From Aggregatilinea lenta (lineage in GTDB: Bacteria; Chloroflexota; Anaerolineae; Aggregatilineales; Aggregatilineaceae), in NCBI RefSeq assembly GCF_003569045.1, contig NZ_BFCB01000003.1:682001-746000 (forward strand): 64,000 nucleotides of DNA. The letters run 5' to 3'. The position numbers were made by a program, and so were the translations under genes. The first letter of the stretch is position 1; each line of letters begins with the position of its first letter. Shown in pieces: positions 1 to 64,000 of the stretch. Under the pieces are notes generated by a model that saw only the letters and a list, made by a program, of their open reading frames with translations, was not told the origin of the DNA and searched no databases.

Positions 1-735
1 GGCTATTCGTACGAGTGGACGAGCGGCGTGTGGCCGCTGATCAAGGATCGCATCTGGTACACCCTGCTGTTGGGGGCCTGCTCGATCCTGGTGATGGTAG
101 TGCTGTCGGTGCCGATAGGCATCTATTCCGCCACGCACCAGTATTCAATCGGCGACACGTTGATGTCGGTTATCGCCTTCTTAGGGCTGTCCGTTCCGGG
201 GTTTTTGCTCGCGCTGATCTGGATCTATATTGGCGGCGTGCTGCTGAACCTGGACGTGCTCGGCGCGCAGTCGAAGGAATACATCAACGTCGCGTTTAGC
301 TGGGGCAAAGCGTGGGATTACTTCCTGCACCTGTGGCCGCCCGCGATCATCCTGGGGCTGGCGAGCACCGCGCAGCTGATGCGTATCATGCGCAACGGCA
401 TGCTGGACGAGATGAACAAGCAGTACATCACCACCGCGCGGGCCAAAGGCCTCAAGGAGCGCAAGGTGATCAACAAGTACGCGGTGCGCTCGGCCCTCAA
501 CCCGGTGGTCAGCGTGCTGGCGATGGAAGTGCCAAAAATCATTTCCTCCTCGATCCTGATCGGGGTGGTGATGTCTGTCCCCACGACGGGGCCGCTGTTC
601 CTCCGATCCCTGCAAAGCCAGGATATGTACGTGGCAGGCGCGTTCCTGCTGATCATGTCGCTGATGCTTCTGATGTCGAACCTCATTGCTGACCTGCTGC
701 TGGCCTGGCTGGATCCAAGGATTGTGTACACATGA
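1..735 (+). CDS. Opp/Dpp-family ABC transporter permease, 5' end outside window
   Basis: Inner-membrane permease of a peptide/nickel/opine-type (DppB/OppB) ABC importer. The reading frame is already open at base 1, so the N-terminal part is missing; the GTG at 28 is only an internal codon. The visible 244 codons hold about five hydrophobic segments and the cytoplasmic EAA-like loop near 'ITTARAKGLKERKVINKYAVR', which contacts the ATPase. The gene ends with the DppB-like 'LAWLDPRIVY' tail. Its stop overlaps the start of the next permease (ATGA, 732-735), so the two are translationally coupled. Downstream lyase genes suggest the substrate is an acidic oligosaccharide rather than a peptide; that is inference from context. 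Confidence 0.9.
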   Translation, partial: GYSYEWTSGVWPLIKDRIWYTLLLGACSILVMVVLSVPIGIYSATHQYSIGDTLMSVIAFLGLSVPGFLLALIWIYIGGVLLNLDVLGAQSKEYINVAFSWGKAWDYFLHLWPPAIILGLASTAQLMRIMRNGMLDEMNKQYITTARAKGLKERKVINKYAVRSALNPVVSVLAMEVPKIISSSILIGVVMSVPTTGPLFLRSLQSQDMYVAGAFLLIMSLMLLMSNLIADLLLAWLDPRIVYT

Positions 736-1937
736 TCGATGCAGCGCGTGACCTACCGGAGAACGCAATCGACAAGCAGTCGGAGATCCTGCGCGAGCGC
801 TACCGGGATCTGGCCGAGGGCCAGGCCGCTCGTGACGCCGAGGCAGGCGTGCTGGGGCTGACCCAGGACGAGGCGCGGTTTGCGGCGTCGCAGTGGGCGC
901 TCATCTGGCGGCGCTTCCGGCGCAACAAGGCTGCGATCGCTGGCGGCGTGATCGTCCTCATTTACTATCTGGTCGCCTTGTTTGGCAACTTCGTTGCACC
1001 GTACGCGCTGGAGACGCGCTTCACCAAGCAGCTTTACCTGCCGCCGCAGCCCATTCACCTGTTCGATGACGGCAAGCTGCATCCCTATGTGAACGGGATC
1101 GAATCTGCTTACGACGAGAATCTGCGGCGCGTCTATGAGACGACGGACGAAAAGGTTTATTTGAAGTTTTTTGCCAAAGGCGATTCGTACAGCGTATTAG
1201 GTCTGTTCGAGACTGATATTCATTTGTTCGTCGCGCCGGGCGGGCTGGTGAGCATTCTGGGCACGGATCGCCAGGGACGTGACATGTTCTCGCGTATCGT
1301 GCTTGGCAGCCAGATCTCGCTGACGGTGGGTCTGATCGGCGTGCTGCTCAGCCTGTCGTTCGGCACGGTGCTGGGCATCGTGTCCGGTTACTACGGCGGG
1401 CTGGTGGACGAGGTGATCCAGCGCCTGATCGAGCTGGTGCGCGCGTTCCCGAACATTCCGTTGTGGATGGCGCTCACGGCAGCGCTGCCGCCGGGCTGGT
1501 CGCAGATCAAAATGTACTTTGCGATCACGCTCATCCTGTCGCTGATCGGCTGGACGTGGCTGGCGCGCCAGCTACGCGGGCAGGTGCTCACGCTGCGCCA
1601 GAGCGACTACGTCGTGGCGGCCAAACTGGCCGGGGCAAGTGACTCCCGGATCATCTTCAAGCACCTGGTCCCGGCGACGTTCGGCCAGATCATCGTCGTG
1701 GCGACGCTGTCGCTGCCCGCCATGATCCTGGCGGAGACGTCGCTGAGCTTCCTCGGCCTGGGGCTGCGTCCACCCACGACGAGTTGGGGCGTGCTGCTTC
1801 AAGAATCGCAGAATCTGCAATCGCTGGCGCTGTACCCCTGGGTGTTTAGCCCGGCTGTCGTCATCGTCGTCGTCATCCTTGCCTTCAGCTTTTTGGGCGA
1901 CGGGCTGCGCGATGCCGCCGACCCGTTCACGCTATAG
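732..1937 (+). CDS. Opp/Dpp-family ABC transporter permease (DppC/OppC type)
   Basis: Second membrane subunit of the importer, 401 aa. The N-terminal ~65 residues are a cytoplasmic extension rich in charged residues, followed by the first membrane segment (about residues 70-93). An unusually long extracytoplasmic insertion (about 95-170) precedes the conserved BPD_transp_1 core. The sequence 'ILGTDRQGRDMFSRIVLGSQISL' near residues 177-200 is the hallmark of the DppC/OppC family. The EAA loop is 'YVVAAKLAGASDSRIIFKHL'. It overlaps the upstream permease by 4 bases and is followed 8 bases later by the first ATPase. Family assignment is firm; substrate is not shown by the sequence. Confidence 0.95.
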   Translation: MIDAARDLPENAIDKQSEILRERYRDLAEGQAARDAEAGVLGLTQDEARFAASQWALIWRRFRRNKAAIAGGVIVLIYYLVALFGNFVAPYALETRFTKQLYLPPQPIHLFDDGKLHPYVNGIESAYDENLRRVYETTDEKVYLKFFAKGDSYSVLGLFETDIHLFVAPGGLVSILGTDRQGRDMFSRIVLGSQISLTVGLIGVLLSLSFGTVLGIVSGYYGGLVDEVIQRLIELVRAFPNIPLWMALTAALPPGWSQIKMYFAITLILSLIGWTWLARQLRGQVLTLRQSDYVVAAKLAGASDSRIIFKHLVPATFGQIIVVATLSLPAMILAETSLSFLGLGLRPPTTSWGVLLQESQNLQSLALYPWVFSPAVVIVVVILAFSFLGDGLRDAADPFTL

Positions 1938-1945
1938 GGGCCGCC

Positions 1946-2965
1946 ATGAATCCTGACCACATTCTCGAAGTTGACGATATACAAGTGACGTTCCGCACCC
2001 TGGATGGCCTGGTGTGCGGCGTGGACGGCGTAAGTTTTGACCTGCGCGCCGGGGAAACGCTCGGCGTGGTGGGCGAAAGCGGCTGCGGCAAGAGCGTCAC
2101 GGCGCACAGCATCATGCGGCTGCTGCCCAAGCGCACGGCCAAGATCAGCCAGGGCGCGATCCGGTTCCGCCGCCGCAACGGCGACGTGGTGGACATGACC
2201 AAGGTCGATCCCGAAGGCAGCCTGATCCGCGCCATCCGGGGCAACGAGATCGCGATGATCTTTCAGGAGCCGATGACGTCGCTCTCACCGCTGCACACTA
2301 TCGGCGACCAGATCATCGAGGCGATCACGCTGCACCAGAACGTCGGTGCCAAAGAGGCCGAAGACCGCGCCGTGGAGATGCTCGAAGCGGTGCGTATTGG
2401 CAACGCACGCGAGTTCATCCGCTCGTACCCGCACCAGTATTCGGGCGGGATGCGCCAGCGCGCCATGATCGCGATGGCGCTGTCGTGCAACCCCTCGGTG
2501 CTCATCGCGGACGAGCCAACAACCGCGCTCGACGTGACGATCCAGGCCCAGATCCTGGACCTGATGAATCGCCTGCAAGACGAGTTCGAATCGGCCATTA
2601 TCATGATCACGCATAACCTGGGCGTGATCAACGAAATGGCCGACCGCATCGCGGTGATGTACCTGGGCAAGATCGTCGAGGTGGCCGACCGGAGGACGCT
2701 GTTCAAGCGGCCCGCGCACCCCTACACCGTGGGGCTGATGCAGTCCGTGCCGGAAATGGGGCACCAGGAGCGTAAGCGCCTCCACCCGATCCCCGGCATG
2801 ATCCCGGACCCGTTCAATATCCCGCAGGGATGCAGCTTTCACCCGCGCTGCCCGGTCGCCAAGCCGACCTGCAGCAGCCCTGGCGACGTGCCGCTGATTG
2901 AGGTGGAACCGGGACACTTCGTGCGCTGTACCCTGTATTCGGATGGAGTGCCGGCCCATGACTGA
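1946..2965 (+). CDS. Opp/Dpp-family ABC transporter ATP-binding protein (OppD type)
   Basis: Cytoplasmic ATPase of the importer, 339 aa. Walker A is 'GESGCGKS', the signature is 'YSGGMRQR' and Walker B is '[12 protein letters not shown]', with the switch His in 'IMITHNLGV'. The C-terminal oligopeptide-transporter extension carries the Cys-rich 'CSFHPRCP' sequence typical of OppD/DppD (a likely metal or Fe-S site in this family). It works as a heterodimer with the next gene, which it overlaps by 8 bases. Confidence 0.95.
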
Positions 2966-4013
2966 CACACAGACGCTCCTTGAGCTTCGCGACTTGAAGA
3001 TGCACTTCCCGATCCGGCGCGGCGTCCTGAAGCGTACGGTAGGGTTCGTGCGCGCGGTGGACGGCGTATCGTTCGACATCCGCGAGGGCGAGACGCTCGG
3101 CCTGGTGGGTGAAAGCGGCTGCGGCAAGACGACGCTGGGCCGCTGCGTGGTGCGCGCCTACAAGCCGACCGACGGCGAGATTCTCTACCACAGCCCCAAG
3201 ATCGAGCGACCAGCTTCCGGCACAGGTGGGATGACTGCCGCCAACGGGAAGATGGTCGATTTCGCCCAGCTTTCGCCCAAAGAGTTGAGCCGCTATCGCC
3301 ACGAGATCCAGATGATCTTCCAGGACCCGTACTCGTCGCTGAACCCGCGCATGACAGTGCTGGACATCGTCAGCGAGCCGCTGGTGATCCATAACCGGGC
3401 CAAGGGCGACGCGCTGAAGGCCGAAGTGGGCGACCTGCTGCGGCGGGTCGGTCTGCGGCCCGAATACATGAACCGCTACCCGAACGCGTTCAGCGGCGGG
3501 CAGCGCCAGCGCATCGGCATCGCGCGGGCGCTCGCGCTGCGCCCTAAGCTGATCGTCTGCGACGAGCCGGTGTCCGCGCTGGACGTGTCGGTGCAGGCCC
3601 AGGTGGTCAACCTGCTGCAAGATTTGCAGTCCGAGTTTGGCCTGACCTACCTGTTCATCGCGCACGACCTGTCGGTGGTGCAGCACATCAGCAACCGCAT
3701 CGCGGTGATGTACCTGGGGCGCGTGGTGGAGCTGGCCGATTCGGACACGCTGTACGATGCACCGATGCACCCCTATACCGAGGCGCTGCTGTCTGCCGTG
3801 CCCTCGACCGACCCCGACGTCAGCCGCGAGCGCATCATTCTCACCGGCGACGTGCCCAACCCGGCCAATCCGCCGCGCGGCTGCGCGTTCCATCCCCGCT
3901 GCCGCTACGTGCAGCAGATCTGCCGTGAAGAAACCCCGCCATGGATCGCCGCCGGCGATCACGGCGCGGCGTGTCACTTTGCAACAGAACTCTCACTCAC
4001 AGGAGTCAATTGA
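2958..4013 (+). CDS. Opp/Dpp-family ABC transporter ATP-binding protein (OppF type)
   Basis: Second ATPase of the importer, 351 aa from the ATG at 2958 (protein begins [14 protein letters not shown]). A GTG at 2898 is in frame but lies deep inside the upstream gene. Walker A 'GESGCGKTT', signature 'FSGGQRQR', Walker B '[12 protein letters not shown]', and C-terminal 'CAFHPRCRY' with further Cys residues match OppF/DppF. A Gly/Thr-rich insertion of about 25 residues follows '[13 protein letters not shown]' between Walker A and the Q-loop. The stop at 4011-4013 is one base before the next gene's GTG start. Confidence 0.95.
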
Positions 4014-4014
4014 C

Positions 4015-5928
4015 GTGCAGCAGCCAACGAAAGATCAGTTAAAGGCCTGGGTCAGCGCGCCCCGGCCTGTTGAGGATCTGCGCGCGGCGGTCCGGCAGTC
4101 ACCGACCACGCCGGTATTTCTGGCCGGGCTGCGCCAGGTGATCCCGGACGTGACGGCCATCCCGACGCTAACGTATACGCTCTACCGCGAGTTCGAGCGT
4201 ACGGGCGAGCGCCCCAGCTTTGAGACGCCCTACTTCCTCAAGCGCGCCATGTTCACGCGCGCCGTGCTGGAATTGATGCTCGGCGACGACTCCATGCGCG
4301 ACGCCGTGCACGACCTGGCGTGGAGCATCTGCGAGGAAACCAGTTGGGTCATGCCCGCCCACGAGGAGCAGGGTCCCGCTATCTGGGAACTGAACCCGCC
4401 CACCATCCGCACGATGCCTTTTGGCGCACACACCGCGCTCACGCGCGAGCCGGACGCCATCGACCTGTTCGCGGCGGAGACGGGCGCGTCCCTTGCCGAG
4501 GCGATGTTCCTCGTCGGGGACCTGATCGCGCCGGAAGTCCGGCAGCGCATCCGGCAAGAAGTCGAGCGGCGCATCTTCAAGCCGTACCTCGCCCACGGGC
4601 GCGATCACTGGTGGTTCAAGGGCGCGCTGAACTGGAATGGCGTGTGCAACGGCTCGATCGGGCTGGCGTTCCTGCGGCTGGAAACCGATCCCGAAACGCT
4701 GGCGCAAGCGCTGTCGATGGTGCTGGAAGGCTTCGCGGCTTACGTCGCCACCGGCTTTGAGCCGGACGGCGGCTCGATTGAAGGCGTCGGTTACTGGAAC
4801 TATGGGCTGATGTACTTCGTGGCCGTGGCCGAGCTGCTGCGCGATATCACCGGCGGCGAGCTGGACATTCTGGCCCAGCCGGAGATGCGCCCCATCGCAG
4901 CCTACGCGCCGGGGATGGTGCTCGTGCCGCCGGATCGCTTCATCAACTTTGGGGATGCGACCGAAGTGCTGGCCGTGTCGGCGGGCGTGGTGAATCGCCT
5001 CGCGGATCGGACCGGGGTCGAGGCGCTGCGCGGTCTGCTGGCGATGAGCAAGGACGCGCACGCGGTCGAGGCCGAGACGCGCGCGACCGAGGCGGTGGTC
5101 GTGCGGCAGAGCGCGAACTATTACTCCAAGCTGGCGGTCGATATGCGCGCAATGGCGTGGTGGGACGCCACGCAGCCGGTCCCGTCGCTGGAACTGTCCG
5201 ATTTCACCCTGCCGGTGTGCGGCGTGGTCAAGATGGTCGGCCAGACGGCAGCGGGCGTGCCCGTCGTGCTGGCGGCCAAGGCCGGGCACAATGACGGCCA
5301 CCACAGCCACACGGATGTCGGATCGTTCATCTACAACGTGGGTGGCGAGAGCCTCATCCCCGACGCCGGGCGCGGCAAGTATAGCAAGCACTACTTCCGC
5401 CAGCAGCGCTACACCAACCCGTTCAATAACTCATTGGGGCACAACGTGCCGCGCATCGCGGGCCAGCTTCAGGCCCCCGGCCCGGAATTCGGCGGCACGC
5501 AGCAGTTTCATGGCGAGCTGGTCGAGCACGGCCAGCGCAACGGGACGAAGTTCGCCGTGATCGACTTCCACAAGGCGTATGACGTGCCCGCGCTGACGGG
5601 CGCGCGTCGCACAGTGGAGCTGGACGCGGCCAGCGGTGCCGTCACCCTGCGCGACGACTTCACCTTCGACGGTGCGCCGCTCGAAATCGAAGAGGCGTTC
5701 GTGAGTTGGTTCCCGGTCGAGGTAGACGGGACCACCGCGCGCGTGACCGGCGAGGGCGGAGCGGTCGCGCTGGATGTGCTCGAACCGGCGGGTGCGACAC
5801 TGGTCGTCGAGTCGTTTGAAGACGCCTGCCGCGCGAACGAACTGGACGGCGTGCTCTCGCGGCTGGCGATCGCTTTGCCGCCGGGCAGCACGTGTTTCAC
5901 GGTGCGGCTGACGCCGCTTGACGCGTAA
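4015..5928 (+). CDS. Heparinase II/III-like polysaccharide lyase
   Basis: Predicted cytoplasmic protein of 637 aa; no signal peptide. I chose the GTG at 4015 because AGGAG sits at 4001-4005; the longer open frame from 3757 is internal to the ATPase gene. The N-terminal two thirds look like the alpha/alpha toroid of the heparinase II/III and alginate-lyase clan ('WWFKGALNWNGVCNGSIGLAF'). The C-terminal beta-sandwich begins with the His-rich 'GHNDGHHSHTDVGSF' sequence, and 'PDAGRGKYSKHYF' follows, both typical of heparinase II/III family proteins. Role: beta-elimination of an uronic-acid-containing oligosaccharide taken up by the adjoining importer. The exact substrate is not readable; the oligogalacturonate lyase and KdgF-like neighbours point to pectin fragments. 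Confidence 0.85.
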   Translation: MQQPTKDQLKAWVSAPRPVEDLRAAVRQSPTTPVFLAGLRQVIPDVTAIPTLTYTLYREFERTGERPSFETPYFLKRAMFTRAVLELMLGDDSMRDAVHDLAWSICEETSWVMPAHEEQGPAIWELNPPTIRTMPFGAHTALTREPDAIDLFAAETGASLAEAMFLVGDLIAPEVRQRIRQEVERRIFKPYLAHGRDHWWFKGALNWNGVCNGSIGLAFLRLETDPETLAQALSMVLEGFAAYVATGFEPDGGSIEGVGYWNYGLMYFVAVAELLRDITGGELDILAQPEMRPIAAYAPGMVLVPPDRFINFGDATEVLAVSAGVVNRLADRTGVEALRGLLAMSKDAHAVEAETRATEAVVVRQSANYYSKLAVDMRAMAWWDATQPVPSLELSDFTLPVCGVVKMVGQTAAGVPVVLAAKAGHNDGHHSHTDVGSFIYNVGGESLIPDAGRGKYSKHYFRQQRYTNPFNNSLGHNVPRIAGQLQAPGPEFGGTQQFHGELVEHGQRNGTKFAVIDFHKAYDVPALTGARRTVELDAASGAVTLRDDFTFDGAPLEIEEAFVSWFPVEVDGTTARVTGEGGAVALDVLEPAGATLVVESFEDACRANELDGVLSRLAIALPPGSTCFTVRLTPLDA

Positions 5929-5956
5929 TCCTTTTACGAAAGGCACAATTGACATC

Positions 5957-7141
5957 ATGGTGGGTTCTACTCAGCAGTCTGAAATGCGCACGTTCAAGGA
6001 CGAGCAAACCGGGCGCACCATCACCCAACTGACGGCGACCGGCAACAACGTGCACCTTTATTTCACCGAAAACTCGTTTGTGCGGGGCCAGAACGCGATC
6101 ATTTTCTCGTCCGACCGCGATTCCGGTAAGGATCGCGCCCCGCACGAAGACCCGGCATACAGCCTGTATCGCATGGACCTGGACACGGGTCTGGTCGAGC
6201 GCCTGACCGACGACGTGATGCGCTCTGCGCACGCCGCGACCAAGACGCCGGACGGCACGCTGATCAGCTACACGGCGTCGGACGGTAAGGTCAAGGCGCT
6301 CAACCTGGAGACGGGCAAGACCACCGTGCTGTACGAGGAAACTGGCCCGTTCTCCATCGCCAGCGTGCCGTCGATTGCGGCCAACCGGCGCTACGTCGCG
6401 TTCTGCCGCAATGAGGAGAACGAGTCGCCCATCCACTACCACGGCGCGAACTACGCGGGCTTTAAGGAGCGCTACTACGAGATCAAGGATGGCCGCATTA
6501 CCGTGGCGATGATCGACGGCTCCGGCGCATTCGACGTCTTCCGCGATACGCATCAGGTCGGGCACTTCCAGTTTTCACCGGACGATTCAACCTTCGGCAC
6601 ATTCTGCCACGAAGGGCCGTGGAACCTCGTCACGCAGCGGATGTGGTACCTCGACTTCATCTCGCGTGAGGCGACGCCGTGCTTCCGCCAGACAGAAGAG
6701 GACTCCATCGGGCACGAGTTCTGGACACAGGACGGCTATATCTTCTTCGACGATCGCGGTCCCGGTCACGACGGCACAATTACGTCCGACCGCACGCAGG
6801 CCGTGGTCACCGACGTGCACGTGAACGAAAATGCCATGATCCCGTTTGTCGGCCTGATGGATCGCAAGGGCAACCTGATCAAGCGTATCGACATGCCGTT
6901 CTACTGCAACCACTACCATTCCAACCCGGATAACTCGCTGCTGGTGGGCGATGACGTGGACCAGCTCGTGTTGATCGACATCTCCGGCGAGAAGGCCACG
7001 CTCGAGCCGCTGGCGTCGCATGGGACCTCGTGGCACACGCAGAGCAGCCACTGCCACCCGACCTGGGACTGGGACGGCAGCCGCATCCTGTACGCCTCCG
7101 ACAAGGGCGGGCGGGTGCAGCTCTACCTGATGGACATGTAG
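5957..7141 (+). CDS. ogl: Oligogalacturonate lyase (PL22-type)
   Basis: Cytoplasmic 394-aa enzyme, beginning at the ATG at 5957 (an upstream in-frame ATG at 5918 overlaps the previous gene). The 'TFKDEQTGRTITQLTATGNNVHLYFTENSF' opening, the repeated propeller blades ('IIFSSDRDSG', 'LYRMDLDTG', 'RLTDD') and the late 'DGYIFFDDRG', 'FYCNHYHSNPDNS' and 'SSHCHPTWDWDG' His-rich segments fit the seven-bladed propeller PL22 family, whose His residues bind the catalytic metal. The reaction would be cleavage of short oligogalacturonides to unsaturated monomers. A WD40-like TolB propeller is the only alternative I considered, and the His clusters argue against it. It sits between a lyase and a KdgF-like cupin in one operon. 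Confidence 0.85.
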   Translation: MVGSTQQSEMRTFKDEQTGRTITQLTATGNNVHLYFTENSFVRGQNAIIFSSDRDSGKDRAPHEDPAYSLYRMDLDTGLVERLTDDVMRSAHAATKTPDGTLISYTASDGKVKALNLETGKTTVLYEETGPFSIASVPSIAANRRYVAFCRNEENESPIHYHGANYAGFKERYYEIKDGRITVAMIDGSGAFDVFRDTHQVGHFQFSPDDSTFGTFCHEGPWNLVTQRMWYLDFISREATPCFRQTEEDSIGHEFWTQDGYIFFDDRGPGHDGTITSDRTQAVVTDVHVNENAMIPFVGLMDRKGNLIKRIDMPFYCNHYHSNPDNSLLVGDDVDQLVLIDISGEKATLEPLASHGTSWHTQSSHCHPTWDWDGSRILYASDKGGRVQLYLMDM

Positions 7142-7156
7142 GGGATAAAAGATACG

Positions 7157-7498
7157 ATGACTGTTGTTCACGCCCATGACGTGCGTCCGGAGCAAATCGC
7201 ACCGCGTCGTACGCGCTACCTGGCTTACACTGACGATCTGATGGTGACCGTGATCGACTTCGATGACGGTCCCGCCGCCGAGCCGGACCCACCGCACAGC
7301 CATCCGCACCAACAGGTCACGTATGTGGCGGAAGGCGATCTACTGTTTTTTGTGGACGGCGAGCCGCACCGGCTTGGTCCCGGCGACCTGATCACGATTC
7401 CGTCCAACGCGCCGCACACCGTGCAGATTCTATCGCACCACGCGCGGCTGGTGGACACCTTCACGCCGATCCGCACCGACTTTTTGAAGCCTGATTGA
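7157..7498 (+). CDS. kdgF: KdgF-like cupin
   Basis: Single-domain cupin of 113 aa. The metal-binding motif 1 is 'HSHPHQQVTYVAEGDL' and motif 2 is 'GDLITIPSNAPHTV'; the ending 'LVDTFTPIRTDFL' closely matches what I know of KdgF proteins. KdgF turns unsaturated galacturonate/uronate monomers released by lyases into the linear keto sugar. That is exactly the step after oligogalacturonate lyase, whose gene ends 15 bases upstream. Last gene of the operon; a strong terminator follows 45 bases later. Confidence 0.75.
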   Translation: MTVVHAHDVRPEQIAPRRTRYLAYTDDLMVTVIDFDDGPAAEPDPPHSHPHQQVTYVAEGDLLFFVDGEPHRLGPGDLITIPSNAPHTVQILSHHARLVDTFTPIRTDFLKPD

Positions 7499-7542
7499 AA
7501 CCGGCGCGGCGTATCTCTTCTAACCGTTATGTCTGTGACACA

Positions 7543-7574
7543 CCGGAGGGCAGCCAATGCTGCCCTCCGGTTTT
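7543..7574 (+). terminator. Rho-independent terminator of the uronide operon
   Basis: Perfect 12-bp stem (7543-7554 with 7559-7570), 4-base loop CAAT, followed directly by TTTT. The arm CCGGAGGGCAGC shares its core with the hairpin at 11753, on the far side of the next operon. Confidence 0.9.
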
Positions 7575-7632
7575 GGTTGGGTCCACGCGCTGCCGCAAAG
7601 CTGCCAGAACCGTTTGTTAAATTCGGCACAAG

Positions 7633-7677
7633 ATCACCCGGTAGGGTGATTACTCAAATTACTCAGAGTGATACACT
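7633..7677 (+). promoter_or_regulatory. Candidate operator and promoter of the dms operon
   Basis: Inverted repeat ATCACCC-GGTA-GGGTGAT at 7633-7650, overlapping a weak -35-like TTACTC (7650-7655) and a TACACT (7672-7677) with 16 bases between. A direct repeat ATTACTC follows the inverted repeat. This is about 100 bases before the first dms gene. The inverted repeat is seen directly; promoter use is a guess. Confidence 0.4.
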
Positions 7678-7775
7678 GAACCTAATGAGGTAACCCCTTT
7701 TTTGCTTCGCCACTGCCTGGATTGCCCCAAATTAAAACCACCGCATCTTGTTCAATTTATTAAGGAGTACCACCG

Positions 7776-10157
7776 ATGGAGGACAAAGGATTTTTGTCCA
7801 ATGCCGTCAAGGGGGTCGAACTCAACCGGCGCAGCTTCCTTAAGTGGAACGCGGCGTTGGGTGGAGCAGCGGCTCTTGCGACCGGCGGCTTGACCGCCAG
7901 CCAAATGGCCTTGAAGGCTGCGGCGGCTGGGGCGGAAACGGTTGTGCCTACCAGCTGCGCCCATAACTGCGGGGGGCGCTGCCGCATTCTAGTTCACGTC
8001 CAGGACGGCGTCATCAAGCGCCTGACGACTGACGACCGCCCGGACACCCTGGAAGATCCGCAGCTTCGGGCCTGCCAGCGTGGGCGGTCGTATCGCCAGC
8101 GCGTGTACCATACCGACCGGCTGAAGTACCCGTTGAAGCGGGTGGGCAAGCGCGGTGACGGTCAATACGAGCGTATCTCGTGGGATGAAGCCATTGCCAC
8201 GGTCGCGGAAGCGATGCAGCGAATCAAGGACGAGTATGGTCCTGAAGCGTTCATCAACCACTACGCGTCCGGCGCGGACGGCATGCAGGGAGCGGGCACG
8301 TCATCGCGGCTGCTGAACCTGTTCGGCGGCGCATTGAACGAGTACGGGTCGTACAGCGCAGCGTGCTGGGAATACATGCTGCCGCGCGTGTTGGGCACCT
8401 TCACGACTGCGAACTCGCGTGACGACTGGAAGAATTCCAAGCTGATCGTCATGTTCGGCTATAACCCGATGGAAATGGTCGGCGGCACGAACACGATGTA
8501 TTACCTCAAGCAGGCCAAGCAGGCCGGTGCAAAGGTCATCGTGATCGATCCGCGCCAGAGCATGACCGCCGTCTGGGCTGACGAGTGGATCCCGATCCAT
8601 CCAGGGACCGATGTGGCGCTGATCGCTGCGCTGGCCTACGTCATGATCAGTGAAGGGCTGCACGACCAGGAGTTCCTGGACACCTACACCAGCGGCTTCG
8701 ACGACGCGCACCTGCCGGAAGGCATCCCCAACGGCAACTCCTATAAGAGTTACGTGATGGGCGACCAGGACGACCAGCCCAAAACGCCCGAATGGGCCGA
8801 AGCAATCACGGGTGTCTCACGCGAGCGCATCGTGCGGCTGGCGCGTGAGCTTGCGCTCACCAAACCGGCGGCAATCTACCAGGGCTGGGGAGGCCAGCGC
8901 CGGGCGTATGGCGAACAGTTCGTGCACGCCGGGATCACGCTCGCGGCCATGACCGGCAATATCGGCATTTCGGGCGGCTCGGCTGGAACAGGCGGCATGA
9001 CGTCGCGCTATTTGCCCACCGGATCGTTAGGCGTGCCAAACCCGATCAAGCTTGCCATCTCGACCTTTACCTGGACCGACGCCATCGTGCGCGGAACGGA
9101 AATGGGCGCCGCAGACGGCGTAGAGGGCCTGGCCGACGGGCAGGAAACGCTGCCCTACAACATCAAGTTCATCTACAACAACGCCGGAAATGCGCTGATC
9201 AACCAGCATGGCGATATCAACAAGACCAAAGAGATCCTCGCGGACGACAGCCTGGTCGAGTTCATCGTCACGCACGAGCAGTTCATGACGCCCTCGGCCA
9301 AGTTCTCGGACATCATCCTTCCGGCAACCACCTGGATGGAAACCGAGAGTATGACCACCAGCTGGGTCATGGGCGACACTGTGTACTACATGAATAAAGT
9401 GATCGAGCCGCTGTTCGAATGTAAGCCAGACTTCGAGATCTGCGCGCTGATTGCGGACCAGCTCGGCCTGGGCGACCAGTACCGCGACGGCAAGGAAACC
9501 CACGAAGACTGGATCCGTGAGTGGACGGCAGGCCTCAAGGATGTCGATCCGACCTTCGACTTCGACACCTTCAAAGCCAACGGCGTGCACGTCGTGTTAT
9601 ACGACAAGCCCGCGATTGGCCTGAGCGAATTCCGCGCCGATCCAGAGGCGAACGCGCTGTCCACGCCGTCGGGCAAGATCGAGATCTTCTGCCAGGCGAA
9701 ATGGGCTGCGGACGACCCCGTCGAGATCCCGGCAGTGGCCAGCTATATCCCTGAATGGGAGGGACCGCAGTCCGATCTGGTCGCGCAGTACCCGCTGCAA
9801 ATCCAGGGGCACCACTTCCATGCGCGCTCGCACTCGACCTATGACAACATCGAATGGCTGCGCGAGTCGATGCCGCAGCGCCTGTTCATGAACCCGGTCG
9901 ACGCGGACGCACGCGGAATTGAAGATGGCGACAAGGTGCGCATCTTCAACGATCGCGGTGAGGTCATCATCCCGGTGCGCGTTACCAAGCGCATTATGCC
10001 GGGCGTGCTCGACCTGCCGCAGGGGGCGTGGTATGACCCGGACGAGAATGGTATCGACCGCGCGGGGTGTATCAACGTGCTGACCTCACACCATCCGACG
10101 CCGTTTGCAAAGGGCACTTCTCAACACACGAACCTCGTTGAAGTCGAGAAGGCTTAA
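7776..10157 (+). CDS. dmsA: DMSO reductase-family molybdopterin oxidoreductase, catalytic subunit
   Basis: Terminal-reductase catalytic subunit, 793 aa, exported folded by the Tat pathway: twin Arg at residues 18-19 in 'NRRSFLK', then an Ala-rich hydrophobic stretch to about residue 54. The [4Fe-4S] motif is C61-x3-C65-x3-C69-x30-C100. Ser194 in 'YGSYSAAC' lies where DMSO-reductase-family enzymes have the Mo-ligating Ser. The C-terminal molybdopterin-dinucleotide domain ('NPVDADARGIEDGDKVRIFNDRGE') is complete. AAGGAG precedes the ATG. The substrate (DMSO, TMAO, selenate or another S/N-oxide) cannot be read from the sequence. The order A-B-C matches dmsABC. No dedicated chaperone gene lies next to it. 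Confidence 0.9.
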   Translation: MEDKGFLSNAVKGVELNRRSFLKWNAALGGAAALATGGLTASQMALKAAAAGAETVVPTSCAHNCGGRCRILVHVQDGVIKRLTTDDRPDTLEDPQLRACQRGRSYRQRVYHTDRLKYPLKRVGKRGDGQYERISWDEAIATVAEAMQRIKDEYGPEAFINHYASGADGMQGAGTSSRLLNLFGGALNEYGSYSAACWEYMLPRVLGTFTTANSRDDWKNSKLIVMFGYNPMEMVGGTNTMYYLKQAKQAGAKVIVIDPRQSMTAVWADEWIPIHPGTDVALIAALAYVMISEGLHDQEFLDTYTSGFDDAHLPEGIPNGNSYKSYVMGDQDDQPKTPEWAEAITGVSRERIVRLARELALTKPAAIYQGWGGQRRAYGEQFVHAGITLAAMTGNIGISGGSAGTGGMTSRYLPTGSLGVPNPIKLAISTFTWTDAIVRGTEMGAADGVEGLADGQETLPYNIKFIYNNAGNALINQHGDINKTKEILADDSLVEFIVTHEQFMTPSAKFSDIILPATTWMETESMTTSWVMGDTVYYMNKVIEPLFECKPDFEICALIADQLGLGDQYRDGKETHEDWIREWTAGLKDVDPTFDFDTFKANGVHVVLYDKPAIGLSEFRADPEANALSTPSGKIEIFCQAKWAADDPVEIPAVASYIPEWEGPQSDLVAQYPLQIQGHHFHARSHSTYDNIEWLRESMPQRLFMNPVDADARGIEDGDKVRIFNDRGEVIIPVRVTKRIMPGVLDLPQGAWYDPDENGIDRAGCINVLTSHHPTPFAKGTSQHTNLVEVEKA

Positions 10158-10168
10158 GGAGAACTGAA

Positions 10169-10786
10169 ATGGCGAAACAACTAGCCTTCTATTATGACCA
10201 GAGCGTTTGCACCGGCTGCAAAGCCTGTCAGGTCGCGTGCAAAGATGACAATGACCTCAGTTCGGGCATCATTTGGCGTCGCGTGGTTGAGATCAATGGC
10301 GGCGACTGGATTAAGCAGGGTGCGACGTGGGGGCAGAACATCTTTACGTACCACCTGTCGCTGTCCTGCAATCACTGTGAAGAGGGCATCTGTCTGGAAG
10401 TCTGCCCGACGGGGGCGATGCATAAACGCGAGGATGGCGTGGTCCTGATCGATGAGGACAAATGCATCGGCTGTCGCTACTGCGAGTGGGCGTGCCCCTA
10501 CGAGGCGCCGCAATATAACGACGACAAAGGTAAGATGAGTAAGTGTGACTTCTGCTACAACTACATCGACGAGGGACTGCCCCCGGCCTGTGTAGCGGCC
10601 TGCCCGATGCGCGCGCTCGACTTTGGCGAGCTGAGCGAACTGCAAGCCAAGTACGGGTTGGTCGATAACATCTATCCCATGCCCGATCCGTCGCTAACGA
10701 AGCCTGCCATTGTGATCACGCCTCATGCAGACGCCGCGCTGGCCGGTGCCGAGGGCGTTAGCATCGGCAACGTAGAGGAGATTTAA
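10169..10786 (+). CDS. dmsB: DmsB-type four-cluster iron-sulfur subunit
   Basis: Electron-transfer subunit of 205 aa that carries electrons from the membrane anchor to the molybdenum subunit. Four ferredoxin-type Cys groups are visible: 'CTGCKACQVAC' (from residue 12), 'CNHCEEGICLEVC', 'CIGCRYCEWAC' and 'CDFCYNYIDEGLPPACVAAC'. These fit four [4Fe-4S] clusters as in DmsB. There is no signal peptide, as expected for a subunit exported bound to its Tat partner. GGAGAA lies before the ATG, and the gene starts 11 bases after dmsA. Confidence 0.95.
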   Translation: MAKQLAFYYDQSVCTGCKACQVACKDDNDLSSGIIWRRVVEINGGDWIKQGATWGQNIFTYHLSLSCNHCEEGICLEVCPTGAMHKREDGVVLIDEDKCIGCRYCEWACPYEAPQYNDDKGKMSKCDFCYNYIDEGLPPACVAACPMRALDFGELSELQAKYGLVDNIYPMPDPSLTKPAIVITPHADAALAGAEGVSIGNVEEI

Positions 10787-10789
10787 CTC

Positions 10790-11722
10790 ATGGACACTCG
10801 TGATTGGGCATTGGTGATCTTTACAATCTGCGCCCAGATGGCGGTTGGTTCCTTCATCATTCTGGGCGTGGTCCACTTCTTCGTCGAGCGGAAGTCGGGC
10901 CTTCAAGAAGCCGACCGCATGAGCGACCGGGCGCTGCTGGCCATCGGGCCGGTGCTGGTCCTCGGCACGCTCGCATCGTTTCTGCACCTGGGGAGTCCGA
11001 TCAACGGCTGGCGCGCGATCAGCAACATCGACTCGTCCTGGCTCAGCCGTGAAATTCTGTTTAACGTGCTGTTCATGGGCGCGGGCGCGGTCTTCGCGGT
11101 GATGCAGTGGCGCAAGCTGAGCACGGCGACGATCCGCAATGCGATCGCCGTGGTCGCCGCGCTGATCGGCGTGGTCCTGGTGGTCAGCATGTCGCAGGTG
11201 TACATGATCCGCACGGTTCCGGCGTGGGATACGGTGGCCACGGTGCTGTCGTTCTTCACGACGACCTTCTTGCTGGGCGCGATGGCGATGGGTACCGCGT
11301 ACGCGGCGAACTACACCTATATGCAGCGCAAGAGCGAACCCGGCTGTGGGCCGGAAGGCGCGCAGTGCGACCTGCTGCGCTATGCGCTGCGCGGCCTGGC
11401 CGTGGCATCCATCGTGCTGGTGGGCGTGACCTTCGTGATCATGCCGCTGTACATGGGTTATCTGTCGAACGATTCAGCCGCCACGCAGCAGTCTGCTGAC
11501 ATCATCGTCAACGACTACGGCGTCGTGTTGGGCCTGCGCCTGGCGCTGGTCTTCCTGGGCGCGGTGCTGCTGGGCGGGTTCATCTACCGCACGGCGAGCG
11601 ACCCCACCCGCGAGCGCTGGATGATCAATCTGGCCTACACGGCCTTCGCGCTGGTGCTCATCTCCGAAGTGCTGGGACGCTTCCTCTTCTATGCGTCCCA
11701 GATCACGTCCGGGCTTGGGTAG
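10790..11722 (+). CDS. dmsC: DmsC-family membrane anchor subunit
   Basis: Polytopic quinol-oxidising anchor, 310 aa with about eight membrane segments. The first segment reads 'ALVIFTICAQMAVGSFIILG', and 'SFLHLGSPINGWRAISNIDSSWLSREI' is the conserved DmsC family signature. It would oxidise menaquinol and pass electrons to the Fe-S subunit. It starts 3 bases after dmsB and ends the operon; a 32-bp palindrome follows. Confidence 0.9.
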   Translation: MDTRDWALVIFTICAQMAVGSFIILGVVHFFVERKSGLQEADRMSDRALLAIGPVLVLGTLASFLHLGSPINGWRAISNIDSSWLSREILFNVLFMGAGAVFAVMQWRKLSTATIRNAIAVVAALIGVVLVVSMSQVYMIRTVPAWDTVATVLSFFTTTFLLGAMAMGTAYAANYTYMQRKSEPGCGPEGAQCDLLRYALRGLAVASIVLVGVTFVIMPLYMGYLSNDSAATQQSADIIVNDYGVVLGLRLALVFLGAVLLGGFIYRTASDPTRERWMINLAYTAFALVLISEVLGRFLFYASQITSGLG

Positions 11723-11752
11723 CGCATAACGCCGCTTCTCCGGTTCCAAACT

Positions 11753-11784
11753 GCTGCCCTCTGGATGTACATCCAGAGGGCAGC
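11753..11784. terminator. 32-bp perfect palindrome after dmsC
   Basis: The two 16-base halves (11753-11768 and 11769-11784) are exact reverse complements, giving a long hairpin. There is no U-tract on either strand, so it is either a weak terminator or a transcript-stabilising stem. Its outer part (GCTGCCCTC) repeats the stem of the terminator at 7543. Confidence 0.6.
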
Positions 11785-11956
11785 TCACCATACGATTAAC
11801 CCCCGCGATCCAAATGCTGCTGCCTGCCATAAGCCCTGGCCTAATAACTTTTAATCTTCCACTAACGTTGACTTGGTACAACTGTCTCTCTGTTTTAACA
11901 TGTAGCGGTTAATGTGGATCTGGTTTTAGCGGAACTGGGGAGAGTGTGGGACTCTC

Positions 11957-12943
11957 ATGGAAATAGCTCCTCAATATGGTGACCTGATCGGGGCGCAGCC
12001 TGCGCCCGTGCTGCCCCTGACGGGCGGCCTCCGGGCGCGGACACGGACCCTGAGCGCGCGCATCGAGCGCACAAAAACCTATCGCGGCCTGGACGACGCG
12101 GTCCGGCGCGGGCTTCATATCCGCGCCTTTTCCCTGGCGCGCGACCGGTACGTGATCTTCAGCGACCTGCATCGCGGGTCCGGCCAGAAGAACGTGGACG
12201 ACTTTCTGCACAACCGCGACGTGTACTGTCGCGCGCTGTCCCATTACCTGGGGCAGGATTATCGCCTCGTGCTGAACGGCGACGTCGAGGAAGGCTGGAA
12301 GACGAACTACCGCACCGTGTCGCAGGTCTACGCGGAGACGGCCATCGCCGCCGAACGCGAGTTCGCGGCGCAGAGCCCCACGCACTATCTGCGCATCTAC
12401 GGCAACCACGACGACGCGCTGGCGAATCCGGCACTGGTCCGGCGCTATCTCGGCCCTGTCTTCGGCGCGGTGAGCGTGCATGCTGCCGTCGTGCTGGGCG
12501 GGCGGATCGTCATCGCGCACGGCCACCAGGGCGACCTCTACTCGGATCGCTATGCGTGGCTGAGCCGCAAGGCGGTGCGTTATGGTTGGCGGCCTATCCA
12601 GCGCGTCACCGGGATCGAGCTGAACCACGACGCGGAAAACAGTGCGCGCCTGTCCGCGCGGGATCGTCACCTGTCGGCCTGGGCGCGTGACAACGGCCTG
12701 CTGCTGATCTGTGGCCACACGCACCGGCCCCACTTCCCGGCCCCGGCGGCGGGGGCGGCACTGCCCTACCTCAATGATGGCGCGTGCGTGCATTCCGATG
12801 GCATCACCGGCATCGAGATTGAGGGCGGCGAGATCCGGCTGGTCAAGTGGCGGCTGCGCGCGTCCGAGGCGGAGCGGTCCGTGCTACAAAGCTACGATCT
12901 GGGCCGCATCCTGCACGCCAACGCGTGCGCTCGCGCGCACTGA
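11957..12943 (+). CDS. Metallophosphoesterase
   Basis: Calcineurin-like phosphoesterase of 328 aa, predicted cytoplasmic. All five metal motifs are visible: D70-x-H72 in 'FSDLHRG', D109 in 'LNGDVEEGW', N150-H151 in 'YGNHDD', H188/H190 in 'IAHGHQGD', and 'GHTH' at 253-256. It resembles UDP-2,3-diacylglucosamine hydrolase/YbbF-like enzymes in outline, but the substrate cannot be deduced. It is a single-gene unit or is co-transcribed with the membrane protein 125 bases downstream. Confidence 0.85.
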   Translation: MEIAPQYGDLIGAQPAPVLPLTGGLRARTRTLSARIERTKTYRGLDDAVRRGLHIRAFSLARDRYVIFSDLHRGSGQKNVDDFLHNRDVYCRALSHYLGQDYRLVLNGDVEEGWKTNYRTVSQVYAETAIAAEREFAAQSPTHYLRIYGNHDDALANPALVRRYLGPVFGAVSVHAAVVLGGRIVIAHGHQGDLYSDRYAWLSRKAVRYGWRPIQRVTGIELNHDAENSARLSARDRHLSAWARDNGLLLICGHTHRPHFPAPAAGAALPYLNDGACVHSDGITGIEIEGGEIRLVKWRLRASEAERSVLQSYDLGRILHANACARAH

Positions 12944-13068
12944 GATCGACCCCGCTCGCCGGACGCTTCCGGTTCACACAGTTGGTCGTCAAGTCAAGTC
13001 AGGTTTTTCTCTGGGGTGCGCCGGGCGCGCAGCCCTGTTTTGTTACGCCAGGACACTATACGGATCGG

Positions 13069-14808
13069 ATGGATTTCTTGAAGGCTCTCGCTCACGACCA
13101 TCCCCGCACCCTCGCAACGATCCTGTTCCTCGTGTCGGCGGCTCTCATTCTTGTTTTGGGCGTACAAGGTATCGAGCACGCCAATCCGAACAATTTCCGC
13201 GACCAGGCAGTCCAGATCCCCGTCATCGAGTCCTACGCGGACGCGTCGCTGTTCCCCGGCGATTTTATGCTGGAGGTCCGCGCGAGCTACGTCACGCTGT
13301 TCTACCCGGCACTGGGAATCATGTCACGCGTCGTCTCGCTGGAGCCGCTCATGCTGGCGCTCTACGTGCTGGCCTCCGCCGCGACGCTGGCGGGCGTTTA
13401 TGCGTTGACGGTGGCGATCTTTCACGAGCCGCTGGCCGGAATGGTCGCGGCACTGCTGTGGATGGCCTACTGGCCCAACCCCGGCGGCGATTTCATCCAT
13501 TCCCCCTTCGTGACCCATACCACCTTCGCCGCCGCGCTTCAGGTGTGGGCGCTGGTTCTGTTCTTCCGGCGGCGTCCGCTGCTGGCGGCGGTCGTGCTGG
13601 GGGTCGCGGCCAACATCAACGCCATGACGAGCTTTTTCGTCGCGGTGATGTGGGGTATGGCGCTGCTGGTCGATCCGCAGCGCTCGTTCAAGCAGATCGT
13701 ACGCATCTATGCGCTGCTGCTGGTCTTCGCGCTGCCGGTACTCCTCTGGCGCATGACGCTGCCCTTCACCGAAGCGTCGCTGGATGAATTCGTGGATATC
13801 GTGCGGCTGCGGCTGTGGTACGCGGTGTTCCCGTTCTCGTTTTCGCTGCTGCTGTGGGCCGGGTTCGGCGCGATGTTGGTGTTGTGGCGCGTCTCGTGGC
13901 GCTTTGGGCGGCCTGCGCAGCACCGGCAGATCCTGGCGATGGCGGGCGGGATCGCGCTGCTATGCGCGATCGGTATCGTCTTCGCGGAGATCATCCCGGT
14001 CGAGTTCATCATCGAGCTGCAACTGGTGCGCAGCACGTGGCTGATCAACCTGCTGATCCTGGTCTACGTCGCGCGCATGATCGCGCATCTGCTCGATTCC
14101 ACCGGCGCGTGGCGGCGTTCGATCGCGTTGGCGCTGGTGATGGCCTTTGTGCTGCCCCGGCTGGCGATCGAGTTCTTTCCGCCCGACCAGCCGACGCCTT
14201 ATCCACTGATGATCGACCTGGACACGCCCTGGATCGACGCGCACGGCGCGCTGGTCGCGTTGATTCTGGCGGCGGCGCTGGTCGTGCTGCTGTGGGCGGT
14301 CTACGTGCTGCGTCGGGGGACGCTCGCCGGATCGCGACTGGCGTGGACGCTGGGCTGGTTTGCGACGAGTCTCGTCGGGTTGGCGCTGCCCGCGTTTATC
14401 CCGGCGGCGCTGCCCGTCGCGCAGCAGCGTGCCACGGGAGACTGGCGCGCGGCGCTGGTGTGGATCGAGGCCAACACCGCGCCGGACGCCTACTTCCTCA
14501 CGCCGCCGCAGTACGACGGCTTCCGCATGGTGGCGCGGCGCGGCTACGTGGGCGACTGGAAGGATGGCACGGTTGGCATTTTCCACAACGGGTGGGCGAT
14601 CGAGTGGTACGAGCGCATGCTGGACCTGGGCTTCGATCCCGACGCGTTCGCCTTCGCGTCGATGACGCAGGCCCATCTCTGCGACGCTGCCACGCGCTAT
14701 GGCGTGTCGCATGTCGTCACGCTGCGCGAGTGGGACATCCGGGGCGAGACGGCCTATGAGAATGGCACGTTCGTCGTGATCCCGGTCGAGGGCCTCGCCT
14801 GCGGGTGA
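13069..14808 (+). CDS. Polytopic membrane protein, GT-C-like or DUF6798-like
   Basis: Predicted 579-aa integral membrane protein with roughly ten to twelve hydrophobic segments and a soluble C-terminal part of about 130 residues ('WIEANTAPDAYFLTPPQYDGF', 'YGVSHVVTLREW'). The pattern of a membrane bundle plus a C-terminal extracytoplasmic domain containing 'TPP' and 'DWK' resembles mannosyltransferase-like proteins and the DUF6798 group. I do not see a firm catalytic motif, so no activity is assigned. The start at 13069 is the first ATG before the first membrane segment; the frame is open back to 12847 and no good ribosome site decides it. Confidence 0.7.
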   Translation: MDFLKALAHDHPRTLATILFLVSAALILVLGVQGIEHANPNNFRDQAVQIPVIESYADASLFPGDFMLEVRASYVTLFYPALGIMSRVVSLEPLMLALYVLASAATLAGVYALTVAIFHEPLAGMVAALLWMAYWPNPGGDFIHSPFVTHTTFAAALQVWALVLFFRRRPLLAAVVLGVAANINAMTSFFVAVMWGMALLVDPQRSFKQIVRIYALLLVFALPVLLWRMTLPFTEASLDEFVDIVRLRLWYAVFPFSFSLLLWAGFGAMLVLWRVSWRFGRPAQHRQILAMAGGIALLCAIGIVFAEIIPVEFIIELQLVRSTWLINLLILVYVARMIAHLLDSTGAWRRSIALALVMAFVLPRLAIEFFPPDQPTPYPLMIDLDTPWIDAHGALVALILAAALVVLLWAVYVLRRGTLAGSRLAWTLGWFATSLVGLALPAFIPAALPVAQQRATGDWRAALVWIEANTAPDAYFLTPPQYDGFRMVARRGYVGDWKDGTVGIFHNGWAIEWYERMLDLGFDPDAFAFASMTQAHLCDAATRYGVSHVVTLREWDIRGETAYENGTFVVIPVEGLACG

Positions 14809-14834
14809 GGGACGAATCCATTCGGGTGATTTCT

Positions 14835-14876
14835 GTCGGGGCGTATGGGGCTATACGCATACGCCCCGACGTGTTT
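14835..14876 (+). terminator. Terminator-like hairpin after the membrane protein gene
   Basis: Perfect 13-bp stem (14835-14847 with 14858-14870) around a 10-base loop, then GTGTTTT. The arm contains GGGGCGTAT, part of a motif found again at 34702-34722. Confidence 0.7.
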
Positions 14877-14893
14877 TCCCCGGCACGTGATGG

Positions 14894-14963
14894 TTTCGTA
14901 GGGGCGCAGCTTGTTCCGCCGTTGGGCGCCAAGCCGGATGGGGCAAGCCCAACCCCTACGAAA
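14894..14963. repeat. Dispersed hairpin repeat, family 1 (GTAGGGG/CCCCTAC)
   Basis: Terminal inverted repeats TTTCGTAGGGG (14894-14904) and CCCCTACGAAA (14953-14963) bound a 48-base GC-rich interior. The same GTAGGGGCG...CCCCTACGAA ends occur at 34705-34784, so this is a mobile or amplified intergenic repeat. No coding capacity. Confidence 0.6.
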
Positions 14964-14986
14964 GGCCAGTTCGGAACCATAAACGA

Positions 14987-15017
14987 CACGGGAGGGCGGT
15001 TCAACCGCCCTCCCGTG
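14987..15017 (-). terminator. Hairpin downstream of the giant PKD gene
   Basis: Perfect 15-bp stem (14987-15001 with 15003-15017) separated by one base, lying 38 bases past the minus-strand stop at 15056. Only a short T-rich run follows on the minus strand, so termination strength is uncertain. It may serve both convergent genes. Confidence 0.6.
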
Positions 15018-15055
15018 CTGCGTTATGTAGGATGATGCGCAGGTCCGGCTGCGCC

Positions 15056-18000
15056 TTACTGCACCGGGCAGCCCTCGACCGGCTGGTAGTCGTCGCGGGT
15101 CGTGCCATCGCGGAACGGATCGCGCGGGGTGATCAGGGCCTGCGGCTTGAGCAGGTTCGTCTGCATGCCCAGCGTGACGTCCGGCTCGCCTGCGCCCGGC
15201 GTGAGCGGCGGCAGGTGGCCTTCGCGGCTGGCGTTTTCTTCCGGCGGCATGTTCTCCGGGTAGATGTCGTCCGCCGCTTCGTAGGTCATCTGGTCGCCAT
15301 CGACATTCAGGTCGACCGGGTCGGCGCTGATCGGCAGGGCGTCCGTCTCGTAGATGTCCGGGTTGCCGGGCAGGTCGGACGTGAACACCAGCGTTTGCGC
15401 GTCGCAGCGCCACATTGGCGCGTAGTCCGCGATGCCGTTGCCGGTCACCTCGCGCGTTTCGCCGCTGGCCACGTCGTACACGTAGATGTCCAGGTCGCCG
15501 TCCAGGTTCGATTGGTACGCGATGAGCTGGTCATCCGGCGACCACACCTGATTGGTGGCGTCGCCGTTGGGGTCGGAGATCGCGTGCGGATCGTCGCCGT
15601 TGGCGTCCATGAGGTAGATCACGCTGTTGCCATCTTCGCCCGTGTCGCGGTAGGAGCGGAACACGATGTGCTCGCCGTCGAACGAGTACTGCGGATCGAC
15701 ATCGTCCCCGCTGCCGTCGCTGAGCACGGTCAGCGTCAGGGTGCGCAGGTCCAGCTCGTAGATCTGCCACAGGCCGCTGCGATCGCTCTGGAACAGCAGC
15801 CTGGCCCCATCCGGCGACCAGAACGGATTCAGGTCACTGGCCGGGTCATCGGTCACGCGGTATTCGCGGCCCGTGCCCATGTCGATCAGATAGATCTCCC
15901 AGTTGCCGTCGCGGGTGGTTTCGAATGCCACGAAGTTGTTGGGACCCCAGATCGGGTCGGTATCGATGGCGATCTCGTTATATGTCAGCCGCTCGATCTG
16001 CGACACGTCGCCGTTCGAGGGCGCGACGTATAGCTCCCAGTTGCCGTCACGGTTGCTGGTGAACACGACCCATTCACTGTTGGGCGACCGGCTGGGGGCC
16101 ATGTCGTCGATGTCCTGCCCATTCGACAGGTTGACGTTGTACGTCTCGCGCGCCTCGGCATCGAAGCCGTCCAGGCGGAAGATTTCCCAGTCGCCGGTTT
16201 CGTTGGTGTGGTAGATCAGCCAGTCCGGGCAGCCGACTTCGCAGGTCGGCACACTGCTCCACGGTGGCAGCACGTCCAGCCCGCTCGGCGCGGTGATGCC
16301 GCCCAGGCCCGGAATGCCCGCCGGGGTCGAGGTGACTTCCGGCGTCGGGGACGGGGTGGGCGTGCTCGACTGGTCGCCTGCCGCGCCGACGAACGGCGTC
16401 TTGCACATGATGTCGGCCTCGCCCTCGATGCCGAACGCACCGGTGCTCAGCGTGTAGCGCGTGTCGTGCCGGATGCCGGTCATCGCCAGGGTGATGTGCT
16501 CGCCGCTGGTGAGATCGAGCTGGCTGATGTTGCTGGGGCTGAGGCCGAACCCGGTCTTCGGCATGATGCTGAAGTCGTGCGGGCGCAGCATGTCCGCCCC
16601 GGTATTGGTGATGGTGAAGGTGATGCTGCTGCCGGTGCACATCGCCTCGACCTTGATCGCCGGGTCGTCGCAGTTGTGCTCCAGGGCCAGATCGTCCGCG
16701 AAGCCGCTGCTGGTCAGCAGGTAGCTGGCGTAGGGGCTGGCCGTGTCCGGCAGGGTGAGCGTGACGCTTTCGCCGGTGCCCAGCAGGTACGGGCTGGCGG
16801 GCGTCACGTCGTCGCTGATGTCCAGGCCGTCGCGGAACAGGGTGAAGCTCTGCGGGACCAGCATTGGCGCGCCGCTGTTGCTCAGGGTGAACTCGACCAT
16901 TGCGCCGCAGGTGTTAGTGTCCATGCTCAGCACTGGCGCATCGCAGTCCTTCGTGTCGTTCAGCGTGCCCGCAGTGCCCGTGCTGGCGAAGGTGTATGCC
17001 GCGTACGGGTCGCTGTCGGCGGGCAGCGTGAAGGTCTGCGATTCGTTGGTGGCGAGCAGGATGCCGCCCGGCGAGGGCGTGACGTCGGTCGCGCCGTCCT
17101 GCAGGATGCTGAAGATCTGCGCGGTGAGCATCGGGCCGCCTGTGTTGATGACGGTGAACGCCACCGTCGCGCCGCACGCGTTGTGCGTAACGCTCAGGTT
17201 CGGCCCGGCGCACGGCGGGTGCGTGTAGGTCGCGTCGGGCAGGCTGCCGCCCGTCGCGCTGAAGTCGTACTGCAAGTACTCGTTATGCGCTCCGGTCAGC
17301 GTGATGGTCGTGCTGTTCCCCGCGCCCAGCGTGAAGCCGGTGGCTGAGAGCGCCTGCGGCGTGCCGCTCTGCATGACGGTCACGTCCTGCGCGGCGAACA
17401 TCTGGCCGCCGGTATTGGTGACGGTGAAGGTGATCGACGCGGCGCAGGTGCTGCTGACCTCGATCACCGGGTCGGCGCAGTCACGCGATTCGGTGACGGT
17501 CGACAGGTGGCCGCCGCTGGCGGTGACCGTGTACGGCAGGTAAGGGTTCGGATCGCCCGTGACCGAGATCGTGGTCGCGTTGCCGGATGTCAGGGTGAAC
17601 GTGTCCGCGTCGAGCGTCTGCGCGATCGCGCCCTGCGTGATCGTCAAGTCCTGGGGCAGCAGCATGTCGCCGCCGGTGTTGGTGATGGTGGCCGTGACCG
17701 CCGCACCGCAGGTGAACGTGATGTCGATGTCGGGATCGGCGCAGTCGTGCGTCCGGCTGAGCGTGCCTGCATAGCCGCTGCTGGCGAAGATGTACGCCGC
17801 GTAGGGGCTTTGGTCAGTCGGCACGCTGAAAGTCTGCGAGTCGCCCGCGTCGAGCTGGAACGGGCTGGCCGGGGTGATGCTGGCGGTGATGTTTGTGCTG
17901 TCCTGCGTGACGGTGAACGCCTGCGCGATCAGCATGTCGCCCGCTGCCGCGTCGTTGGTGACGGTGAAGCTGACCGCCGCGCCGCAGGTGTTGGTCGTGA

Positions 18001-21000
18001 TGCTCAGACTGGGCGCGGGGCAGGGCGTGTGCGTGTAGTTCACGTCCGGCAGGTGATTGCCCGACGCGCTGAAGGCGTACTGCGCGTAGGGATCGTGGTC
18101 GCCCGTGACCGAGATAGTGGTCGAGCCGCCCGCGCCGAGCTGGAAGCTGGCCGCCGAGATCGGCATGTCGCTGCCGCCGCTGCTCACGATGATGTCTTCT
18201 GCGGCGAACATCTCGCCGCCAGTATTGGTCACGGTGAAGGTGATCGGCGCGGCGCAGGAACTGGTGACCTCGATCACCGGGTCGTCGCAGTCGCGCGATT
18301 CGGTGATGGTCGCCAGGTGGCCGCCGCTGACGGTGACCGTGTATGGCAGGTACGGGTCGGGATCGCCCGTGACCGAGATGGCGATCGACGCCCCTGCCGC
18401 CAGCGTGAACGTATCCGCGTTCAACGTTTGCGGCGTGCCATCCTGCGTGATCGTCACGTCCTGGGGCAGCAGCATGTCGCCGCCGGTGTTGGTGATGGTG
18501 GCCGAAACCGCCGCGCCGCAGGCGAACGTCACCTCGATGTCCGGATCGTCACAGTTGTGCGTCTGGTTGAGCGTCCCCGCGACCCCCGTGCTGCTGAAGA
18601 TGTACGAGTCGTACGGATTCGACGTGCCGGGCACGCTGTAGGTCTGCGACGCGCCCCCGACGAGCTGAATCGTACTGCTCGGCACGATGCTGCTCGTGAT
18701 GTCCGTGCCGTTCTGCGTGATAGTGAAGGGCTGCGCCAGCAGCATGTCGCCCGCGCCCGGCTGGTTGGTGACGGTAAAGGTGACTGTCGTGCCGCAGGCG
18801 TTGGTGACGATGCTCAGGGCCGGGTCGTCGCAGTTGCGCGTGCGGGTGATGGTCGCCAGGCTGCCGCCGCTGGCCGTGAAGGTGTACGGCAGATACGGAT
18901 TGGGATCGCCCGTGACCGAGACCACCAGCGAACCGTCGCGCGCGAGCTGGAACGTGGTGTGATCGATCGTCTGCGCGGTCGCGCCCTGGGTGATGCTCAC
19001 GTCCTGGGGCAGCAACATGTCGCCGCCGGTGTTGGTGATCGTCGCCGTAACCGTCGCGCCGCAGGTAAACGTCACGGTGATGGCCGGATCGTCGCAGTTG
19101 TGGCCCAGGCTCACTGCGCCCGCGAAGCCGGTGCTGCTGAAGACGTAGGCCGCATACGGACTGGCGTCAGTGGGCACGCTGAAAGTTTGCGATGCACCCG
19201 CCGCCAACTGGAACGGGCCGGTTGGGGTGATGCTGGCAGTGATGGCTGTGCCGTCCTGCGTGACGGCGAACGCCTGCGGGATGAGCATGTCGCCCGCGCC
19301 TGCGTTATTGGTCAGGGTGAAGCTGACGGTCGCGCCGCAGGTATTGGTGACGATGCTCAGGTTCGGGTTGTCGCAGTCGTGGCCCTGGTTAAGCGCGCCC
19401 GTGAACCCGGCGCTGCTGAACGCATACGCCGCATAGGGATTCGAGTCGCCTGGTACGCTGTAGGTCTGCGAGGCTCCGGCGGCCAGCAGGATCGGGCCGG
19501 CAGGCGTAATCTGGCTGGAGATATCCAGGCCGTCACGCGTGACGGTGAACGTCTGGCCGGTGAGCATGTCGCCTGCCACAGCGTCGTTCGTCACGGTAAA
19601 GGTGACCGTTGCGCCGCAGGCGTTGGTGACCACGCTCAGAGACGGCGCGGGGCACGGCGTGTGCGTGTAGCTCTCGCTTGGCAGGTGCGCGCCCGCCGCG
19701 CTGAAGTCGTACTGCGCGTAGGGGTCGTGCGCGCCGGTGACCGAGATCGTGGTCGATGCGCCCGCGCCGAGCGTGAAGCTCGCCGCCGAAAGCGGCATAG
19801 TGGTCGCGCCGCTGCTCACGGTGACGTCTTCCGCCGCGAACATCTGCCCGCCGCTGTTGGCGATGGTGAATGTAATCGGGTAGGCGCAGCTGCTGGTGAC
19901 CGTGACGTCCGGGTCGGCGCAGTCGCGCGATTCGGTGACGGTCGCCAGATCGCCGCCGCTGGCGGTAACCGTGTACGGCAGGTACGGGTCGGGATCGCCC
20001 GTGACCGAGATATCCATCGACGCGCCCGCGTTCAGGGTGAACTGATCCGCGTCGAGTGTCTGCGGCGTGCCGCCCTGCGTGATGCTCACGTCCTGGGGCA
20101 GCAGCATGTCGCCACCGTTGTTGGTGAACGTCGCCGTGACCGTCGCGCCGCAGGTGAACTCGACGGTGATGTCCGGCGCGGTGCAGTTGTGGGTCTGGCT
20201 GAGCGTGGCGGCCATACCATCGCTGCTGAAGACGAACGTGTCGTACGGGTTGGCCGACGTTGGCACGCTGTAGGTCTGCGAGTCGCCCGCGTCGAGCTGA
20301 ATCGGCCCGACAGGCGTGATGCTGGCGGTGATGTCCGCCCCGTTCTGGGTCACGGTGAAGGGCTGCGAAAGCAGCATGTCGCCCGCGCCCGTGCCGTTGG
20401 TGACGGTGAAGGTCACCGTCGCGCCGCAGGTGTTGGTCGTGACGGTCAGCGCCGGGTCGGCGCAGTTGCGCGTCCGGGTGACGGTCGGCAGACCGCCGCC
20501 GCTGGCAGTGAAGGTGTAGGGCAGGTATGGGTTCGGGCTGCCGTCCACCGTAACGGTGATGCTCCCGTCTTCCAGCAGTGTGAACTGGTTCACGTCGAGC
20601 GTCTGCGGCGTGCTGCCCTGGGTGATCGCCACATCCTGCGGCGTGTACATGTCGCCGCCGGTGTTGGTGATGGTCGCCGTGACCGCCACGCCGCAGGTGA
20701 ACGTCACCTCGATGACCGGGTTGTCGCAGTCGTGGCCCTGGCTGAGCGCGCCCGCGAAGCCGCTGCTGGTGAATGCGTAGTTCGAGTAGGGCGAGGCGCT
20801 GCTCGGCACGCTGTAGGTCTGCGACGCGCCCGCCGCCAGCAGGATCGAGCTGCCGGGACTCATGCTCGGCGTGATGGATGTGCCGTCCTGCGTGACGGTG
20901 TAGGACTGCGCGACGAGCATGTCGCCCGCGCCCGCCGCGTTGCTCACGGTGAAGGTCACCGCTGCGCCGCAGGCGTTGGTGACGACGCTCAGGACCGGGT

Positions 21001-21019
21001 CATCGCAGTTGTGCGTCAC
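15056..21019 (-). CDS. Giant secreted PKD/repeat protein, C-terminal fragment after frameshift
   Basis: This is the 3' half of one gene; its first codons lie inside a repeat and there is no true start or signal peptide. It encodes seventeen ~90-residue repeats, then a short Thr/Pro linker ('TPTPSPTPEVTSTP'), then a six- or seven-bladed TolB-like propeller over about the last 400 residues ('SNRDGNWELYV', 'WSPDGARLLFQSDRSG', 'WSPDDQLIAYQSNLDGD'). Each repeat has a Cys near its start ('TNACGATVTFTVTN') and one near its end ('HNCDDP'), which could pair outside the cell. No sortase signal or C-terminal membrane anchor is visible. Likely extracellular or surface-associated; function unknown. See the upstream fragment for the frameshift evidence. 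Confidence 0.85.
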   Translation of the reverse strand: MTHNCDDPVLSVVTNACGAAVTFTVSNAAGAGDMLVAQSYTVTQDGTSITPSMSPGSSILLAAGASQTYSVPSSASPYSNYAFTSSGFAGALSQGHDCDNPVIEVTFTCGVAVTATITNTGGDMYTPQDVAITQGSTPQTLDVNQFTLLEDGSITVTVDGSPNPYLPYTFTASGGGLPTVTRTRNCADPALTVTTNTCGATVTFTVTNGTGAGDMLLSQPFTVTQNGADITASITPVGPIQLDAGDSQTYSVPTSANPYDTFVFSSDGMAATLSQTHNCTAPDITVEFTCGATVTATFTNNGGDMLLPQDVSITQGGTPQTLDADQFTLNAGASMDISVTGDPDPYLPYTVTASGGDLATVTESRDCADPDVTVTSSCAYPITFTIANSGGQMFAAEDVTVSSGATTMPLSAASFTLGAGASTTISVTGAHDPYAQYDFSAAGAHLPSESYTHTPCPAPSLSVVTNACGATVTFTVTNDAVAGDMLTGQTFTVTRDGLDISSQITPAGPILLAAGASQTYSVPGDSNPYAAYAFSSAGFTGALNQGHDCDNPNLSIVTNTCGATVSFTLTNNAGAGDMLIPQAFAVTQDGTAITASITPTGPFQLAAGASQTFSVPTDASPYAAYVFSSTGFAGAVSLGHNCDDPAITVTFTCGATVTATITNTGGDMLLPQDVSITQGATAQTIDHTTFQLARDGSLVVSVTGDPNPYLPYTFTASGGSLATITRTRNCDDPALSIVTNACGTTVTFTVTNQPGAGDMLLAQPFTITQNGTDITSSIVPSSTIQLVGGASQTYSVPGTSNPYDSYIFSSTGVAGTLNQTHNCDDPDIEVTFACGAAVSATITNTGGDMLLPQDVTITQDGTPQTLNADTFTLAAGASIAISVTGDPDPYLPYTVTVSGGHLATITESRDCDDPVIEVTSSCAAPITFTVTNTGGEMFAAEDIIVSSGGSDMPISAASFQLGAGGSTTISVTGDHDPYAQYAFSASGNHLPDVNYTHTPCPAPSLSITTNTCGAAVSFTVTNDAAAGDMLIAQAFTVTQDSTNITASITPASPFQLDAGDSQTFSVPTDQSPYAAYIFASSGYAGTLSRTHDCADPDIDITFTCGAAVTATITNTGGDMLLPQDLTITQGAIAQTLDADTFTLTSGNATTISVTGDPNPYLPYTVTASGGHLSTVTESRDCADPVIEVSSTCAASITFTVTNTGGQMFAAQDVTVMQSGTPQALSATGFTLGAGNSTTITLTGAHNEYLQYDFSATGGSLPDATYTHPPCAGPNLSVTHNACGATVAFTVINTGGPMLTAQIFSILQDGATDVTPSPGGILLATNESQTFTLPADSDPYAAYTFASTGTAGTLNDTKDCDAPVLSMDTNTCGAMVEFTLSNSGAPMLVPQSFTLFRDGLDISDDVTPASPYLLGTGESVTLTLPDTASPYASYLLTSSGFADDLALEHNCDDPAIKVEAMCTGSSITFTITNTGADMLRPHDFSIMPKTGFGLSPSNISQLDLTSGEHITLAMTGIRHDTRYTLSTGAFGIEGEADIMCKTPFVGAAGDQSSTPTPSPTPEVTSTPAGIPGLGGITAPSGLDVLPPWSSVPTCEVGCPDWLIYHTNETGDWEIFRLDGFDAEARETYNVNLSNGQDIDDMAPSRSPNSEWVVFTSNRDGNWELYVAPSNGDVSQIERLTYNEIAIDTDPIWGPNNFVAFETTRDGNWEIYLIDMGTGREYRVTDDPASDLNPFWSPDGARLLFQSDRSGLWQIYELDLRTLTLTVLSDGSGDDVDPQYSFDGEHIVFRSYRDTGEDGNSVIYLMDANGDDPHAISDPNGDATNQVWSPDDQLIAYQSNLDGDLDIYVYDVASGETREVTGNGIADYAPMWRCDAQTLVFTSDLPGNPDIYETDALPISADPVDLNVDGDQMTYEAADDIYPENMPPEENASREGHLPPLTPGAGEPDVTLGMQTNLLKPQALITPRDPFRDGTTRDDYQPVEGCPVQ

Positions 21020-21275
21020 GTTGAGCGCGCCTGCAAACCCGCTGCTGCTGAAGGCGTACGCCGCCGTAGGGGTTGGAGCCGCCCGGCACGGTGTAAGTCT
21101 GTGACGCGCCCGCCGCCAGCAGGATCGTGTTGCTGGGCGTCATGCTGCCGGTGATGGGCGTGCCGTCACGCGTGACGGTGTATGCCTGCCCGGTGAGCAT
21201 ATCGCCTGCACCTGCGTCGTTGGTGACGGTGAAGGTCACCGTCGCGCCGCACGCGTTGGTGACGACGCTCAGGTT
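18011..21275 (-). repeat. Two tandem ~1632-bp coding super-repeats
   Basis: Six-domain blocks of type A-A-B-A-B-C are repeated head to tail: block one 19643-21275 (1633 bases) and block two 18011-19642 (1632 bases). A shortened A-B-C block of 810 bases follows (17201-18010). Boundaries are placed after the 'PCPAP' sequence that ends each C-type domain. The one-base excess of block one is the frameshift. Confidence 0.8.
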
Positions 21276-24200
21276 CGGAGCGGGACACGGCGCGTGCGTC
21301 AAGGTCGTGTCGGACAGGAAGCCGCCCGTGGACGTGAAGACGTACTGTGCGTACGGGTCGTGCGTGCCGCTTACCACGACGGTCGTCGTGGCGCTCGCGT
21401 TGAGTGTGAACGTCGTGCGGCTGATCGACACCGGGCTGCCGCCGCTGGTCACGCTGACGGTCTGTGCCGCGAACATGCGCCCGCCCGTGTTGCGCACGGT
21501 GAACGTGACCGGGTAGGCGCAACTACTCGTGACTTCGATCACCGGATCGGCGCAGTCGCGCGAGCGGGTGATGGTGGTCAGGTAACCGCCGCTGGCCTCG
21601 AAGTCGTAGGGCAGGTAGGGGTCGGGACTACCCGTGACCGAGATGGTGGTCGAGCCGCCCGCGCCTAATTGGAACGTGGTGTTGTTGAGCGGCATGGCCG
21701 TGCTGCCCTGCGTGATGGTTACGGTCTGCGGGGCGACCATTGCGCCGCCAGTGTTGCTGATGGTCGCCTGCACGGTCGCGCCGCAGGTGAACGTTACGCT
21801 GATGGCCGGGTCGGTGCAGTTGCGCGTGTAGGTCGTGTCGTCCAGCGATCCGCCGCTGCTGGTGAAGACGTACGCGACGTACGGGTCGAGATCGACGGTC
21901 GTGACGGTCACCGTCGCGGAGCCGCCCGCGACGAGCTGGATGCTGGCCGCGTCGAGCGCGAGCGGCGTGCCGCCCTGCGTGACCGTGACGGTCTGCGGGT
22001 CGATCATCGGGCCGCCGTTGTTGGTGACGGTGAACGCGACCGTCGCGCCGCAGGTGCTGCTCACGGAGAGCGCCGGGGCACAGTCGCGTGTGGAGGTGGC
22101 GCTCCCGGCCAGGCCGCTGGTGCTGAACACGTAGGTCATGTACTGCTCGGCGGTGGAGCCGATCGGCACGGTGATGTCGGTGGATGCGCCCGCCGCCAGC
22201 ATAAACGTGCCGCTGTCGATTGAGCTGCTGTCGCGCGCGACGGTGTAGTCCTGCGCCAGGACCATGTCGCCCGCGCCCGCCGCGTTGGTGACGGTGAAGA
22301 TCACGCTGCCCGCGCCGCAGGCATTGTGCGTGACGCTCAGGTTGGGGTTGGCGCAGTCGCGCGCGTCGCCGAGCGTGCCCGCGTAGCCGCTGCTGCTAAA
22401 CGCGTAGGCCGCGTAGGGATCGCTGTCGCCGGGCAGGTTGATGGTCGTCGAGGCGTGCGCGGCCAGCGTGAACGTGCCGGAATCGGCGGGGCTGCCGTTG
22501 CGCGTGATGCTGTAGTTCTGCGCCTCGACCATCGGGTTGTCGCTGGTGTTTTCGATGGTAAACGACACCGTGGCGCTGCTGCATTCGCTGTGCGTGACGA
22601 CCAGCGTAGGCAGCGCGTTGCACGACTGCGTGACGGTGAAGTCGCCCACGTCGCCGGAGCTGCTGAAGGTGAACGCGCCGTAGGGGTTGTCTACCGTGAC
22701 GACCACGTCCGCCCCGCCGCGCGCGATCTGGAAGCTGCCCGACGTGACCTCGTTGTTCGATGCGTCGCGCACGGCGTAACTCTGCGGTGCGATCATCGGG
22801 CCGACCTCAGGATCGACCTCGTTGTGGACGGTGAACGTGACGTGGTCGGATGAGCAGCTGCCCACCACGCTGATGTTGGGCGGATACTCGCAGTCGGTGG
22901 TGGTCGTGCCGGACAGGGTGTTGTCCAGCGCCGTGATGGTGACCGTGCCGGACATGTTCGGCACGGTGACGGTCGTGCTCTGGCCGTGGTTGAGCTTGAG
23001 GGTACCCACGTAGACCACGGTGCCGAAGCGATCGGTGACGCGGACCTCATCCGCGACGGGCATGTCGTCGCCCGAATTGGTGATCGTGAAGCTGGCGATG
23101 CGCGTGGCCGAGCAGGTCGCCGTCACGCCAAGGGCAGGCGTTGGCACTTCGCCAGGGGTGACCTGCAAGCTGCGGGTGACTTCGCCCGTTTCAGCACCCT
23201 GCTGGATGCCCATGCGGATGACGTAGTTGCCGGACACCTGGAACGTATGGCAGATGGTGACTGTCGCGCTGGCGCCGTCGATAGTTGTGCCGTCGCCAAA
23301 GTCCCAGTAGGCGATGTCGATGCCGCCGGGCAGCGAGGCTGTGAAGCAGTATTCGCCGTTACCCTGCGGGGTGATGCTGAAGGACGACTGGCTTTCGAGC
23401 AGGCTGTAGGTGCGGATGATGTTCGTCGCCGTGGCGGTCAGCGTCGCATTTTTGACCGTCAGCGTGACCGGGAAGCTCTGGCCGCCCTCGGTGTAGGTAT
23501 GGCAGATCGAGCCGGGTTTGTTGGTCGTGCCGTAGATCAGGTGCGCCGAGCCGTCGCCGAAGTCCCATTCCCAGGAGTTGATCGTGCTGCCGATGCTCTG
23601 GTCGGTGAAGCACACGGTCAGCGGAGCCACGCCGCCGTACTGCGAGGGCGTGAACGCAGCGCGGATCGCGTTGCTGGCGATCAGATCGTATTCCACCATG
23701 GCGCTGGTTTCGCCCAGGGGACCCTGGCCGGTGACCACCGCACGGTACGTGCCAGGGTTGGCGAAATAGTAGCTGACGTTTTGCCCGGTGCGCGTGCCGA
23801 GCACGGTCGCGCCGTCGTAGAACGTCCACTCGTAGGTGCCGGGCGTGATGTTGACGCCGGAGGCCGAGAAGGTCATGTTGGCCGGGGCGACCGTCTGGCT
23901 GGACTTGGTGATGGCGATGCTTTGCAGGCCGTAGACCCTGAAGGTATAGGTCCGGCTGGCGCTGATCGTGTTCTGCGTGCCGGTCAGCTTGATCGCGTAC
24001 CCGCCCCCGTTGGGTTGGTCGTAGGTGAAGCAGGGCAGATCCTGGCCGCTGTAGACCTGCGTGCCCAGACTGTTCTGGTCGGTGCCCAGGTCCCACTCAT
24101 AGATCATGTCGTCGATGGTGCCGTGGCTCGTGTCGGACGTGTTCGTCAGGCAGATTTCCTGGTCGACCGGTACGGCGTTGGCATCGACCGTGTACGTATA

Positions 24201-27200
24201 GTTCACGCTGACCGTGCCCACCGTCAGCGCGTGCGCAAGCTGGCAGCTCGGCGGCTGGGCGATGCCGCTCGGATCCGTCACGTCCACCAGCAGGGTATAC
24301 GTGCCGACCGGGGCCATGTCCGCGCCGCTGAACGTGGCCTGAATCAGCCCGTCGGTGGTGATGCCGGACGTCGATTGCAGCACGTTGGTCGTGCCGGTCC
24401 AGCCCAGGGGCACCAGCGACCACGTGTAGGTCAGCGGGATGTGGGTGTAGTTGTCGATGTAGACGCCGTAGGTGTAGTTCCCCGACGGCGATTCGGGTGT
24501 GAAGTTGGCGCTGGCCCAGAAGCTGCCCTGGTCGCCGCACATGAACGACTCGCCCGGCGTCGCCACGGTGATCGTCTTGGTGGCGGGCGCGCAGGTCTGG
24601 GTTGGTTCTTCCACGGTGACCTGATAGCGCAGGACGTACGTCATGCCCGCGTCCAGCTCGGTGAAGGCGCGGTCGAAGGTGCTGCCCGTGCCCGTCTCCA
24701 GCACGGACGTGCCCGTCTCGTCGAGCAGTTCCCAGGTGTAGTTGCTGATCGTGCGGCCATACTGGTTGCTGAGCACCGGCTGGTAGCTGACGATGTCGCC
24801 GATGACCGGGTCGCTGTCGCCGACCGGCGTCTGGCACTGCAGCATCGGGACGTTCACGTTTAGCGTGCGCTGCGGCGCGACCTCGCAGCTCGCGACCTCG
24901 CCACTGAGGGTGGTGACGTCGAACCGGACGGTGTGGTTGCCGGTTTCGTTCCAGGCCCAGGCCAGCGTGATGCTGTTGTCGGTGTCCGGGTACGAACTCG
25001 CGTCCACGGTCCACGCGTAGGTCGCCGAGCGCCCGGCCAGGCCGGTGACGTTGGCGGTGTAGGTATAGCTGCGCGCCGGATCGTCGGGTAATTGCGGAAT
25101 AGGCGAGGACGCGCCACCGATCGAGCAGGTGAGCACCGGCCATTCGACCGTCACGTCCTGCGACGCGGAGCAGGTGCCCTCCGGGTCGGCGGTGACGGTG
25201 TAACGGATCGTTTCGCTGCCCTCGGCGGTCCACGACCGGCTGAGCGTGCTGCCCGTTTCGCCGTCCAGCAAGATCTCGTCGACGTACCACGCATAAACCG
25301 GCGTGCGCCCCTGGAGGTTGCTGACGGTCGCCGTATAGAAAACGTCAGTGGCGTTCGGGGCGGGCGACGGGTCGCCGCTCAGGCCGCAGCCCAATTCGGC
25401 GTAATGGACCTGCACTGCTTCGGTATGCGTGCAGTCCGCGCCGTCGCCGGTCAGCGCGTTGAAGGTCAGCGCGTAGCCGTCCAGGTCGCTGTTGGTGTCC
25501 CACAGGTGCGTCAGGTTCTTGCTCGTGGCGACTTCCACGCCGTCAATCAGCCACTGGTACGTCACATCACGGCCTTCGAGGTCGGTGATGGTGCTGGTGT
25601 AGGTTGCGCTCTGGCCCGGATAGGTGCTCAGGCTGCCGGTGAAGGTGCACGTGATCGGCAGCACGTTGACGGTGATGGTCTGCTGCGTGCTCGACGTGCC
25701 GCCCGGCCCGGTGACGGTCAGGGTGGTGGTGTATAGGCCCGCTTCAGGATATTCGTAGGTCGGGTTCTGCGCTGTGCTGGTCGCGCCGTCGCCGAACTCC
25801 CACAGCCACTCGGTGACGATGCCCGTGCTTTCGTCGGTGAAGTCGATCGGGCCGTCGCCCCAGGTGATCGTCGTCGCGCTGGAGGAGAACGCCGCGACCG
25901 GTCCGGCGATCACGGTGACGGACTGGATCGCCTGTGAGGTGACGTCCGGCGAGATGCCTTCGATCGACAGCACGACCGTATAGTCGTCCTGCATGGTCGT
26001 GGCGTAGACGTGGCAGACGATCGTATCGTTATGTTCCTCGACAGTGCCGTCGCCGAAATCCCAGACCGAGTGCGTGACGACGCCCTCGCTGGTGTTGGTG
26101 AAGCAGATCTCCACGCCGCCCGCCACATTGCCGTTGGAGGCGTACGTGAAGTCGGCGGCGACCACGCCACCCGGCTCGTCGATGTAGACCTGATGGGCTT
26201 CGGAGCCGGAACCGTTTTCGCCCACGTAATCCATCGTGATCCAGTACGTGCCCTTAACGGTGTACGTGTGGGTGTGCGGACCTTCGCCGCTGACCGGATC
26301 GCTGCCATCGCCGAAGTTCCACGTCCACGATGTTACCGGGCCGGAGCCGGGATTCAGGCTCGCCGTCACCGTGATGGTGAAGGGCGCTTCGCCCAGGTTC
26401 GACGGGCTGACGGCGAAGCTCGCGCTCGGCGGGGGATACAGCACCTCGATATCGTGCCAGGCGGTGCTGCTCAGGGCGTTGATCTCATCGTGAATCGTCA
26501 GCGAGATGCGGTAGGTGCCGGGCGTCGTCAGCGTGAACTGCGGCGTGACGTCCGTGCTCGAATACGTTTCCGGCCCGGTCACGGTCCAGCTATAGGCGAG
26601 GTTTTCGCCCACGCTGTTGTCGGTGGTCTGAACGATGAGCGGCGTTACGCCCGTGTCGTTATCGACCGTGAAGCTGGCGACCGGGATCACGGTGATGCCG
26701 GTCATGACCGTGCCGGTCACGACGAGATCATCTCCCAGGTCGGTCGGCGCACAGGTCAGTGTGATGTCGTACGTGCCGTCGGTGGCGTAGGTGTGGACGA
26801 TCGTGTCGCCGGTGAACAGAGTGCCGTCACCCAGATCCCAGTCGTAGTGATCGATGTTTTCCCCGGTGGCGGAGAAGGTGAAGGTGTACGGGTCGCGCGG
26901 ATCGCCAGCGTCTGCGTCGATGTGCATTGCGCACGAAACCGTGTCTCCCGCTGCAAGTGCGCCGAAAAGCATCATTTCGGGCGCTTCTTCGGTGCTCAGG
27001 GGTTCGGGTTCCTCCGTGCCGAGTGGGGCCGGTTCGGTGGCGACCTCCGTGCCCAGCGGCGCGGGTTCGGTCGGTGTTTCCGTGCCTAGCGGTGTAGGTT
27101 CCGTGGCGGTTTCGGTCGGTAGCGCAGGCGCTTCCTCGGTGCTGGCGGGCGCGGGTTCGGTCGCTTCCGCCGTATCCGCCGGGGTTGCCGATTCAGTGGC

Positions 27201-27647
27201 GTCCGGCGTGGCCGTTTCTGTGGCGGGCTGCGTAGGCGCGGCGGTCGGCTCGGTCGCTGCAGGCTGCGTCGGGTCGGTCGCCGGAGGCTGGGTCGGCTCA
27301 GTGGGCGGCACTTCGGTAGTTGGCTCGGTCGGTGGCGCTCCCGTGGGGGCTTCAGTTGGCGTGGACTGCGTTGCCTCAGTTGCCGGGGACTGTGTCGGCT
27401 CGGTCGGTGGCGGCTCGGTCGGGGCCGCTTCCGTCGATTGCGCGATCTGATCGGCAGACTCAGGTGCTGCGACGTCAGCGGCAGCGCCGGACGTGTCCGC
27501 ATCCGCGCCCTGACGCAATTCCGTCTTGGCGGAAGCGGTTTCGACTTCGGCGCTGCCGTAGCTGATCAGTGGAGAGAATGTATTGATGCTTAAGATAATG
27601 ACGGTGAATAGAGAGAGCAGTACGTGCTTGATCGACCGATGCGACAT
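21000..27647 (-). CDS. Giant secreted PKD/repeat protein, N-terminal fragment
   Basis: Begins with a Sec signal peptide (about residues 1-32). A Thr/Pro/Glu-rich low-complexity linker follows (about 35-220, with repeats such as 'TEPAPLGTE'). About fourteen PKD or PKD-like domains come next ('WDFGDGT', 'WEFGDGAT', 'WNFGDGS' cores), then the first eight Cys-containing repeats. In the eighth repeat the expected 'NPYAAYAFSSSGF' turns into 'NPYGGVRLQQQRV', while the other frame continues correctly as the next fragment. The DNA shows one extra base at 21061-21066. Removing it restores a single frame of 4197 codons including stop (15056-27647). The real product is therefore one ~4196-aa extracellular protein, or this locus is a recent pseudogene. 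Confidence 0.85.
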   Translation of the reverse strand: MSHRSIKHVLLSLFTVIILSINTFSPLISYGSAEVETASAKTELRQGADADTSGAAADVAAPESADQIAQSTEAAPTEPPPTEPTQSPATEATQSTPTEAPTGAPPTEPTTEVPPTEPTQPPATDPTQPAATEPTAAPTQPATETATPDATESATPADTAEATEPAPASTEEAPALPTETATEPTPLGTETPTEPAPLGTEVATEPAPLGTEEPEPLSTEEAPEMMLFGALAAGDTVSCAMHIDADAGDPRDPYTFTFSATGENIDHYDWDLGDGTLFTGDTIVHTYATDGTYDITLTCAPTDLGDDLVVTGTVMTGITVIPVASFTVDNDTGVTPLIVQTTDNSVGENLAYSWTVTGPETYSSTDVTPQFTLTTPGTYRISLTIHDEINALSSTAWHDIEVLYPPPSASFAVSPSNLGEAPFTITVTASLNPGSGPVTSWTWNFGDGSDPVSGEGPHTHTYTVKGTYWITMDYVGENGSGSEAHQVYIDEPGGVVAADFTYASNGNVAGGVEICFTNTSEGVVTHSVWDFGDGTVEEHNDTIVCHVYATTMQDDYTVVLSIEGISPDVTSQAIQSVTVIAGPVAAFSSSATTITWGDGPIDFTDESTGIVTEWLWEFGDGATSTAQNPTYEYPEAGLYTTTLTVTGPGGTSSTQQTITVNVLPITCTFTGSLSTYPGQSATYTSTITDLEGRDVTYQWLIDGVEVATSKNLTHLWDTNSDLDGYALTFNALTGDGADCTHTEAVQVHYAELGCGLSGDPSPAPNATDVFYTATVSNLQGRTPVYAWYVDEILLDGETGSTLSRSWTAEGSETIRYTVTADPEGTCSASQDVTVEWPVLTCSIGGASSPIPQLPDDPARSYTYTANVTGLAGRSATYAWTVDASSYPDTDNSITLAWAWNETGNHTVRFDVTTLSGEVASCEVAPQRTLNVNVPMLQCQTPVGDSDPVIGDIVSYQPVLSNQYGRTISNYTWELLDETGTSVLETGTGSTFDRAFTELDAGMTYVLRYQVTVEEPTQTCAPATKTITVATPGESFMCGDQGSFWASANFTPESPSGNYTYGVYIDNYTHIPLTYTWSLVPLGWTGTTNVLQSTSGITTDGLIQATFSGADMAPVGTYTLLVDVTDPSGIAQPPSCQLAHALTVGTVSVNYTYTVDANAVPVDQEICLTNTSDTSHGTIDDMIYEWDLGTDQNSLGTQVYSGQDLPCFTYDQPNGGGYAIKLTGTQNTISASRTYTFRVYGLQSIAITKSSQTVAPANMTFSASGVNITPGTYEWTFYDGATVLGTRTGQNVSYYFANPGTYRAVVTGQGPLGETSAMVEYDLIASNAIRAAFTPSQYGGVAPLTVCFTDQSIGSTINSWEWDFGDGSAHLIYGTTNKPGSICHTYTEGGQSFPVTLTVKNATLTATATNIIRTYSLLESQSSFSITPQGNGEYCFTASLPGGIDIAYWDFGDGTTIDGASATVTICHTFQVSGNYVIRMGIQQGAETGEVTRSLQVTPGEVPTPALGVTATCSATRIASFTITNSGDDMPVADEVRVTDRFGTVVYVGTLKLNHGQSTTVTVPNMSGTVTITALDNTLSGTTTTDCEYPPNISVVGSCSSDHVTFTVHNEVDPEVGPMIAPQSYAVRDASNNEVTSGSFQIARGGADVVVTVDNPYGAFTFSSSGDVGDFTVTQSCNALPTLVVTHSECSSATVSFTIENTSDNPMVEAQNYSITRNGSPADSGTFTLAAHASTTINLPGDSDPYAAYAFSSSGYAGTLGDARDCANPNLSVTHNACGAGSVIFTVTNAAGAGDMVLAQDYTVARDSSSIDSGTFMLAAGASTDITVPIGSTAEQYMTYVFSTSGLAGSATSTRDCAPALSVSSTCGATVAFTVTNNGGPMIDPQTVTVTQGGTPLALDAASIQLVAGGSATVTVTTVDLDPYVAYVFTSSGGSLDDTTYTRNCTDPAISVTFTCGATVQATISNTGGAMVAPQTVTITQGSTAMPLNNTTFQLGAGGSTTISVTGSPDPYLPYDFEASGGYLTTITRSRDCADPVIEVTSSCAYPVTFTVRNTGGRMFAAQTVSVTSGGSPVSISRTTFTLNASATTTVVVSGTHDPYAQYVFTSTGGFLSDTTLTHAPCPAPNLSVVTNACGATVTFTVTNDAGAGDMLTGQAYTVTRDGTPITGSMTPSNTILLAAGASQTYTVPGGSNPYGGVRLQQQRVCRRAQRDAQLR

Positions 27648-28160
27648 AGATACCCCGCTTGACTCCGTGTGTCTGGATGCTGTTTGGTGTGAACGCTGAA
27701 TGCTCCGGTGCCGTTGTACCCACTCATAAAGGTATAAGGTTGGGATTAAATGCGCATTAAGATTACGAAAATCGGTTTAGGAGAATTACGCTGTAACTCG
27801 GACCCATTACGGGAACAACACCGTGCTTTGCGTGAGAACCATTGAGGCCGGCTGCTGGATCGTCGCTGATGCCGCCGCAAGAGGATAAGTGTATCCGTTC
27901 CGGCTTTTGACGCGATGCGGGAGTGCGGGGTGCTGGTTGTGGCCCAAACAATTTCTGGTTTTGCTATTCGTGTAATTACGGAATTGTGGCGTCCTCTTTG
28001 TTGAAGGAAAATGAAGACGCGACCGGCGCCTGAGGAATCCGCATTTGCGGCAGAAGCGCGCCCGCTGCGGACATAATTCAACTAATGCAAGGCCAAAACC
28101 TTACCGACACAAACAAATTCCTAACAATTCAGACCTTACGACCGACGGTTTTCCCCCGAT
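27648..28160. other. Intergenic region upstream of giant gene
   Basis: 513 bases without a supported gene; base composition is less GC-rich than the surroundings. On the minus strand a TATACC at about 27730-27740 could be a -10 element for the giant gene, but I see no convincing -35. A 111-codon frame at 27746-28081 (-) has no recognisable protein character and I do not call it. Confidence 0.4.
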
Positions 28161-28805
28161 TCAGTCCACCAGCCCGTAGCGCAGCGCCAGCACCGCCGCC
28201 TGGGTGCGGTCCGACACGCCCAGCTTGCCCAGCACCGCGCTGACGTAGTTGCGCACCGTCCCGTCCGACAGGTGCAGCCGCTCGGCGATCTCCACATTCG
28301 ATAGGCCACTGGCGATCAACTGCAGGATCTCGCGCTCGCGCTCGCTGAGTTCGTGGGCGAGCGTGCTGGGCACCTGCCCCATACTGTCCTGGGCGATGCG
28401 GTTGAACAGCTTGCCCGCCACGGCAGGATCGACGTGCGTCTTGCCCAGGGCCGTGTCCTTGATCGCGGGGATCAGCTTGCTGCGCGGCGTGTCCTTGAGC
28501 ATATAGCCTGCGGCCCCGCTGCGGATCGCGTCGAAGACCCATTCGTCCGCGTCGTACGTCGTCAGGACCAGCACGCGCGTGTCGGGTAGCTGCTCGCGGA
28601 TCGCCCGCGTGGCCTGAATGCCGTTCATGCCCGGCATTTTCAGGTCCATCAACACCACGTCGGGCCGCGTCTTCAGCGCGAGCGCGACCCCCTGCGCGCC
28701 GCCCGAGGCCAGCCCGACCACCTCGATTTCGGGATCGGTGCTGAGGATAGCTTCCAGGCCGTCGCACACGATAGCCTGATCGTCACAAATCAAAACCCGA
28801 ATCAT
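28161..28805 (-). CDS. NarL/LuxR-family response regulator
   Basis: 214-aa two-component regulator. The receiver domain (1-120) has the acidic pair D8-D9, phospho-acceptor D54 in 'VVLMDLKMPGMNG', and Lys in 'YMLKDTPRSK'. The LuxR-type helix-turn-helix is at about 148-210 ('LSEREREILQLIASGLSNVEIAERL'). It overlaps the kinase gene by 4 bases (ATGA) and is clearly its partner. The divergent ABC genes and the palindrome at 30078 are the likely targets. Confidence 0.95.
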   Translation of the reverse strand: MIRVLICDDQAIVCDGLEAILSTDPEIEVVGLASGGAQGVALALKTRPDVVLMDLKMPGMNGIQATRAIREQLPDTRVLVLTTYDADEWVFDAIRSGAAGYMLKDTPRSKLIPAIKDTALGKTHVDPAVAGKLFNRIAQDSMGQVPSTLAHELSEREREILQLIASGLSNVEIAERLHLSDGTVRNYVSAVLGKLGVSDRTQAAVLALRYGLVD

Positions 28806-30022
28806 TCTGCCACCTTGACTGAAAACATCACGATCGTGCCCTGGCCGGGCTGGCTTTCGACGGTCAGCGTGCCGCCGACCATGTCCGCGCGTTCTTGCAT
28901 TCCTTTCACACCCAGCCGCCGGGCCGTCGCAACTTGCTGCGGATCGAAGCCCTGGCCGTCGTCTGAGACGGTCAACGTCAGGTGCAAATTGGACCGTTTG
29001 AGCTGGATCGTCAGGTGATGGGCGTTGGCGTGGTTGGCCGCGTTAGCCAGCGCTTCCTGCGCGATGCGGTAGGTCGCGTGCTCGATGTCCGGCCTCAGGC
29101 TGCCCAGCCGCTCCTCGACGTGCAGGTCGAGCGTCAGACCCGCGCGAGCGGCGGTGGACTGCGCCAGGTTGCGGATCGACAGGGCGAGGCCCAGGTCTTC
29201 CAGCGGGCTGGCGCGCAGGTCTTGCAGCACGCGGCGCGTCTCGGTCAGGCCGGAGCGCGTCGTTTCGATCGAGCGTTGCAGCCGCTCGTGCGCCTGCTCG
29301 GGTTTGGCGGTCCACAGCGCGTCCACCGCTTCGAGCTGCACCGCCATCGCGCTCAGCGTATGGGCCAGCGTATCGTGCAGCTCGCGTGCCAGCCGGTTGC
29401 GTTCGCGCGTAGTGGCGAGCTGTTCCAGCATCACGGCGTGATTGGTCAGCTTGAGGTTCGCTTCGGTCAGGGCGTGGCGCTGCGCGCGCTGGCCCTGCAT
29501 CAGGCGCACGACGAGGATCCCGGCGACGGTAAACAGCACGAAGCGGAAGACGAGCGAGCCGCTCACCAGCATCGTTTCGAGCCATTCGTGCCCGGTGACG
29601 TATTCGATCATCGCGAGGTTGGCGAGCGTGATGCCCACCGTAAAAGCGAGCACCTCCCGGAAGCGGTACTGCCACGCGATGATCACCAGCGGCAGCAGCA
29701 GGATGACCATGCTGCCCCACAGGTGTAGGACCAGATACGTGTCGGTCGGGATGTCCACAGGGCGCTGGTCAAAGAGAAGCGCCTGTGTGACGAACGGCTC
29801 GATCCCGCTGATGACCAGGGCGATGGGCAGCACGATCCGCTCATAGCGGGCCTGAATGAGCGGGATGAGCAGCACGAGCAGCAGCAGTCCCGGCCCCAGG
29901 ATGTCGATCAGCGTGCCCTGATCCCTGGGCGCGAGGTAACGCAGCACGGCGAACGCCAGCCGCAGACCGGTGAACAGCCTGAAAATGGGGAAAATGCCGG
30001 GTTCGATCACTGAATGCTTCAT
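28802..30022 (-). CDS. Sensor histidine kinase, DesK/NarL type (HisKA_3)
   Basis: 406-aa membrane kinase. About five or six hydrophobic segments lie in residues 40-175. A cytoplasmic coiled coil follows, then the HisKA_3 dimerisation domain with H216 in 'RNRLARELHDTLAHTLSAMAVQ'. The HATPase_c domain ends the protein ('VSDDGQGFDPQQV', 'GVKGMQERADMVGGTLTVES'). There is no separate sensor domain, so the stimulus is probably sensed within the membrane, as in DesK- or LiaS-like kinases that watch membrane or envelope stress. Neighbouring MacB-like transporter genes fit that pattern. Confidence 0.92.
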   Translation of the reverse strand: MKHSVIEPGIFPIFRLFTGLRLAFAVLRYLAPRDQGTLIDILGPGLLLLVLLIPLIQARYERIVLPIALVISGIEPFVTQALLFDQRPVDIPTDTYLVLHLWGSMVILLLPLVIIAWQYRFREVLAFTVGITLANLAMIEYVTGHEWLETMLVSGSLVFRFVLFTVAGILVVRLMQGQRAQRHALTEANLKLTNHAVMLEQLATTRERNRLARELHDTLAHTLSAMAVQLEAVDALWTAKPEQAHERLQRSIETTRSGLTETRRVLQDLRASPLEDLGLALSIRNLAQSTAARAGLTLDLHVEERLGSLRPDIEHATYRIAQEALANAANHANAHHLTIQLKRSNLHLTLTVSDDGQGFDPQQVATARRLGVKGMQERADMVGGTLTVESQPGQGTIVMFSVKVAE

Positions 30023-30077
30023 GCTCCGATCTTACCCTGTCATGCGGGCGCGCCCCATTGTCCAGCGTCACGTGCGC

Positions 30078-30095
30078 TCATGACACGTGTCATGA
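30078..30095. promoter_or_regulatory. 18-bp perfect palindrome, likely regulator binding site
   Basis: TCATGACACGTGTCATGA is its own reverse complement. It lies 56 bases upstream of the kinase start and 208 bases upstream of the ABC operon. A related half, TCACGTTTATGACA, follows at about 30104-30117. Its place between a two-component operon and a divergent transporter suggests a site for the LuxR-type regulator. Confidence 0.6.
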
Positions 30096-30303
30096 ACCGG
30101 GCATCACGTTTATGACATCGCGGCGGGTCGATCGTGATTAGCGTGACTACGGTCCGGCGCGCGCTTCCAGTACAGTTATGCATGGGATGCGGGCAATCTT
30201 GGCCGCCGCATGGATCGACGCGGTGAGGGTGGCCCGCCTGCCCGAACAAGCTTGAACATCGCGTGAGCTTGTGGCTCACAACCAGACGGAATAGGGGAAG
30301 CAT

Positions 30304-31008
30304 ATGAGTGGTCCATTTGTGACGAGTCGCGGTCTGATGAAGCACTACGACACGCCGACCGGCAGCCTGGAAGTCTTGAAGGGCGTCGATCTTGAGATTC
30401 AGAGCGGGGATTTCGTCGCCATCATCGGCCCGTCGGGCGCGGGCAAGACCACGCTGCTCAACATGATCACGGGCGTCGATACGCCGTCCGGCGGCGAGAT
30501 CGTGGTGGGCGACCGCCGCGTGACCGGCACGCCGCCGTCGCAGCTCGTCAAATGGCGCGCACGGACAATCGGCGTGGTGTTCCAGTTCTTCCAACTGCTG
30601 CCGACCATTTCGGTCGTGGATAACGTGATCTTCCCGATGGACTACGCCAACGTGCACCAGCCCGCCGAGCGTCGCGACTATGCGCTGAGCCTGCTGGCCC
30701 GGCTCGGCATCGAGGACCAGGCCGTGAAGCGCCCGGATATGCTGTCCGGCGGGCAGCAGCAGCGAGTCGCCATCGCGCGCGCCCTGGCCAATGATCCGCC
30801 GCTGATCATCGGCGATGAGCCGACAGCTAACCTGGACCGCATGAGCACCGAGAACGTCTTCAACACCTTCCGCGACTCGGCGGCGCGCGGCGCGGCGGTG
30901 ATCATCACCACCTACGACCGCGAGATCGTCGCCAGCGTGCCGCGTGTGTACGAACTCAAAGACGGCCTGCTGCACGAGGTCAAGGCGGACCGGCGCGCGC
31001 TGGTCTAG
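30304..31008 (+). CDS. MacB/LolD-like ABC transporter ATP-binding protein
   Basis: 234-aa ATPase with Walker A 'GPSGAGKTT', the '[16 protein letters not shown]' Q-loop typical of the MacB/LolD/FtsE group, signature 'LSGGQQQR' and Walker B '[12 protein letters not shown]'. The usual catalytic-loop His is not obvious: the segment reads '[10 protein letters not shown]' where relatives have 'THD'. The partner ATPase at 33950 keeps 'VTHDKDL'. The ribosome site GGGGAAG lies 6 bases before the ATG. First gene of the ABC operon. Confidence 0.9.
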
Positions 31009-31078
31009 CGACGGCGCAGCCCGCTCTCGTCGCTGCCATTCACCTGGACACCTACCGGATACGATAACGAGGTAAAGC

Positions 31079-33886
31079 ATGAACCGGTCAACCTTCCGCA
31101 AGATTTGGGGCGACTTATGGACCCGCAAGAGTCGCACCATTCTGGTTTCGGTCAGCATCTTCATCGGCGTGCTGGGCGTCGTGACGCTCATCACCGCGGG
31201 CGACCTGCTCGTTCGCCAGTTGAAGGCGGACGTGAAGGAAAGCGAGCTGCCGATGCTGTCCGCCAACGTCGTCGTGCCTCCCAGCGAAGGCGACGTAACG
31301 CTCGATGACACGGCCTACCTGGAGGCGCTCGACGAGGCTTTCCCGGACGTCATGGCTATCGAAGGCTCGTCGAACAATCCCTTTTACTGGAAGCTGCCCG
31401 ATGAAGGGCGCTTCCGCGAGGCGCGCCTTTTCGCCTACACCGTTCCACTGGACGACAAGCCGATGGAGCCGATGCGGCTCGTGGACGGAGAATACCCGGC
31501 GGCAGAGCAGCACCAGCTTGTCGTCGAGCAGCGCATGGCCGACGACTTCGACCTGCATGTGGGCGACACGATCAACGTGCGTATGCTGGGCGAGGACGAG
31601 TTCCCCACCGAGACGTGGACGATCTCCGGCATCGTGTTCCACGCCTACAACCAGATGAGCGATCAGACCATGTACGCCCTGTCCGACGACGTGACGGCGG
31701 TGACGGGCGTCGCTGGCCTGAGCACGATTTCGGCCCGCTTTGACGATTTTGCGCAGGCGGAGGCGAACAAGGATGCGTTCCAGACCTTCATCAACGACAG
31801 CACGCCCTATTCCGCGCTCATCGTCCAGGCGACCGATCCGGCGGATAATGCCGCCATCCAGAGCAGCGAAGACTTCGCCCTGATCCTGAGTGTGCTCGCG
31901 ATTGTGTCGATGCTCGTGTCCGGCTTCCTGGTGCTCAACGTGATCAACAACCTCGTCACCGAACAGCGGCGGCAGATCGGCGTGATGAAGTCACTGGGCA
32001 CGACGCGCGGCGAGATGTTTGTCATATACGGCGGTATTGCCGTCGCGTACGGGCTGATCGGCGTCATTCCCGGCGTGCTGCTGGGCATTCCGTTCGGCTA
32101 CCAGATGGCCGTGCTGATCGGCGACTTCGCCAACACGCTGATCGACACCTTCGCCGTTTCGACCACGGCCATTGCGCTGGGCATCGTGTTGGGATTGGCC
32201 GTGCCGGTCATCTCGGCGGTGATCCCGGTCTACATCGGCACGCGCGTCAGCATCCTCGACGCCATGACCGACCTGGGCATCGGCGGCGGCTACAACGTCG
32301 GCTTCCTGAACCGCACGATCAAGGCGCTGCCCCTGCCGCTGAACATCAAGCAGTCGCTGAACAACCTGACGCAGAAGAAAGCGCGCCTTGCGCTGACGGT
32401 CGTCACGCTGACGCTGGCGCTCTCCGCATTTATGGGCGTTTCTGCCGTGTTCGTGCAGATCAATTCCGTGCTGCAGGATATTCTGGACACGTTTGGCTAC
32501 CAGATCATCTTCCAGACGACGCAGAGCCAGCAGTTCGAGCCGGTTGAAACCCTGCTGATGGACAACGTCGACGGCATCTCGGAGGTCTATCCGGGGTCGG
32601 GCGGCATCGTGCAGCTTGAGGGCTACGTCTCCGAAAGTACCCAGACGAGCCAGATGTTGGTGCAGGGTATCGTGCCGGAAACCGCAATGACCGGCACGGT
32701 CCTGGTTGAAGGCACTGCCTGGGAGAACGATCCTGATCGTGAAGGCATCGTGCTGACCAACGAGATCACGAACAACATCGACAAGGGAGTCGGCGACACG
32801 GTGACACTGGTCGTTAACGGGCAGCGCCAGGACGAGGAGATTATCGGCATCGTCAACTACCCGATCCCGATGGGCATCATGCCCTGGGAGGATCTGTCCC
32901 GCCTGACCGGCTTTACGCTGGGTGCGCCCACGCCGAACCAGTACTTTACCGGCGTGCAGGTAGACGACTACTCCGGCACGCTGCCCGGCGGCGCGATCAC
33001 GGCCTGGGGCATCGATTCCCAGGCGGCGGGCTTCGTGACCATGATCGAGGGTGACCCGATCACGCCGGGGCAGCCGGGCGTCATGCTCACGCAGGCGGCG
33101 GCGGACGCGGGCGGTTACGCGGTGGGCGACACGATTACGGTGCGCGCCGGGGACTGTATGTCGACCGGCGATGCGGACCCGACCGTGTGCACGGCGACGG
33201 AGCCGATCACGGGCATCTTCATGCCGCCGTCGCAGATGGCCTCCTCGCAGATCCCGCAGGACATGGTGGCGATCTACTGGGAAGATCTGGCGACGATGGA
33301 GGGCCTCGACCTGAACGGCGAGCCGGTCCCGAACGCCTTCTTCGTGCTGACGCAGGCCAGCGATCCGACCGCACGTGAGGTGGACGGCATCATCGAGAAC
33401 ATCAACGACCTGCTCGTCGATCACGGAATCACCGCCTCCTATACGAACATGGTCGAAATTGCGGACATGGCTTCGGACGCGATCTTGAGTATCGGCATCG
33501 TGCTGAACATGGCCTCGTTCATCATGGCGGCGGTCGGCGCGGTGGGCCTGATCACCACGCTGTCCATCGCCGTGTTCGAGCGCCAGAAGGAGATCGGTGT
33601 GATGCGCTCCGTGGGAGCCAAGTCGCCGACCATCATCTCGCAGTTCCTGGTAGAAGGCTTGCTGGTGGGCATCATCGCCTGGATCATCGCCGCGCCGCTG
33701 AGCGTGGGGCTGGCCTGGGGCATCACCGAAATTCTGCCCTTTGGCGAGTTCATCCAGTTCGACTACCCGCCGATCATGCTGCCAGTGGGCTTTGTGGGCA
33801 TCCTGATCATCGCCACCATCTCGAGCGTGTGGCCGTCGGTGTCGGCGGCGCGCAAGACGGTGTCCGACATTCTCCGTTACCAGTAA
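31079..33886 (+). CDS. MacB/FtsX-type ABC transporter permease
   Basis: 935-aa permease with duplicated FtsX halves. Membrane segment 1 is at residues 20-42, followed by an extracytoplasmic domain to about 260, then three membrane segments with 'EQRRQIGVMKSLGTTRGEM' (about 262-400). The second half repeats this plan: a segment at about 437-465, a second external domain, and C-terminal segments at about 795-935 with 'ERQKEIGVMRSVGAKSPTI'. Such proteins export or extract lipids, lipoproteins, peptides or antibiotics using a mechanotransmission cycle. The substrate is unknown. Confidence 0.9.
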   Translation: MNRSTFRKIWGDLWTRKSRTILVSVSIFIGVLGVVTLITAGDLLVRQLKADVKESELPMLSANVVVPPSEGDVTLDDTAYLEALDEAFPDVMAIEGSSNNPFYWKLPDEGRFREARLFAYTVPLDDKPMEPMRLVDGEYPAAEQHQLVVEQRMADDFDLHVGDTINVRMLGEDEFPTETWTISGIVFHAYNQMSDQTMYALSDDVTAVTGVAGLSTISARFDDFAQAEANKDAFQTFINDSTPYSALIVQATDPADNAAIQSSEDFALILSVLAIVSMLVSGFLVLNVINNLVTEQRRQIGVMKSLGTTRGEMFVIYGGIAVAYGLIGVIPGVLLGIPFGYQMAVLIGDFANTLIDTFAVSTTAIALGIVLGLAVPVISAVIPVYIGTRVSILDAMTDLGIGGGYNVGFLNRTIKALPLPLNIKQSLNNLTQKKARLALTVVTLTLALSAFMGVSAVFVQINSVLQDILDTFGYQIIFQTTQSQQFEPVETLLMDNVDGISEVYPGSGGIVQLEGYVSESTQTSQMLVQGIVPETAMTGTVLVEGTAWENDPDREGIVLTNEITNNIDKGVGDTVTLVVNGQRQDEEIIGIVNYPIPMGIMPWEDLSRLTGFTLGAPTPNQYFTGVQVDDYSGTLPGGAITAWGIDSQAAGFVTMIEGDPITPGQPGVMLTQAAADAGGYAVGDTITVRAGDCMSTGDADPTVCTATEPITGIFMPPSQMASSQIPQDMVAIYWEDLATMEGLDLNGEPVPNAFFVLTQASDPTAREVDGIIENINDLLVDHGITASYTNMVEIADMASDAILSIGIVLNMASFIMAAVGAVGLITTLSIAVFERQKEIGVMRSVGAKSPTIISQFLVEGLLVGIIAWIIAAPLSVGLAWGITEILPFGEFIQFDYPPIMLPVGFVGILIIATISSVWPSVSAARKTVSDILRYQ

Positions 33887-33949
33887 TCAACCGCGACGGG
33901 GCCGCGCCTGCGGGGGCGGCCTCCCGCGTTCATCGCAGAGGGATGGAAC

Positions 33950-34666
33950 ATGGATAAGCTGATTTCGCTCCAGCAGGTGCACAAGACGTACAAGATCAAG
34001 GGCGGGCTGGTCCGCGCGCTGAACGGCGTGGACTTCGAGGTGGAGCAGGGCGAGTTCGTCGCGCTGGTGGGGCCGTCCGGCAGCGGCAAGAGCACGCTCA
34101 TCAACATGATCACGGGCATCGACCGCCCGACGGATGGCGAAGTTCACGTCGCAGGGCAGCGGCTGACGCACATGAACGAGGATCAGGTCGCGGGTTGGCG
34201 CGGGAAAAACGTGGGCGTGGTGTTCCAGTTCTTCCAGCTGCTGCCGTCGCTGACGGTAGTGGAGAACGTGATCATGCCCATGACCTACGCGGGCACGTAC
34301 AAGAATGGGCGTCGCGAGCGCGCGATGGAGCTGCTCGATCTGGTGGATCTGGCCGACATCGCGGATAAGTATCCGAGCCAGATATCGGGCGGACAGCAGC
34401 AGCGCGCCGCAATCGCGCGCGCCCTGGCCAACGACCCGCCGCTGATTGTGGGTGATGAGCCGACAGGTAACCTCGATTCGGTCTCGTCAGGCCTGATGTT
34501 CAGCCTGTTCGAGGATCTGGTGGCGCAGGGCAAGACGATGGTGATGGTCACGCACGATAAGGACCTGGCGGGCAAAGCGCCGCGCATCCAGGAGGTCCGC
34601 GACGGGCGGCTGCTGGGCGGCGCGGAGATCAACCGGCGGCTGGTGGGCAACGGCGCAGGCCGGTAA
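33950..34666 (+). CDS. MacB/LolD-like ABC transporter ATP-binding protein
   Basis: Second ATPase of the operon, 238 aa. Walker A 'GPSGSGKST', '[16 protein letters not shown]', signature 'ISGGQQQR', Walker B '[12 protein letters not shown]', and the switch 'MVTHDKDL' is intact. The permease gene lies between this and the first ATPase, so a heterodimeric ATPase pair is likely, with the catalytic His only in this partner. A hairpin follows directly. Confidence 0.92.
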
Positions 34667-34667
34667 G

Positions 34668-34689
34668 GGGCGGGCGTTCCATCCCGCCC
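34668..34689 (+). terminator. Hairpin after the ABC operon
   Basis: Stem GGGCGGG (34668-34674) with CCCGCCC (34683-34689), 8-base loop; it starts right after the stop codon. There is no U-tract, so a terminator call is tentative. Confidence 0.45.
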
Positions 34690-34696
34690 GGCGGGA

Positions 34697-34834
34697 AAAC
34701 GCGCGTAGGGGCGTATCGCACACGCCCCCACACAATACAGGATCGCCTCCGGTGGGGGCAGTTCATGAACTACCCCTACGAACAACACGAGGAAATGAGC
34801 CAAAATCGGGCGGGTCACAGACCCGCCCCTACAT
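34697..34834. repeat. Dispersed hairpin repeat cluster, family 1
   Basis: Contains GTAGGGGCG (34706-34714) and CCCCTACGAA (about 34774-34783) as in the element at 14894. A further perfect hairpin GGGCGGGTC-ACA-GACCCGCCC lies at 34808-34828, followed by CCTACA. It fills most of the 240-base gap between convergent genes; no coding signal. Confidence 0.55.
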
Positions 34835-34907
34835 GGCCGCTTCCGGTGCGTGAATGGCTTTTGCCTTTCCCCTGATCCCTGACTCCCAGCCCCTAATCCC
34901 TGCTTTT

Positions 34908-36032
34908 TTATCCCTTGACGCCGCTGCTGCTAACGCTCTGCACGAACCACTTCTGGAACAGCAGGAAGATGATCAGCACGGGGATGGTGACCATTGCCGC
35001 GTAGCCCATGATGCTGCCCCAGCGGATCGGGGCCTGCGTCTGGAAGAAGTCCATGCCGACCATCAGCGGGCGGTAATCGGAGCTTCGCGTCGCCATCAGC
35101 GGCCACAGGTACGCGGCCCAAAACTGCAGGAACTTCAGGATGGCGACGGTAGCGAACACCGGACGCGACAGCGGGACCATCACCTGCCAGTAGATGCGGA
35201 AGGGACCCGCGCCGTCCACGTAGGCGGCCTCGTCGAAGTCTTTCGGGACGCCGATGAAGAACTGGTAGAACAGGAAGATCGAAAACGGCTCGGCGATGAA
35301 CGGCAGGATTTGGACGTGATAGGTGTTCAGCCACGTGCCGCCGTCGATCGTCTGCCGGATCATCATGGACGTCAGAATTTCCAGCGGTAGCGCGATGATC
35401 GCTGTGAAGATCGCCTGCAGCAGCCACGCTGCGGGCGCGGGCAGGCTGCCGCCCCCGACGTCGTCTACCCACCCGCCGGACGCGTTCCACACCGCGATCC
35501 ACAGCAGGACCGTCAGCATGCCCATCAGTGCGGTGATCACGAGGTTGAGCGCGGTGCCCATTTCGTTGACTTCCATCATCAGCGGCACGGCGATCGCTTC
35601 GAGCGGGATGATGATCAGCGAGACGATAATGCCCAGCATCAGCCCGCGCCCGACCCAGCGCAGCCGCGACAGCGTGAAGGCGGCCATGCTGTTGACGAAC
35701 AGCCCGGCGATGACCGTCACGAAGGTGATGAACACCGAGTTGAACGCCAGCCGCTCGAAGGGCACGCGCGCGAAGACGTCCTGAATGTTGGCCGTGGTCA
35801 GGGTGGACGGGTCCGGGAAGAAGGCGCGGAAGCTCGCCAGATCCGCGATGACGCGGTCGTTGGGCTTGAAGGCGGCCACGAGCATAAAGATAATCGGGAA
35901 CAGGAAGATGAAGCCCAGCGCGATCATGAATGCATATGCGAGCGCGCGGCGCACAAGCCTGATGGTGCGGGCGATGGTTTCGCGGCGCTGCGCGTCCGAG
36001 CGCTGTCGTTGGGAAAGCGTGCCAGTAGCCAT
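34908..36032 (-). CDS. Carbohydrate ABC transporter permease (MalG type)
   Basis: 374-aa CUT1-family permease. I place the start at 36032 because GAGGAGG precedes it and the protein then begins MATGTLSQRQR; the longer frame to 36179 runs into the upstream gene. Six membrane segments are expected. The EAA motif is 'DFDEAAYVDGAGPFRIYWQVMVPLSRP'. A longer than usual periplasmic loop (about residues 165-235) is present between segments. It partners the MalF-type permease 11 bases upstream. Confidence 0.93.
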   Translation of the reverse strand: MATGTLSQRQRSDAQRRETIARTIRLVRRALAYAFMIALGFIFLFPIIFMLVAAFKPNDRVIADLASFRAFFPDPSTLTTANIQDVFARVPFERLAFNSVFITFVTVIAGLFVNSMAAFTLSRLRWVGRGLMLGIIVSLIIIPLEAIAVPLMMEVNEMGTALNLVITALMGMLTVLLWIAVWNASGGWVDDVGGGSLPAPAAWLLQAIFTAIIALPLEILTSMMIRQTIDGGTWLNTYHVQILPFIAEPFSIFLFYQFFIGVPKDFDEAAYVDGAGPFRIYWQVMVPLSRPVFATVAILKFLQFWAAYLWPLMATRSSDYRPLMVGMDFFQTQAPIRWGSIMGYAAMVTIPVLIIFLLFQKWFVQSVSSSGVKG

Positions 36033-36043
36033 GACGTCCTCCT

Positions 36044-37162
36044 CTACTCTGCGGTGTCGGACCGGATCACGCCGCGCTGGATCAGCGAGATGATCAGCAC
36101 GATGCCCACGAAAACGATCGACACCGCCGAGGCGTAGCCGACCTCGCTTTGACCCCAGCCGCGCCGGATGGCATACCACACCATCGTCGCGGTGGACTGG
36201 TTCGGGCCGCCATCAGGCGTCATGACGTTCACCTGATCGAAGAGGCGGAAGGCCAAAATCGTGGTGGTCAGCACGACGAAGATCGTCGTGTTGCGCAGCA
36301 TGGGCAGTGTCACGAAGCGGAACTTCTGCCACGCGTTCGCGCCATCGATGCCGGACGCTTCGTACAGGTCTTCGGGAATGTCTTGCAGCCCGGCCAGGAA
36401 GATCACCATCTGGAAGCCGACGCCCTGCCAAATCGACATGACCATGATGGCGGGCATGGCCATGCTGGAGCTTTGCAGCCATTGGTACGGCCCCAGCTTG
36501 CCCCCACTGATAAAGTCGAGCATCTGGTTGATCAGACCGAACTGGGGGTTGTACAAAAAGAGCCACACGACCGCGATGATGACCATCGCCGTGGCGACCG
36601 GACTGAAATAAACGGTGCGGAAGACGTTGCGGTAAGGCAGCTTCTGGTTGATCAGCAGCGCCAGCAGCAGCGCCAGCCCGGTCTGGACCGGCACGACGAT
36701 CAGCGCGAAATAAAAGTTATTGAGCAGAGATTTCCAGAAAAGGGGATCTTTGGCGATGACGGCGTACTGGTTGCCGCCAATTGAAAACTGCCGGGCGATC
36801 TCGTAGTCGGCATACTGTCCAAGCCCGATCTCTTCCAGACCGCGCGCGCGCCAGCGGAAGATCAGCTCGCCGTCGTTGCTGCGATACCAGCCCGCCGTGG
36901 GCGCCTGTTCTGGCAGCGGATCGGGGATGTCCGGCAGGCGGATCACGTTCACACTGAGGATTTTATCGTAATTGGACCACCCGACGGCGGCGGCTTGCGC
37001 GCCGTCGAACCGCTGGTTCGTGCGGCTGAGGTCGATGCCACGGATGACCGGCCAGATCATGAACAGCCCCAACAGCAGAAAGGCCGGGCCACCCATGAGT
37101 ATGGCCATCCAGAAGTCGCGCCCTCGTTGTCCCCCGAAATGCTGTTGGTAAAACGCGTGCAT
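36044..37162 (-). CDS. Carbohydrate ABC transporter permease (MalF/UgpA type)
   Basis: 372-aa permease, start at 37162 with AGGAG 8 bases before the ATG. It has an N-terminal membrane segment at about 20-42, then an external loop of about 100 residues, then the conserved core with the EAA motif 'DIPEDLYEASGIDGANAWQKFRFVTLPM'. It forms the membrane channel with the MalG-type subunit. No cognate ATPase gene is in this operon; CUT1 importers often share one multi-purpose ATPase encoded elsewhere. Confidence 0.93.
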   Translation of the reverse strand: MHAFYQQHFGGQRGRDFWMAILMGGPAFLLLGLFMIWPVIRGIDLSRTNQRFDGAQAAAVGWSNYDKILSVNVIRLPDIPDPLPEQAPTAGWYRSNDGELIFRWRARGLEEIGLGQYADYEIARQFSIGGNQYAVIAKDPLFWKSLLNNFYFALIVVPVQTGLALLLALLINQKLPYRNVFRTVYFSPVATAMVIIAVVWLFLYNPQFGLINQMLDFISGGKLGPYQWLQSSSMAMPAIMVMSIWQGVGFQMVIFLAGLQDIPEDLYEASGIDGANAWQKFRFVTLPMLRNTTIFVVLTTTILAFRLFDQVNVMTPDGGPNQSTATMVWYAIRRGWGQSEVGYASAVSIVFVGIVLIISLIQRGVIRSDTAE

Positions 37163-37248
37163 CGGAGTCTCTCCTGAGAGATCGTCCGGGGAGAGTACTC
37201 TCCCCGGACACAAACGATGTTGCTGTATGGCTCAGGTTGCTATATGGA

Positions 37249-38514
37249 TTAGCTGCCCAGGTTCTCGATAGCCGAGTCGATGGTATCGACCGCGCCGTCG
37301 AGCGTGGACTGGACGTCCTCACCGCGTGCGATGGCATTGATCGCATCTTCCATTGCGGTGGAGATGGCGGGATAGACGGCGGTCTGCGCGCGCGGGATGG
37401 CGATGCCGTTTTCGAGCTGCTGCACGTAGATGTACAGGTCGCCGCCCTCGGCGTAGCGCTCGTCAGCGGCCAGCACCGACAGACGCGCCGGGACCGCACC
37501 GTTGGCTTCGGTCATTGCCACGATGTTGTCCGGCTCCATCAGGAAGTTGATGAACGCCGCCGCGCCTTCAGGGCTTTCGCACATGCTGGTGATGCCCCAG
37601 TTCCACGACCCCATGCCCGTCACCGCGCCGTTACCGAAGTCCGGCGAGGGGATCAGGACCAGATTGTCGCCCAGCGCTTCGCTGTAGCTCGGGTACATCC
37701 AGTGACCGACGTAGCTCAGCGGCACGCGGCCTTCCATGAAGTCGGCGCTCGGATCGACCGGGGTCGACGTGGCGTAGCCGCTGTTGAACAGGCCCTGGAA
37801 CCACTCGCCAAATGCGACTGCTTCCGGCCCGTTCAGGAAGCCTTCAGCCGTTTCGTACGTCTCGCGGTCGATGGTATCGCCGCCGAAGCTGCGGATCCAG
37901 GGGCCGAACGCGTAGGAGTACCATTCACCCGTATTGGTGAACTGGAAGTCGATCACGTAGCCGTCTTCCGGCACGACGCCCGCCAGGGCTTCGATCGCGG
38001 CGTTGAGTTCATCCAGCGTCCACGGATCATCGATGCCTTCGGGGATGCGCACGCCTGCTTCTTCGAGCATGGCGCGGTTGCCCCAGAACGCCAGACCGCT
38101 GTCGAACTGGCCCAGACTGTAGAGCTGGTCGTCCACGGTGCCCTGCGCGATGATCGAGGGCAGCACGTCGCCAACCATGTCGGCGTCCATCATGTCGCCG
38201 ATCGCAATCAGGTCGCCGGACGCAACGTAGGCGTAGATGTTCGGGCCGTCGAAGTCGAGCACGCACGGCAGGTCGCCCGCCAGCGCGGCGGCACGGACCT
38301 GATCGTTGTAGCTGCCTTCAGGCACTTCGAGCGGGACGATTTCGTAGTCGGCGCTTTCGGCGTTGAAGGCGTCGATCTGCGCAGCCAACGCGTCACGCTC
38401 GCTGCCCTGTCCAGAGTGGAACCACAGCGTCACTTCGGCTTTGTCTTGCGCCATCACGGTCACCGGGAGCACCAGCGCCGCGATCAGAAGGAAGACCAAA
38501 ATCTTAGCTTTCAT
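37249..38514 (-). CDS. Extracellular sugar-binding protein of the ABC importer
   Basis: 421-aa solute-binding protein (SBP family 1). Start at 38514, with GGAGGG just upstream. A Sec signal peptide of about 22 residues ends in 'VMA', with no lipobox Cys, so it is soluble or held by the signal. The mature part has the typical 'VTLWFHSGQGSERDALAAQIDAFNAE' opening and 'PLSYVGHWM' ligand-region sequence. It feeds the two permeases downstream. The ligand is unknown; the neighbouring glycosidase suggests a fructose- or arabinose-containing oligosaccharide. Confidence 0.92.
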   Translation of the reverse strand: MKAKILVFLLIAALVLPVTVMAQDKAEVTLWFHSGQGSERDALAAQIDAFNAESADYEIVPLEVPEGSYNDQVRAAALAGDLPCVLDFDGPNIYAYVASGDLIAIGDMMDADMVGDVLPSIIAQGTVDDQLYSLGQFDSGLAFWGNRAMLEEAGVRIPEGIDDPWTLDELNAAIEALAGVVPEDGYVIDFQFTNTGEWYSYAFGPWIRSFGGDTIDRETYETAEGFLNGPEAVAFGEWFQGLFNSGYATSTPVDPSADFMEGRVPLSYVGHWMYPSYSEALGDNLVLIPSPDFGNGAVTGMGSWNWGITSMCESPEGAAAFINFLMEPDNIVAMTEANGAVPARLSVLAADERYAEGGDLYIYVQQLENGIAIPRAQTAVYPAISTAMEDAINAIARGEDVQSTLDGAVDTIDSAIENLGS

Positions 38515-38592
38515 CCTTGTCCCTCCAGTATAGGATCTCAAAAGCAGTCGTCACTTGTAGTTTGAAGCCGGTGTTTCTACGCTCGATGGGGC

Positions 38593-38604
38593 ATCACCTC
38601 CTTT
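38593..38604 (-). promoter_or_regulatory. Full-length anti-SD complement away from any gene start
   Basis: On the minus strand AAAGGAGGTGAT is a full match to the 16S 3'-end complement. It lies 79 bases before the binding-protein start, which has its own closer ribosome site. The ATG that overlaps it is only two bases from the core and opens a 5-codon frame. Confidence 0.35.
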
Positions 38605-38642
38605 GCAGCGTGTCGCGTCCGGCGGCATTGAGCGAGTGTGAC

Positions 38643-40118
38643 TTACGGGTCGATTCGACGCACGGCGATCGTTTCCACCGCGCGCGCCTTTGGGTGTCCG
38701 GCGTAGAACGCGCCCACGCCCCCGCCCAGCGGCGGATCCGCCGGGTCGAAGGTGTGCGATATGCTCAGCCGGTCGTCGACGTAAATATCCACAAACGGAC
38801 CCCGGCACACGATACGCAGCCGGTGCGGGAAGTCCTCGGACCCGTTCAGGCGCGCCAGCGCCAGCGGATCGCCGAAGTAGGGGCGGCTGCCCTCCAGGCC
38901 GGGCGGAAAGCGCACACCGCTCATCATCAGCGTAAGGGTTGTCTCGCCTGCGCGCGCCGGGCTAAGCCACACGGCCAGACCGCCTGGCACACCGTCCGCC
39001 GTGCGCGCCATGCGGAAGCAGATTCCCGCGTAGGGCACAGTTACGGTCGCCTCGAAGATGCCGTCCTGCGCGTCGTCGGCCAGCAGCGCCAGCGGCACGT
39101 CCGGCCCCAGCGGGTCGCCGGCCTGCTGCGCGTCGCTCGTGAACGGTTCCAGGATCGGGGCGTAGCACAGGTTCAGTGTGCCGTCTGCGTCCGCTTCCAG
39201 AGTCTTGATCGCGCTGAGCGATCCCTGTGGCGGGTCTTGCGGGCGCGAGGGCAGCACGTGCTGGTAATAAAACAGCCGCCGTGCCGAGTCGTCAGGGTCG
39301 GGCACGCTGCGCCCGACGTAATTCTTCGCGCCAAACGGCAGGCTGGTGTTCAGCCGGTTGCTGCCAGCGGGTGTGTGATAGCCTGACAGCATCTCGTCCG
39401 AAATGACGTAAAACGATCCCGCCGCCTGGTAAGGGTCATCCACCGGGTACGGAATGCCGAAGTGATAGCTGGTGGTGTAGCTGATGTAGTGCCGGTCGCC
39501 CAGGCGGAAGTATTCCGGCACTTCCAGGCACACGTGCGCGTCGGAGACGTAGGCGGGGGGCAGCAGTGACCAATCGAGCAGATTCTCGCTGCGTGCTACG
39601 GCGATACAGCCGCCGCCTGTGTCGCCATGATTGGCCGCTCGTGCGCAGAGGGTGGCGTAATAGCAGTTGTCAGGCGCGTGGTAGAACACGTACGGATCGC
39701 GCCACGCGGTTTCGTAATTGATGGCCTGCGCCGGGTCGGTTTCGTACCACGGGCCGCCCGCTTCCAAAATCGGGCGGTCGCCCACTTTTTCCCAGTGCAC
39801 GAGGTCGTCGGAGACGGCCACGCCGATGCGCTGTATGCGGTCGATCATCGCGCCGTAGAACTGGTAGTAGCGGTCCTCGTGACGCACGATCATGCCGGTC
39901 ATCAGCGGTCCGGCGTCCCAGGCCGTGCCGTGACCCTGTGCCAGCACGGGCGGCAGCGTGTCCCAGTGCAGCCAGTCGTGGGTGGTGGCGTGGCCAATCG
40001 ACGTGCAGCCCACGTCACCCTCCCGGCCCTGAAGGTGGAACAGGTGAACCGTGTCGTCTTCCCGGTAGATCCATGTGTCCCATAGTCTCAATGTCGGATC
40101 GGGCGGTCGATACAGCAC
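38643..40118 (-). CDS. GH32/GH43-like glycoside hydrolase
   Basis: 491-aa glycosidase of the five-bladed-propeller clan (GH32/GH68/GH43/GH62). Candidate catalytic residues are all present in order: D14 in 'LRLWDTWIY' (nucleophile or base), R140-D141-P142 in 'WRDPYVF', and E199/E202 in 'CLEVPEYF' (acid). A C-terminal beta-sandwich (about 330-491) ends with 'VDIYVDDRLSISHTF', as in invertases and levanases. No signal peptide, so it acts on imported sugar. Start is a GTG at 40118. It heads the importer operon and lies just behind a LacI-type operator. Confidence 0.8.
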   Translation of the reverse strand: MLYRPPDPTLRLWDTWIYREDDTVHLFHLQGREGDVGCTSIGHATTHDWLHWDTLPPVLAQGHGTAWDAGPLMTGMIVRHEDRYYQFYGAMIDRIQRIGVAVSDDLVHWEKVGDRPILEAGGPWYETDPAQAINYETAWRDPYVFYHAPDNCYYATLCARAANHGDTGGGCIAVARSENLLDWSLLPPAYVSDAHVCLEVPEYFRLGDRHYISYTTSYHFGIPYPVDDPYQAAGSFYVISDEMLSGYHTPAGSNRLNTSLPFGAKNYVGRSVPDPDDSARRLFYYQHVLPSRPQDPPQGSLSAIKTLEADADGTLNLCYAPILEPFTSDAQQAGDPLGPDVPLALLADDAQDGIFEATVTVPYAGICFRMARTADGVPGGLAVWLSPARAGETTLTLMMSGVRFPPGLEGSRPYFGDPLALARLNGSEDFPHRLRIVCRGPFVDIYVDDRLSISHTFDPADPPLGGGVGAFYAGHPKARAVETIAVRRIDP

Positions 40119-40150
40119 AGTGTCTCTCTCATATTGGTTAATCGACAGGA

Positions 40151-40164
40151 TGGAACCGGTTCCA
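40151..40164. promoter_or_regulatory. LacI-family operator before the glycosidase/importer operon
   Basis: Perfect palindrome TGGAACCGGTTCCA, 33 bases upstream of the glycosidase start. It differs at one central position from the site at 41238 in front of the regulator. The central CG step is typical of LacI/GalR operators. Confidence 0.8.
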
Positions 40165-40193
40165 ACAGTCGATAAAATAACAGACGAAGTCGA

Positions 40194-41201
40194 TCACACG
40201 GTCGAACGATCGACGATTTCTAGCGGCATGGTCAGCGTCCAGCGATCCGCAGGCACGTACCCGGTGCGCAGCCAGTCGAGCATGAGCTGCGCGCTGAGCT
40301 GCCCGCTCTGGAACAGGTGCTGGCGTACGGTGGTGAGCTTGGCAAAGCCCGCCGCCTGGATATCGTCGAAGCCGATCACAGCCAGGTCTTCAGGGACGCG
40401 CAGGTCCAGGTCGGACGCGGCACCGAGCACGCCGAAGGCCAGCGTGTCGATGGCGGCGAAGATCGCCGTGGGCCGCTCCGGCTGGCTGAGGATCTCGCGC
40501 GCCGCCTGCCGGGCATGGTCTTCACCATGCAGACAGAAGCGGCACCAGTTCGGGTTGACGGGCAGCCCGGTAGCTTGCAGCCGGTCCTTGAACCCGTCGA
40601 AGCGGTCACGCGCACTGGTGAAGCCGAACGATTCTTCCTCCACCCGGTCGCCGATGAAGCCCAGGCGGGTATGCCCGTGCTTTAGCAGGTAGTCGGTCGC
40701 CATCTGGCCACCACGGAAGTTGTCGATCAGCAGGTGCGGGTAGCGCCGGACGTGCACCGTGTCGTCCACGACCACGATCGGCAGGTCGGGGTTGGCGTCG
40801 TAGGTTTCTTCTTCTGAGATGGGCAGCGCCAGGATGAACAGCCCGTCAACGCGGTTTTGCAGCACCAGCCCGGCCAAACGACGCCGGAGTTGTGCGGTCG
40901 AGCGGATGCTGTAGAGGGTCAGGTCATAGTCGGTTCCATCGAGCACATCCTGGATGCCGGACAGGCGCTCGACGAAGGAGGGGAACGTAAAGAAGGGACT
41001 GACGACGCCGATGGTGAACGTTTTGCCGCCCGAGAGCTGCCGCGCCGCGCTGTTGGGGCTGAAGTCCAGCTCGTCGATCGCGACCAGCACGCGCTGGCGG
41101 GTAATTTCGCGCACCTGATCGCTGCCGTTCAGCACGCGGGAGACTGTACCCACGCCGACACCGGCACGCTTGGCGACATCACGAATCGTTGGGGTCCGCA
41201 T
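40194..41201 (-). CDS. LacI/GalR-family transcriptional regulator
   Basis: 335-aa sugar-responsive repressor. The N-terminal helix-turn-helix is 'TIRDVAKRAGVGVGTVSRVLNG' (about 5-26), followed by the hinge and a periplasmic-binding-protein-like effector domain (about 62-330; 'GVVSPFFTFPSFVERL', 'VIGFDDIQAAGFAKL'). Palindromes at 40151 and 41238 indicate control of the downstream operon and of its own gene. The effector is presumably the imported sugar or its product. Confidence 0.95.
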   Translation of the reverse strand: MRTPTIRDVAKRAGVGVGTVSRVLNGSDQVREITRQRVLVAIDELDFSPNSAARQLSGGKTFTIGVVSPFFTFPSFVERLSGIQDVLDGTDYDLTLYSIRSTAQLRRRLAGLVLQNRVDGLFILALPISEEETYDANPDLPIVVVDDTVHVRRYPHLLIDNFRGGQMATDYLLKHGHTRLGFIGDRVEEESFGFTSARDRFDGFKDRLQATGLPVNPNWCRFCLHGEDHARQAAREILSQPERPTAIFAAIDTLAFGVLGAASDLDLRVPEDLAVIGFDDIQAAGFAKLTTVRQHLFQSGQLSAQLMLDWLRTGYVPADRWTLTMPLEIVDRSTV

Positions 41202-41237
41202 AAAAAATGTTCCAAACTCTGCACTGCTAAGTGTCTA

Positions 41238-41251
41238 TGGAAACGGTTCCA
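41238..41251. promoter_or_regulatory. LacI-family operator in front of the regulator gene
   Basis: TGGAAACGGTTCCA, 13 of 14 positions matching the palindrome at 40151. It lies about 12 bases downstream of the -10 box of the regulator's own promoter, so binding would block transcription start. Confidence 0.8.
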
Positions 41252-41262
41252 TTTGTACATCC

Positions 41263-41292
41263 ATTATAGTCAAGGATTTAGCACGCTGTCAA
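41263..41292 (-). promoter_or_regulatory. Sigma-70-type promoter of the LacI-family gene
   Basis: On the minus strand, TTGACA (41287-41292) and TATAAT (41263-41268), both perfect, are separated by 18 bases. Transcription would start at about 41256, just before the operator. Confidence 0.8.
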
Positions 41293-41370
41293 CCGACTGG
41301 CAATATCTGTGCAGGAATCCGGTTGCGCGCGGCCCGCCGGATTTGTACAAAGTGTGGTACTGCGCTCCTG

Positions 41371-41398
41371 TTTTTCTCCCGGATTCGGTGACTATAAT
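41371..41398 (+). promoter_or_regulatory. Candidate promoter of the alpha/beta hydrolase gene
   Basis: A perfect -10 box TATAAT at 41393-41398, 89 bases before the start codon. Only a T-rich run (41371-41376) stands at the -35 position, so the call rests on the -10 box. Confidence 0.45.
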
Positions 41399-41487
41399 GG
41401 AGTGATCCGCACACCTCCCCCTGCCGCTCTGCGGCAGGCATCGCCCCCACTTTTATTTTCTGCACGTATCAAAATCGAGGGTGTAAC

Positions 41488-42477
41488 ATGTTCCGCAAAT
41501 CGTTCGTGATCCTGCTGGCTTTACTCATGGTGGCCGGGGTCGCCTCGGCGCAAGATGGGCCGGACCTTCCGGCTGCGCCCGGCGAGCTGGTGGACATCGG
41601 CGGCTATTCACTGCACATTTACTGCGAGGGCGAGGGCGGCCCAACGGTGATCATTGACGCCGGGCTGGGCGACAGTTCACTGCGCGTCCGCGCGCTGCAA
41701 GACTCGATCGCGGAGTTCACGCAGGTCTGCGCCTACGACCGCGCCGGGTACGCCTGGAGCGATGCCGGTCCTGAGCCGCGCACCAGCCAACAGATCGTTG
41801 ACGAGCTGGCGCTGCTGCTGGACGGGGCCGGGCTGGAAGGGCCGTTCGTGTTGGTCGGGCACTCGTTCGGCGGCCTGAACGTGAATTTGTTCGCCAGCGA
41901 GCATCCCGATCTGGTGGCGGGCGTGGTACTGGTCGATTCGTCGCACCCGGACCAGATGAACCAGATGAGCGAGATTCCCGAAGTGACGGCGCTCGACGCG
42001 ATGGAAATGGACATGTACGCGGGGCTGGCCGAACAGGCCGAAGCGGGTGAGCTGGCGGTCGAGGACGTCGCGCCGATGATGCCGGCAGATCTGGCCGAGG
42101 ACCTGCAGGCAGACTGGGCTGCGCTGTTCATCCAGCCCAAGAACCTGGAAGCGCCGGTCGCGGAGTTCGATTCGCTGGACGAAAGTTTGGCGCAGGTGGC
42201 GGAGAGCGACGATCTGGGCGACATCCCGCTGATCGTCATCGCGCATGGCCTCAAGAACAGCGAGGTCATCCCCGCCGAAGTGCTGGACGCCTACGGCATC
42301 ACCGCCGAGGCGCTGGACACGTTCGATGAGATCTGGCGCGGGCTGCAGGAAGATCTGGCGACGCGCTCGACCGAGAGCCAGCTCATCGTCGCGGACGAAA
42401 GCACGCACTACGTCTACCTGATGCAGCCGGACATCGTGATCGATGCCGTGCAGGAGCTGGTGGACGCGGCCCAATAG
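41488..42477 (+). CDS. Secreted alpha/beta hydrolase
   Basis: 329-aa enzyme with a Sec signal peptide (residues 1-21, cleavage after 'ASA'). The nucleophile elbow is 'GHSFGG' with S126. The His of the triad is probably in 'DESTHYVYL' near residue 309. A cap region at about 160-230 is Asp/Glu/Met-rich. Proteins of this kind are esterases, lipases or dipeptidases; the substrate is open. It is a single-gene unit, divergent from the LacI regulator. Confidence 0.85.
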   Translation: MFRKSFVILLALLMVAGVASAQDGPDLPAAPGELVDIGGYSLHIYCEGEGGPTVIIDAGLGDSSLRVRALQDSIAEFTQVCAYDRAGYAWSDAGPEPRTSQQIVDELALLLDGAGLEGPFVLVGHSFGGLNVNLFASEHPDLVAGVVLVDSSHPDQMNQMSEIPEVTALDAMEMDMYAGLAEQAEAGELAVEDVAPMMPADLAEDLQADWAALFIQPKNLEAPVAEFDSLDESLAQVAESDDLGDIPLIVIAHGLKNSEVIPAEVLDAYGITAEALDTFDEIWRGLQEDLATRSTESQLIVADESTHYVYLMQPDIVIDAVQELVDAAQ

Positions 42478-42531
42478 CCGCGCACCTGCCTGAACGACCT
42501 TAGAGTGTGTCCGCAAACCCTCAACCCCCGG

Positions 42532-42556
42532 CCCCTTCTCACCGGGGGAGAAGGGG
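42532..42556. repeat. Dispersed hairpin repeat, family 2
   Basis: Stem CCCCTTCTC (42532-42540) with GAGAAGGGG (42548-42556), preceded by CCTCAACCCCCGG. It is the same style as the elements at 49644, 51463 and 59346. Sits after the hydrolase gene; no coding signal. Confidence 0.5.
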
Positions 42557-42637
42557 AGCCACTCTATTAACGCTCCGGGTCTTGAGGGATAGGGATCATA
42601 CCAAAAGCCCCTTTGCAGACACGCCCTTACACCGCAG

Positions 42638-42665
42638 CGCCCGCGCCGCCTTGACGCGGGCGTTT
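42638..42665. terminator. Terminator between convergent genes
   Basis: Stem CGCCCGCG (42638-42645) with CGCGGGCG (42655-42662), 9-base loop, then TTTG on the plus strand. It lies 160 bases past the hydrolase and 17 bases from the end of the isochorismatase-like gene. Confidence 0.55.
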
Positions 42666-42681
42666 GCGTGTCATATCCCCG

Positions 42682-43257
42682 CTATCCGGCGACGGTGGGC
42701 AGCGCCTCTTCGAGCGTTTGCATGATCGTCTCGGCGGGCATTACCTTGCCGTAAGCCTGGTTCAGCGCGGCCAGGAACGCCGTGTGCACGTCCGCCGCGA
42801 CGACGGTCCGCCCATCCAGCGTCAAGTCGCGTGTGGCGCAGGCATCTTGCGCCACCCAGCACTCGAAGCCGAAATCGACCGCCGCACGCGCCGCCGCATG
42901 GACGCACATGTGCGTCATCATGCCCGCGATCACCAGCCGTTCGATTCCCAGCGCGTGCAGGTGTTCCAGCAGCGGCGTCTCGCGGAAGCTGTTGGGGTAA
43001 TGCTTCACGATCACCGTCTCGCCGTCGAGCGGCTTCACCGAGGCGTGAATCTCCGCGCCCTCCGTACCCGGCAGAAAGAACGTCGCGCTGGGGCGGATGC
43101 CGATGTGCTGGATGTGCACCACGGGCAGGTCGTGCTGGCGGAAGAAGGCCAGCAGCCGCCCGGCGACCTCACCCGCCGCGTCGCTGGCGACCAACGCCAT
43201 CTTGCCGCCGGGGAAATAATCGTTCTGGATATCGACCAACAGCAGGGCGGTCTTCAT
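42682..43257 (-). CDS. Isochorismatase-family cysteine hydrolase
   Basis: 191-aa cytoplasmic hydrolase of the nicotinamidase/isochorismatase/N-carbamoylsarcosine amidase superfamily. The triad is visible as D9 ('LLLVDIQNDYF'), K85 ('VIVKHYPNSF') and C118 ('GMMTHMCVHAAARAA'). This family hydrolyses amides, carbamates or enol ethers. There is no nicotinamidase metal-site signature that I can point to, so the substrate stays open. Single gene with its own 5' region. Confidence 0.9.
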   Translation of the reverse strand: MKTALLLVDIQNDYFPGGKMALVASDAAGEVAGRLLAFFRQHDLPVVHIQHIGIRPSATFFLPGTEGAEIHASVKPLDGETVIVKHYPNSFRETPLLEHLHALGIERLVIAGMMTHMCVHAAARAAVDFGFECWVAQDACATRDLTLDGRTVVAADVHTAFLAALNQAYGKVMPAETIMQTLEEALPTVAG

Positions 43258-43454
43258 AGGGCTGCCTCCTCAGGAAATGGGACAGGCTGGCGGCACGCGC
43301 CGCGCGCAAACACATGCTGCAAAACAATACATCGGATTTCTGCGCCGTGAAAGCAGCATGTTTCGGTACTCTACTGGAACTGGCGTGAATTGACATTGGG
43401 TGTCAATCGACTGGTGCCAGATATCATGCTTTAGGGGGCGATCAGGGAGTGCGG

Positions 43455-46400
43455 TTACCGGTCAGACTCCCAGTTGGCGGGCTGTGGCAGCGTCACGGTG
43501 AACGCGGTGCCGCGCCCGACCTCGCTCTCAAAAGTGATGCTACCCCGGCACAGGTTGACCGACTGCTTGACGATGGCCAGCCCCAGCCCCGTGCCCGGCG
43601 TGCCTCCTACGTTCGAGGCCCGGTGAAACAGCTCGAACAGGTGCGCCTGGTCTGCGCTGGGGATGCCGATACCCTCGTCTTCGACGCGCAGCATGATGTC
43701 GTTCGGTGTGCAGGTCATTTCCAGCGACACGCGGCTTCCGGCAGGCGAATACTTGATCGCATTCGAGAGCAAATTGCCGACGATGTGCCGCAGCAGCTTG
43801 CTGTCGGTGATGATGTGGGTGCAATTGCCCGACGCGGTGAAGTCCAGTTGGTGCTGGCTCCCGATCGTTTGCTGGAACTCGGCTACTCGCTCCTGGCAGA
43901 ACGCTCTCAGGTTGACGAGAGTCGGGCGAAACTCCAGCTTGCCGCTCTCGGACATGGTGACCGTCAGCACGTCGTCCATCAGCTCGATCATGGTATTGAT
44001 ACTGGACGTAATCCGGCTGAAGCTCTCGGCCTGCTCGGCTCCGTTCATGCGGCTGCCGTAGTGCTTCAGCAGGTCGCTCGTGGACTGGATCACGGCCAGC
44101 GGCGTGCGAAATTCGTGCGAGGCCATCGAGACGAAGCGCGACTTCAGCTCATTCAGCTCCATCTCGCGCTCCAGCGTCTGGCGGAGTTGTTCTGCAGCCT
44201 GCTTGAGCTGCGTAATGTCGCGCCCGACAGTCTGATATTCGACAAAGTTGCCCATCTCGTCGAAGAGCATGCGGGTTACCCAACTGATCCACTGGACGCC
44301 GCCACTTGGCAGCGTCATGAACATTTCGATGGACCCGATCGGCATTCCGTGGTGGATCGATGCGACATGCTGTTGAAGGCGTGTCCGTTCCGGTTCGGGC
44401 AGTTGCAAAAACCAGGAGGTTCCGATGATCTCATCGTCCGTGGTGTTAAACATGGTGCAGTACGCCCGGTTGACGAAGGTCAGAATACCGCCCGGCAGAT
44501 AGCGACACACCATGTCGATCTGGTCTTCGACTATCGCCCGGTAGCGGGCTTCGCTGCGCTGCACTTCGGTGGTGCGCTCGGCAACGCGCTGCTCCAACAG
44601 GGAGGCGTGCGAGCGGATCTCTTCGTACAACTGCGCGCGCTCGATGGCGATGGATGTCTGGTCCGCAAACGCTTGCAACCGCTGCACGTGTGTTTTGGTG
44701 AAGAAGCCCGGCGTTGCACTGTCGAGGTTGACGAAGCCAAGCACCAGCCCGTGCGACCGGATGGGAACGGCCACGTGCGACCGCACCCAGGACGTCAGGG
44801 GATCGAGAAACCAGCCGGGATAGTTCTCGGTGTAAGGGACCAGGAACGGCTTGTTGCTGACGAACATTTCTTGCAGGTTGGGCGCTTCGGCCAGCGGCAG
44901 GACGAACTCGCGCAGCAGGGCTTCCAATTCCGGTGGGTAGCCGCGCCAGTAGGCCGGGCGCGCCTGCCCCCCTTCAAGCAGCATGATGTTGGCGGCGTCA
45001 TGCGGTGCCACCCGTGCAACGTTTTCCAGAATGCTGATCATCATGGTTTCGAGATCGGGGGCGCTGCTCAATGCGGCGGCGGTGTCGCGCAGAGCCTCAG
45101 CCAGCACACGCTGCTCGCGCTCGGCACGCTGCGCGCGCACGCGCTCGGTGATGTCCTGGGCGACGACCAGGGCGGCTGCGTGCCTGCCAAAGGTCAGGGT
45201 ATGGGACGTAATTTCCACGTCGATGATCCGCCCATCCTTCAGCTTGTGACGCCACTCGCCGGATCGCTGCAGCACGGGGCGATTATCTTTGGCGTCGGCC
45301 AGCAGCCGCTCGACATCCTCCTGGGGGCGAATATCGGCCAGATGCATGCAAAGAAACTCGTCCCGTGAAAAGCCGTAGTGCGCGATCGCCGATTCGTTGA
45401 CCTCCAGAAATCGCAGCGTTTCGAGGTCGTACACCCACATCGGGTGTGGATTTGCCGCGAACAGCAGCCGGAACGTTTCCTCACTGTCGCGCAGCCGCGC
45501 CTGGACCTGCTCGCGCTCTGTGACGTCGCGTGCGATCCCTTCGATGGCAATCAGGCGACCTTGCTCGTCGTGGACCGGCACATGGCGGATCTCGACCCAG
45601 ATCAAATCGCCTGCCTTGTTCTCCAACTGGATCGCGCGAGGATCGTTGAGAATTGTCAGGTCGTGGTCGGATTCCGCTTGCGGCAGATCGAATGGGCGAA
45701 AGATCTGGGCCGTTAATTCCGGGTTGGCGTAGTAGTCGTCGGGAGCATAGCCGGTGATGGCGGCCACTGCGGGGTTGACGTAGTCGAACCCCGGTTCTGG
45801 CCCCAGGCGATAGCGGTAGATGATGTCCTGCGCGTTTTCAGCCAGCCGCCGGTAACGCGCCTCGCTCTCTCGGAGCGCTTTTTGTTCCTGCACCAACTGG
45901 CTGCGGTAGTAGGCATTTTCGAGCGCAGCCGGCAGTTGGAGCAGGTAGCGCTCGTGCTTGACCAGATAATCGGCAGCGCCCAGGCGCAGGGCTTGGGTGG
46001 CGATTTCCTCGTTGCCCTGCCCGGTGATCAGCAGCACCGGCATCTTGAATTCGCGGTTTTGCTGGAGGGCTTTCAACAGGTCCAGTGCGTTCAGATCGCC
46101 GAGCTGGTAATCAAGCAGCAGCAAATCGTAGGGGAGGGGGGTGAGCGGCGCGGGGTCGAGCAACTGGAGCACGTCGGCGGCCTGATGCGTAACGTCGAGC
46201 AAAATATGCGGTGCGTGCCGGGCCAGGTGGCGGCGGGTCAGATCCAGATCGATCGGGTCATCTTCGATGTACAGCACCCGGATCGGGTGCGACCTGCGCT
46301 GTGCCTCCGCATTGAAATTGCTCAGCGCCGTTTTGAGCGACAGCGGCAGTTGGTCCAGGTAGTTCTTGCGTTTGACCACATAGTCGTCTGCGCCTGCTTT

Positions 46401-46682
46401 CAGTGCGTTGACGGCGGCCTCTTCGTTTCCGGAGCCGGTCAGGATCACAACTGCGATGGGCAGCTCTTGCTGTCGCACTTCACGCAGCAGATCCAGGCCG
46501 CTCCCGTCTGGCAGGGCCAGATCGATTAACAGCACGTCGTACGGGTCTGGCTGAGAGAGATACGCGCGCGCGTCGGCCAGAGTCGGCGCGTTATCGAGGT
46601 AGACATTCTGCATGAGGCGGCGCAGGTTGCGCTGCGTCAGATCGACATCATGCGGGTTGTCTTCGACGTAAAGTATTTTCAT
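43455..46682 (-). CDS. Hybrid histidine kinase with two N-terminal receiver domains
   Basis: 1075-aa soluble signalling protein. Domains in order: receiver 1 (1-120, phospho-acceptor D54), receiver 2 (about 133-255, D191), PAS (about 271-390), PAS (about 400-510), GAF (about 525-690), coiled coil and PAS (about 700-835), HisKA with His about 855 in 'ASHEFRTPL', and HATPase_c (about 960-1070, 'VEDEGIGIP', 'GTGLGLAIVK'). Both receivers precede the kinase, so it can be controlled by incoming phosphate as well as by PAS/GAF ligands. No membrane segment. It starts 12 bases after a stand-alone receiver gene. Confidence 0.93.
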   Translation of the reverse strand: MKILYVEDNPHDVDLTQRNLRRLMQNVYLDNAPTLADARAYLSQPDPYDVLLIDLALPDGSGLDLLREVRQQELPIAVVILTGSGNEEAAVNALKAGADDYVVKRKNYLDQLPLSLKTALSNFNAEAQRRSHPIRVLYIEDDPIDLDLTRRHLARHAPHILLDVTHQAADVLQLLDPAPLTPLPYDLLLLDYQLGDLNALDLLKALQQNREFKMPVLLITGQGNEEIATQALRLGAADYLVKHERYLLQLPAALENAYYRSQLVQEQKALRESEARYRRLAENAQDIIYRYRLGPEPGFDYVNPAVAAITGYAPDDYYANPELTAQIFRPFDLPQAESDHDLTILNDPRAIQLENKAGDLIWVEIRHVPVHDEQGRLIAIEGIARDVTEREQVQARLRDSEETFRLLFAANPHPMWVYDLETLRFLEVNESAIAHYGFSRDEFLCMHLADIRPQEDVERLLADAKDNRPVLQRSGEWRHKLKDGRIIDVEITSHTLTFGRHAAALVVAQDITERVRAQRAEREQRVLAEALRDTAAALSSAPDLETMMISILENVARVAPHDAANIMLLEGGQARPAYWRGYPPELEALLREFVLPLAEAPNLQEMFVSNKPFLVPYTENYPGWFLDPLTSWVRSHVAVPIRSHGLVLGFVNLDSATPGFFTKTHVQRLQAFADQTSIAIERAQLYEEIRSHASLLEQRVAERTTEVQRSEARYRAIVEDQIDMVCRYLPGGILTFVNRAYCTMFNTTDDEIIGTSWFLQLPEPERTRLQQHVASIHHGMPIGSIEMFMTLPSGGVQWISWVTRMLFDEMGNFVEYQTVGRDITQLKQAAEQLRQTLEREMELNELKSRFVSMASHEFRTPLAVIQSTSDLLKHYGSRMNGAEQAESFSRITSSINTMIELMDDVLTVTMSESGKLEFRPTLVNLRAFCQERVAEFQQTIGSQHQLDFTASGNCTHIITDSKLLRHIVGNLLSNAIKYSPAGSRVSLEMTCTPNDIMLRVEDEGIGIPSADQAHLFELFHRASNVGGTPGTGLGLAIVKQSVNLCRGSITFESEVGRGTAFTVTLPQPANWESDR

Positions 46683-46694
46683 AGCGCCTCGCTG

Positions 46695-47135
46695 CTACCG
46701 GCCCATGTCGCCCATCGGGGGTCGATTAAGCACGACCCAATACAGTTCGATTTGTTCGGCCACTTCCAAAAACTTGTCAAAGTCGACCGGCTTGACGATG
46801 TACGAGTTCACCCCAAGCTGATATGCCGTCTCGATATCGCGGTCTTCGTCCGACGAGGTCAGCACGGCGACCGGGATCGTGCGGTAGACCGGATGCGCTT
46901 TCAAGCGCCGCAGCACTTCCAAACCATCGATTTTGGGCAGCTTCAAATCGAGCAGAATAATTACCGGGCGCGGCTCACCTGCTTCCCAGCGGGGAATCCA
47001 GCTGAGCGCTTCTTCGCCGTCACGCGCGACTTCCAGCGGGTTCGTCAACTTGCGACGGGTGAAGGCACGCCGGGTGAGATCGACGTCCATCGGGTTGTCT
47101 TCGACCAACAGAATAGGGGCATTTAAGTCAGTCAT
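46695..47135 (-). CDS. Stand-alone receiver protein (Rcp1-like)
   Basis: 146-aa single-domain response regulator: acidic pocket 'LLVEDNPMDVDL', phospho-acceptor Asp in 'VIILLDLKLPKIDGLEVL', 'AVLTSSD' and Lys in 'YIVKPVDFDKF'. There is no output domain. Such proteins pass phosphate between kinases, as Rcp1 does with Cph1. It overlaps the upstream kinase gene by 4 bases (ATGA) and lies 12 bases before the double-receiver kinase, consistent with a relay joining the two. Confidence 0.93.
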   Translation of the reverse strand: MTDLNAPILLVEDNPMDVDLTRRAFTRRKLTNPLEVARDGEEALSWIPRWEAGEPRPVIILLDLKLPKIDGLEVLRRLKAHPVYRTIPVAVLTSSDEDRDIETAYQLGVNSYIVKPVDFDKFLEVAEQIELYWVVLNRPPMGDMGR

Positions 47136-49423
47136 CGCTGCCTCGGTATCTCTACGTAAAACGTAGCACCCTGGCCCGGCGCGCTTTCGGCCCAGATTCG
47201 CCCACCGATGCGCTCCACGGCTTTGCGCACGATCGCCAGGCCAACTCCCGTGCCTGCATAGTCCTCGGCGCGCTGGAGGCGCTGGAAGATGTCAAAGATA
47301 CGGTCATGATATTGCATATCGAAACCAACGCCATTGTCGCGCACCCACACGATGCAGCGATCCGTCGTCGTTCGCGCGCCGATGTCGATCTGTGGGTTGT
47401 CTACACTGTGGCTGAACTTGAGTGCGTTGTCCAGCAGGTTGCGCAGCGCAATCGTCAACCCGTTCGGATCGGCAAAGACCTCCACGTCCGGCACGTTCGT
47501 CGTGATGGCGGCGTTCATTGACTGCGCTTCGTGCACGCATTCCATGACGAGCATATCGACCAGCGGGCGCAGCTCGATCTGACGCGTGTGCAGTTCGCGG
47601 CGTTCCAGACGCGAATAGGCCAGCAGGTCTTCGATGAGCTGGTTCATCTGTTCGGTGGCGTGGCGAATGTTGGTCAGAAAGATGCGTCCCTCGTCGTCCA
47701 GGCGCGCAGTGTAGTCTTCGAGCAGCAGGCGGCTGTAGCCGTCGATGCCACGCAGGGGCGCTTTCAGGTCATGCGACACGGAATAGGTGAACGTCTCAAG
47801 CTCGCGCGTTTTAGCCTCCAGCCGTGCGGTGCGCTCGACGACGCGCTGCTCAAGCTCCGCGTTCAGCCGGTTGATGGCCTCGGCGGCCTGCTTGTCCGCG
47901 GTGATTTCCAGGCTGAGGACGAAGATTCCCTCCGAGACAGGGTGGACACTGGTGCGGAACCATGCCGAGCTGTCATCCGCGTAGAAAAACTCGAATTCTT
48001 CCATGTGAGAAATGCGCTTTTCCATGCACATCCGCATGACGTCGAACAAGTGCGTCTCTTCGATGCCTGGATAACATTCCATCATGGTATGCCCGAGTAG
48101 ATCCTGCTTTGGCTGGCGTCCGTAACGGGCGGCAGCATCGTTGACGTAGAGGTAGCGCCAGTCAAACCCGATGATCTGACAGCTCTCCAGCATAGTTTCC
48201 AGCGCGTGCAGGTAGCGATCTTCTGTCTCGTGCGCGATTTCCTTCGCCTGCACCAGTTCTGTGATGTCCTGCAGCGTCCCGATGAGCCGGACAGGGTGGC
48301 CGTTCGCGTCAAATTCCGGGGCAGTATTGCCGATGAAGTGCCGGACCGGGCCGTGATCGGGATTGGTGCGAAAGTTGAAGGTCACGGGCTGGCTGCTTTC
48401 TATAGCGTGCCGGTTCGCCTCACTGACAGTCTCCCGATCCTTGGGATGAATTTCCGCCAGGTAATCGTCGATCGTAGGGGTTCCGTTGGAGGGGTCGAGG
48501 CCAATCAGTCGGAACGCTTCTGCGGACCATGTCAGTGTCCCGGCGACCAGATCTCTCGCCCAGCTGCCCAGTCTGGCCAGTTCGTGGGCCTGGGTCAACT
48601 GCATCTGGCTTGCACGCAGCGCCTGCTCGGTTTGTTGGCGTTCGAAGATGGTCTGTTCCAACTCGGCGGCATGGCGGCTGAGCGCTTCGTTCAGGCGGAC
48701 CTGTTCGAGAGCGATCGCCAGCTCGGTGGCGACTTCGGCGACGATGTCCCGGTGTTCCGCCGTGAAGAACGACGGCGTGAGTGTGGCCAGGGCGATCGCC
48801 CCGCTAAGCCGCTCGTTCACGAGGATCGGCACGTATAAAAATGCCCGCATGCCCTTGGCGACCATCAGCGTGCAGGTTGGGTCGTCGGGCACGGCTTCGC
48901 CCTGCGCATCGTGAATGATCTTGACCTGTCCCGACTCTATATCCTTGATCCAGCAGGGCGGGGCGGCCAGGCGCTGCATGGCGTAGGGAACATCGTCGGC
49001 GCCGGTCGCAGACAGCGCCAACCAGTCGCCGCCGGCCTGCGGATCGATCATGCCGACTGTGATCGCATCACAGTGGATCGTGTGGTACAGGTGGCGGATG
49101 GCAGTCCCGGCGACGTGCTGAATGGAGCGCGCTTCGATGATATTACGATCGAGGCTGTGCAGGTTTTCGAGCCGCTGCACGGTCCGGTTGCGCGCGGCCT
49201 GGCTTTGCTGCAGCGTGGTCATTTCGTGGCGAATAAGGACGTAGAGCAGAAGTGCTGTGAGCGAGACGAATCCCCAACCCTTGTACGTCTGTGCTGCCGA
49301 AAGCCAGTCCGTGGACGATGATATCGCTTCGAGAATCCGGTCGGACACGACGATCCACAACCCTGCGATCAGGGCATATCCGAACGCGATGCGTAAGGCG
49401 AATGACGGACCCGTGAGTTTCAT
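47132..49423 (-). CDS. Membrane sensor histidine kinase with GAF and PAS domains
   Basis: 763 aa from the ATG at 49423, which puts the first membrane segment at the N-terminus; the frame is open to 49594 but adds no recognisable protein. Two membrane segments (about 6-30 and 48-72), GAF (about 100-245), PAS (about 270-385), PAS (about 395-510), HisKA with 'VSHDLKAPLRGIDGYSRLL' (about 545-610) and HATPase_c (about 650-760, 'VRDNGVGFD', 'GTGVGLAIVRK'). The 'SHDLKAPL' H-box is the type found with bacteriophytochromes and Cph1, but the GAF shows no obvious chromophore Cys and there is no PHY domain. First gene of the signalling operon. Confidence 0.9.
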   Translation of the reverse strand: MKLTGPSFALRIAFGYALIAGLWIVVSDRILEAISSSTDWLSAAQTYKGWGFVSLTALLLYVLIRHEMTTLQQSQAARNRTVQRLENLHSLDRNIIEARSIQHVAGTAIRHLYHTIHCDAITVGMIDPQAGGDWLALSATGADDVPYAMQRLAAPPCWIKDIESGQVKIIHDAQGEAVPDDPTCTLMVAKGMRAFLYVPILVNERLSGAIALATLTPSFFTAEHRDIVAEVATELAIALEQVRLNEALSRHAAELEQTIFERQQTEQALRASQMQLTQAHELARLGSWARDLVAGTLTWSAEAFRLIGLDPSNGTPTIDDYLAEIHPKDRETVSEANRHAIESSQPVTFNFRTNPDHGPVRHFIGNTAPEFDANGHPVRLIGTLQDITELVQAKEIAHETEDRYLHALETMLESCQIIGFDWRYLYVNDAAARYGRQPKQDLLGHTMMECYPGIEETHLFDVMRMCMEKRISHMEEFEFFYADDSSAWFRTSVHPVSEGIFVLSLEITADKQAAEAINRLNAELEQRVVERTARLEAKTRELETFTYSVSHDLKAPLRGIDGYSRLLLEDYTARLDDEGRIFLTNIRHATEQMNQLIEDLLAYSRLERRELHTRQIELRPLVDMLVMECVHEAQSMNAAITTNVPDVEVFADPNGLTIALRNLLDNALKFSHSVDNPQIDIGARTTTDRCIVWVRDNGVGFDMQYHDRIFDIFQRLQRAEDYAGTGVGLAIVRKAVERIGGRIWAESAPGQGATFYVEIPRQR

Positions 49424-49643
49424 GGTTCGTTCATACCATCCTTGAACCGGTATATTCCGCTTCAACACCCCCGTCGCGTTGGATAATCCGATCCCGCTTA
49501 CTGCCTGGGCCATAGTCGGTGGCCCAATTCTAGTTACTTGTGACGGTAAACATACCACACAACGATTTTCTGCGCTTCTTGGCCGCTGTTTCACGCGGGG
49601 CCTTTCTCAGAAACCATGTGCAAAGTTACGTCGATTCGCGTTT

Positions 49644-49738
49644 ACCCCACCCCAGACCCCTCCCCAGTGGAGAGGGAAGAGCCTCAAAACCTGTTTTTCT
49701 CCCTTCCCTCCTGGTAGGGGAAGGGCTGGGAATGGGGG
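49644..49738. repeat. Dispersed hairpin repeats, family 2 (two units)
   Basis: The gap 49424-49856 holds no gene. It contains a CCCCACCCC...GGAGAGGG unit and a second hairpin CCCTTCCC (49701-49708) with GGGAAGGG (49718-49725), followed by GGGAATGGGGG. The style matches the other family-2 elements in this window. Confidence 0.5.
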
Positions 49739-49818
49739 TTCTCAAACGGTTCTCAAGGTGACGTGATGGGGCGACCGCAGTGTGTTTGAAGGCATCGCGG
49801 CCAGCGCGAAAGTTCCGG

Positions 49819-49850
49819 TATAATAGGAAAGGATCGAACCACGCAGGAGG
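49819..49850 (+). promoter_or_regulatory. -10 box and ribosome site of the reductase gene
   Basis: TATAAT at 49819-49824 without a convincing -35, then AGGAGG at 49845-49850, six bases before the ATG at 49857. The strong ribosome site fixes the start. Confidence 0.5.
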
Positions 49851-49856
49851 TTCACT

Positions 49857-51392
49857 ATGCTCACCCTGAAGATCAAACCCTCCAACGATGCCGACGTGCT
49901 GATCGTCGGCGCAGGTCCGGCAGGCGCAGCCGCCGCCGCGCACCTGGCGCGGGCGGGGCTGCGCGTCGCGCTGATCGACCAGCACGCCTTCCCACGCGAC
50001 AAGGTCTGCGGCGATTTCGTCGGCCCGGTCGCGCTGGTGGAACTCCAGCGGCTCGGTGTGACCGAGTTCCCCGATTACCGCCAGACGAATGTGATTCGCG
50101 GTGCGGCGGTGCACCTCGACGGCAGGCGTCTGATCGTCAGCGATATGCCGGAGGTATCCGGCCTGCCCGCCTATGGCCGCGTGATCCCGCGTTTGCAGCT
50201 TGACGCCTGGATCGTGGACGCGGCGCGTGCGTCCGGCGTGCAGATCTACGAAGGCTGGCGCGTGAAGGGGTACACGGTTGATGCGGACGGCGTGACGGTC
50301 CAGGCGGAACGGCGCGGCGAGGCGCGGACGTGGCGCGGGCGCGTGCTGATCGGCGCGGACGGCAGCAGTTCGCTGATCGCGCGCCAGATGCATGGCCAGC
50401 CGCCCGCCGATGGTGACCGGATCATCGCCGTGCGCGCCTATTATGAAGGCGTCAGCGGCCCGGCGGATCAGGCGGATCTGTACTTTTCCAGTTCGAGTTT
50501 TCCCGGCTATTACTGGTTATTCCCGACCGGGCCGGACACGGCGAACGTGGGCATCGGCATGCTGTTGGAAACGCTGCCCCCCGCCACGGAGCACCTGCCC
50601 AAGCTGCTCGATCAGCTCATCGCGGACGATCCCGCCTTCGCGGAACGTCTGGACGGCGCGCGACGCGTGGGCAAAGTCTCCGGCTGGCCGCTCTCCACCT
50701 ACAACCCCGCCATCTCGCCCACGGCGGATCGTGTGCTGCTGGTCGGGGACGCCGCCGGGCTGATCAACCCGCTCAACGGCGAGGGCATCCAGTATGCACT
50801 GCTGAGCGGGCGCTGGGCCGCCGAGACGATTCTGAGCGCCGCCGCCCGTGACGATTTTTCTGCTGTCGCGCTGAAGCCTTACGTGGACTGCCTGCACCAC
50901 GACTTGCGCTATGACATGGCGCTTGCCGGGCTGATCGTGCGGCTCATCCGTAACCGGACGCTGAACCCGGTCTGGATGCAGGCCCTGCGCGTGATCCTGT
51001 CGCGGGCGCGCGTCGATCCGCGCTATGCGGACATCACGGGCGGCGTGCTGGCGGGCATCGAACCGGCCAGCAGCGTGATCCAGCCGCGTATCGTGGGCGG
51101 TACGGCGCAGCAGGCGGCGATGGCGATCGGGCTGGGGGCGGTCAAGCAGGCCCTGCACGGTCCCCGGCATGTGCTGCGGGCGAGCCGCCGCGCCGCCGGA
51201 TCGAGCGTGGCATTGGCAGCGGAAACGGCCAGCCATCCCGTCGAGTATGCGCAGTGGGGCGCGGGTGTCGCGTGGGGCGCGGCGGAATTGGCCGGGCAAA
51301 TGGCCCGCCACCTGCGCACGCCGGAGGATCCAACGCCCGAAGCGACCGAGTTGCCGTCGTCGGCTGTAACGCTGCGTTTGGGCGGGGAGTAA
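49857..51392 (+). CDS. Geranylgeranyl reductase-family FAD-dependent oxidoreductase
   Basis: 511-aa flavoprotein. The FAD-binding Rossmann motif is 'VGAGPAGAAAAAHLARAG' (about 17-34), followed by 'HAFPRDKVCGDFVGP', the signature of the geranylgeranyl-reductase (ChlP/GGR) group. The second FAD motif is 'VLLVGDAAGLINPLNGEGIQYAL' (about 293-315). The C-terminal 100 residues are Ala-rich and extra to the core. This family hydrogenates isoprenoid double bonds in chlorophyll side chains, archaeal lipids or menaquinone tails. It converges on a polyprenyl diphosphate synthase gene 160 bases away, suggesting a shared isoprenoid product. Confidence 0.85.
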   Translation: MLTLKIKPSNDADVLIVGAGPAGAAAAAHLARAGLRVALIDQHAFPRDKVCGDFVGPVALVELQRLGVTEFPDYRQTNVIRGAAVHLDGRRLIVSDMPEVSGLPAYGRVIPRLQLDAWIVDAARASGVQIYEGWRVKGYTVDADGVTVQAERRGEARTWRGRVLIGADGSSSLIARQMHGQPPADGDRIIAVRAYYEGVSGPADQADLYFSSSSFPGYYWLFPTGPDTANVGIGMLLETLPPATEHLPKLLDQLIADDPAFAERLDGARRVGKVSGWPLSTYNPAISPTADRVLLVGDAAGLINPLNGEGIQYALLSGRWAAETILSAAARDDFSAVALKPYVDCLHHDLRYDMALAGLIVRLIRNRTLNPVWMQALRVILSRARVDPRYADITGGVLAGIEPASSVIQPRIVGGTAQQAAMAIGLGAVKQALHGPRHVLRASRRAAGSSVALAAETASHPVEYAQWGAGVAWGAAELAGQMARHLRTPEDPTPEATELPSSAVTLRLGGE

Positions 51393-51462
51393 GGGCGGGT
51401 TTTTACTTATGGAGGGTCGGCGATCTAAACGGCCTTATTTTCCCCTGGTAACGTGGTTTTCT

Positions 51463-51490
51463 CCCCTCTCCAGCCCAGACTGGAGAGGGG
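51463..51490. repeat. Hairpin repeat family 2 between convergent genes
   Basis: Stem CCCCTCTCCAG (51463-51473) with CTGGAGAGGGG (51480-51490), 6-base loop, followed by CCGGGGGTGAGG. Probably acts as a two-way terminator here, though neither side has a U-tract. Confidence 0.55.
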
Positions 51491-51552
51491 CCGGGGGTGA
51501 GGTCGTGTTTGCTCTTACTTTGGGCTAACGGCTACCTGCTAATCGCTGTGCC

Positions 51553-52596
51553 CTACAGATCCCGCTCGATCATATACAGAACGATATCCTCGACGAAGCG
51601 CTTGTCCTCGCTGTCCGGCAGACCGCCGTACGCCAGCACGAACTCCTTCAGCGCTGCCCCGGCGAGCTGGTGCGCGCTGGCCCTCGCGTATTCCAGGCTC
51701 CCGTACTTGCCCATGAGCTTGTAGACCCATCGCACGTCGTTCTCGCTGCGGTCAAGGCGCGGCGTCGCCAGGAAGCGCTGCAAGCGCGTGTGCTCGCGTG
51801 GGGTGGCATGGTTCAGCGTGTGGATCAACATCAGCGTGCGCTTGCCTTCCCAGATGTCGCCGCCGATCTCCTTGCCGTACTTCACCTCGTCGCCTGCCAG
51901 ATTCAGCAGGTCGTCCTGGATCTGGAACGCCGCCCCCATGAAGTAGCCGAAGCGGTTGAACCGGTCAGGATCGGCGGCCCCGCCGGAGCCGACTACGGCC
52001 CCGATCCGGCATGGGTGGATGCAGGTGTACCAGCACGTTTTTTTGAGCGTCATGCGCAGGTAGTCGCCGTCGCTCAAGTCGCACACGTTGTCGCGCACCC
52101 AGCCCAGTTCGAGCGCCTGGCCCTCGACCGACTCGCTGACCATGTGCTCGATTTCGGCAAACACACGCCAGGTAAGGGTCGGGCCCAGGCGCTGGAGGTT
52201 ATCCATCAGCGGGCGGATCGAAAGCACGTTCATCGCGTCGCCCACGTTGACCGCCACCGGCAGCCCGAACTCGGAGACAAGCGTCGGGCTGCCCCGCCTG
52301 TTCAGGCTGCCGTCTTCCACGTCGTCGTGGACCAGGAACGCGTTGTGGAACAGCTCAATCGCCACCGCCGACATCAGCACGCTGCTGGCGCTGCCGCCAA
52401 AAGCCCGGCACGTGGCGATGCACAGCGCCGGGCGCAGCCCTTTACCCGATCGCTGCGGGTAGAGCGGGATCAGATCGTACAGGTAGCGGCGCGGCTCCTT
52501 GTCGGGCAGCAGGGCCAGCAGGCGCTCCATCGTCATCGTCTTGTAGCGATCCAGCATCTCGACCACAAACGCCGAGCGCTCGGTGGCGGTTGTCAT
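51553..52596 (-). CDS. Polyprenyl diphosphate synthase
   Basis: 347-aa all-helical prenyltransferase of the isoprenyl diphosphate synthase family. The first Asp-rich motif is D91-D92-x-x-D95 in 'FLVHDDVEDGSLNRRG'. The second is D228-D229-L-L-N232 in 'FQIQDDLLNLAGD', where the third acidic residue is Asn. The family condenses isopentenyl diphosphate onto an allylic primer; chain length cannot be read safely. It is the last gene of a six-gene operon (17 bases after the previous gene) with five unrecognised proteins, an unusual setting for this enzyme. Confidence 0.9.
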   Translation of the reverse strand: MTTATERSAFVVEMLDRYKTMTMERLLALLPDKEPRRYLYDLIPLYPQRSGKGLRPALCIATCRAFGGSASSVLMSAVAIELFHNAFLVHDDVEDGSLNRRGSPTLVSEFGLPVAVNVGDAMNVLSIRPLMDNLQRLGPTLTWRVFAEIEHMVSESVEGQALELGWVRDNVCDLSDGDYLRMTLKKTCWYTCIHPCRIGAVVGSGGAADPDRFNRFGYFMGAAFQIQDDLLNLAGDEVKYGKEIGGDIWEGKRTLMLIHTLNHATPREHTRLQRFLATPRLDRSENDVRWVYKLMGKYGSLEYARASAHQLAGAALKEFVLAYGGLPDSEDKRFVEDIVLYMIERDL

Positions 52597-52613
52597 GCGC
52601 GCGCCATTCCCCT

Positions 52614-53420
52614 TTACGCGATCTGGAGCGTCAGCACGGCGCGTAACTGGTCCATGCGGCTCGCTTGCAGCAGCCCGGAATACGTGCCCGGCGCGGTGCC
52701 CTCCGGCACCTGCACGATCACGGTGACGGTGGTGGCCTGTTTCGGCTCGATGACCAACCGCTCCGGCGAAAACGAGATCTGCTGCGCGGCGATGCGCGCG
52801 CCGTCCGTATTCATCAGATCCGAGCTGTAAAACGAGAACGCCTCGATCGGCTTGTCGCCTTCGTTTTCGAGCCGCATCGGGATCTCGACCGTTTCCCCCG
52901 GCGTGGCGATGGTCGGCACGGCCAGCGACGGGATCGCGCTGGCAGATGGTCTGCCGCCGCTGCCGGAGCTGGTGCGCGGCTGCCCCAGCCCGATCTTGAC
53001 CGCGCGCTCGCTGAGGTCGGTCATCGTGTTGGTCGCCACGTTTACGAGGTCGAGCAGGATGTCCACCACGTCGTGCGCGTCTTTGCGGAAGCGCTGGATC
53101 ACCGCTTGCGAATCCGCGCTGCGCAGCCGCTCCACGTCTACCACGCGTTGCTCGATATTCTGCGTCGCGTTGATCCCGGCGGCGATCTCCTCCTCCAGAA
53201 TCGAGGCCGCGCGGTTGACGATCTGCGAGGTTGCGCCCGCCATGCCCGCCAGCAGGTCGAGCTGGCCCGACAGCCGCGACGATCCGCCGTCGCCATTGGT
53301 GGATGGCGCAGGAGCGGCAGCGATCGCGGGATCGATGGGCGCTACGGCTTTGGGCGACGCGCGCCGCGAGCGCGTGGACTTTGGCGCGGAACGGGGCTTC
53401 TTGGTCGGTTGTTCGCTCAT
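52614..53420 (-). CDS. Unknown protein: basic tail, amphipathic helices, Ig-like domain
   Basis: 268-aa protein I do not recognise. Residues 1-45 are Lys/Arg/Ser/Pro/Ala-rich and disordered. Residues 50-145 are predicted long amphipathic helices ('IVNRAASILEEEIAAGINAT', 'FRKDAHDVVDILLDLVNVAT'), reminiscent of phasins that coat polymer granules. Residues 165-268 look like an Ig-type domain of the 'TPGETVEIPMRLENEGDKPI' kind found in secreted and structural proteins. There is no signal peptide or membrane segment. GGAGGAG precedes the ATG. Its place between the small LCEPIC-motif protein and the polyprenyl synthase implies a shared role. Confidence 0.8.
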   Translation of the reverse strand: MSEQPTKKPRSAPKSTRSRRASPKAVAPIDPAIAAAPAPSTNGDGGSSRLSGQLDLLAGMAGATSQIVNRAASILEEEIAAGINATQNIEQRVVDVERLRSADSQAVIQRFRKDAHDVVDILLDLVNVATNTMTDLSERAVKIGLGQPRTSSGSGGRPSASAIPSLAVPTIATPGETVEIPMRLENEGDKPIEAFSFYSSDLMNTDGARIAAQQISFSPERLVIEPKQATTVTVIVQVPEGTAPGTYSGLLQASRMDQLRAVLTLQIA

Positions 53421-53423
53421 AGC

Positions 53424-53759
53424 TTAAAGCTCCTCCCGGCAGCCGGACAGGCGCGTCCGGCCCCGGATCGTGATTGAGATAACCGGACGGTCGAAAATGG
53501 TGATCCCGATGGTGTAGTTGCTCTCAGCGCAGATTGGCTCGCACAGGCTGATGCACAGCGGGATGGCGTCCGTCGCGCGCATCGCCATGTTCATGGCGAC
53601 TTGCAGCGGGCGCTCCGGCAGCGACGCGACGATCACGTGCGCGGGGGTGTCTTCGAACCCCACCGTGACCGGCAGGGGATCGCCGTCCGCGAACTCGTGC
53701 GCGAGCCGGGCTGGCTCCGGCGGCCAGCTCAGGATGTGGATGTTTTGCTCGTCGGCCAT
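53424..53759 (-). CDS. Unknown small protein with LCEPIC motif
   Basis: 111-aa protein, mostly beta by appearance. It is a clear paralogue of residues 1-106 of the protein encoded at 58108-58872: both start MAD, and share 'DTPAHV', 'IPLCI-LCEPICA-S-YTIGI-(V/I)FD-P' and 'RG-TRL--CR'. The conserved Cys pair in 'LCEPIC' could bind metal or form a disulfide. It lacks the C-terminal domain of its larger paralogue. There is no signal peptide. It is 3 bases from the next gene and 4 bases from the previous one, so tightly coupled. Confidence 0.85.
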   Translation of the reverse strand: MADEQNIHILSWPPEPARLAHEFADGDPLPVTVGFEDTPAHVIVASLPERPLQVAMNMAMRATDAIPLCISLCEPICAESNYTIGITIFDRPVISITIRGRTRLSGCREEL

Positions 53760-53763
53760 GTGT

Positions 53764-56700
53764 CTACTCCTTGCCCGGCTTATCTTGCGGCTTCCGGGTG
53801 ATCTGCGCGATGCACAACTCGATCAACAGCCCTTCGTTGCCCCCACCGTAAATCACCACGCGGACGATGCCCTCCGCCTCCACGGTGATCGTGACGAGTC
53901 CCTGCTGGTTGGGCGGTGAGGCAGCCTGACCGACCATGTTGCCGTCCGCATCGTAGGCGTCCAGCACGATCGGCTTGGACGTACCGCTCATCACGCGGGC
54001 GATGACGTGGTTGGCCTCGAACGGCAGCGCGATGTCCACGCCGTCGTCGGGGAACTGGAGCTTGCCCTGGTTGGCGGGTTCGCCCCAGAAGGCGATCATC
54101 AGCGGCAGGCCGCTGCGCGACTTGAACTTGAACCCGTTCTTTTCGTAGTCGTCGGGCAGTCGGGTAGGCTTGCGCTCGTCGGCCCAACCAACGCACGCGC
54201 GCTGATCCTTCGGCGGCGGTTCTTCCTCCGGCGCGCACTCGTGGATCGGGCACGGGTAGGGGATGAAGTCCACGTCGTCGAAGTACGCGATGGCGCGTTC
54301 TTCGCTGGACTGCGAGTCGAGGAACACGGTGATGCGCCGCTTGGTCGCGGTGACGCGTACCAGCAGCATGGCCCAGTCGCGCTGTTCCGCGCCCTGCGAC
54401 CAGACCACGTCCGGCGAATCGGGGTTGGTCCCGCCCGCCGGATCGACGCCCAGGCGGCAGATCCCGCCGCCGCGCTCGTCGAGGTGATACCACGCGATGA
54501 GCTGGTAGTCCCAACCAACATTCGCGCCGATCGACTGCATCAGCCCGGCGCGGAAGACGCGGCTGTCGCCGATCTGCTGCGAGCGCTGCCCGCCGTGCAC
54601 GATGATCTCCTCGCCCTGGAAGAGCTGGCCCGCGCTGCCGGGCGTGAAGGCGCTGGTACTCGTGCCGGGCACATTCCCGTAGGGTTCCCAGTCGTTGGCG
54701 ACCTCGCCGACGAGGCGCTGGCGGAAGCCGCCTTCGAAGTCGGTGTTCTTCAGGCGCACCACGCGCACGATCACCTCGTCTGCGCCCACGCCGCCGTCGT
54801 CGTCGGTGACGATGCAGCGCGCGACGTAGGTGCCGCAGTGCTGGTAGATGTGCGCGGCAGCGGCCACGCCGATGCCCTGCGGCGGCTCGTGCGTTTCGTG
54901 CACGACGGCGGGCGTCAGCGGCGTGCAGTCGCCAAAGTCCCAGGCCGCCGTATGCGTATCGCACCAGCCGGGATCGGTGAAGCACGCTTCCAGGCTGATC
55001 GGGAAGCCGGGGTAGGCGAACTTATCCACGCCCGCGTCCACGGTCGGCGGGACGTTGCGTACGGTCATCACGCGCTGGTCGATGCCCACGCCGCCATCGT
55101 CGTCCATCACCTTGACCGTGACGGTATAGTCGCCGTTGTCACAGTAGGCGTGCTTGGCGGTGGCGGTGCCCTTCGCTTCGGGCTTGTTGTTCGTCTCGCT
55201 GACTGCGCCGTCCACGGGCAGTGTATCGTCGCCGAAGTCGAAGACGGCGGTGTGTGTGTCCGGCCATTCCTGGTCGGTGAAGGTCGCGACGTACTCGACC
55301 TCCTGCCCCTCGTCGATGGTCATGTCCGGCCCGGCGTCCACCTTCGGCGGCACGTTGCGGGCGTGCACCCGCGCGAACTGCCGCGTGATCACGCCGCCTG
55401 GCTGCGTGACGGTCGTCTTCAGCTTGGCGATGTAGATCCCGTCGTCCGCGTAGGTATGCGAGGCCACGCGTCCGGTCGCGGTCGCACCGTCGCCGAAGTC
55501 CCATTCGTACTGGGTGTCTACGGTGACCGGTCCGCCGGTGAACGTGACCGGCGCGCCCGCGTTGACGATGTACGGCCCGTTGCTCTCCGCGAACGCGATC
55601 ACCGTGTCGGCGAAGATGGCCTTCACCGCGTAAGCGTCGGGGAACATGATGCTCTGCGGGTCGATCACTACCGGGTTATCGAACCTGGCCGTCACGTCGC
55701 CGATGCCTTCCAGCGTCTGCGGCCACGCGCCGATGCCCTTCACCTGGCCGGTGATCTCGTCGCGCACGATCACGCCGCCGATGTTTTCGGCCACGCTTTC
55801 GGCCACGGCCACCAGCACGATGGCGATGATCCCGCCGACCAGCCCCAGCGTGATGAAGCCGATCAGGAAGCTCAGAATCCAGGCCAGCAGCGACAGATCC
55901 ACATCGGGATCCCCGATCACGAACGGCTCGATCTGCTGCGTGCCGTCGGCGTTATCGACCCACTGCAGGCCGATATTAGCGCTGAAGCTGGCGTCCACGT
56001 CCACGCACGCGATCGCGTCCACGACGGTCACGTCGCCCGAAATGTGGATGTGGCCCGTCTCCAGCGAGACGTCGATGCGGTGCACGATCGCGTCGTGCCC
56101 ATTGACGTTGTGCTCGGTGTGCGGCAGGCCGCCGAAGCCGCCCTCGTCCTCCGGCTTGTTGATCTGGTCGCGGATCATCTGGATCACGACGTCGCCGTCG
56201 ATGGCGATGGCGCACGTCTGACCGGCGGGGATGAAGTTCACGATCACGCTCGTGTCGCCGCCGGGGTTGTTCAGGCAGAACGCGATGGCGTCCGCCAGAG
56301 CCAGCGGCCTGACGTCGGTCACGGTGACGTCGCTGCCGGGCGGCGGCGTGGGCGTCCACAGGCTGATGTCGCCGCGTCCGACGATAGCCGCGTGCGCCTG
56401 ATCGGCGATGAACGTCTCGATCTGGGCGACGGTCGGCACGCTGAACGTCTGGTCGCCGATGGCGGTTACGATGGCCTGGGCGCGCGTTTGCATCTCCGTT
56501 TTGAGCAGGGCTTCCAGGTCGATGCCGAACAGGCTTGCTCCGGCCTTGTTGGCGGTGTAGTTGGTGCCTTCTGTTCCCGCCGCCGGAGCGACGTCTTCGA
56601 TAGCGATCGCAGCCGAGGCGAAGCGCGCCGTCAGAGAGCCGGGTGCGGCGTCCAACTGCACCGTAAGCGCGATGCGCCCGGTGATGCCCATCGGGGAGAG

Positions 56701-57366
56701 CGGCTGCGGCCCGCTTGCAGAGGACATGTTGCTCAGGCGCAGGTGGAAGGGCATGCGCACCTTGACGTGCGTCGCGTCCGGCTGCGACACCTCGATGCGC
56801 AGGGCGGCGTTGCTGCTGTCGTCGAAGATTTCCACGAACGCGTCAGCGGTCCAGATGCCGAAGGAGATACCGTTCTGCGTTGTCGTGTGCGGGATCGTGC
56901 TGTCCTCGTAGCGGGCGTGCACGTATTCCGCGATCAGGCTCAGCGTCAGCGGCGGCACGGGGTCGCCGCTGGTCAGCGTGGCGCTGACGCTGCTGCGCGG
57001 GATGCCGTTCAGCAGCGCGGCTACCTGGATCGTGCCCGGCAGCACGCCGATGGGCACGGACGCGGCAATGTCCGCCGTCATGGCGAACATACTCGCGCTG
57101 GGGATGGGCGGGTTGGCCAGCTCGACCTGGATTTCCGACGGCAGCGTGATGCGCACGCCGTTGGCGGGGACGTCCATCGTCAGGCTGAGCGTGTCGCGCG
57201 GGATGTTGACCACACCGTCCGCGAGGGCGTAAGGGCCGAACAGCGTCCCGGCAGGGATCTGCACGCTGTGCGGGATGATGTCGTTGTCCCACGAGCTTTT
57301 CAAAATGTCGTTGAGGACGTCGACCGTCAGTTCACCGACGACTTCAAAACCACCGAGGTTTGGCAT
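53764..57366 (-). CDS. Large modular PKD protein without signal peptide
   Basis: 1200 aa from the ATG at 57366 (the extension to 57498 overlaps the upstream gene). Regions: 1-480, beta-rich sequence I do not recognise, beginning 'MPNLGGFEVVGELTVDVLND'; 493-522, a strongly hydrophobic membrane-like segment; about 598-670, 671-770 and 771-870, three PKD domains ('WDFGDGATATG', 'FDFGDDTLPVD', 'WDFGDCTPLTP'); 871-1040, a jelly-roll or carbohydrate-binding-like domain ('NTDFEGGF', 'YFDDVDFIPYP'); 1055-1190, a domain shared with the C-terminal half of the protein at 58108-58872 ('FWGEPANQGKL', 'GGGNEGLLIELC'). PKD proteins are usually exported, but no signal is present here. Structural role suspected; function unknown. 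Confidence 0.85.
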   Translation of the reverse strand: MPNLGGFEVVGELTVDVLNDILKSSWDNDIIPHSVQIPAGTLFGPYALADGVVNIPRDTLSLTMDVPANGVRITLPSEIQVELANPPIPSASMFAMTADIAASVPIGVLPGTIQVAALLNGIPRSSVSATLTSGDPVPPLTLSLIAEYVHARYEDSTIPHTTTQNGISFGIWTADAFVEIFDDSSNAALRIEVSQPDATHVKVRMPFHLRLSNMSSASGPQPLSPMGITGRIALTVQLDAAPGSLTARFASAAIAIEDVAPAAGTEGTNYTANKAGASLFGIDLEALLKTEMQTRAQAIVTAIGDQTFSVPTVAQIETFIADQAHAAIVGRGDISLWTPTPPPGSDVTVTDVRPLALADAIAFCLNNPGGDTSVIVNFIPAGQTCAIAIDGDVVIQMIRDQINKPEDEGGFGGLPHTEHNVNGHDAIVHRIDVSLETGHIHISGDVTVVDAIACVDVDASFSANIGLQWVDNADGTQQIEPFVIGDPDVDLSLLAWILSFLIGFITLGLVGGIIAIVLVAVAESVAENIGGVIVRDEITGQVKGIGAWPQTLEGIGDVTARFDNPVVIDPQSIMFPDAYAVKAIFADTVIAFAESNGPYIVNAGAPVTFTGGPVTVDTQYEWDFGDGATATGRVASHTYADDGIYIAKLKTTVTQPGGVITRQFARVHARNVPPKVDAGPDMTIDEGQEVEYVATFTDQEWPDTHTAVFDFGDDTLPVDGAVSETNNKPEAKGTATAKHAYCDNGDYTVTVKVMDDDGGVGIDQRVMTVRNVPPTVDAGVDKFAYPGFPISLEACFTDPGWCDTHTAAWDFGDCTPLTPAVVHETHEPPQGIGVAAAAHIYQHCGTYVARCIVTDDDGGVGADEVIVRVVRLKNTDFEGGFRQRLVGEVANDWEPYGNVPGTSTSAFTPGSAGQLFQGEEIIVHGGQRSQQIGDSRVFRAGLMQSIGANVGWDYQLIAWYHLDERGGGICRLGVDPAGGTNPDSPDVVWSQGAEQRDWAMLLVRVTATKRRITVFLDSQSSEERAIAYFDDVDFIPYPCPIHECAPEEEPPPKDQRACVGWADERKPTRLPDDYEKNGFKFKSRSGLPLMIAFWGEPANQGKLQFPDDGVDIALPFEANHVIARVMSGTSKPIVLDAYDADGNMVGQAASPPNQQGLVTITVEAEGIVRVVIYGGGNEGLLIELCIAQITRKPQDKPGKE

Positions 57367-57376
57367 GGCGCACCCC

Positions 57377-58054
57377 CTATTGCGGCTGCTGCGAGCTGGG
57401 CTTATAGCGCAGCTTGAGGGACGTGATCGGCAGCTTGACATCACCGCGCGCGATGCGGTCGTACACACGGCGCGGCGCGAGGCGCGCGGCGCTGGCATCC
57501 AACTGACGATATTCCAGCAGTGGCGGCATGATCGGATGCGCGTCGCGCAGCGGTTCGAGCGGGTCCGGGACCGGCTCGTGCCCGATGACGCGCGCCTCCA
57601 GCGGCGCGGCCAGCGGCAGCACCTCCTTCAGCTCGGACGGGCTGATCGGCTCCGGTTTGGGGGGCGTCTTCGGTTTTCTGCCCTTGCGCGCCGGTTCTTT
57701 TTGCTCCTGCGCCGGAGACTGAATCGGCGGGCGGGGAAGCTCTAGTTTGACGAACAAAACGCGCGCTAATTCCTGGTCTGAATCAAGGTCAAAACGTTCG
57801 TCGGCAATTTTCCACACCTGCGCTTCTAGCTTGACCAGCCGCTCGAACGTCTCGGCGGAGGGGAAGCGCACGCGCCGCGCGGCGAAGTGCATCATGTTGG
57901 CGTTGAGCGTATAGCCCAGCTCCTGGGCGAGGTACAGCGGATTGGCAGCAAACCGCAGCGCCAGCGCCGGGTCGGCGTTGACGGCATCTATGATCTGCGG
58001 GACGGCCTCCATCAGGTCTTCCATCGAATTGATGGCTTGACGTTTGCGCGCCAT
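57377..58054 (-). CDS. Unknown protein with leader-like N-terminal helix motif
   Basis: 225-aa protein I do not recognise. Residues 15-50 contain 'DPALALRFAANPLYLAQELG', which resembles the Nif11/NHLP-style leader helix (acidic start, 'ANPL..A.ELGY'). Residues 110-140 form a Lys/Pro-rich linker ('KGRKPKTPPKPEPISPSELK'). The end (about 185-220) is basic with 'HPIMPPLLEYRQLDA'. AAGGAGG precedes the ATG. The gene ends 10 bases before the large PKD gene. Confidence 0.8.
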   Translation of the reverse strand: MARKRQAINSMEDLMEAVPQIIDAVNADPALALRFAANPLYLAQELGYTLNANMMHFAARRVRFPSAETFERLVKLEAQVWKIADERFDLDSDQELARVLFVKLELPRPPIQSPAQEQKEPARKGRKPKTPPKPEPISPSELKEVLPLAAPLEARVIGHEPVPDPLEPLRDAHPIMPPLLEYRQLDASAARLAPRRVYDRIARGDVKLPITSLKLRYKPSSQQPQ

Positions 58055-58107
58055 GTCGCCTCCTTATCGGCAAACTCGTTTGACGGGATGAGGGAGACGA
58101 ACGAGCG

Positions 58108-58872
58108 CTATCCGGCGCTCAGCAGTGGCCCATGCGACGCGGGCCGGTAACACACTTCTACCAGGGTGGCTTCGTTGCTGCCGCCGCTGACGGTCAGGGA
58201 CGTGATGCCGGACTGGCTGATGGTGACTTCCTTGAAGGTGTTCGAGATCGACACGACGAACTCGGTCACCAGCGAGCCGCCGCTGAACGCCACGACCTTC
58301 AGGTCCGGGCTGGCGTAGTTGCTCAGTGTCAGCAAGATGTCCTCGACCGGCTGGCCGAAGTCGATGCGGATTCCGGGGTCGGCGAAGGCCAGCTTGGTCC
58401 GCCCGGCAGGTTCGCCGAAGGTGGCCGCACGCAGCTCACCGCCCAGCGGGCTGAACTTCAGCCCCTGCTGCTCGAACCCAGACGGGAAGGTGGTCCCGGC
58501 CTTGATGTTGTCGAAGGCGACGCACTGGCGCTCGGTCGTGGGAGTGTCGCGGCAGGCTTCGAGCCGGGTGGTGCCGCGCACATTGATGGAAGCGAAGGGA
58601 TTGTCGAAGACGTTGATCCCGATTGTGTAGTCGCTGCGGGCGCAGATCGGCTCACACAGCTTGATGCACAGCGGGATCGGCTCGCGCGCGGAGACGCGCA
58701 TGTTCATATCGACCGCCAGGGGCTGCTGCGGCTCGGTCGAGACGACCACATGCGCGGGCGTGTCGGTGAACGAGATCGAGACGGGGCAGGGGCTTTCTTC
58801 CGAAAAATGATGTTCCAGGGCCGCCGGTTTTTCGGGCCAGGCAGCAATCGTCACGTTGGTGTCGTCGGCCAT
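58108..58872 (-). CDS. Unknown two-domain protein, first gene of the polyprenyl operon
   Basis: 254 aa from the ATG at 58872, chosen because GGAAGGA precedes it and because the small paralogue at 53424-53759 also starts MAD; a TTG at 58890 is in frame. Residues 1-106 match that paralogue ('IPLCIKLCEPICARSDYTIG'). Residues 112-250 match the C-terminal domain of the 1200-aa PKD protein ('ATFGEPAGRTKLAFADPGI', 'GGSNEATLVEVC'). It therefore links both partners by shared modules. Beta-rich, no signal peptide, no catalytic motif visible. Confidence 0.85.
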   Translation of the reverse strand: MADDTNVTIAAWPEKPAALEHHFSEESPCPVSISFTDTPAHVVVSTEPQQPLAVDMNMRVSAREPIPLCIKLCEPICARSDYTIGINVFDNPFASINVRGTTRLEACRDTPTTERQCVAFDNIKAGTTFPSGFEQQGLKFSPLGGELRAATFGEPAGRTKLAFADPGIRIDFGQPVEDILLTLSNYASPDLKVVAFSGGSLVTEFVVSISNTFKEVTISQSGITSLTVSGGSNEATLVEVCYRPASHGPLLSAG

Positions 58873-59204
58873 GATGATCCTTCCCTTCAACTAAAGCGGG
58901 CTAGAAGGATGTTTGTGCGGTCGAAGTGGGCGTGCGCGACTCAGCGGACGGACAGAATGTGGCATACGTCTGGAGGTAAACCAGCCAACGTGGGAATCCA
59001 GGCGTTCTGCGCTGCGATAGGTGAGTGATGCCTGGGACCGGGCCGGAGCCTCCCCGCCACGCCCGGTAGCAAATAAGAATACAAACGCTGTTTTCAGTGT
59101 ACTCGCATTGTGTCTGTCACACAAGCAGTACTATACGCATTGTCCTGCTGATACAGGCGAAAGCGACCATAAATAATTAATAGAATGATCATAAATAACT
59201 AATT
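58873..59204. other. Intergenic region upstream of the six-gene operon
   Basis: No gene supported. The right half (59090-59205) is A/T-rich and presumably holds the operon's promoter. A TATAGT on the minus strand near 59133 may be a -10 box, but I cannot place a -35. A 77-codon minus-strand frame at 58891-59124 looks random. Confidence 0.4.
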
Positions 59205-59253
59205 AAAAAGACCTCACCTACCCGGCCCGTGGGCGCGAGTAGTGCGAGGTCTT
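59205..59253 (-). terminator. Terminator of the helicase gene
   Basis: On the minus strand AAGACCTC (59246-59253) pairs with GAGGTCTT (59208-59215), and the run continues TTTTTAATT. The loop is 30 bases and contains a smaller stem CGCCCACGGGC. About 190 bases past the helicase stop. Confidence 0.65.
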
Positions 59254-59340
59254 GTGCTTGCGTGTCGCCGGGTAGGGCGGGGCTTGCCTTTAGAGGCTGT
59301 TTTGGGCGTTTTAAAGTGAACAGAAGCACGGAAAAAGAAA

Positions 59341-59388
59341 CCTCACCCCGCTCTCCAATCCGATTGGAGAGCGGGGTAGGGATGAGGT
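59341..59388. repeat. Dispersed hairpin repeat, family 2
   Basis: Fifteen-bp perfect stem (59346-59360 with 59362-59376) separated by one base, flanked by CCTCA and GATGAGGT. It is the best-formed member of the family in this window. It lies between the helicase stop and its terminator. Confidence 0.65.
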
Positions 59389-59440
59389 GCTCTTGACGCA
59401 GCGCCGTTTTGGCCGTTCACGGCGCAAAAGTGCATGGCGT

Positions 59441-60943
59441 TTAGTTCTGGAACGGATGATCCTTGATCACCGGAACGCGCATGCGGATCAGCTTCTGGAT
59501 GTCCTTCAGCAGACCACGCTCGGCGTCGCTGCAGAAGGCGTAAGCGGTGCCCACCGCTCCGGCGCGCCCCGTCCGGCCAATGCGGTGGATGTACGTCTCC
59601 GGCTCCGTGGGCAGGTCGAACTGGATGACGTGCGAGATCGCCACCACGTCGATGCCGCGCGCCACCACGTCGGTGGCGACCAGCACGCGGGTCTCACCGT
59701 CGCGGAACGACTTCAGCGCGCTCTGACGGGCGGCCTGTGACTTGTTGCCATGAATCGGCTCTGCCGGGATGCCCGCGCGTGTCAACTGCTTGACCACCTT
59801 GTTGGCGCCGTGCTTGGTGCGGGTGAAGACCAGCACGCGCGTGATGCTGCGGTCCTGAAGCAGGTGCTCCAGCAGCGTTTGCTTCTTCTCTTTGGGTACA
59901 TAGAACACGGCCTGATCGATGGCCTCGACGGAAGGCTGCTCCGGCGCGACGGACACCTGGACCGGGTTGCGCATCATCTGGTCGGCCAGTTCGACGACTT
60001 CGCCGGGTATCGTGGCCGAAAACAGCAGCGTCTGCCGGTCGGTGGGCACCAGCTTGACGATGCGCCGCACGTCGTGAATGAAGCCCATGTCGAGCATGCG
60101 GTCGGCTTCGTCCAGCACCAGGATCTCGACGCGATCCAACTTGATCTCGCCCTGGCCGATCAGGTCCAGCAGACGTCCGGGCGTGGCGATCAAAACGTCC
60201 ACGCCGCGCCGCACGGCCTGGACCTGCGGCCCCTGCCCAACACCGCCGTACACGATGGCGTTGTTCAGGCCGGAGCGCCGCCCGTACAGGCTGAAGCTCT
60301 CGCCGATTTGCAGCGCCAGCTCGCGCGTGGGGGCCAGGATCAGGGCGCGCGGCAGGCGGCCCGACCGCTTCCCGTTCTTGCCGTTGGTGCGCGGTGCTTC
60401 AGGCGCGGACGACGCGGACGACGCGGTCAGCCGCTGCAAGATCGGCAGCGCGAAGGCCGCCGTCTTGCCGGTGCCGGTCTGCGCGCAGCCCATCAGGTCG
60501 CGCCCGGCCAGGACGTCGGGAATAGCCTGCGTCTGAATCGGGGTCGGCTCGGTGTAGCCCGCGTCGACGACGGCGCGCAGCAGGTCGGGCGTCAGGCCCA
60601 GCTCGTCGAAGCCGGTGACAGGCAGCGCGGGTGAGACGGTCCGGGCTGGCTGTTCCTGTTCCCACATGTCATCCTGCCCGGCGCTGTACGCCTGCGGATC
60701 GCGGGATTCCTGCGTCGCCTTGTCGGGCGTCACCTGCGTGGCCGAAAGGCCGCGCTTGCGCCGCTCGACGAAGAACTCGATGCGGTCGCCCGCATCAATC
60801 TGTGCTTTGAGAGTGTTGTTCAGGGCCGAACGGTGTACGAAGATGTCTTCGCCGCCGCCATCAGGCGCGACGAAGCCGAAGCCCTGCTTCCGGTTATACC
60901 ATTTAACCGTGCCGGTTAAACGTTGTTCAGTCTGTGCTGACAT
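59441..60943 (-). CDS. DEAD-box RNA helicase with N-terminal cold-shock domain
   Basis: 500-aa protein. Residues 8-72 are a complete cold-shock domain: '[16 protein letters not shown]' (RNP1) and '[10 protein letters not shown]' (RNP2). A 35-residue linker leads to a RhlE/CshA-like DEAD-box core from about 108. It carries the Q motif 'TPIQTQAIP', Walker A 'AQTGTGKT', '[12 protein letters not shown]', 'LLFSAT' and 'HRIGRTGR'. There is no long C-terminal tail; it ends 'VIKDHPFQN'. It should unwind structured RNA, with the cold-shock domain as an extra single-strand binder. It follows RNase J on the same strand, suggesting work in RNA decay. Confidence 0.93.
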
Positions 60944-61062
60944 GAATCCTACCTGGGTCTAAGGCCAGTGCCATCGCATACCATGCGTGGCTGGCCTGCC
61001 ACGACGTTGGGTGCGGCTTGAAGCCGAAACCGGCGTGCAGGCTCACGGGTTACTCCGCGTCG

Positions 61063-61107
61063 CTGAAAGGGGGAGCCTGCAAGGCAAAGCCGCATTGCCC
61101 CCTTCAG
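61063..61107 (-). other. Hairpin between RNase J and helicase genes
   Basis: CTGAAAGGGGG (61063-61073) pairs with CCCCCTTCAG (61098-61107) with one bulge; an inner GC-rich loop follows. No U-tract. It could be an attenuator or 5'-leader structure of the cold-shock-domain helicase, or a weak terminator of the RNase J gene. Confidence 0.4.
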
Positions 61108-61147
61108 TGAAATCAGCACGCCAATCGACGTGCCGGTGCGGAAAGGC

Positions 61148-62767
61148 TTAGACCTGGATGAACTGCGGCAAGATGACCGGGCGCGAGAGTGTCTCGCGGT
61201 AGAAGAAGTCTTCCAGCGCGCGCTTGACGTTGTTGGCGCCGCGCTTGTACTGGTGCTTGATCTCTTCACGGCAGGCCGCGAGCAGCTCGTCCGCCTCGTT
61301 CATATGTACGAATCCACGGCTGACGATCTGCGGCTCGCCGACCAGACGGCGCTTCGAGTCGATCGGGATCAGTGCGACGATGAAGCCGTCCTGCGACAAC
61401 CGCTGGCGGTCGCGCATGACGATCTCGCCGATTTCACCGACCAGCCGTCCGTCCACGAACACGTCGTCCACGGCCAGCGCTTCGTCGGCATTGGCGGTCG
61501 TGCCGTCCGTGACCCACTGCGCGCCGTTCTTGAGGACGAACACGTTCTCGCTTTTCATCCCGGTGGCCTCGGCCAACTGGCGGTGCAGATACAGGTGCCG
61601 CGCCTCGCCGTGGGCGGGGATGAAGAACTTCGGCTGAACGGTTTCCAGCATGGTGCGCAGCTCGTCACGGCTGCCGTGGCCGGAGACGTGCACTGTATCC
61701 ATCGAGCCGTAGATCACGTTCGCGCCGCGCTCGAACAGCTTGTTGAGCATCTGGCTGACCGTTTCCTCGTTGCCGGGGATGGTCCCGCCGGAGATGATGA
61801 TCAGGTCGCCCTGGCCCACCTTCACGTGCGGGTGCTGGTCGTTTGCCATCTGGTTCAGCGCCGAGCGCGGCTCGCCCTGGGACCCGGTCGAGAGGATCAG
61901 CATCTTGCCCTTCGGCACGCGTGCGTTTACGTCGACCAGCAGGCCCTCTGGCACGTCCAGATAGCCCAGCTCGCTGGCGAGCTTGACGTTCTCGATCAGG
62001 CTGCGCCCGGTCAGGGCGACCTTGCGCCCGTGCTTGTGCGCCAGGTGCATGATCTCCTGAAGGCGCGCCAGCAGTGACGAGAACGTGGCGATGATCACGC
62101 GCTGACCTTCCGCTTCCGAAAGCAGGCGGTCCATCGTCTCGCCGACGACGCGCTCGGTCCGCGTGCGGCCCGGTTTGTCGGCGTTGGTGCTGTCCCCAAC
62201 CATCGCCAGCACGCCGTCTTTCGTCAGCGCCTTGAGCGTGGCCAGGTCGGTGGTGCGCCCACCGGCGGGCGTCTCGTCCAGCTTATAGTCGCCAGTGTGC
62301 ACGATGGTGCCGACCGGCGTCTTGATTACGAAGCCGACCGAGTCGGGGATGGAGTGCGCCACCGAGAACGGCGTCACCTGGAACGGGCCGAAGTGCAGCG
62401 TCTTGCTCTTGTCGATCACATGCAAGTCGGCGCGGTCCAGAACATTCTTTTCGGTGAGCTGGCGCTCGACCAAGCCCAGCGTCAGCGGCGTGCCGTAAAT
62501 CGGCGCTTCGATCTCGCGCAGCAGGTACGGCAGCGCGGCGATATGGTCCATGTGGCCGTGCGTGAGCAGAATGCCCCGCAGCCGGTCCTGGTTCTGGACG
62601 ACGTAGTTGTAGTCCGGCAGGACGAGGTCGATGCCATACATGCTGTTATCGGGGAACATTACCCCGCAGTCGACGACGATCATATTGCGGCCATACTCGT
62701 ATACCGTCATGTTCTTGCCGATTTCCCCCAGGCCGCCCAGAGGAATGATGCGTAGTTTTTGTGCCAT
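61148..62767 (-). CDS. rnj: Ribonuclease J
   Basis: 539-aa metallo-beta-lactamase/beta-CASP nuclease. Metal motif H70-x-H72-x-D74-H75 in 'LLTHGHMDHIAALPYLL', 'VAHSIPDSVG', 'VHTGDYKLD', beta-CASP region 'VGDSTNADKPGRT', and 'PAHGEARHLYLHRQLA'. The C-terminal RNase J domain is present in shortened form ('RPVILPQFIQV' end). It has 5'-exonuclease and endonuclease action on mRNA and rRNA precursors. It has its own consensus promoter about 170 bases upstream. Confidence 0.96.
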   Translation of the reverse strand: MAQKLRIIPLGGLGEIGKNMTVYEYGRNMIVVDCGVMFPDNSMYGIDLVLPDYNYVVQNQDRLRGILLTHGHMDHIAALPYLLREIEAPIYGTPLTLGLVERQLTEKNVLDRADLHVIDKSKTLHFGPFQVTPFSVAHSIPDSVGFVIKTPVGTIVHTGDYKLDETPAGGRTTDLATLKALTKDGVLAMVGDSTNADKPGRTRTERVVGETMDRLLSEAEGQRVIIATFSSLLARLQEIMHLAHKHGRKVALTGRSLIENVKLASELGYLDVPEGLLVDVNARVPKGKMLILSTGSQGEPRSALNQMANDQHPHVKVGQGDLIIISGGTIPGNEETVSQMLNKLFERGANVIYGSMDTVHVSGHGSRDELRTMLETVQPKFFIPAHGEARHLYLHRQLAEATGMKSENVFVLKNGAQWVTDGTTANADEALAVDDVFVDGRLVGEIGEIVMRDRQRLSQDGFIVALIPIDSKRRLVGEPQIVSRGFVHMNEADELLAACREEIKHQYKRGANNVKRALEDFFYRETLSRPVILPQFIQV

Positions 62768-63142
62768 TTGTTTCCGTTTCTTATTTCTGATTTTCTTACT
62801 TCGATTATCCTAATTCACGCGCAAACACGAAGATCCCATGCAGCACACAAACTGCCGGACTTCGACCTTACCAACCACGATAACAGGATGTCTGTGAAAG
62901 GGTGGGGGAATTTTGCCGCCTGAAGGATGCTTAATGGAGTATAAGCTACCGAGCCTCTCTTGTCAATCGGGTTATTTTAAATTTTCGTAAAACTTTCTAT
63001 TCGGGGGCGTTTTTCGCTGCGCTGCTGTGCAGCATGCCAACTTTTAGCGCCTATAAACCACCTTTTTGATTTTTGTAATATAATTCTTTTTAATAAAATG
63101 AACAAACTATTCCGATGCTGCGCGCAGAGCGAGGGCTTCCAT
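62768..63142. other. Divergent intergenic region between RNase J and right-edge gene
   Basis: 375 bases, A/T-rich. It holds the RNase J promoter (62938-62966) and, on the plus strand, a perfect -10 box TATAAT at 63079-63084 without a clear -35, probably for the right-edge gene. No gene seen. Confidence 0.5.
62938..62966 (-). promoter_or_regulatory. Sigma-70-type promoter of RNase J gene
   Basis: On the minus strand TTGACA (62961-62966), a 17-base spacer, and TATACT (62938-62943). The start would be near 62931, leaving a leader of about 165 bases before the ATG. Confidence 0.8.
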
Positions 63143-64000
63143 ATGTCGAGCGACGAAACACTTCTCCTGGCTGGCGGTTGTTTTTCTCGTGGTTGTTGCA
63201 CTTTCGAGCGCGCCGGGGGTGCGTGCTCAAGGGGGCGAGCCGACGCCGATTGCCGTTGGTGAAAATCACATCGGGGCGGTCACGGCGGATAACCCGGTTC
63301 CGAATTATCTGCTGACCGTCGAAGCGCCGCTGACGGTAGACATCCAGTTGCTCGCCATCACCCAGGGCTTTGCTCCGGCGCTGCGCGTGCTCGACCTGGC
63401 AGGCGCGATCCTCAACGAGGAGCCAAACGCGACGGCGCAGAGCGCCATACGCGTGGCCGCGCTCGAACTCGACGCGGGGGTTTACCGCCTGGAGGTACAG
63501 AGCGCGAACGGCCAGCTTGGCCAGTATGTGCTGGGGGTGCTGGCGGGGGCGCCGCCGCAGCCGCCGGTTCCGCTCGTTCTCGGCACGCCGGTGGCGGGCG
63601 AGGTCAGCGCGGAGGCACCGCACCAGCGCTACACCTTCACCGGGACGGCGGCGAATGTGCTGCTGCTCACTGTACGCGGCGAGTCGGTGGAGCAAGGGGC
63701 GGAGATCACGCTGTCCGACGCGGAGTCGGACGAAGTGCTGGCGTCCAGCGGCGCGCAAGTGCTGGGCGTGCGCTACCGGATTCCGGCAGGCACTCTGAGC
63801 TATCTGGTCGAGGTGTCGCACAGCGGCGATCCGGCAGCCGCGCTTTACACGATCTGCCTGGAAAATGAGGACGGCAGCGGGCCGCTCTGCCCGGCAGCGC
63901 CGGGTGGCACTCCGACGCCGACGCCTGCGGTAGCCGTCGCGCCGACTGTTGTTCCGGCCAGCCCGGTACCGCTTCAGCCGCTGCCCGCAACCGGGCCATG
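63143..64000 (+). CDS. Secreted protein, runs off window; start region appears frameshifted
   Basis: An open frame continues to the last base, so the 3' end is outside the window. From codon 63147 it reads R-A-T-K-H, a hydrophobic signal segment ('WLAVVFLVVVALSS'), 'APGVRAQ' cleavage region, then a beta-rich domain ('GAVTADNPVPNYLLTVEAPL', 'YRLEVQSANGQLGQYVLGV') resembling pre-peptidase C-terminal (PPC) domains, and a Thr/Pro-rich linker ('TPTPTPAVAVAPT'). This frame has no ATG, GTG or TTG before the signal segment. The ATG at 63143, with GAGGG 7 bases upstream, is one base out of frame. Deleting one base around 63146 gives a perfect signal peptide start (M-R-A-T-K-H), so a one-base insertion is likely. 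Confidence 0.75.

Follow-up and report, generated by a model that had tools for sequence, protein, structure and literature searches.

The six-gene operon and its setting

A run of six minus-strand genes in the genome of Aggregatilinea lenta ends in a gene for a polyprenyl diphosphate synthase, and raises the question of what an isoprenoid enzyme and five proteins that a preliminary description had left unrecognised could do together. The genes lie in a stretch of 64,000 nucleotides analysed here as a whole (the window). All six open reading frames were confirmed where they had been placed, with intergenic gaps of 53, 10, 4, 3 and 17 bases. The features discussed below are as follows.

P1, 58108..58872, minus strand: LCEPIC domain (58546-58872) and a C-terminal domain (~58141-58530)
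P2, 57377..58054, minus strand: 225 residues, resembles the thumb region of DNA polymerase I
P3, 53764..57366, minus strand: 1200 residues, with a tandem TULIP-like module, hydrophobic helix, three PKD domains, MAM-like domain and C-terminal domain
P4, 53424..53759, minus strand: 111 residues, LCEPIC domain alone
P5, 52614..53420, minus strand: low-complexity N-terminus, amphipathic helical region (~53001-53264) and Ig-like C-terminal domain (~52617-52928)
P6, 51553..52596, minus strand: prenyl diphosphate synthase, PF00348
GGR, 49857..51392, plus strand: FAD-dependent protein of the geranylgeranyl-reductase family, convergent with P6
Hairpin, 59344..59378, minus strand: terminator-like, 16 pairs, a consensus match only

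By eye, purine-rich stretches resembling ribosome-binding sites precede all six ATG codons of the operon. A consensus scan found no sigma-70-like promoter on the minus strand upstream of P1. The hairpin (59378-59344) sits on the operon strand between an upstream DEAD-box gene and the operon; we do not count it as evidence, because one site was found against a mean of 6.3 in shuffled sequences.

Conservation of the gene set in distant bacteria

A scan of 84,980 species for the LCEPIC motif yielded ten further loci, giving 11 genomes with that of the window; since every locus was found through this motif, all 11 necessarily contain LCEPIC. The further loci belong to Burkholderiales, Massilia, a deltaproteobacterium, Bacteroidetes, Chlorobi and Gemmatimonadetes. 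Adjacency of at least four of the six genes was found in other genera, as the preliminary description would have it if these genes form a system. A Burkholderiales locus (L013) carries P1-P2-P3-P4-P5-P6 with a convergent GGR in the order seen in the window, and its P3 and P6 are 64% and 73% identical to those of the window (tblastn), while two loci (L019 and L021) contain P2-P3-P1-P5-P6 in one run. Four Massilia loci show IspH-LCEPIC-P5-P6 with a convergent GGR. At locus L022 a helix of the P5 type is fused to LCEPIC and followed by P6. Altogether, P5 and P6 adjoin an LCEPIC gene in 9 of the 11 genomes (one as the fusion), and in the other two (L036 and L037) P5-P6 with a convergent GGR reach a contig end, with the LCEPIC genes of the same genome near the end of another contig.

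P5 and P6 thus occur together across six lineages between which P6 is 58–71% identical, with GGR in 8 of 11 genomes, and P2-P3 occur in five loci. This makes it extremely improbable that the synthase lies beside unrelated genes by chance, a reading for which we found no supporting point. The six-gene operon is real, and no local accident. The remaining 6 of 11 loci lack P2 or P3 in the stretch examined, and no P3 was found within ~10 kb of the Massilia clusters, although these keep P6 and GGR. The TULIP protein P3 is therefore not universal to the system in the loci examined.

Four of 17 Massilia genomes carry the cluster, cultured carriers being M. aquatica, M. rubra, M. mucilaginosa and M. 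atriviolacea, and LCEPIC occurs in 1 of 151 relatives of the host and in 1 of 400 genomes of its phylum, each time in the genome of the window itself. P2 was found in two of the 151 relatives: the window's own, and a match of 46 residues (E 6.9e-4) inside a 942-residue open frame that we take to be DNA polymerase I. Two weak matches were treated as chance and left uncounted, one of LCEPIC (L033, E 4.3e-4, in a 1038-residue open frame) and one of P5 (L031, E 7.6e-4). The system is sporadic and has probably moved between lineages. The GC content of the operon (0.659) lies inside the local range (7320-base windows of the 64 kb: mean 0.639, sd 0.017, maximum 0.672), so composition lends no support to a recent transfer. 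Nothing pointed to a phage module, and no PHROGs match below E 0.07 was obtained with any of the six. Searches of P1 against phage records and of P4 and P5 against plasmids returned no match, and no LCEPIC pattern in viral contigs was confirmed; with all of these empty, we rejected a phage or plasmid origin.

Isoprenoid enzymes of the cluster

The activity type read from P6 at the outset proved right, as P6 matches the polyprenyl synthetase family PF00348 (E 6.6e-55, Pfam) over residues 39-295 of 347, and Thermus GGPP synthase (1wmw) at E 1e-56. It has the family profile and the two Asp-rich motifs of PF00348 members, DDVED (residues 91–95) and DDLLN (residues 228–232), and both, in the form DD(V/I)ED and DD(L/V/I)LN, are kept in 11 of 11 P6 orthologues. 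In all 11, the first motif is also preceded by Ala (−5) and Phe (−4); the rule that relates residues before this motif to product chain length gives no clear answer for P6. Two P6 paralogues from the genome of the window were placed in a P6 tree, which we discarded because the L002 sequence seems to be misframed and both paralogues reached the branch-length limit.

The gene set extends past P6. The convergent GGR gene, overlooked in the preliminary description, travels with the operon in 8 of 11 genomes. Besides that of the window, these comprise seven with an orthologue at 54–58% identity, and GGR is convergent with P6 in all eight. In the other three genomes (two Bacteroidetes and Chlorobi) the best-scoring GGR match reaches just 31–33%, and no close GGR was found. 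GGR exceeds the cut-off for PF22578 (GGR_cat; 33.4 bits against 27), and its best-scoring family is the broader FAD_binding_3. An IspH gene is present in five loci, the four Massilia and the deltaproteobacterium; each of the four Massilia genomes has two IspH genes, one of them within the cluster.

A predicted TULIP-like module in P3

The following regions were distinguished in P3.

P3 residues 1-335, 56362..57366, minus strand: two copies of a helix-plus-antiparallel-strand unit, residues ~133-310 matching TULIP domains
P3 residues 491-530, 55777..55896, minus strand: long hydrophobic helix, best 19-residue window at 501 (mean hydropathy 2.77), low model confidence
P3 residues ~598-870, 54757..55575, minus strand: three PKD domains, PF18911

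The PKD content noticed earlier was borne out by Pfam (PF18911, E 8.3e-36, three stretches), and a MAM-like domain was matched below threshold. Models of P3 had mean pLDDT values of 56.5 and 60.3, with residues ~140-330 alone reaching ~80. In a fold search with the whole model the best 50 of 1878 matches were mostly of the Ig type, with the aligner matches spanning residues 670–872, and we therefore folded the N-terminus by itself. The best seven Foldseek matches of this part in the PDB were CETP (E 1.2e-6), OrfX3, BPI and LBP. VIA-align gave Der p 7 at Z 10.0 (rmsd 3.6, 159 aligned residues) and juvenile-hormone-binding proteins at Z 9.2 and 9.1; in this search Z values of 7 to 8 are typical of models that have no clear match, so that Z 10 is just moderately higher. 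The best 29 VIA-align matches were all TULIP-superfamily proteins, some of them by our own assignment. TM-scores against double-TULIP proteins were low (0.12–0.17 by query length, Foldseek).

Internal similarity points to a tandem arrangement, as residues 10-114 align with residues 137-245 (hhalign probability 84%, P 7.4e-6); residues 336-580, the third N-terminal part, showed no detectable repeat of the first two units. Comparison by sequence gave no TULIP family. A profile of residues 1-590 matched nothing among PDB sequences at E up to 10, comparison of P3 with the sequences of known structures gave PKD-type matches only (nine sequences), and the P47 family (PF06597) was absent from the matches of six P3 alignment members at E up to 5, a setting at which HMMER filters drop most weak matches. 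A viral structure library contributed one match under E 0.001, with a probability of 0.20. We conclude that P3 is predicted, from a model of middling confidence, to have at its N-terminus two TULIP (tubular lipid-binding) units in tandem. PKD and MAM-like domains usually occur outside the cell, which fits poorly with a cytoplasmic P3; by eye, we saw no signal peptide in the protein. TULIP domains have a hydrophobic pocket able to carry a lipid, as described in PMC5507252.

The other proteins of the operon

The preliminary description had called P5 phasin-like with an Ig domain. Its amphipathic helices (hydrophobic-moment z 2.3 to 3.8 against composition shuffles, the value for L022 being limited to the first 75 residues) and its Ig-like C-terminal domain stand; the phasin affiliation does not, no phasin family being among the 15 families matched by nine P5 members at E up to 5. 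No known structure was matched by P5 sequence at E up to 1.

P1 and P4 share the LCEPIC domain at 56% identity, in agreement with the kinship first suspected, and had no match in Pfam, NCBIfam or PHROGs at E up to 1. Four cysteines (C69, C73, C77 and C107 in P4 numbering) are invariant in 13 of 13 aligned sequences. Against known structures the LCEPIC profile retrieved two designed proteins only (E 0.46 and 0.77), and its pattern of CX3CX3C with one distant Cys fits a possible metal site or disulfides. The C-terminal domain of P1 matches residues 1051-1193 of P3 (29%, E 1.4e-11).

The likeness of P2 to the DNA polymerase I thumb is below threshold and yet significant by sequence comparison. 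P2 matches PF00476 at E 6.2e-6 (25.8 bits, cut-off 34.3) over profile positions 8–50 of 381, mainly through its residues 66-108, and the same family was found in four of four other P2 orthologues scanned. Taq polymerase chains were matched at E ~1e-6 for the whole sequence; a second stretch, 165-187, is not significant by itself (i-E 6.8). We rejected P2 as a member of DNA polymerase family A, since it scores below the gathering score and has too few residues to contain the catalytic part.

A model for the operon and its alternatives

A conserved gene set, intact P6 motifs, the family of GGR, the predicted TULIP-like fold of P3 and domains shared or fused between the partners are in hand, and from them we infer the product, its binding by P3, an assembly, its cytoplasmic location, a particle and a purpose. 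We consider it somewhat better than an even chance that the genes form a dedicated, sporadic isoprenoid-lipid system in which a hydrogenated isoprenoid is made and then bound in a protein assembly. P6 would condense C5 units to a prenyl diphosphate of C20 or longer, GGR would hydrogenate its double bonds, partly or completely, and the IspH borne by the cluster may raise precursor supply in some hosts. The TULIP-like module of P3 would hold the hydrophobic product. P1, P4 and P5 would make up the protein component of a single assembly around it, which would be a soluble carrier complex or else a coated lipid body, presumably placed in the cytoplasm. The C-terminal domain common to P1 and P3, together with the fusion of P5 helix and LCEPIC at L022, supports partners in one assembly. 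A link of the operon to lipid is suggested by gene content and predicted fold. Of the isoprenoid-containing coated particle first proposed, lipid involvement has gained ground through the TULIP-like fold, the co-conserved GGR and the IspH of Massilia and the deltaproteobacterium; a particle, granule or membrane coat is conjectural. Against this explanation count the weakness of the P3 models overall, the lack of P3 in the stretch examined at six loci and the lack of a close GGR in three genomes; it also gives P2 no role.

Only tentatively do we picture a cytoplasmic isoprenoid lipoprotein body or carrier, spread horizontally between phyla, in which the TULIP-PKD protein, amphipathic P5 and Cys-rich LCEPIC (a possible metal site or prenyl acceptor) would hold the product of P6 and GGR, with P2, as a derivative of the DNA polymerase I thumb, in a structural role.

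The cluster could instead supply a modified prenyl compound with an ordinary function, such as a partly saturated quinone tail, an archaeal-type ether lipid or a carrier lipid, with the other proteins as scaffold or regulators and neither particle nor carrier. P6 and GGR are the enzyme types for saturated prenyl chains, bacteria equipped with polyprenyl synthases and geranylgeranyl reductases for making archaeal-type lipids have been described (PMC7852524), and Massilia keeps P6 and GGR without P3 within ~10 kb. However, no prenyltransferase or quinone gene was noticed by the clusters, whose flanks were viewed unsystematically as lists of open reading frames; a 1200-residue TULIP-PKD protein with two or three small proteins seems excessive for a scaffold, and occurrence in 4 of 17 Massilia genomes is sporadic. 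We regard ordinary use as rather unlikely. Less likely still, P3 may act like the P47/OrfX TULIP proteins, in an exported complex directed against other organisms with the isoprenoid as cargo or modification. OrfX3, P47 and OrfX2 are among its fold neighbours, its PKD and MAM-like domains would suit such a role, and P47-superfamily proteins are reported from 23 bacterial orders (PMC7020563); yet PF06597 is missing from the matches of the six alignment members (E up to 5), eukaryotic TULIPs score equally well or better, and no toxin gene was noticed by the clusters in flanks that were not systematically annotated.

The invariant LCEPIC cysteines also invite a reading in which they accept a prenyl group, hydrogenated or not, and the cluster makes S-prenylated proteins. 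Four such residues in 13 of 13 sequences and recognised enzymes that make and reduce prenyl chains speak for it, but profile scans recognised no protein prenyltransferase among the six proteins or GGR, and CX3CX3C with a distant Cys also suits a metal site or disulfides; we hold this to be very unlikely.

Relation to known systems

A described counterpart of the isoprenoid-binding system was not found in the literature searched, most subscription journals being outside its scope. In predicted fold and tandem arrangement, P3 residues 133-310 resemble the TULIP superfamily (BPI, CETP, juvenile-hormone-binding protein and the bacterial P47/OrfX2/OrfX3 and YceB); P3 differs in having no sequence-family match, in its fusion to PKD, MAM-like and unnamed C-terminal domains, and in sharing an operon with a prenyl synthase gene. 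Family 2 encapsulins with polyprenyl transferase cargo share the synthase superfamily of P6, which scores 187.5 bits against NF041169 (cut-off 450), but at E up to 1 no shell-protein family was matched by any of the six (Pfam, NCBIfam). According to PMC8346489, such cargos have large, mostly disordered terminal regions, in contrast to P6 with its domain at 39-295 of 347 residues. Phasins and lipid-droplet coat proteins have amphipathic helices as P5 does, whereas P5 lacks a phasin family match in nine members and carries an Ig-like domain. The archaeal-type isoprenoid lipid genes of FCB bacteria also include a polyprenyl synthase and a geranylgeranyl reductase; the part of that source consulted (PMC7852524) mentions neither TULIP nor LCEPIC proteins.

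If the isoprenoid-binding system is real, it would be the first described bacterial coupling of isoprenoid synthesis and hydrogenation to a TULIP-type lipid carrier within the literature searched, and the purpose of such an isoprenoid would become testable. Three unannotated families (LCEPIC, the P5 family and P2) would gain a common testable context, and their hosts include named, cultured Massilia strains.

Gene content and order

Six open reading frames occupy the minus strand as the preliminary description had placed them, with intergenic gaps of 53, 10, 4, 3 and 17 bases.

Genes of the operon and the convergent neighbouring gene, by position in the window
P1: 58108-58872, minus; LCEPIC domain (a cysteine-containing domain named after its motif) and a C-terminal domain
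P2: 57377-58054, minus; likeness to the DNA polymerase I thumb
P3: 53764-57366, minus; PKD domains and a predicted module like the tubular lipid-binding (TULIP) fold
P4: 53424-53759, minus; LCEPIC domain
P5: 52614-53420, minus; amphipathic region and Ig-like C-terminus
P6: 51553-52596, minus; prenyl diphosphate synthase (PF00348)
GGR: 49857-51392, plus; geranylgeranyl-reductase-family flavoprotein (PF22578, 33.4 bits against a cut-off of 27)

A ribosome-binding-like sequence was seen by eye before each of the six starts, and a terminator-like hairpin (consensus match) separates the operon from the DEAD-box gene upstream; no sigma-70-like promoter was found upstream of the operon on the minus strand. 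Among the six proteins, Pfam cut-offs were passed only by P6 and by the PKD domains of P3.

LCEPIC was detected in one of 151 relatives of the window's genome and in one of 400 genomes from the phylum, in each case the window's own. A motif scan of genome contigs from 84,980 species gave 28 pattern matches and ten confirmed loci, which is a lower bound as the patterns were strict.

Loci confirmed in the motif scan
Burkholderiales MAG: L013
Four Massilia species: L014, L015, L017, L018
Deltaproteobacterial MAG: L016
Two Bacteroidetes MAGs: L019, L021
Gemmatimonadetes MAG: L020
Chlorobiaceae MAG: L022

Within Massilia, the P5 profile was positive in 4 of 17 genomes, the same four as in the motif scan. 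Sampling of three phyla gave LCEPIC profile matches in 3/296, 1/398 and 1/198 genomes; one of the first three (L033) was weak and was taken as chance, and all others were loci already found. The system is thus rare and patchy in distribution, from which we infer transfer between lineages. Base composition holds no trace of such transfer, the operon having a GC content of 0.659 against a mean of 0.639 (sd 0.017) for 7320-base windows of the 64 kb.

Gene order at L013 is that of the window, P1 to P6 followed by the convergent GGR, with identities (tblastn) of 64% for P3, 73% for P6 and 57% for GGR. The order is P2-P3-P1-P5-P6 in both Bacteroidetes MAGs and IspH-LCEPIC-P5-P6 with convergent GGR in Massilia. 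L016 reads IspH-P2-P3-LCEPIC close to a contig end, and another contig of that genome (L037) starts with P5-P6 and convergent GGR; similarly, L020 has two LCEPIC genes close to a contig end, and a second contig (L036) ends with P5-P6 and convergent GGR. In the Chlorobiaceae MAG, a single protein (L022:9716-10186) joins a P5-type amphipathic helix immediately to the LCEPIC motif and has no Ig-like part; P6 follows. No smaller form of the system was seen. An amidohydrolase gene (PF04909) lies just upstream (L022:8078-9514). Overall, in nine of the 11 genomes P6 and P5, or at least the P5-type helix, sit beside LCEPIC on a single contig; in the remaining two they are found at the end of a contig. 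P2 and P3, counted at the locus only, occur at 5/11 loci, as does IspH. All related loci were reached through a single motif, so that LCEPIC is present in 11/11 by construction, and loci from MAGs may be truncated or mis-binned. We judge that a conserved system almost certainly exists.

Isoprenoid enzymes

Aligned together, the 11 P6 orthologues share 58-71% identity from one lineage to another; since all retain both Asp-rich motifs, DD(V/I)ED and QDD(L/V/I)LN, P6 looks catalytically intact. By sequence, the best match among solved structures is a geranylgeranyl diphosphate synthase from Thermus (1wmw, E = 1e-56). Ala and Phe lie at -5 and -4 before the first Asp-rich motif, and under the rule that we take to relate these positions to chain length they give no clear length.

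Of the 11 genomes, eight carry a close GGR orthologue, always convergent with P6: the window's own genome and seven others, in which identity is 54-58%. Neither Bacteroidetes genome nor that of Chlorobi yielded a close GGR; best-scoring matches there had 31-33% identity, and short pieces of 37-44 residues had 41-48%. Each of the four Massilia genomes carries two IspH copies, one of them cluster-borne, and the deltaproteobacterial MAG has a single copy, in the cluster, matched as two pieces. No IspH (PF02401) was detected at E 0.001 in the window's own genome (rated 98% complete), and this organism therefore presumably uses another route to isoprenoid precursors.

Predicted fold of P3

When P3 was modelled at full length (6 sequences, mean pLDDT 56.5), the fold matches listed were mainly of Ig type. 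The N-terminal 590 residues by themselves, modelled from 5 sequences (mean pLDDT 60.3, about 80 at residues 140-330), gave a consistent set of matches. The top seven Foldseek rows for this model were CETP (E = 1.2e-6), OrfX3 (two chains), BPI (two entries) and LBP (two chains), with BPIFA1 and YceB lower; TM-scores by query length were low (0.12-0.17). Rows 1-29 from VIA-align were all TULIP-superfamily proteins, some of these labels being our presumption. Der p 7 was at the top (Z 10.0, rmsd 3.6, 159 aligned), followed by juvenile-hormone-binding proteins (9.2 and 9.1), SPLUNC1 (8.9), OrfX3 (8.0, rmsd 25.6 over 316), YceB (7.9), BPI and CETP (7.8) and P47 (7.2), where models without a clear match typically score Z 7 to 8. 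Residues 10-114 repeat at 137-245 (hhalign probability 84%, P = 7.4e-6), and double-TULIP proteins are likewise internally repeated. Profile searches of P3 found no match to PF06597, nor of its N-terminus to PDB sequences. We conclude that P3 has a predicted lipid-carrier-like fold. At L016:5077-8694 the P3 frame is cut by a stop codon, with the TULIP-like module on one side and the PKD part on the other. This suggests that the module is a unit of its own, or possibly reflects an assembly error.

Remaining proteins and a proposed mechanism

The LCEPIC domain is common to P1 and P4. Its four cysteines (CX3CX3C and one 30 residues on) are invariant across 13 aligned sequences, and could therefore form a metal site or disulfides or serve as acceptors. 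The P1 C-terminal domain is repeated at the P3 C-terminus (29%, E = 1.4e-11), and this, together with the helix-LCEPIC fusion in L022, suggests that LCEPIC proteins, P3 and P5 contact one another.

Phasin-like amphipathic helices and an Ig domain had been described in P5. An amphipathic region is present (hydrophobic-moment z of 2.3 to 3.8 against composition shuffles, 11/11), and the Ig-like C-terminus matched Ig-like or fn3-like families in up to 7/9 members, the window's protein always falling below cut-off; no phasin family was matched. For each of five P2 orthologues, likeness to the DNA polymerase I thumb was significant though below threshold (E = 6e-6 to 9e-4); a second collinear stretch aligned with Taq-type chains, non-significant alone (i-E 6.8). 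P2 of the window, L013, L016, L019 and L021 resembles a free-standing thumb without the catalytic part.

We propose that IspH, where its gene is present, would supply precursor, P6 would synthesize the chain, GGR would hydrogenate it, the TULIP-like P3 would bind it, and P1, P4 and P5 would form an assembly. In our judgment, the system probably handles an isoprenoid lipid. The isoprenoid-containing particle, granule or membrane structure with a protein coat proposed in the preliminary description is less likely than not, if a coated body is meant strictly. Literature searches, some covering best matches only, found no description of this gene set. The nearest known things include TULIP proteins, whose predicted fold P3 has but whose sequence family it does not match; family 2 encapsulins with polyprenyl cargos, whose shell is absent here and whose profile cut-off was not reached; phasins; and archaeal-type lipid genes in bacteria.

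Elsewhere in the window, about 24 kb from the operon, positions 21000-27647 encode a 2215-residue protein in which PKD domains are matched over five stretches (PF18911, E = 1.5e-60); one region of this protein is 32% identical to P3. A 1987-residue open reading frame (15056-21019) carries WD40-like PD40 repeats (E = 8.8e-28); taken as a whole, the protein also gave unexpected matches to D-lyxose isomerase and to the N-terminus of an archaeal pilin, no single stretch passing. Two large PAS/GAF sensor histidine kinases (43455-49594) are encoded near GGR.
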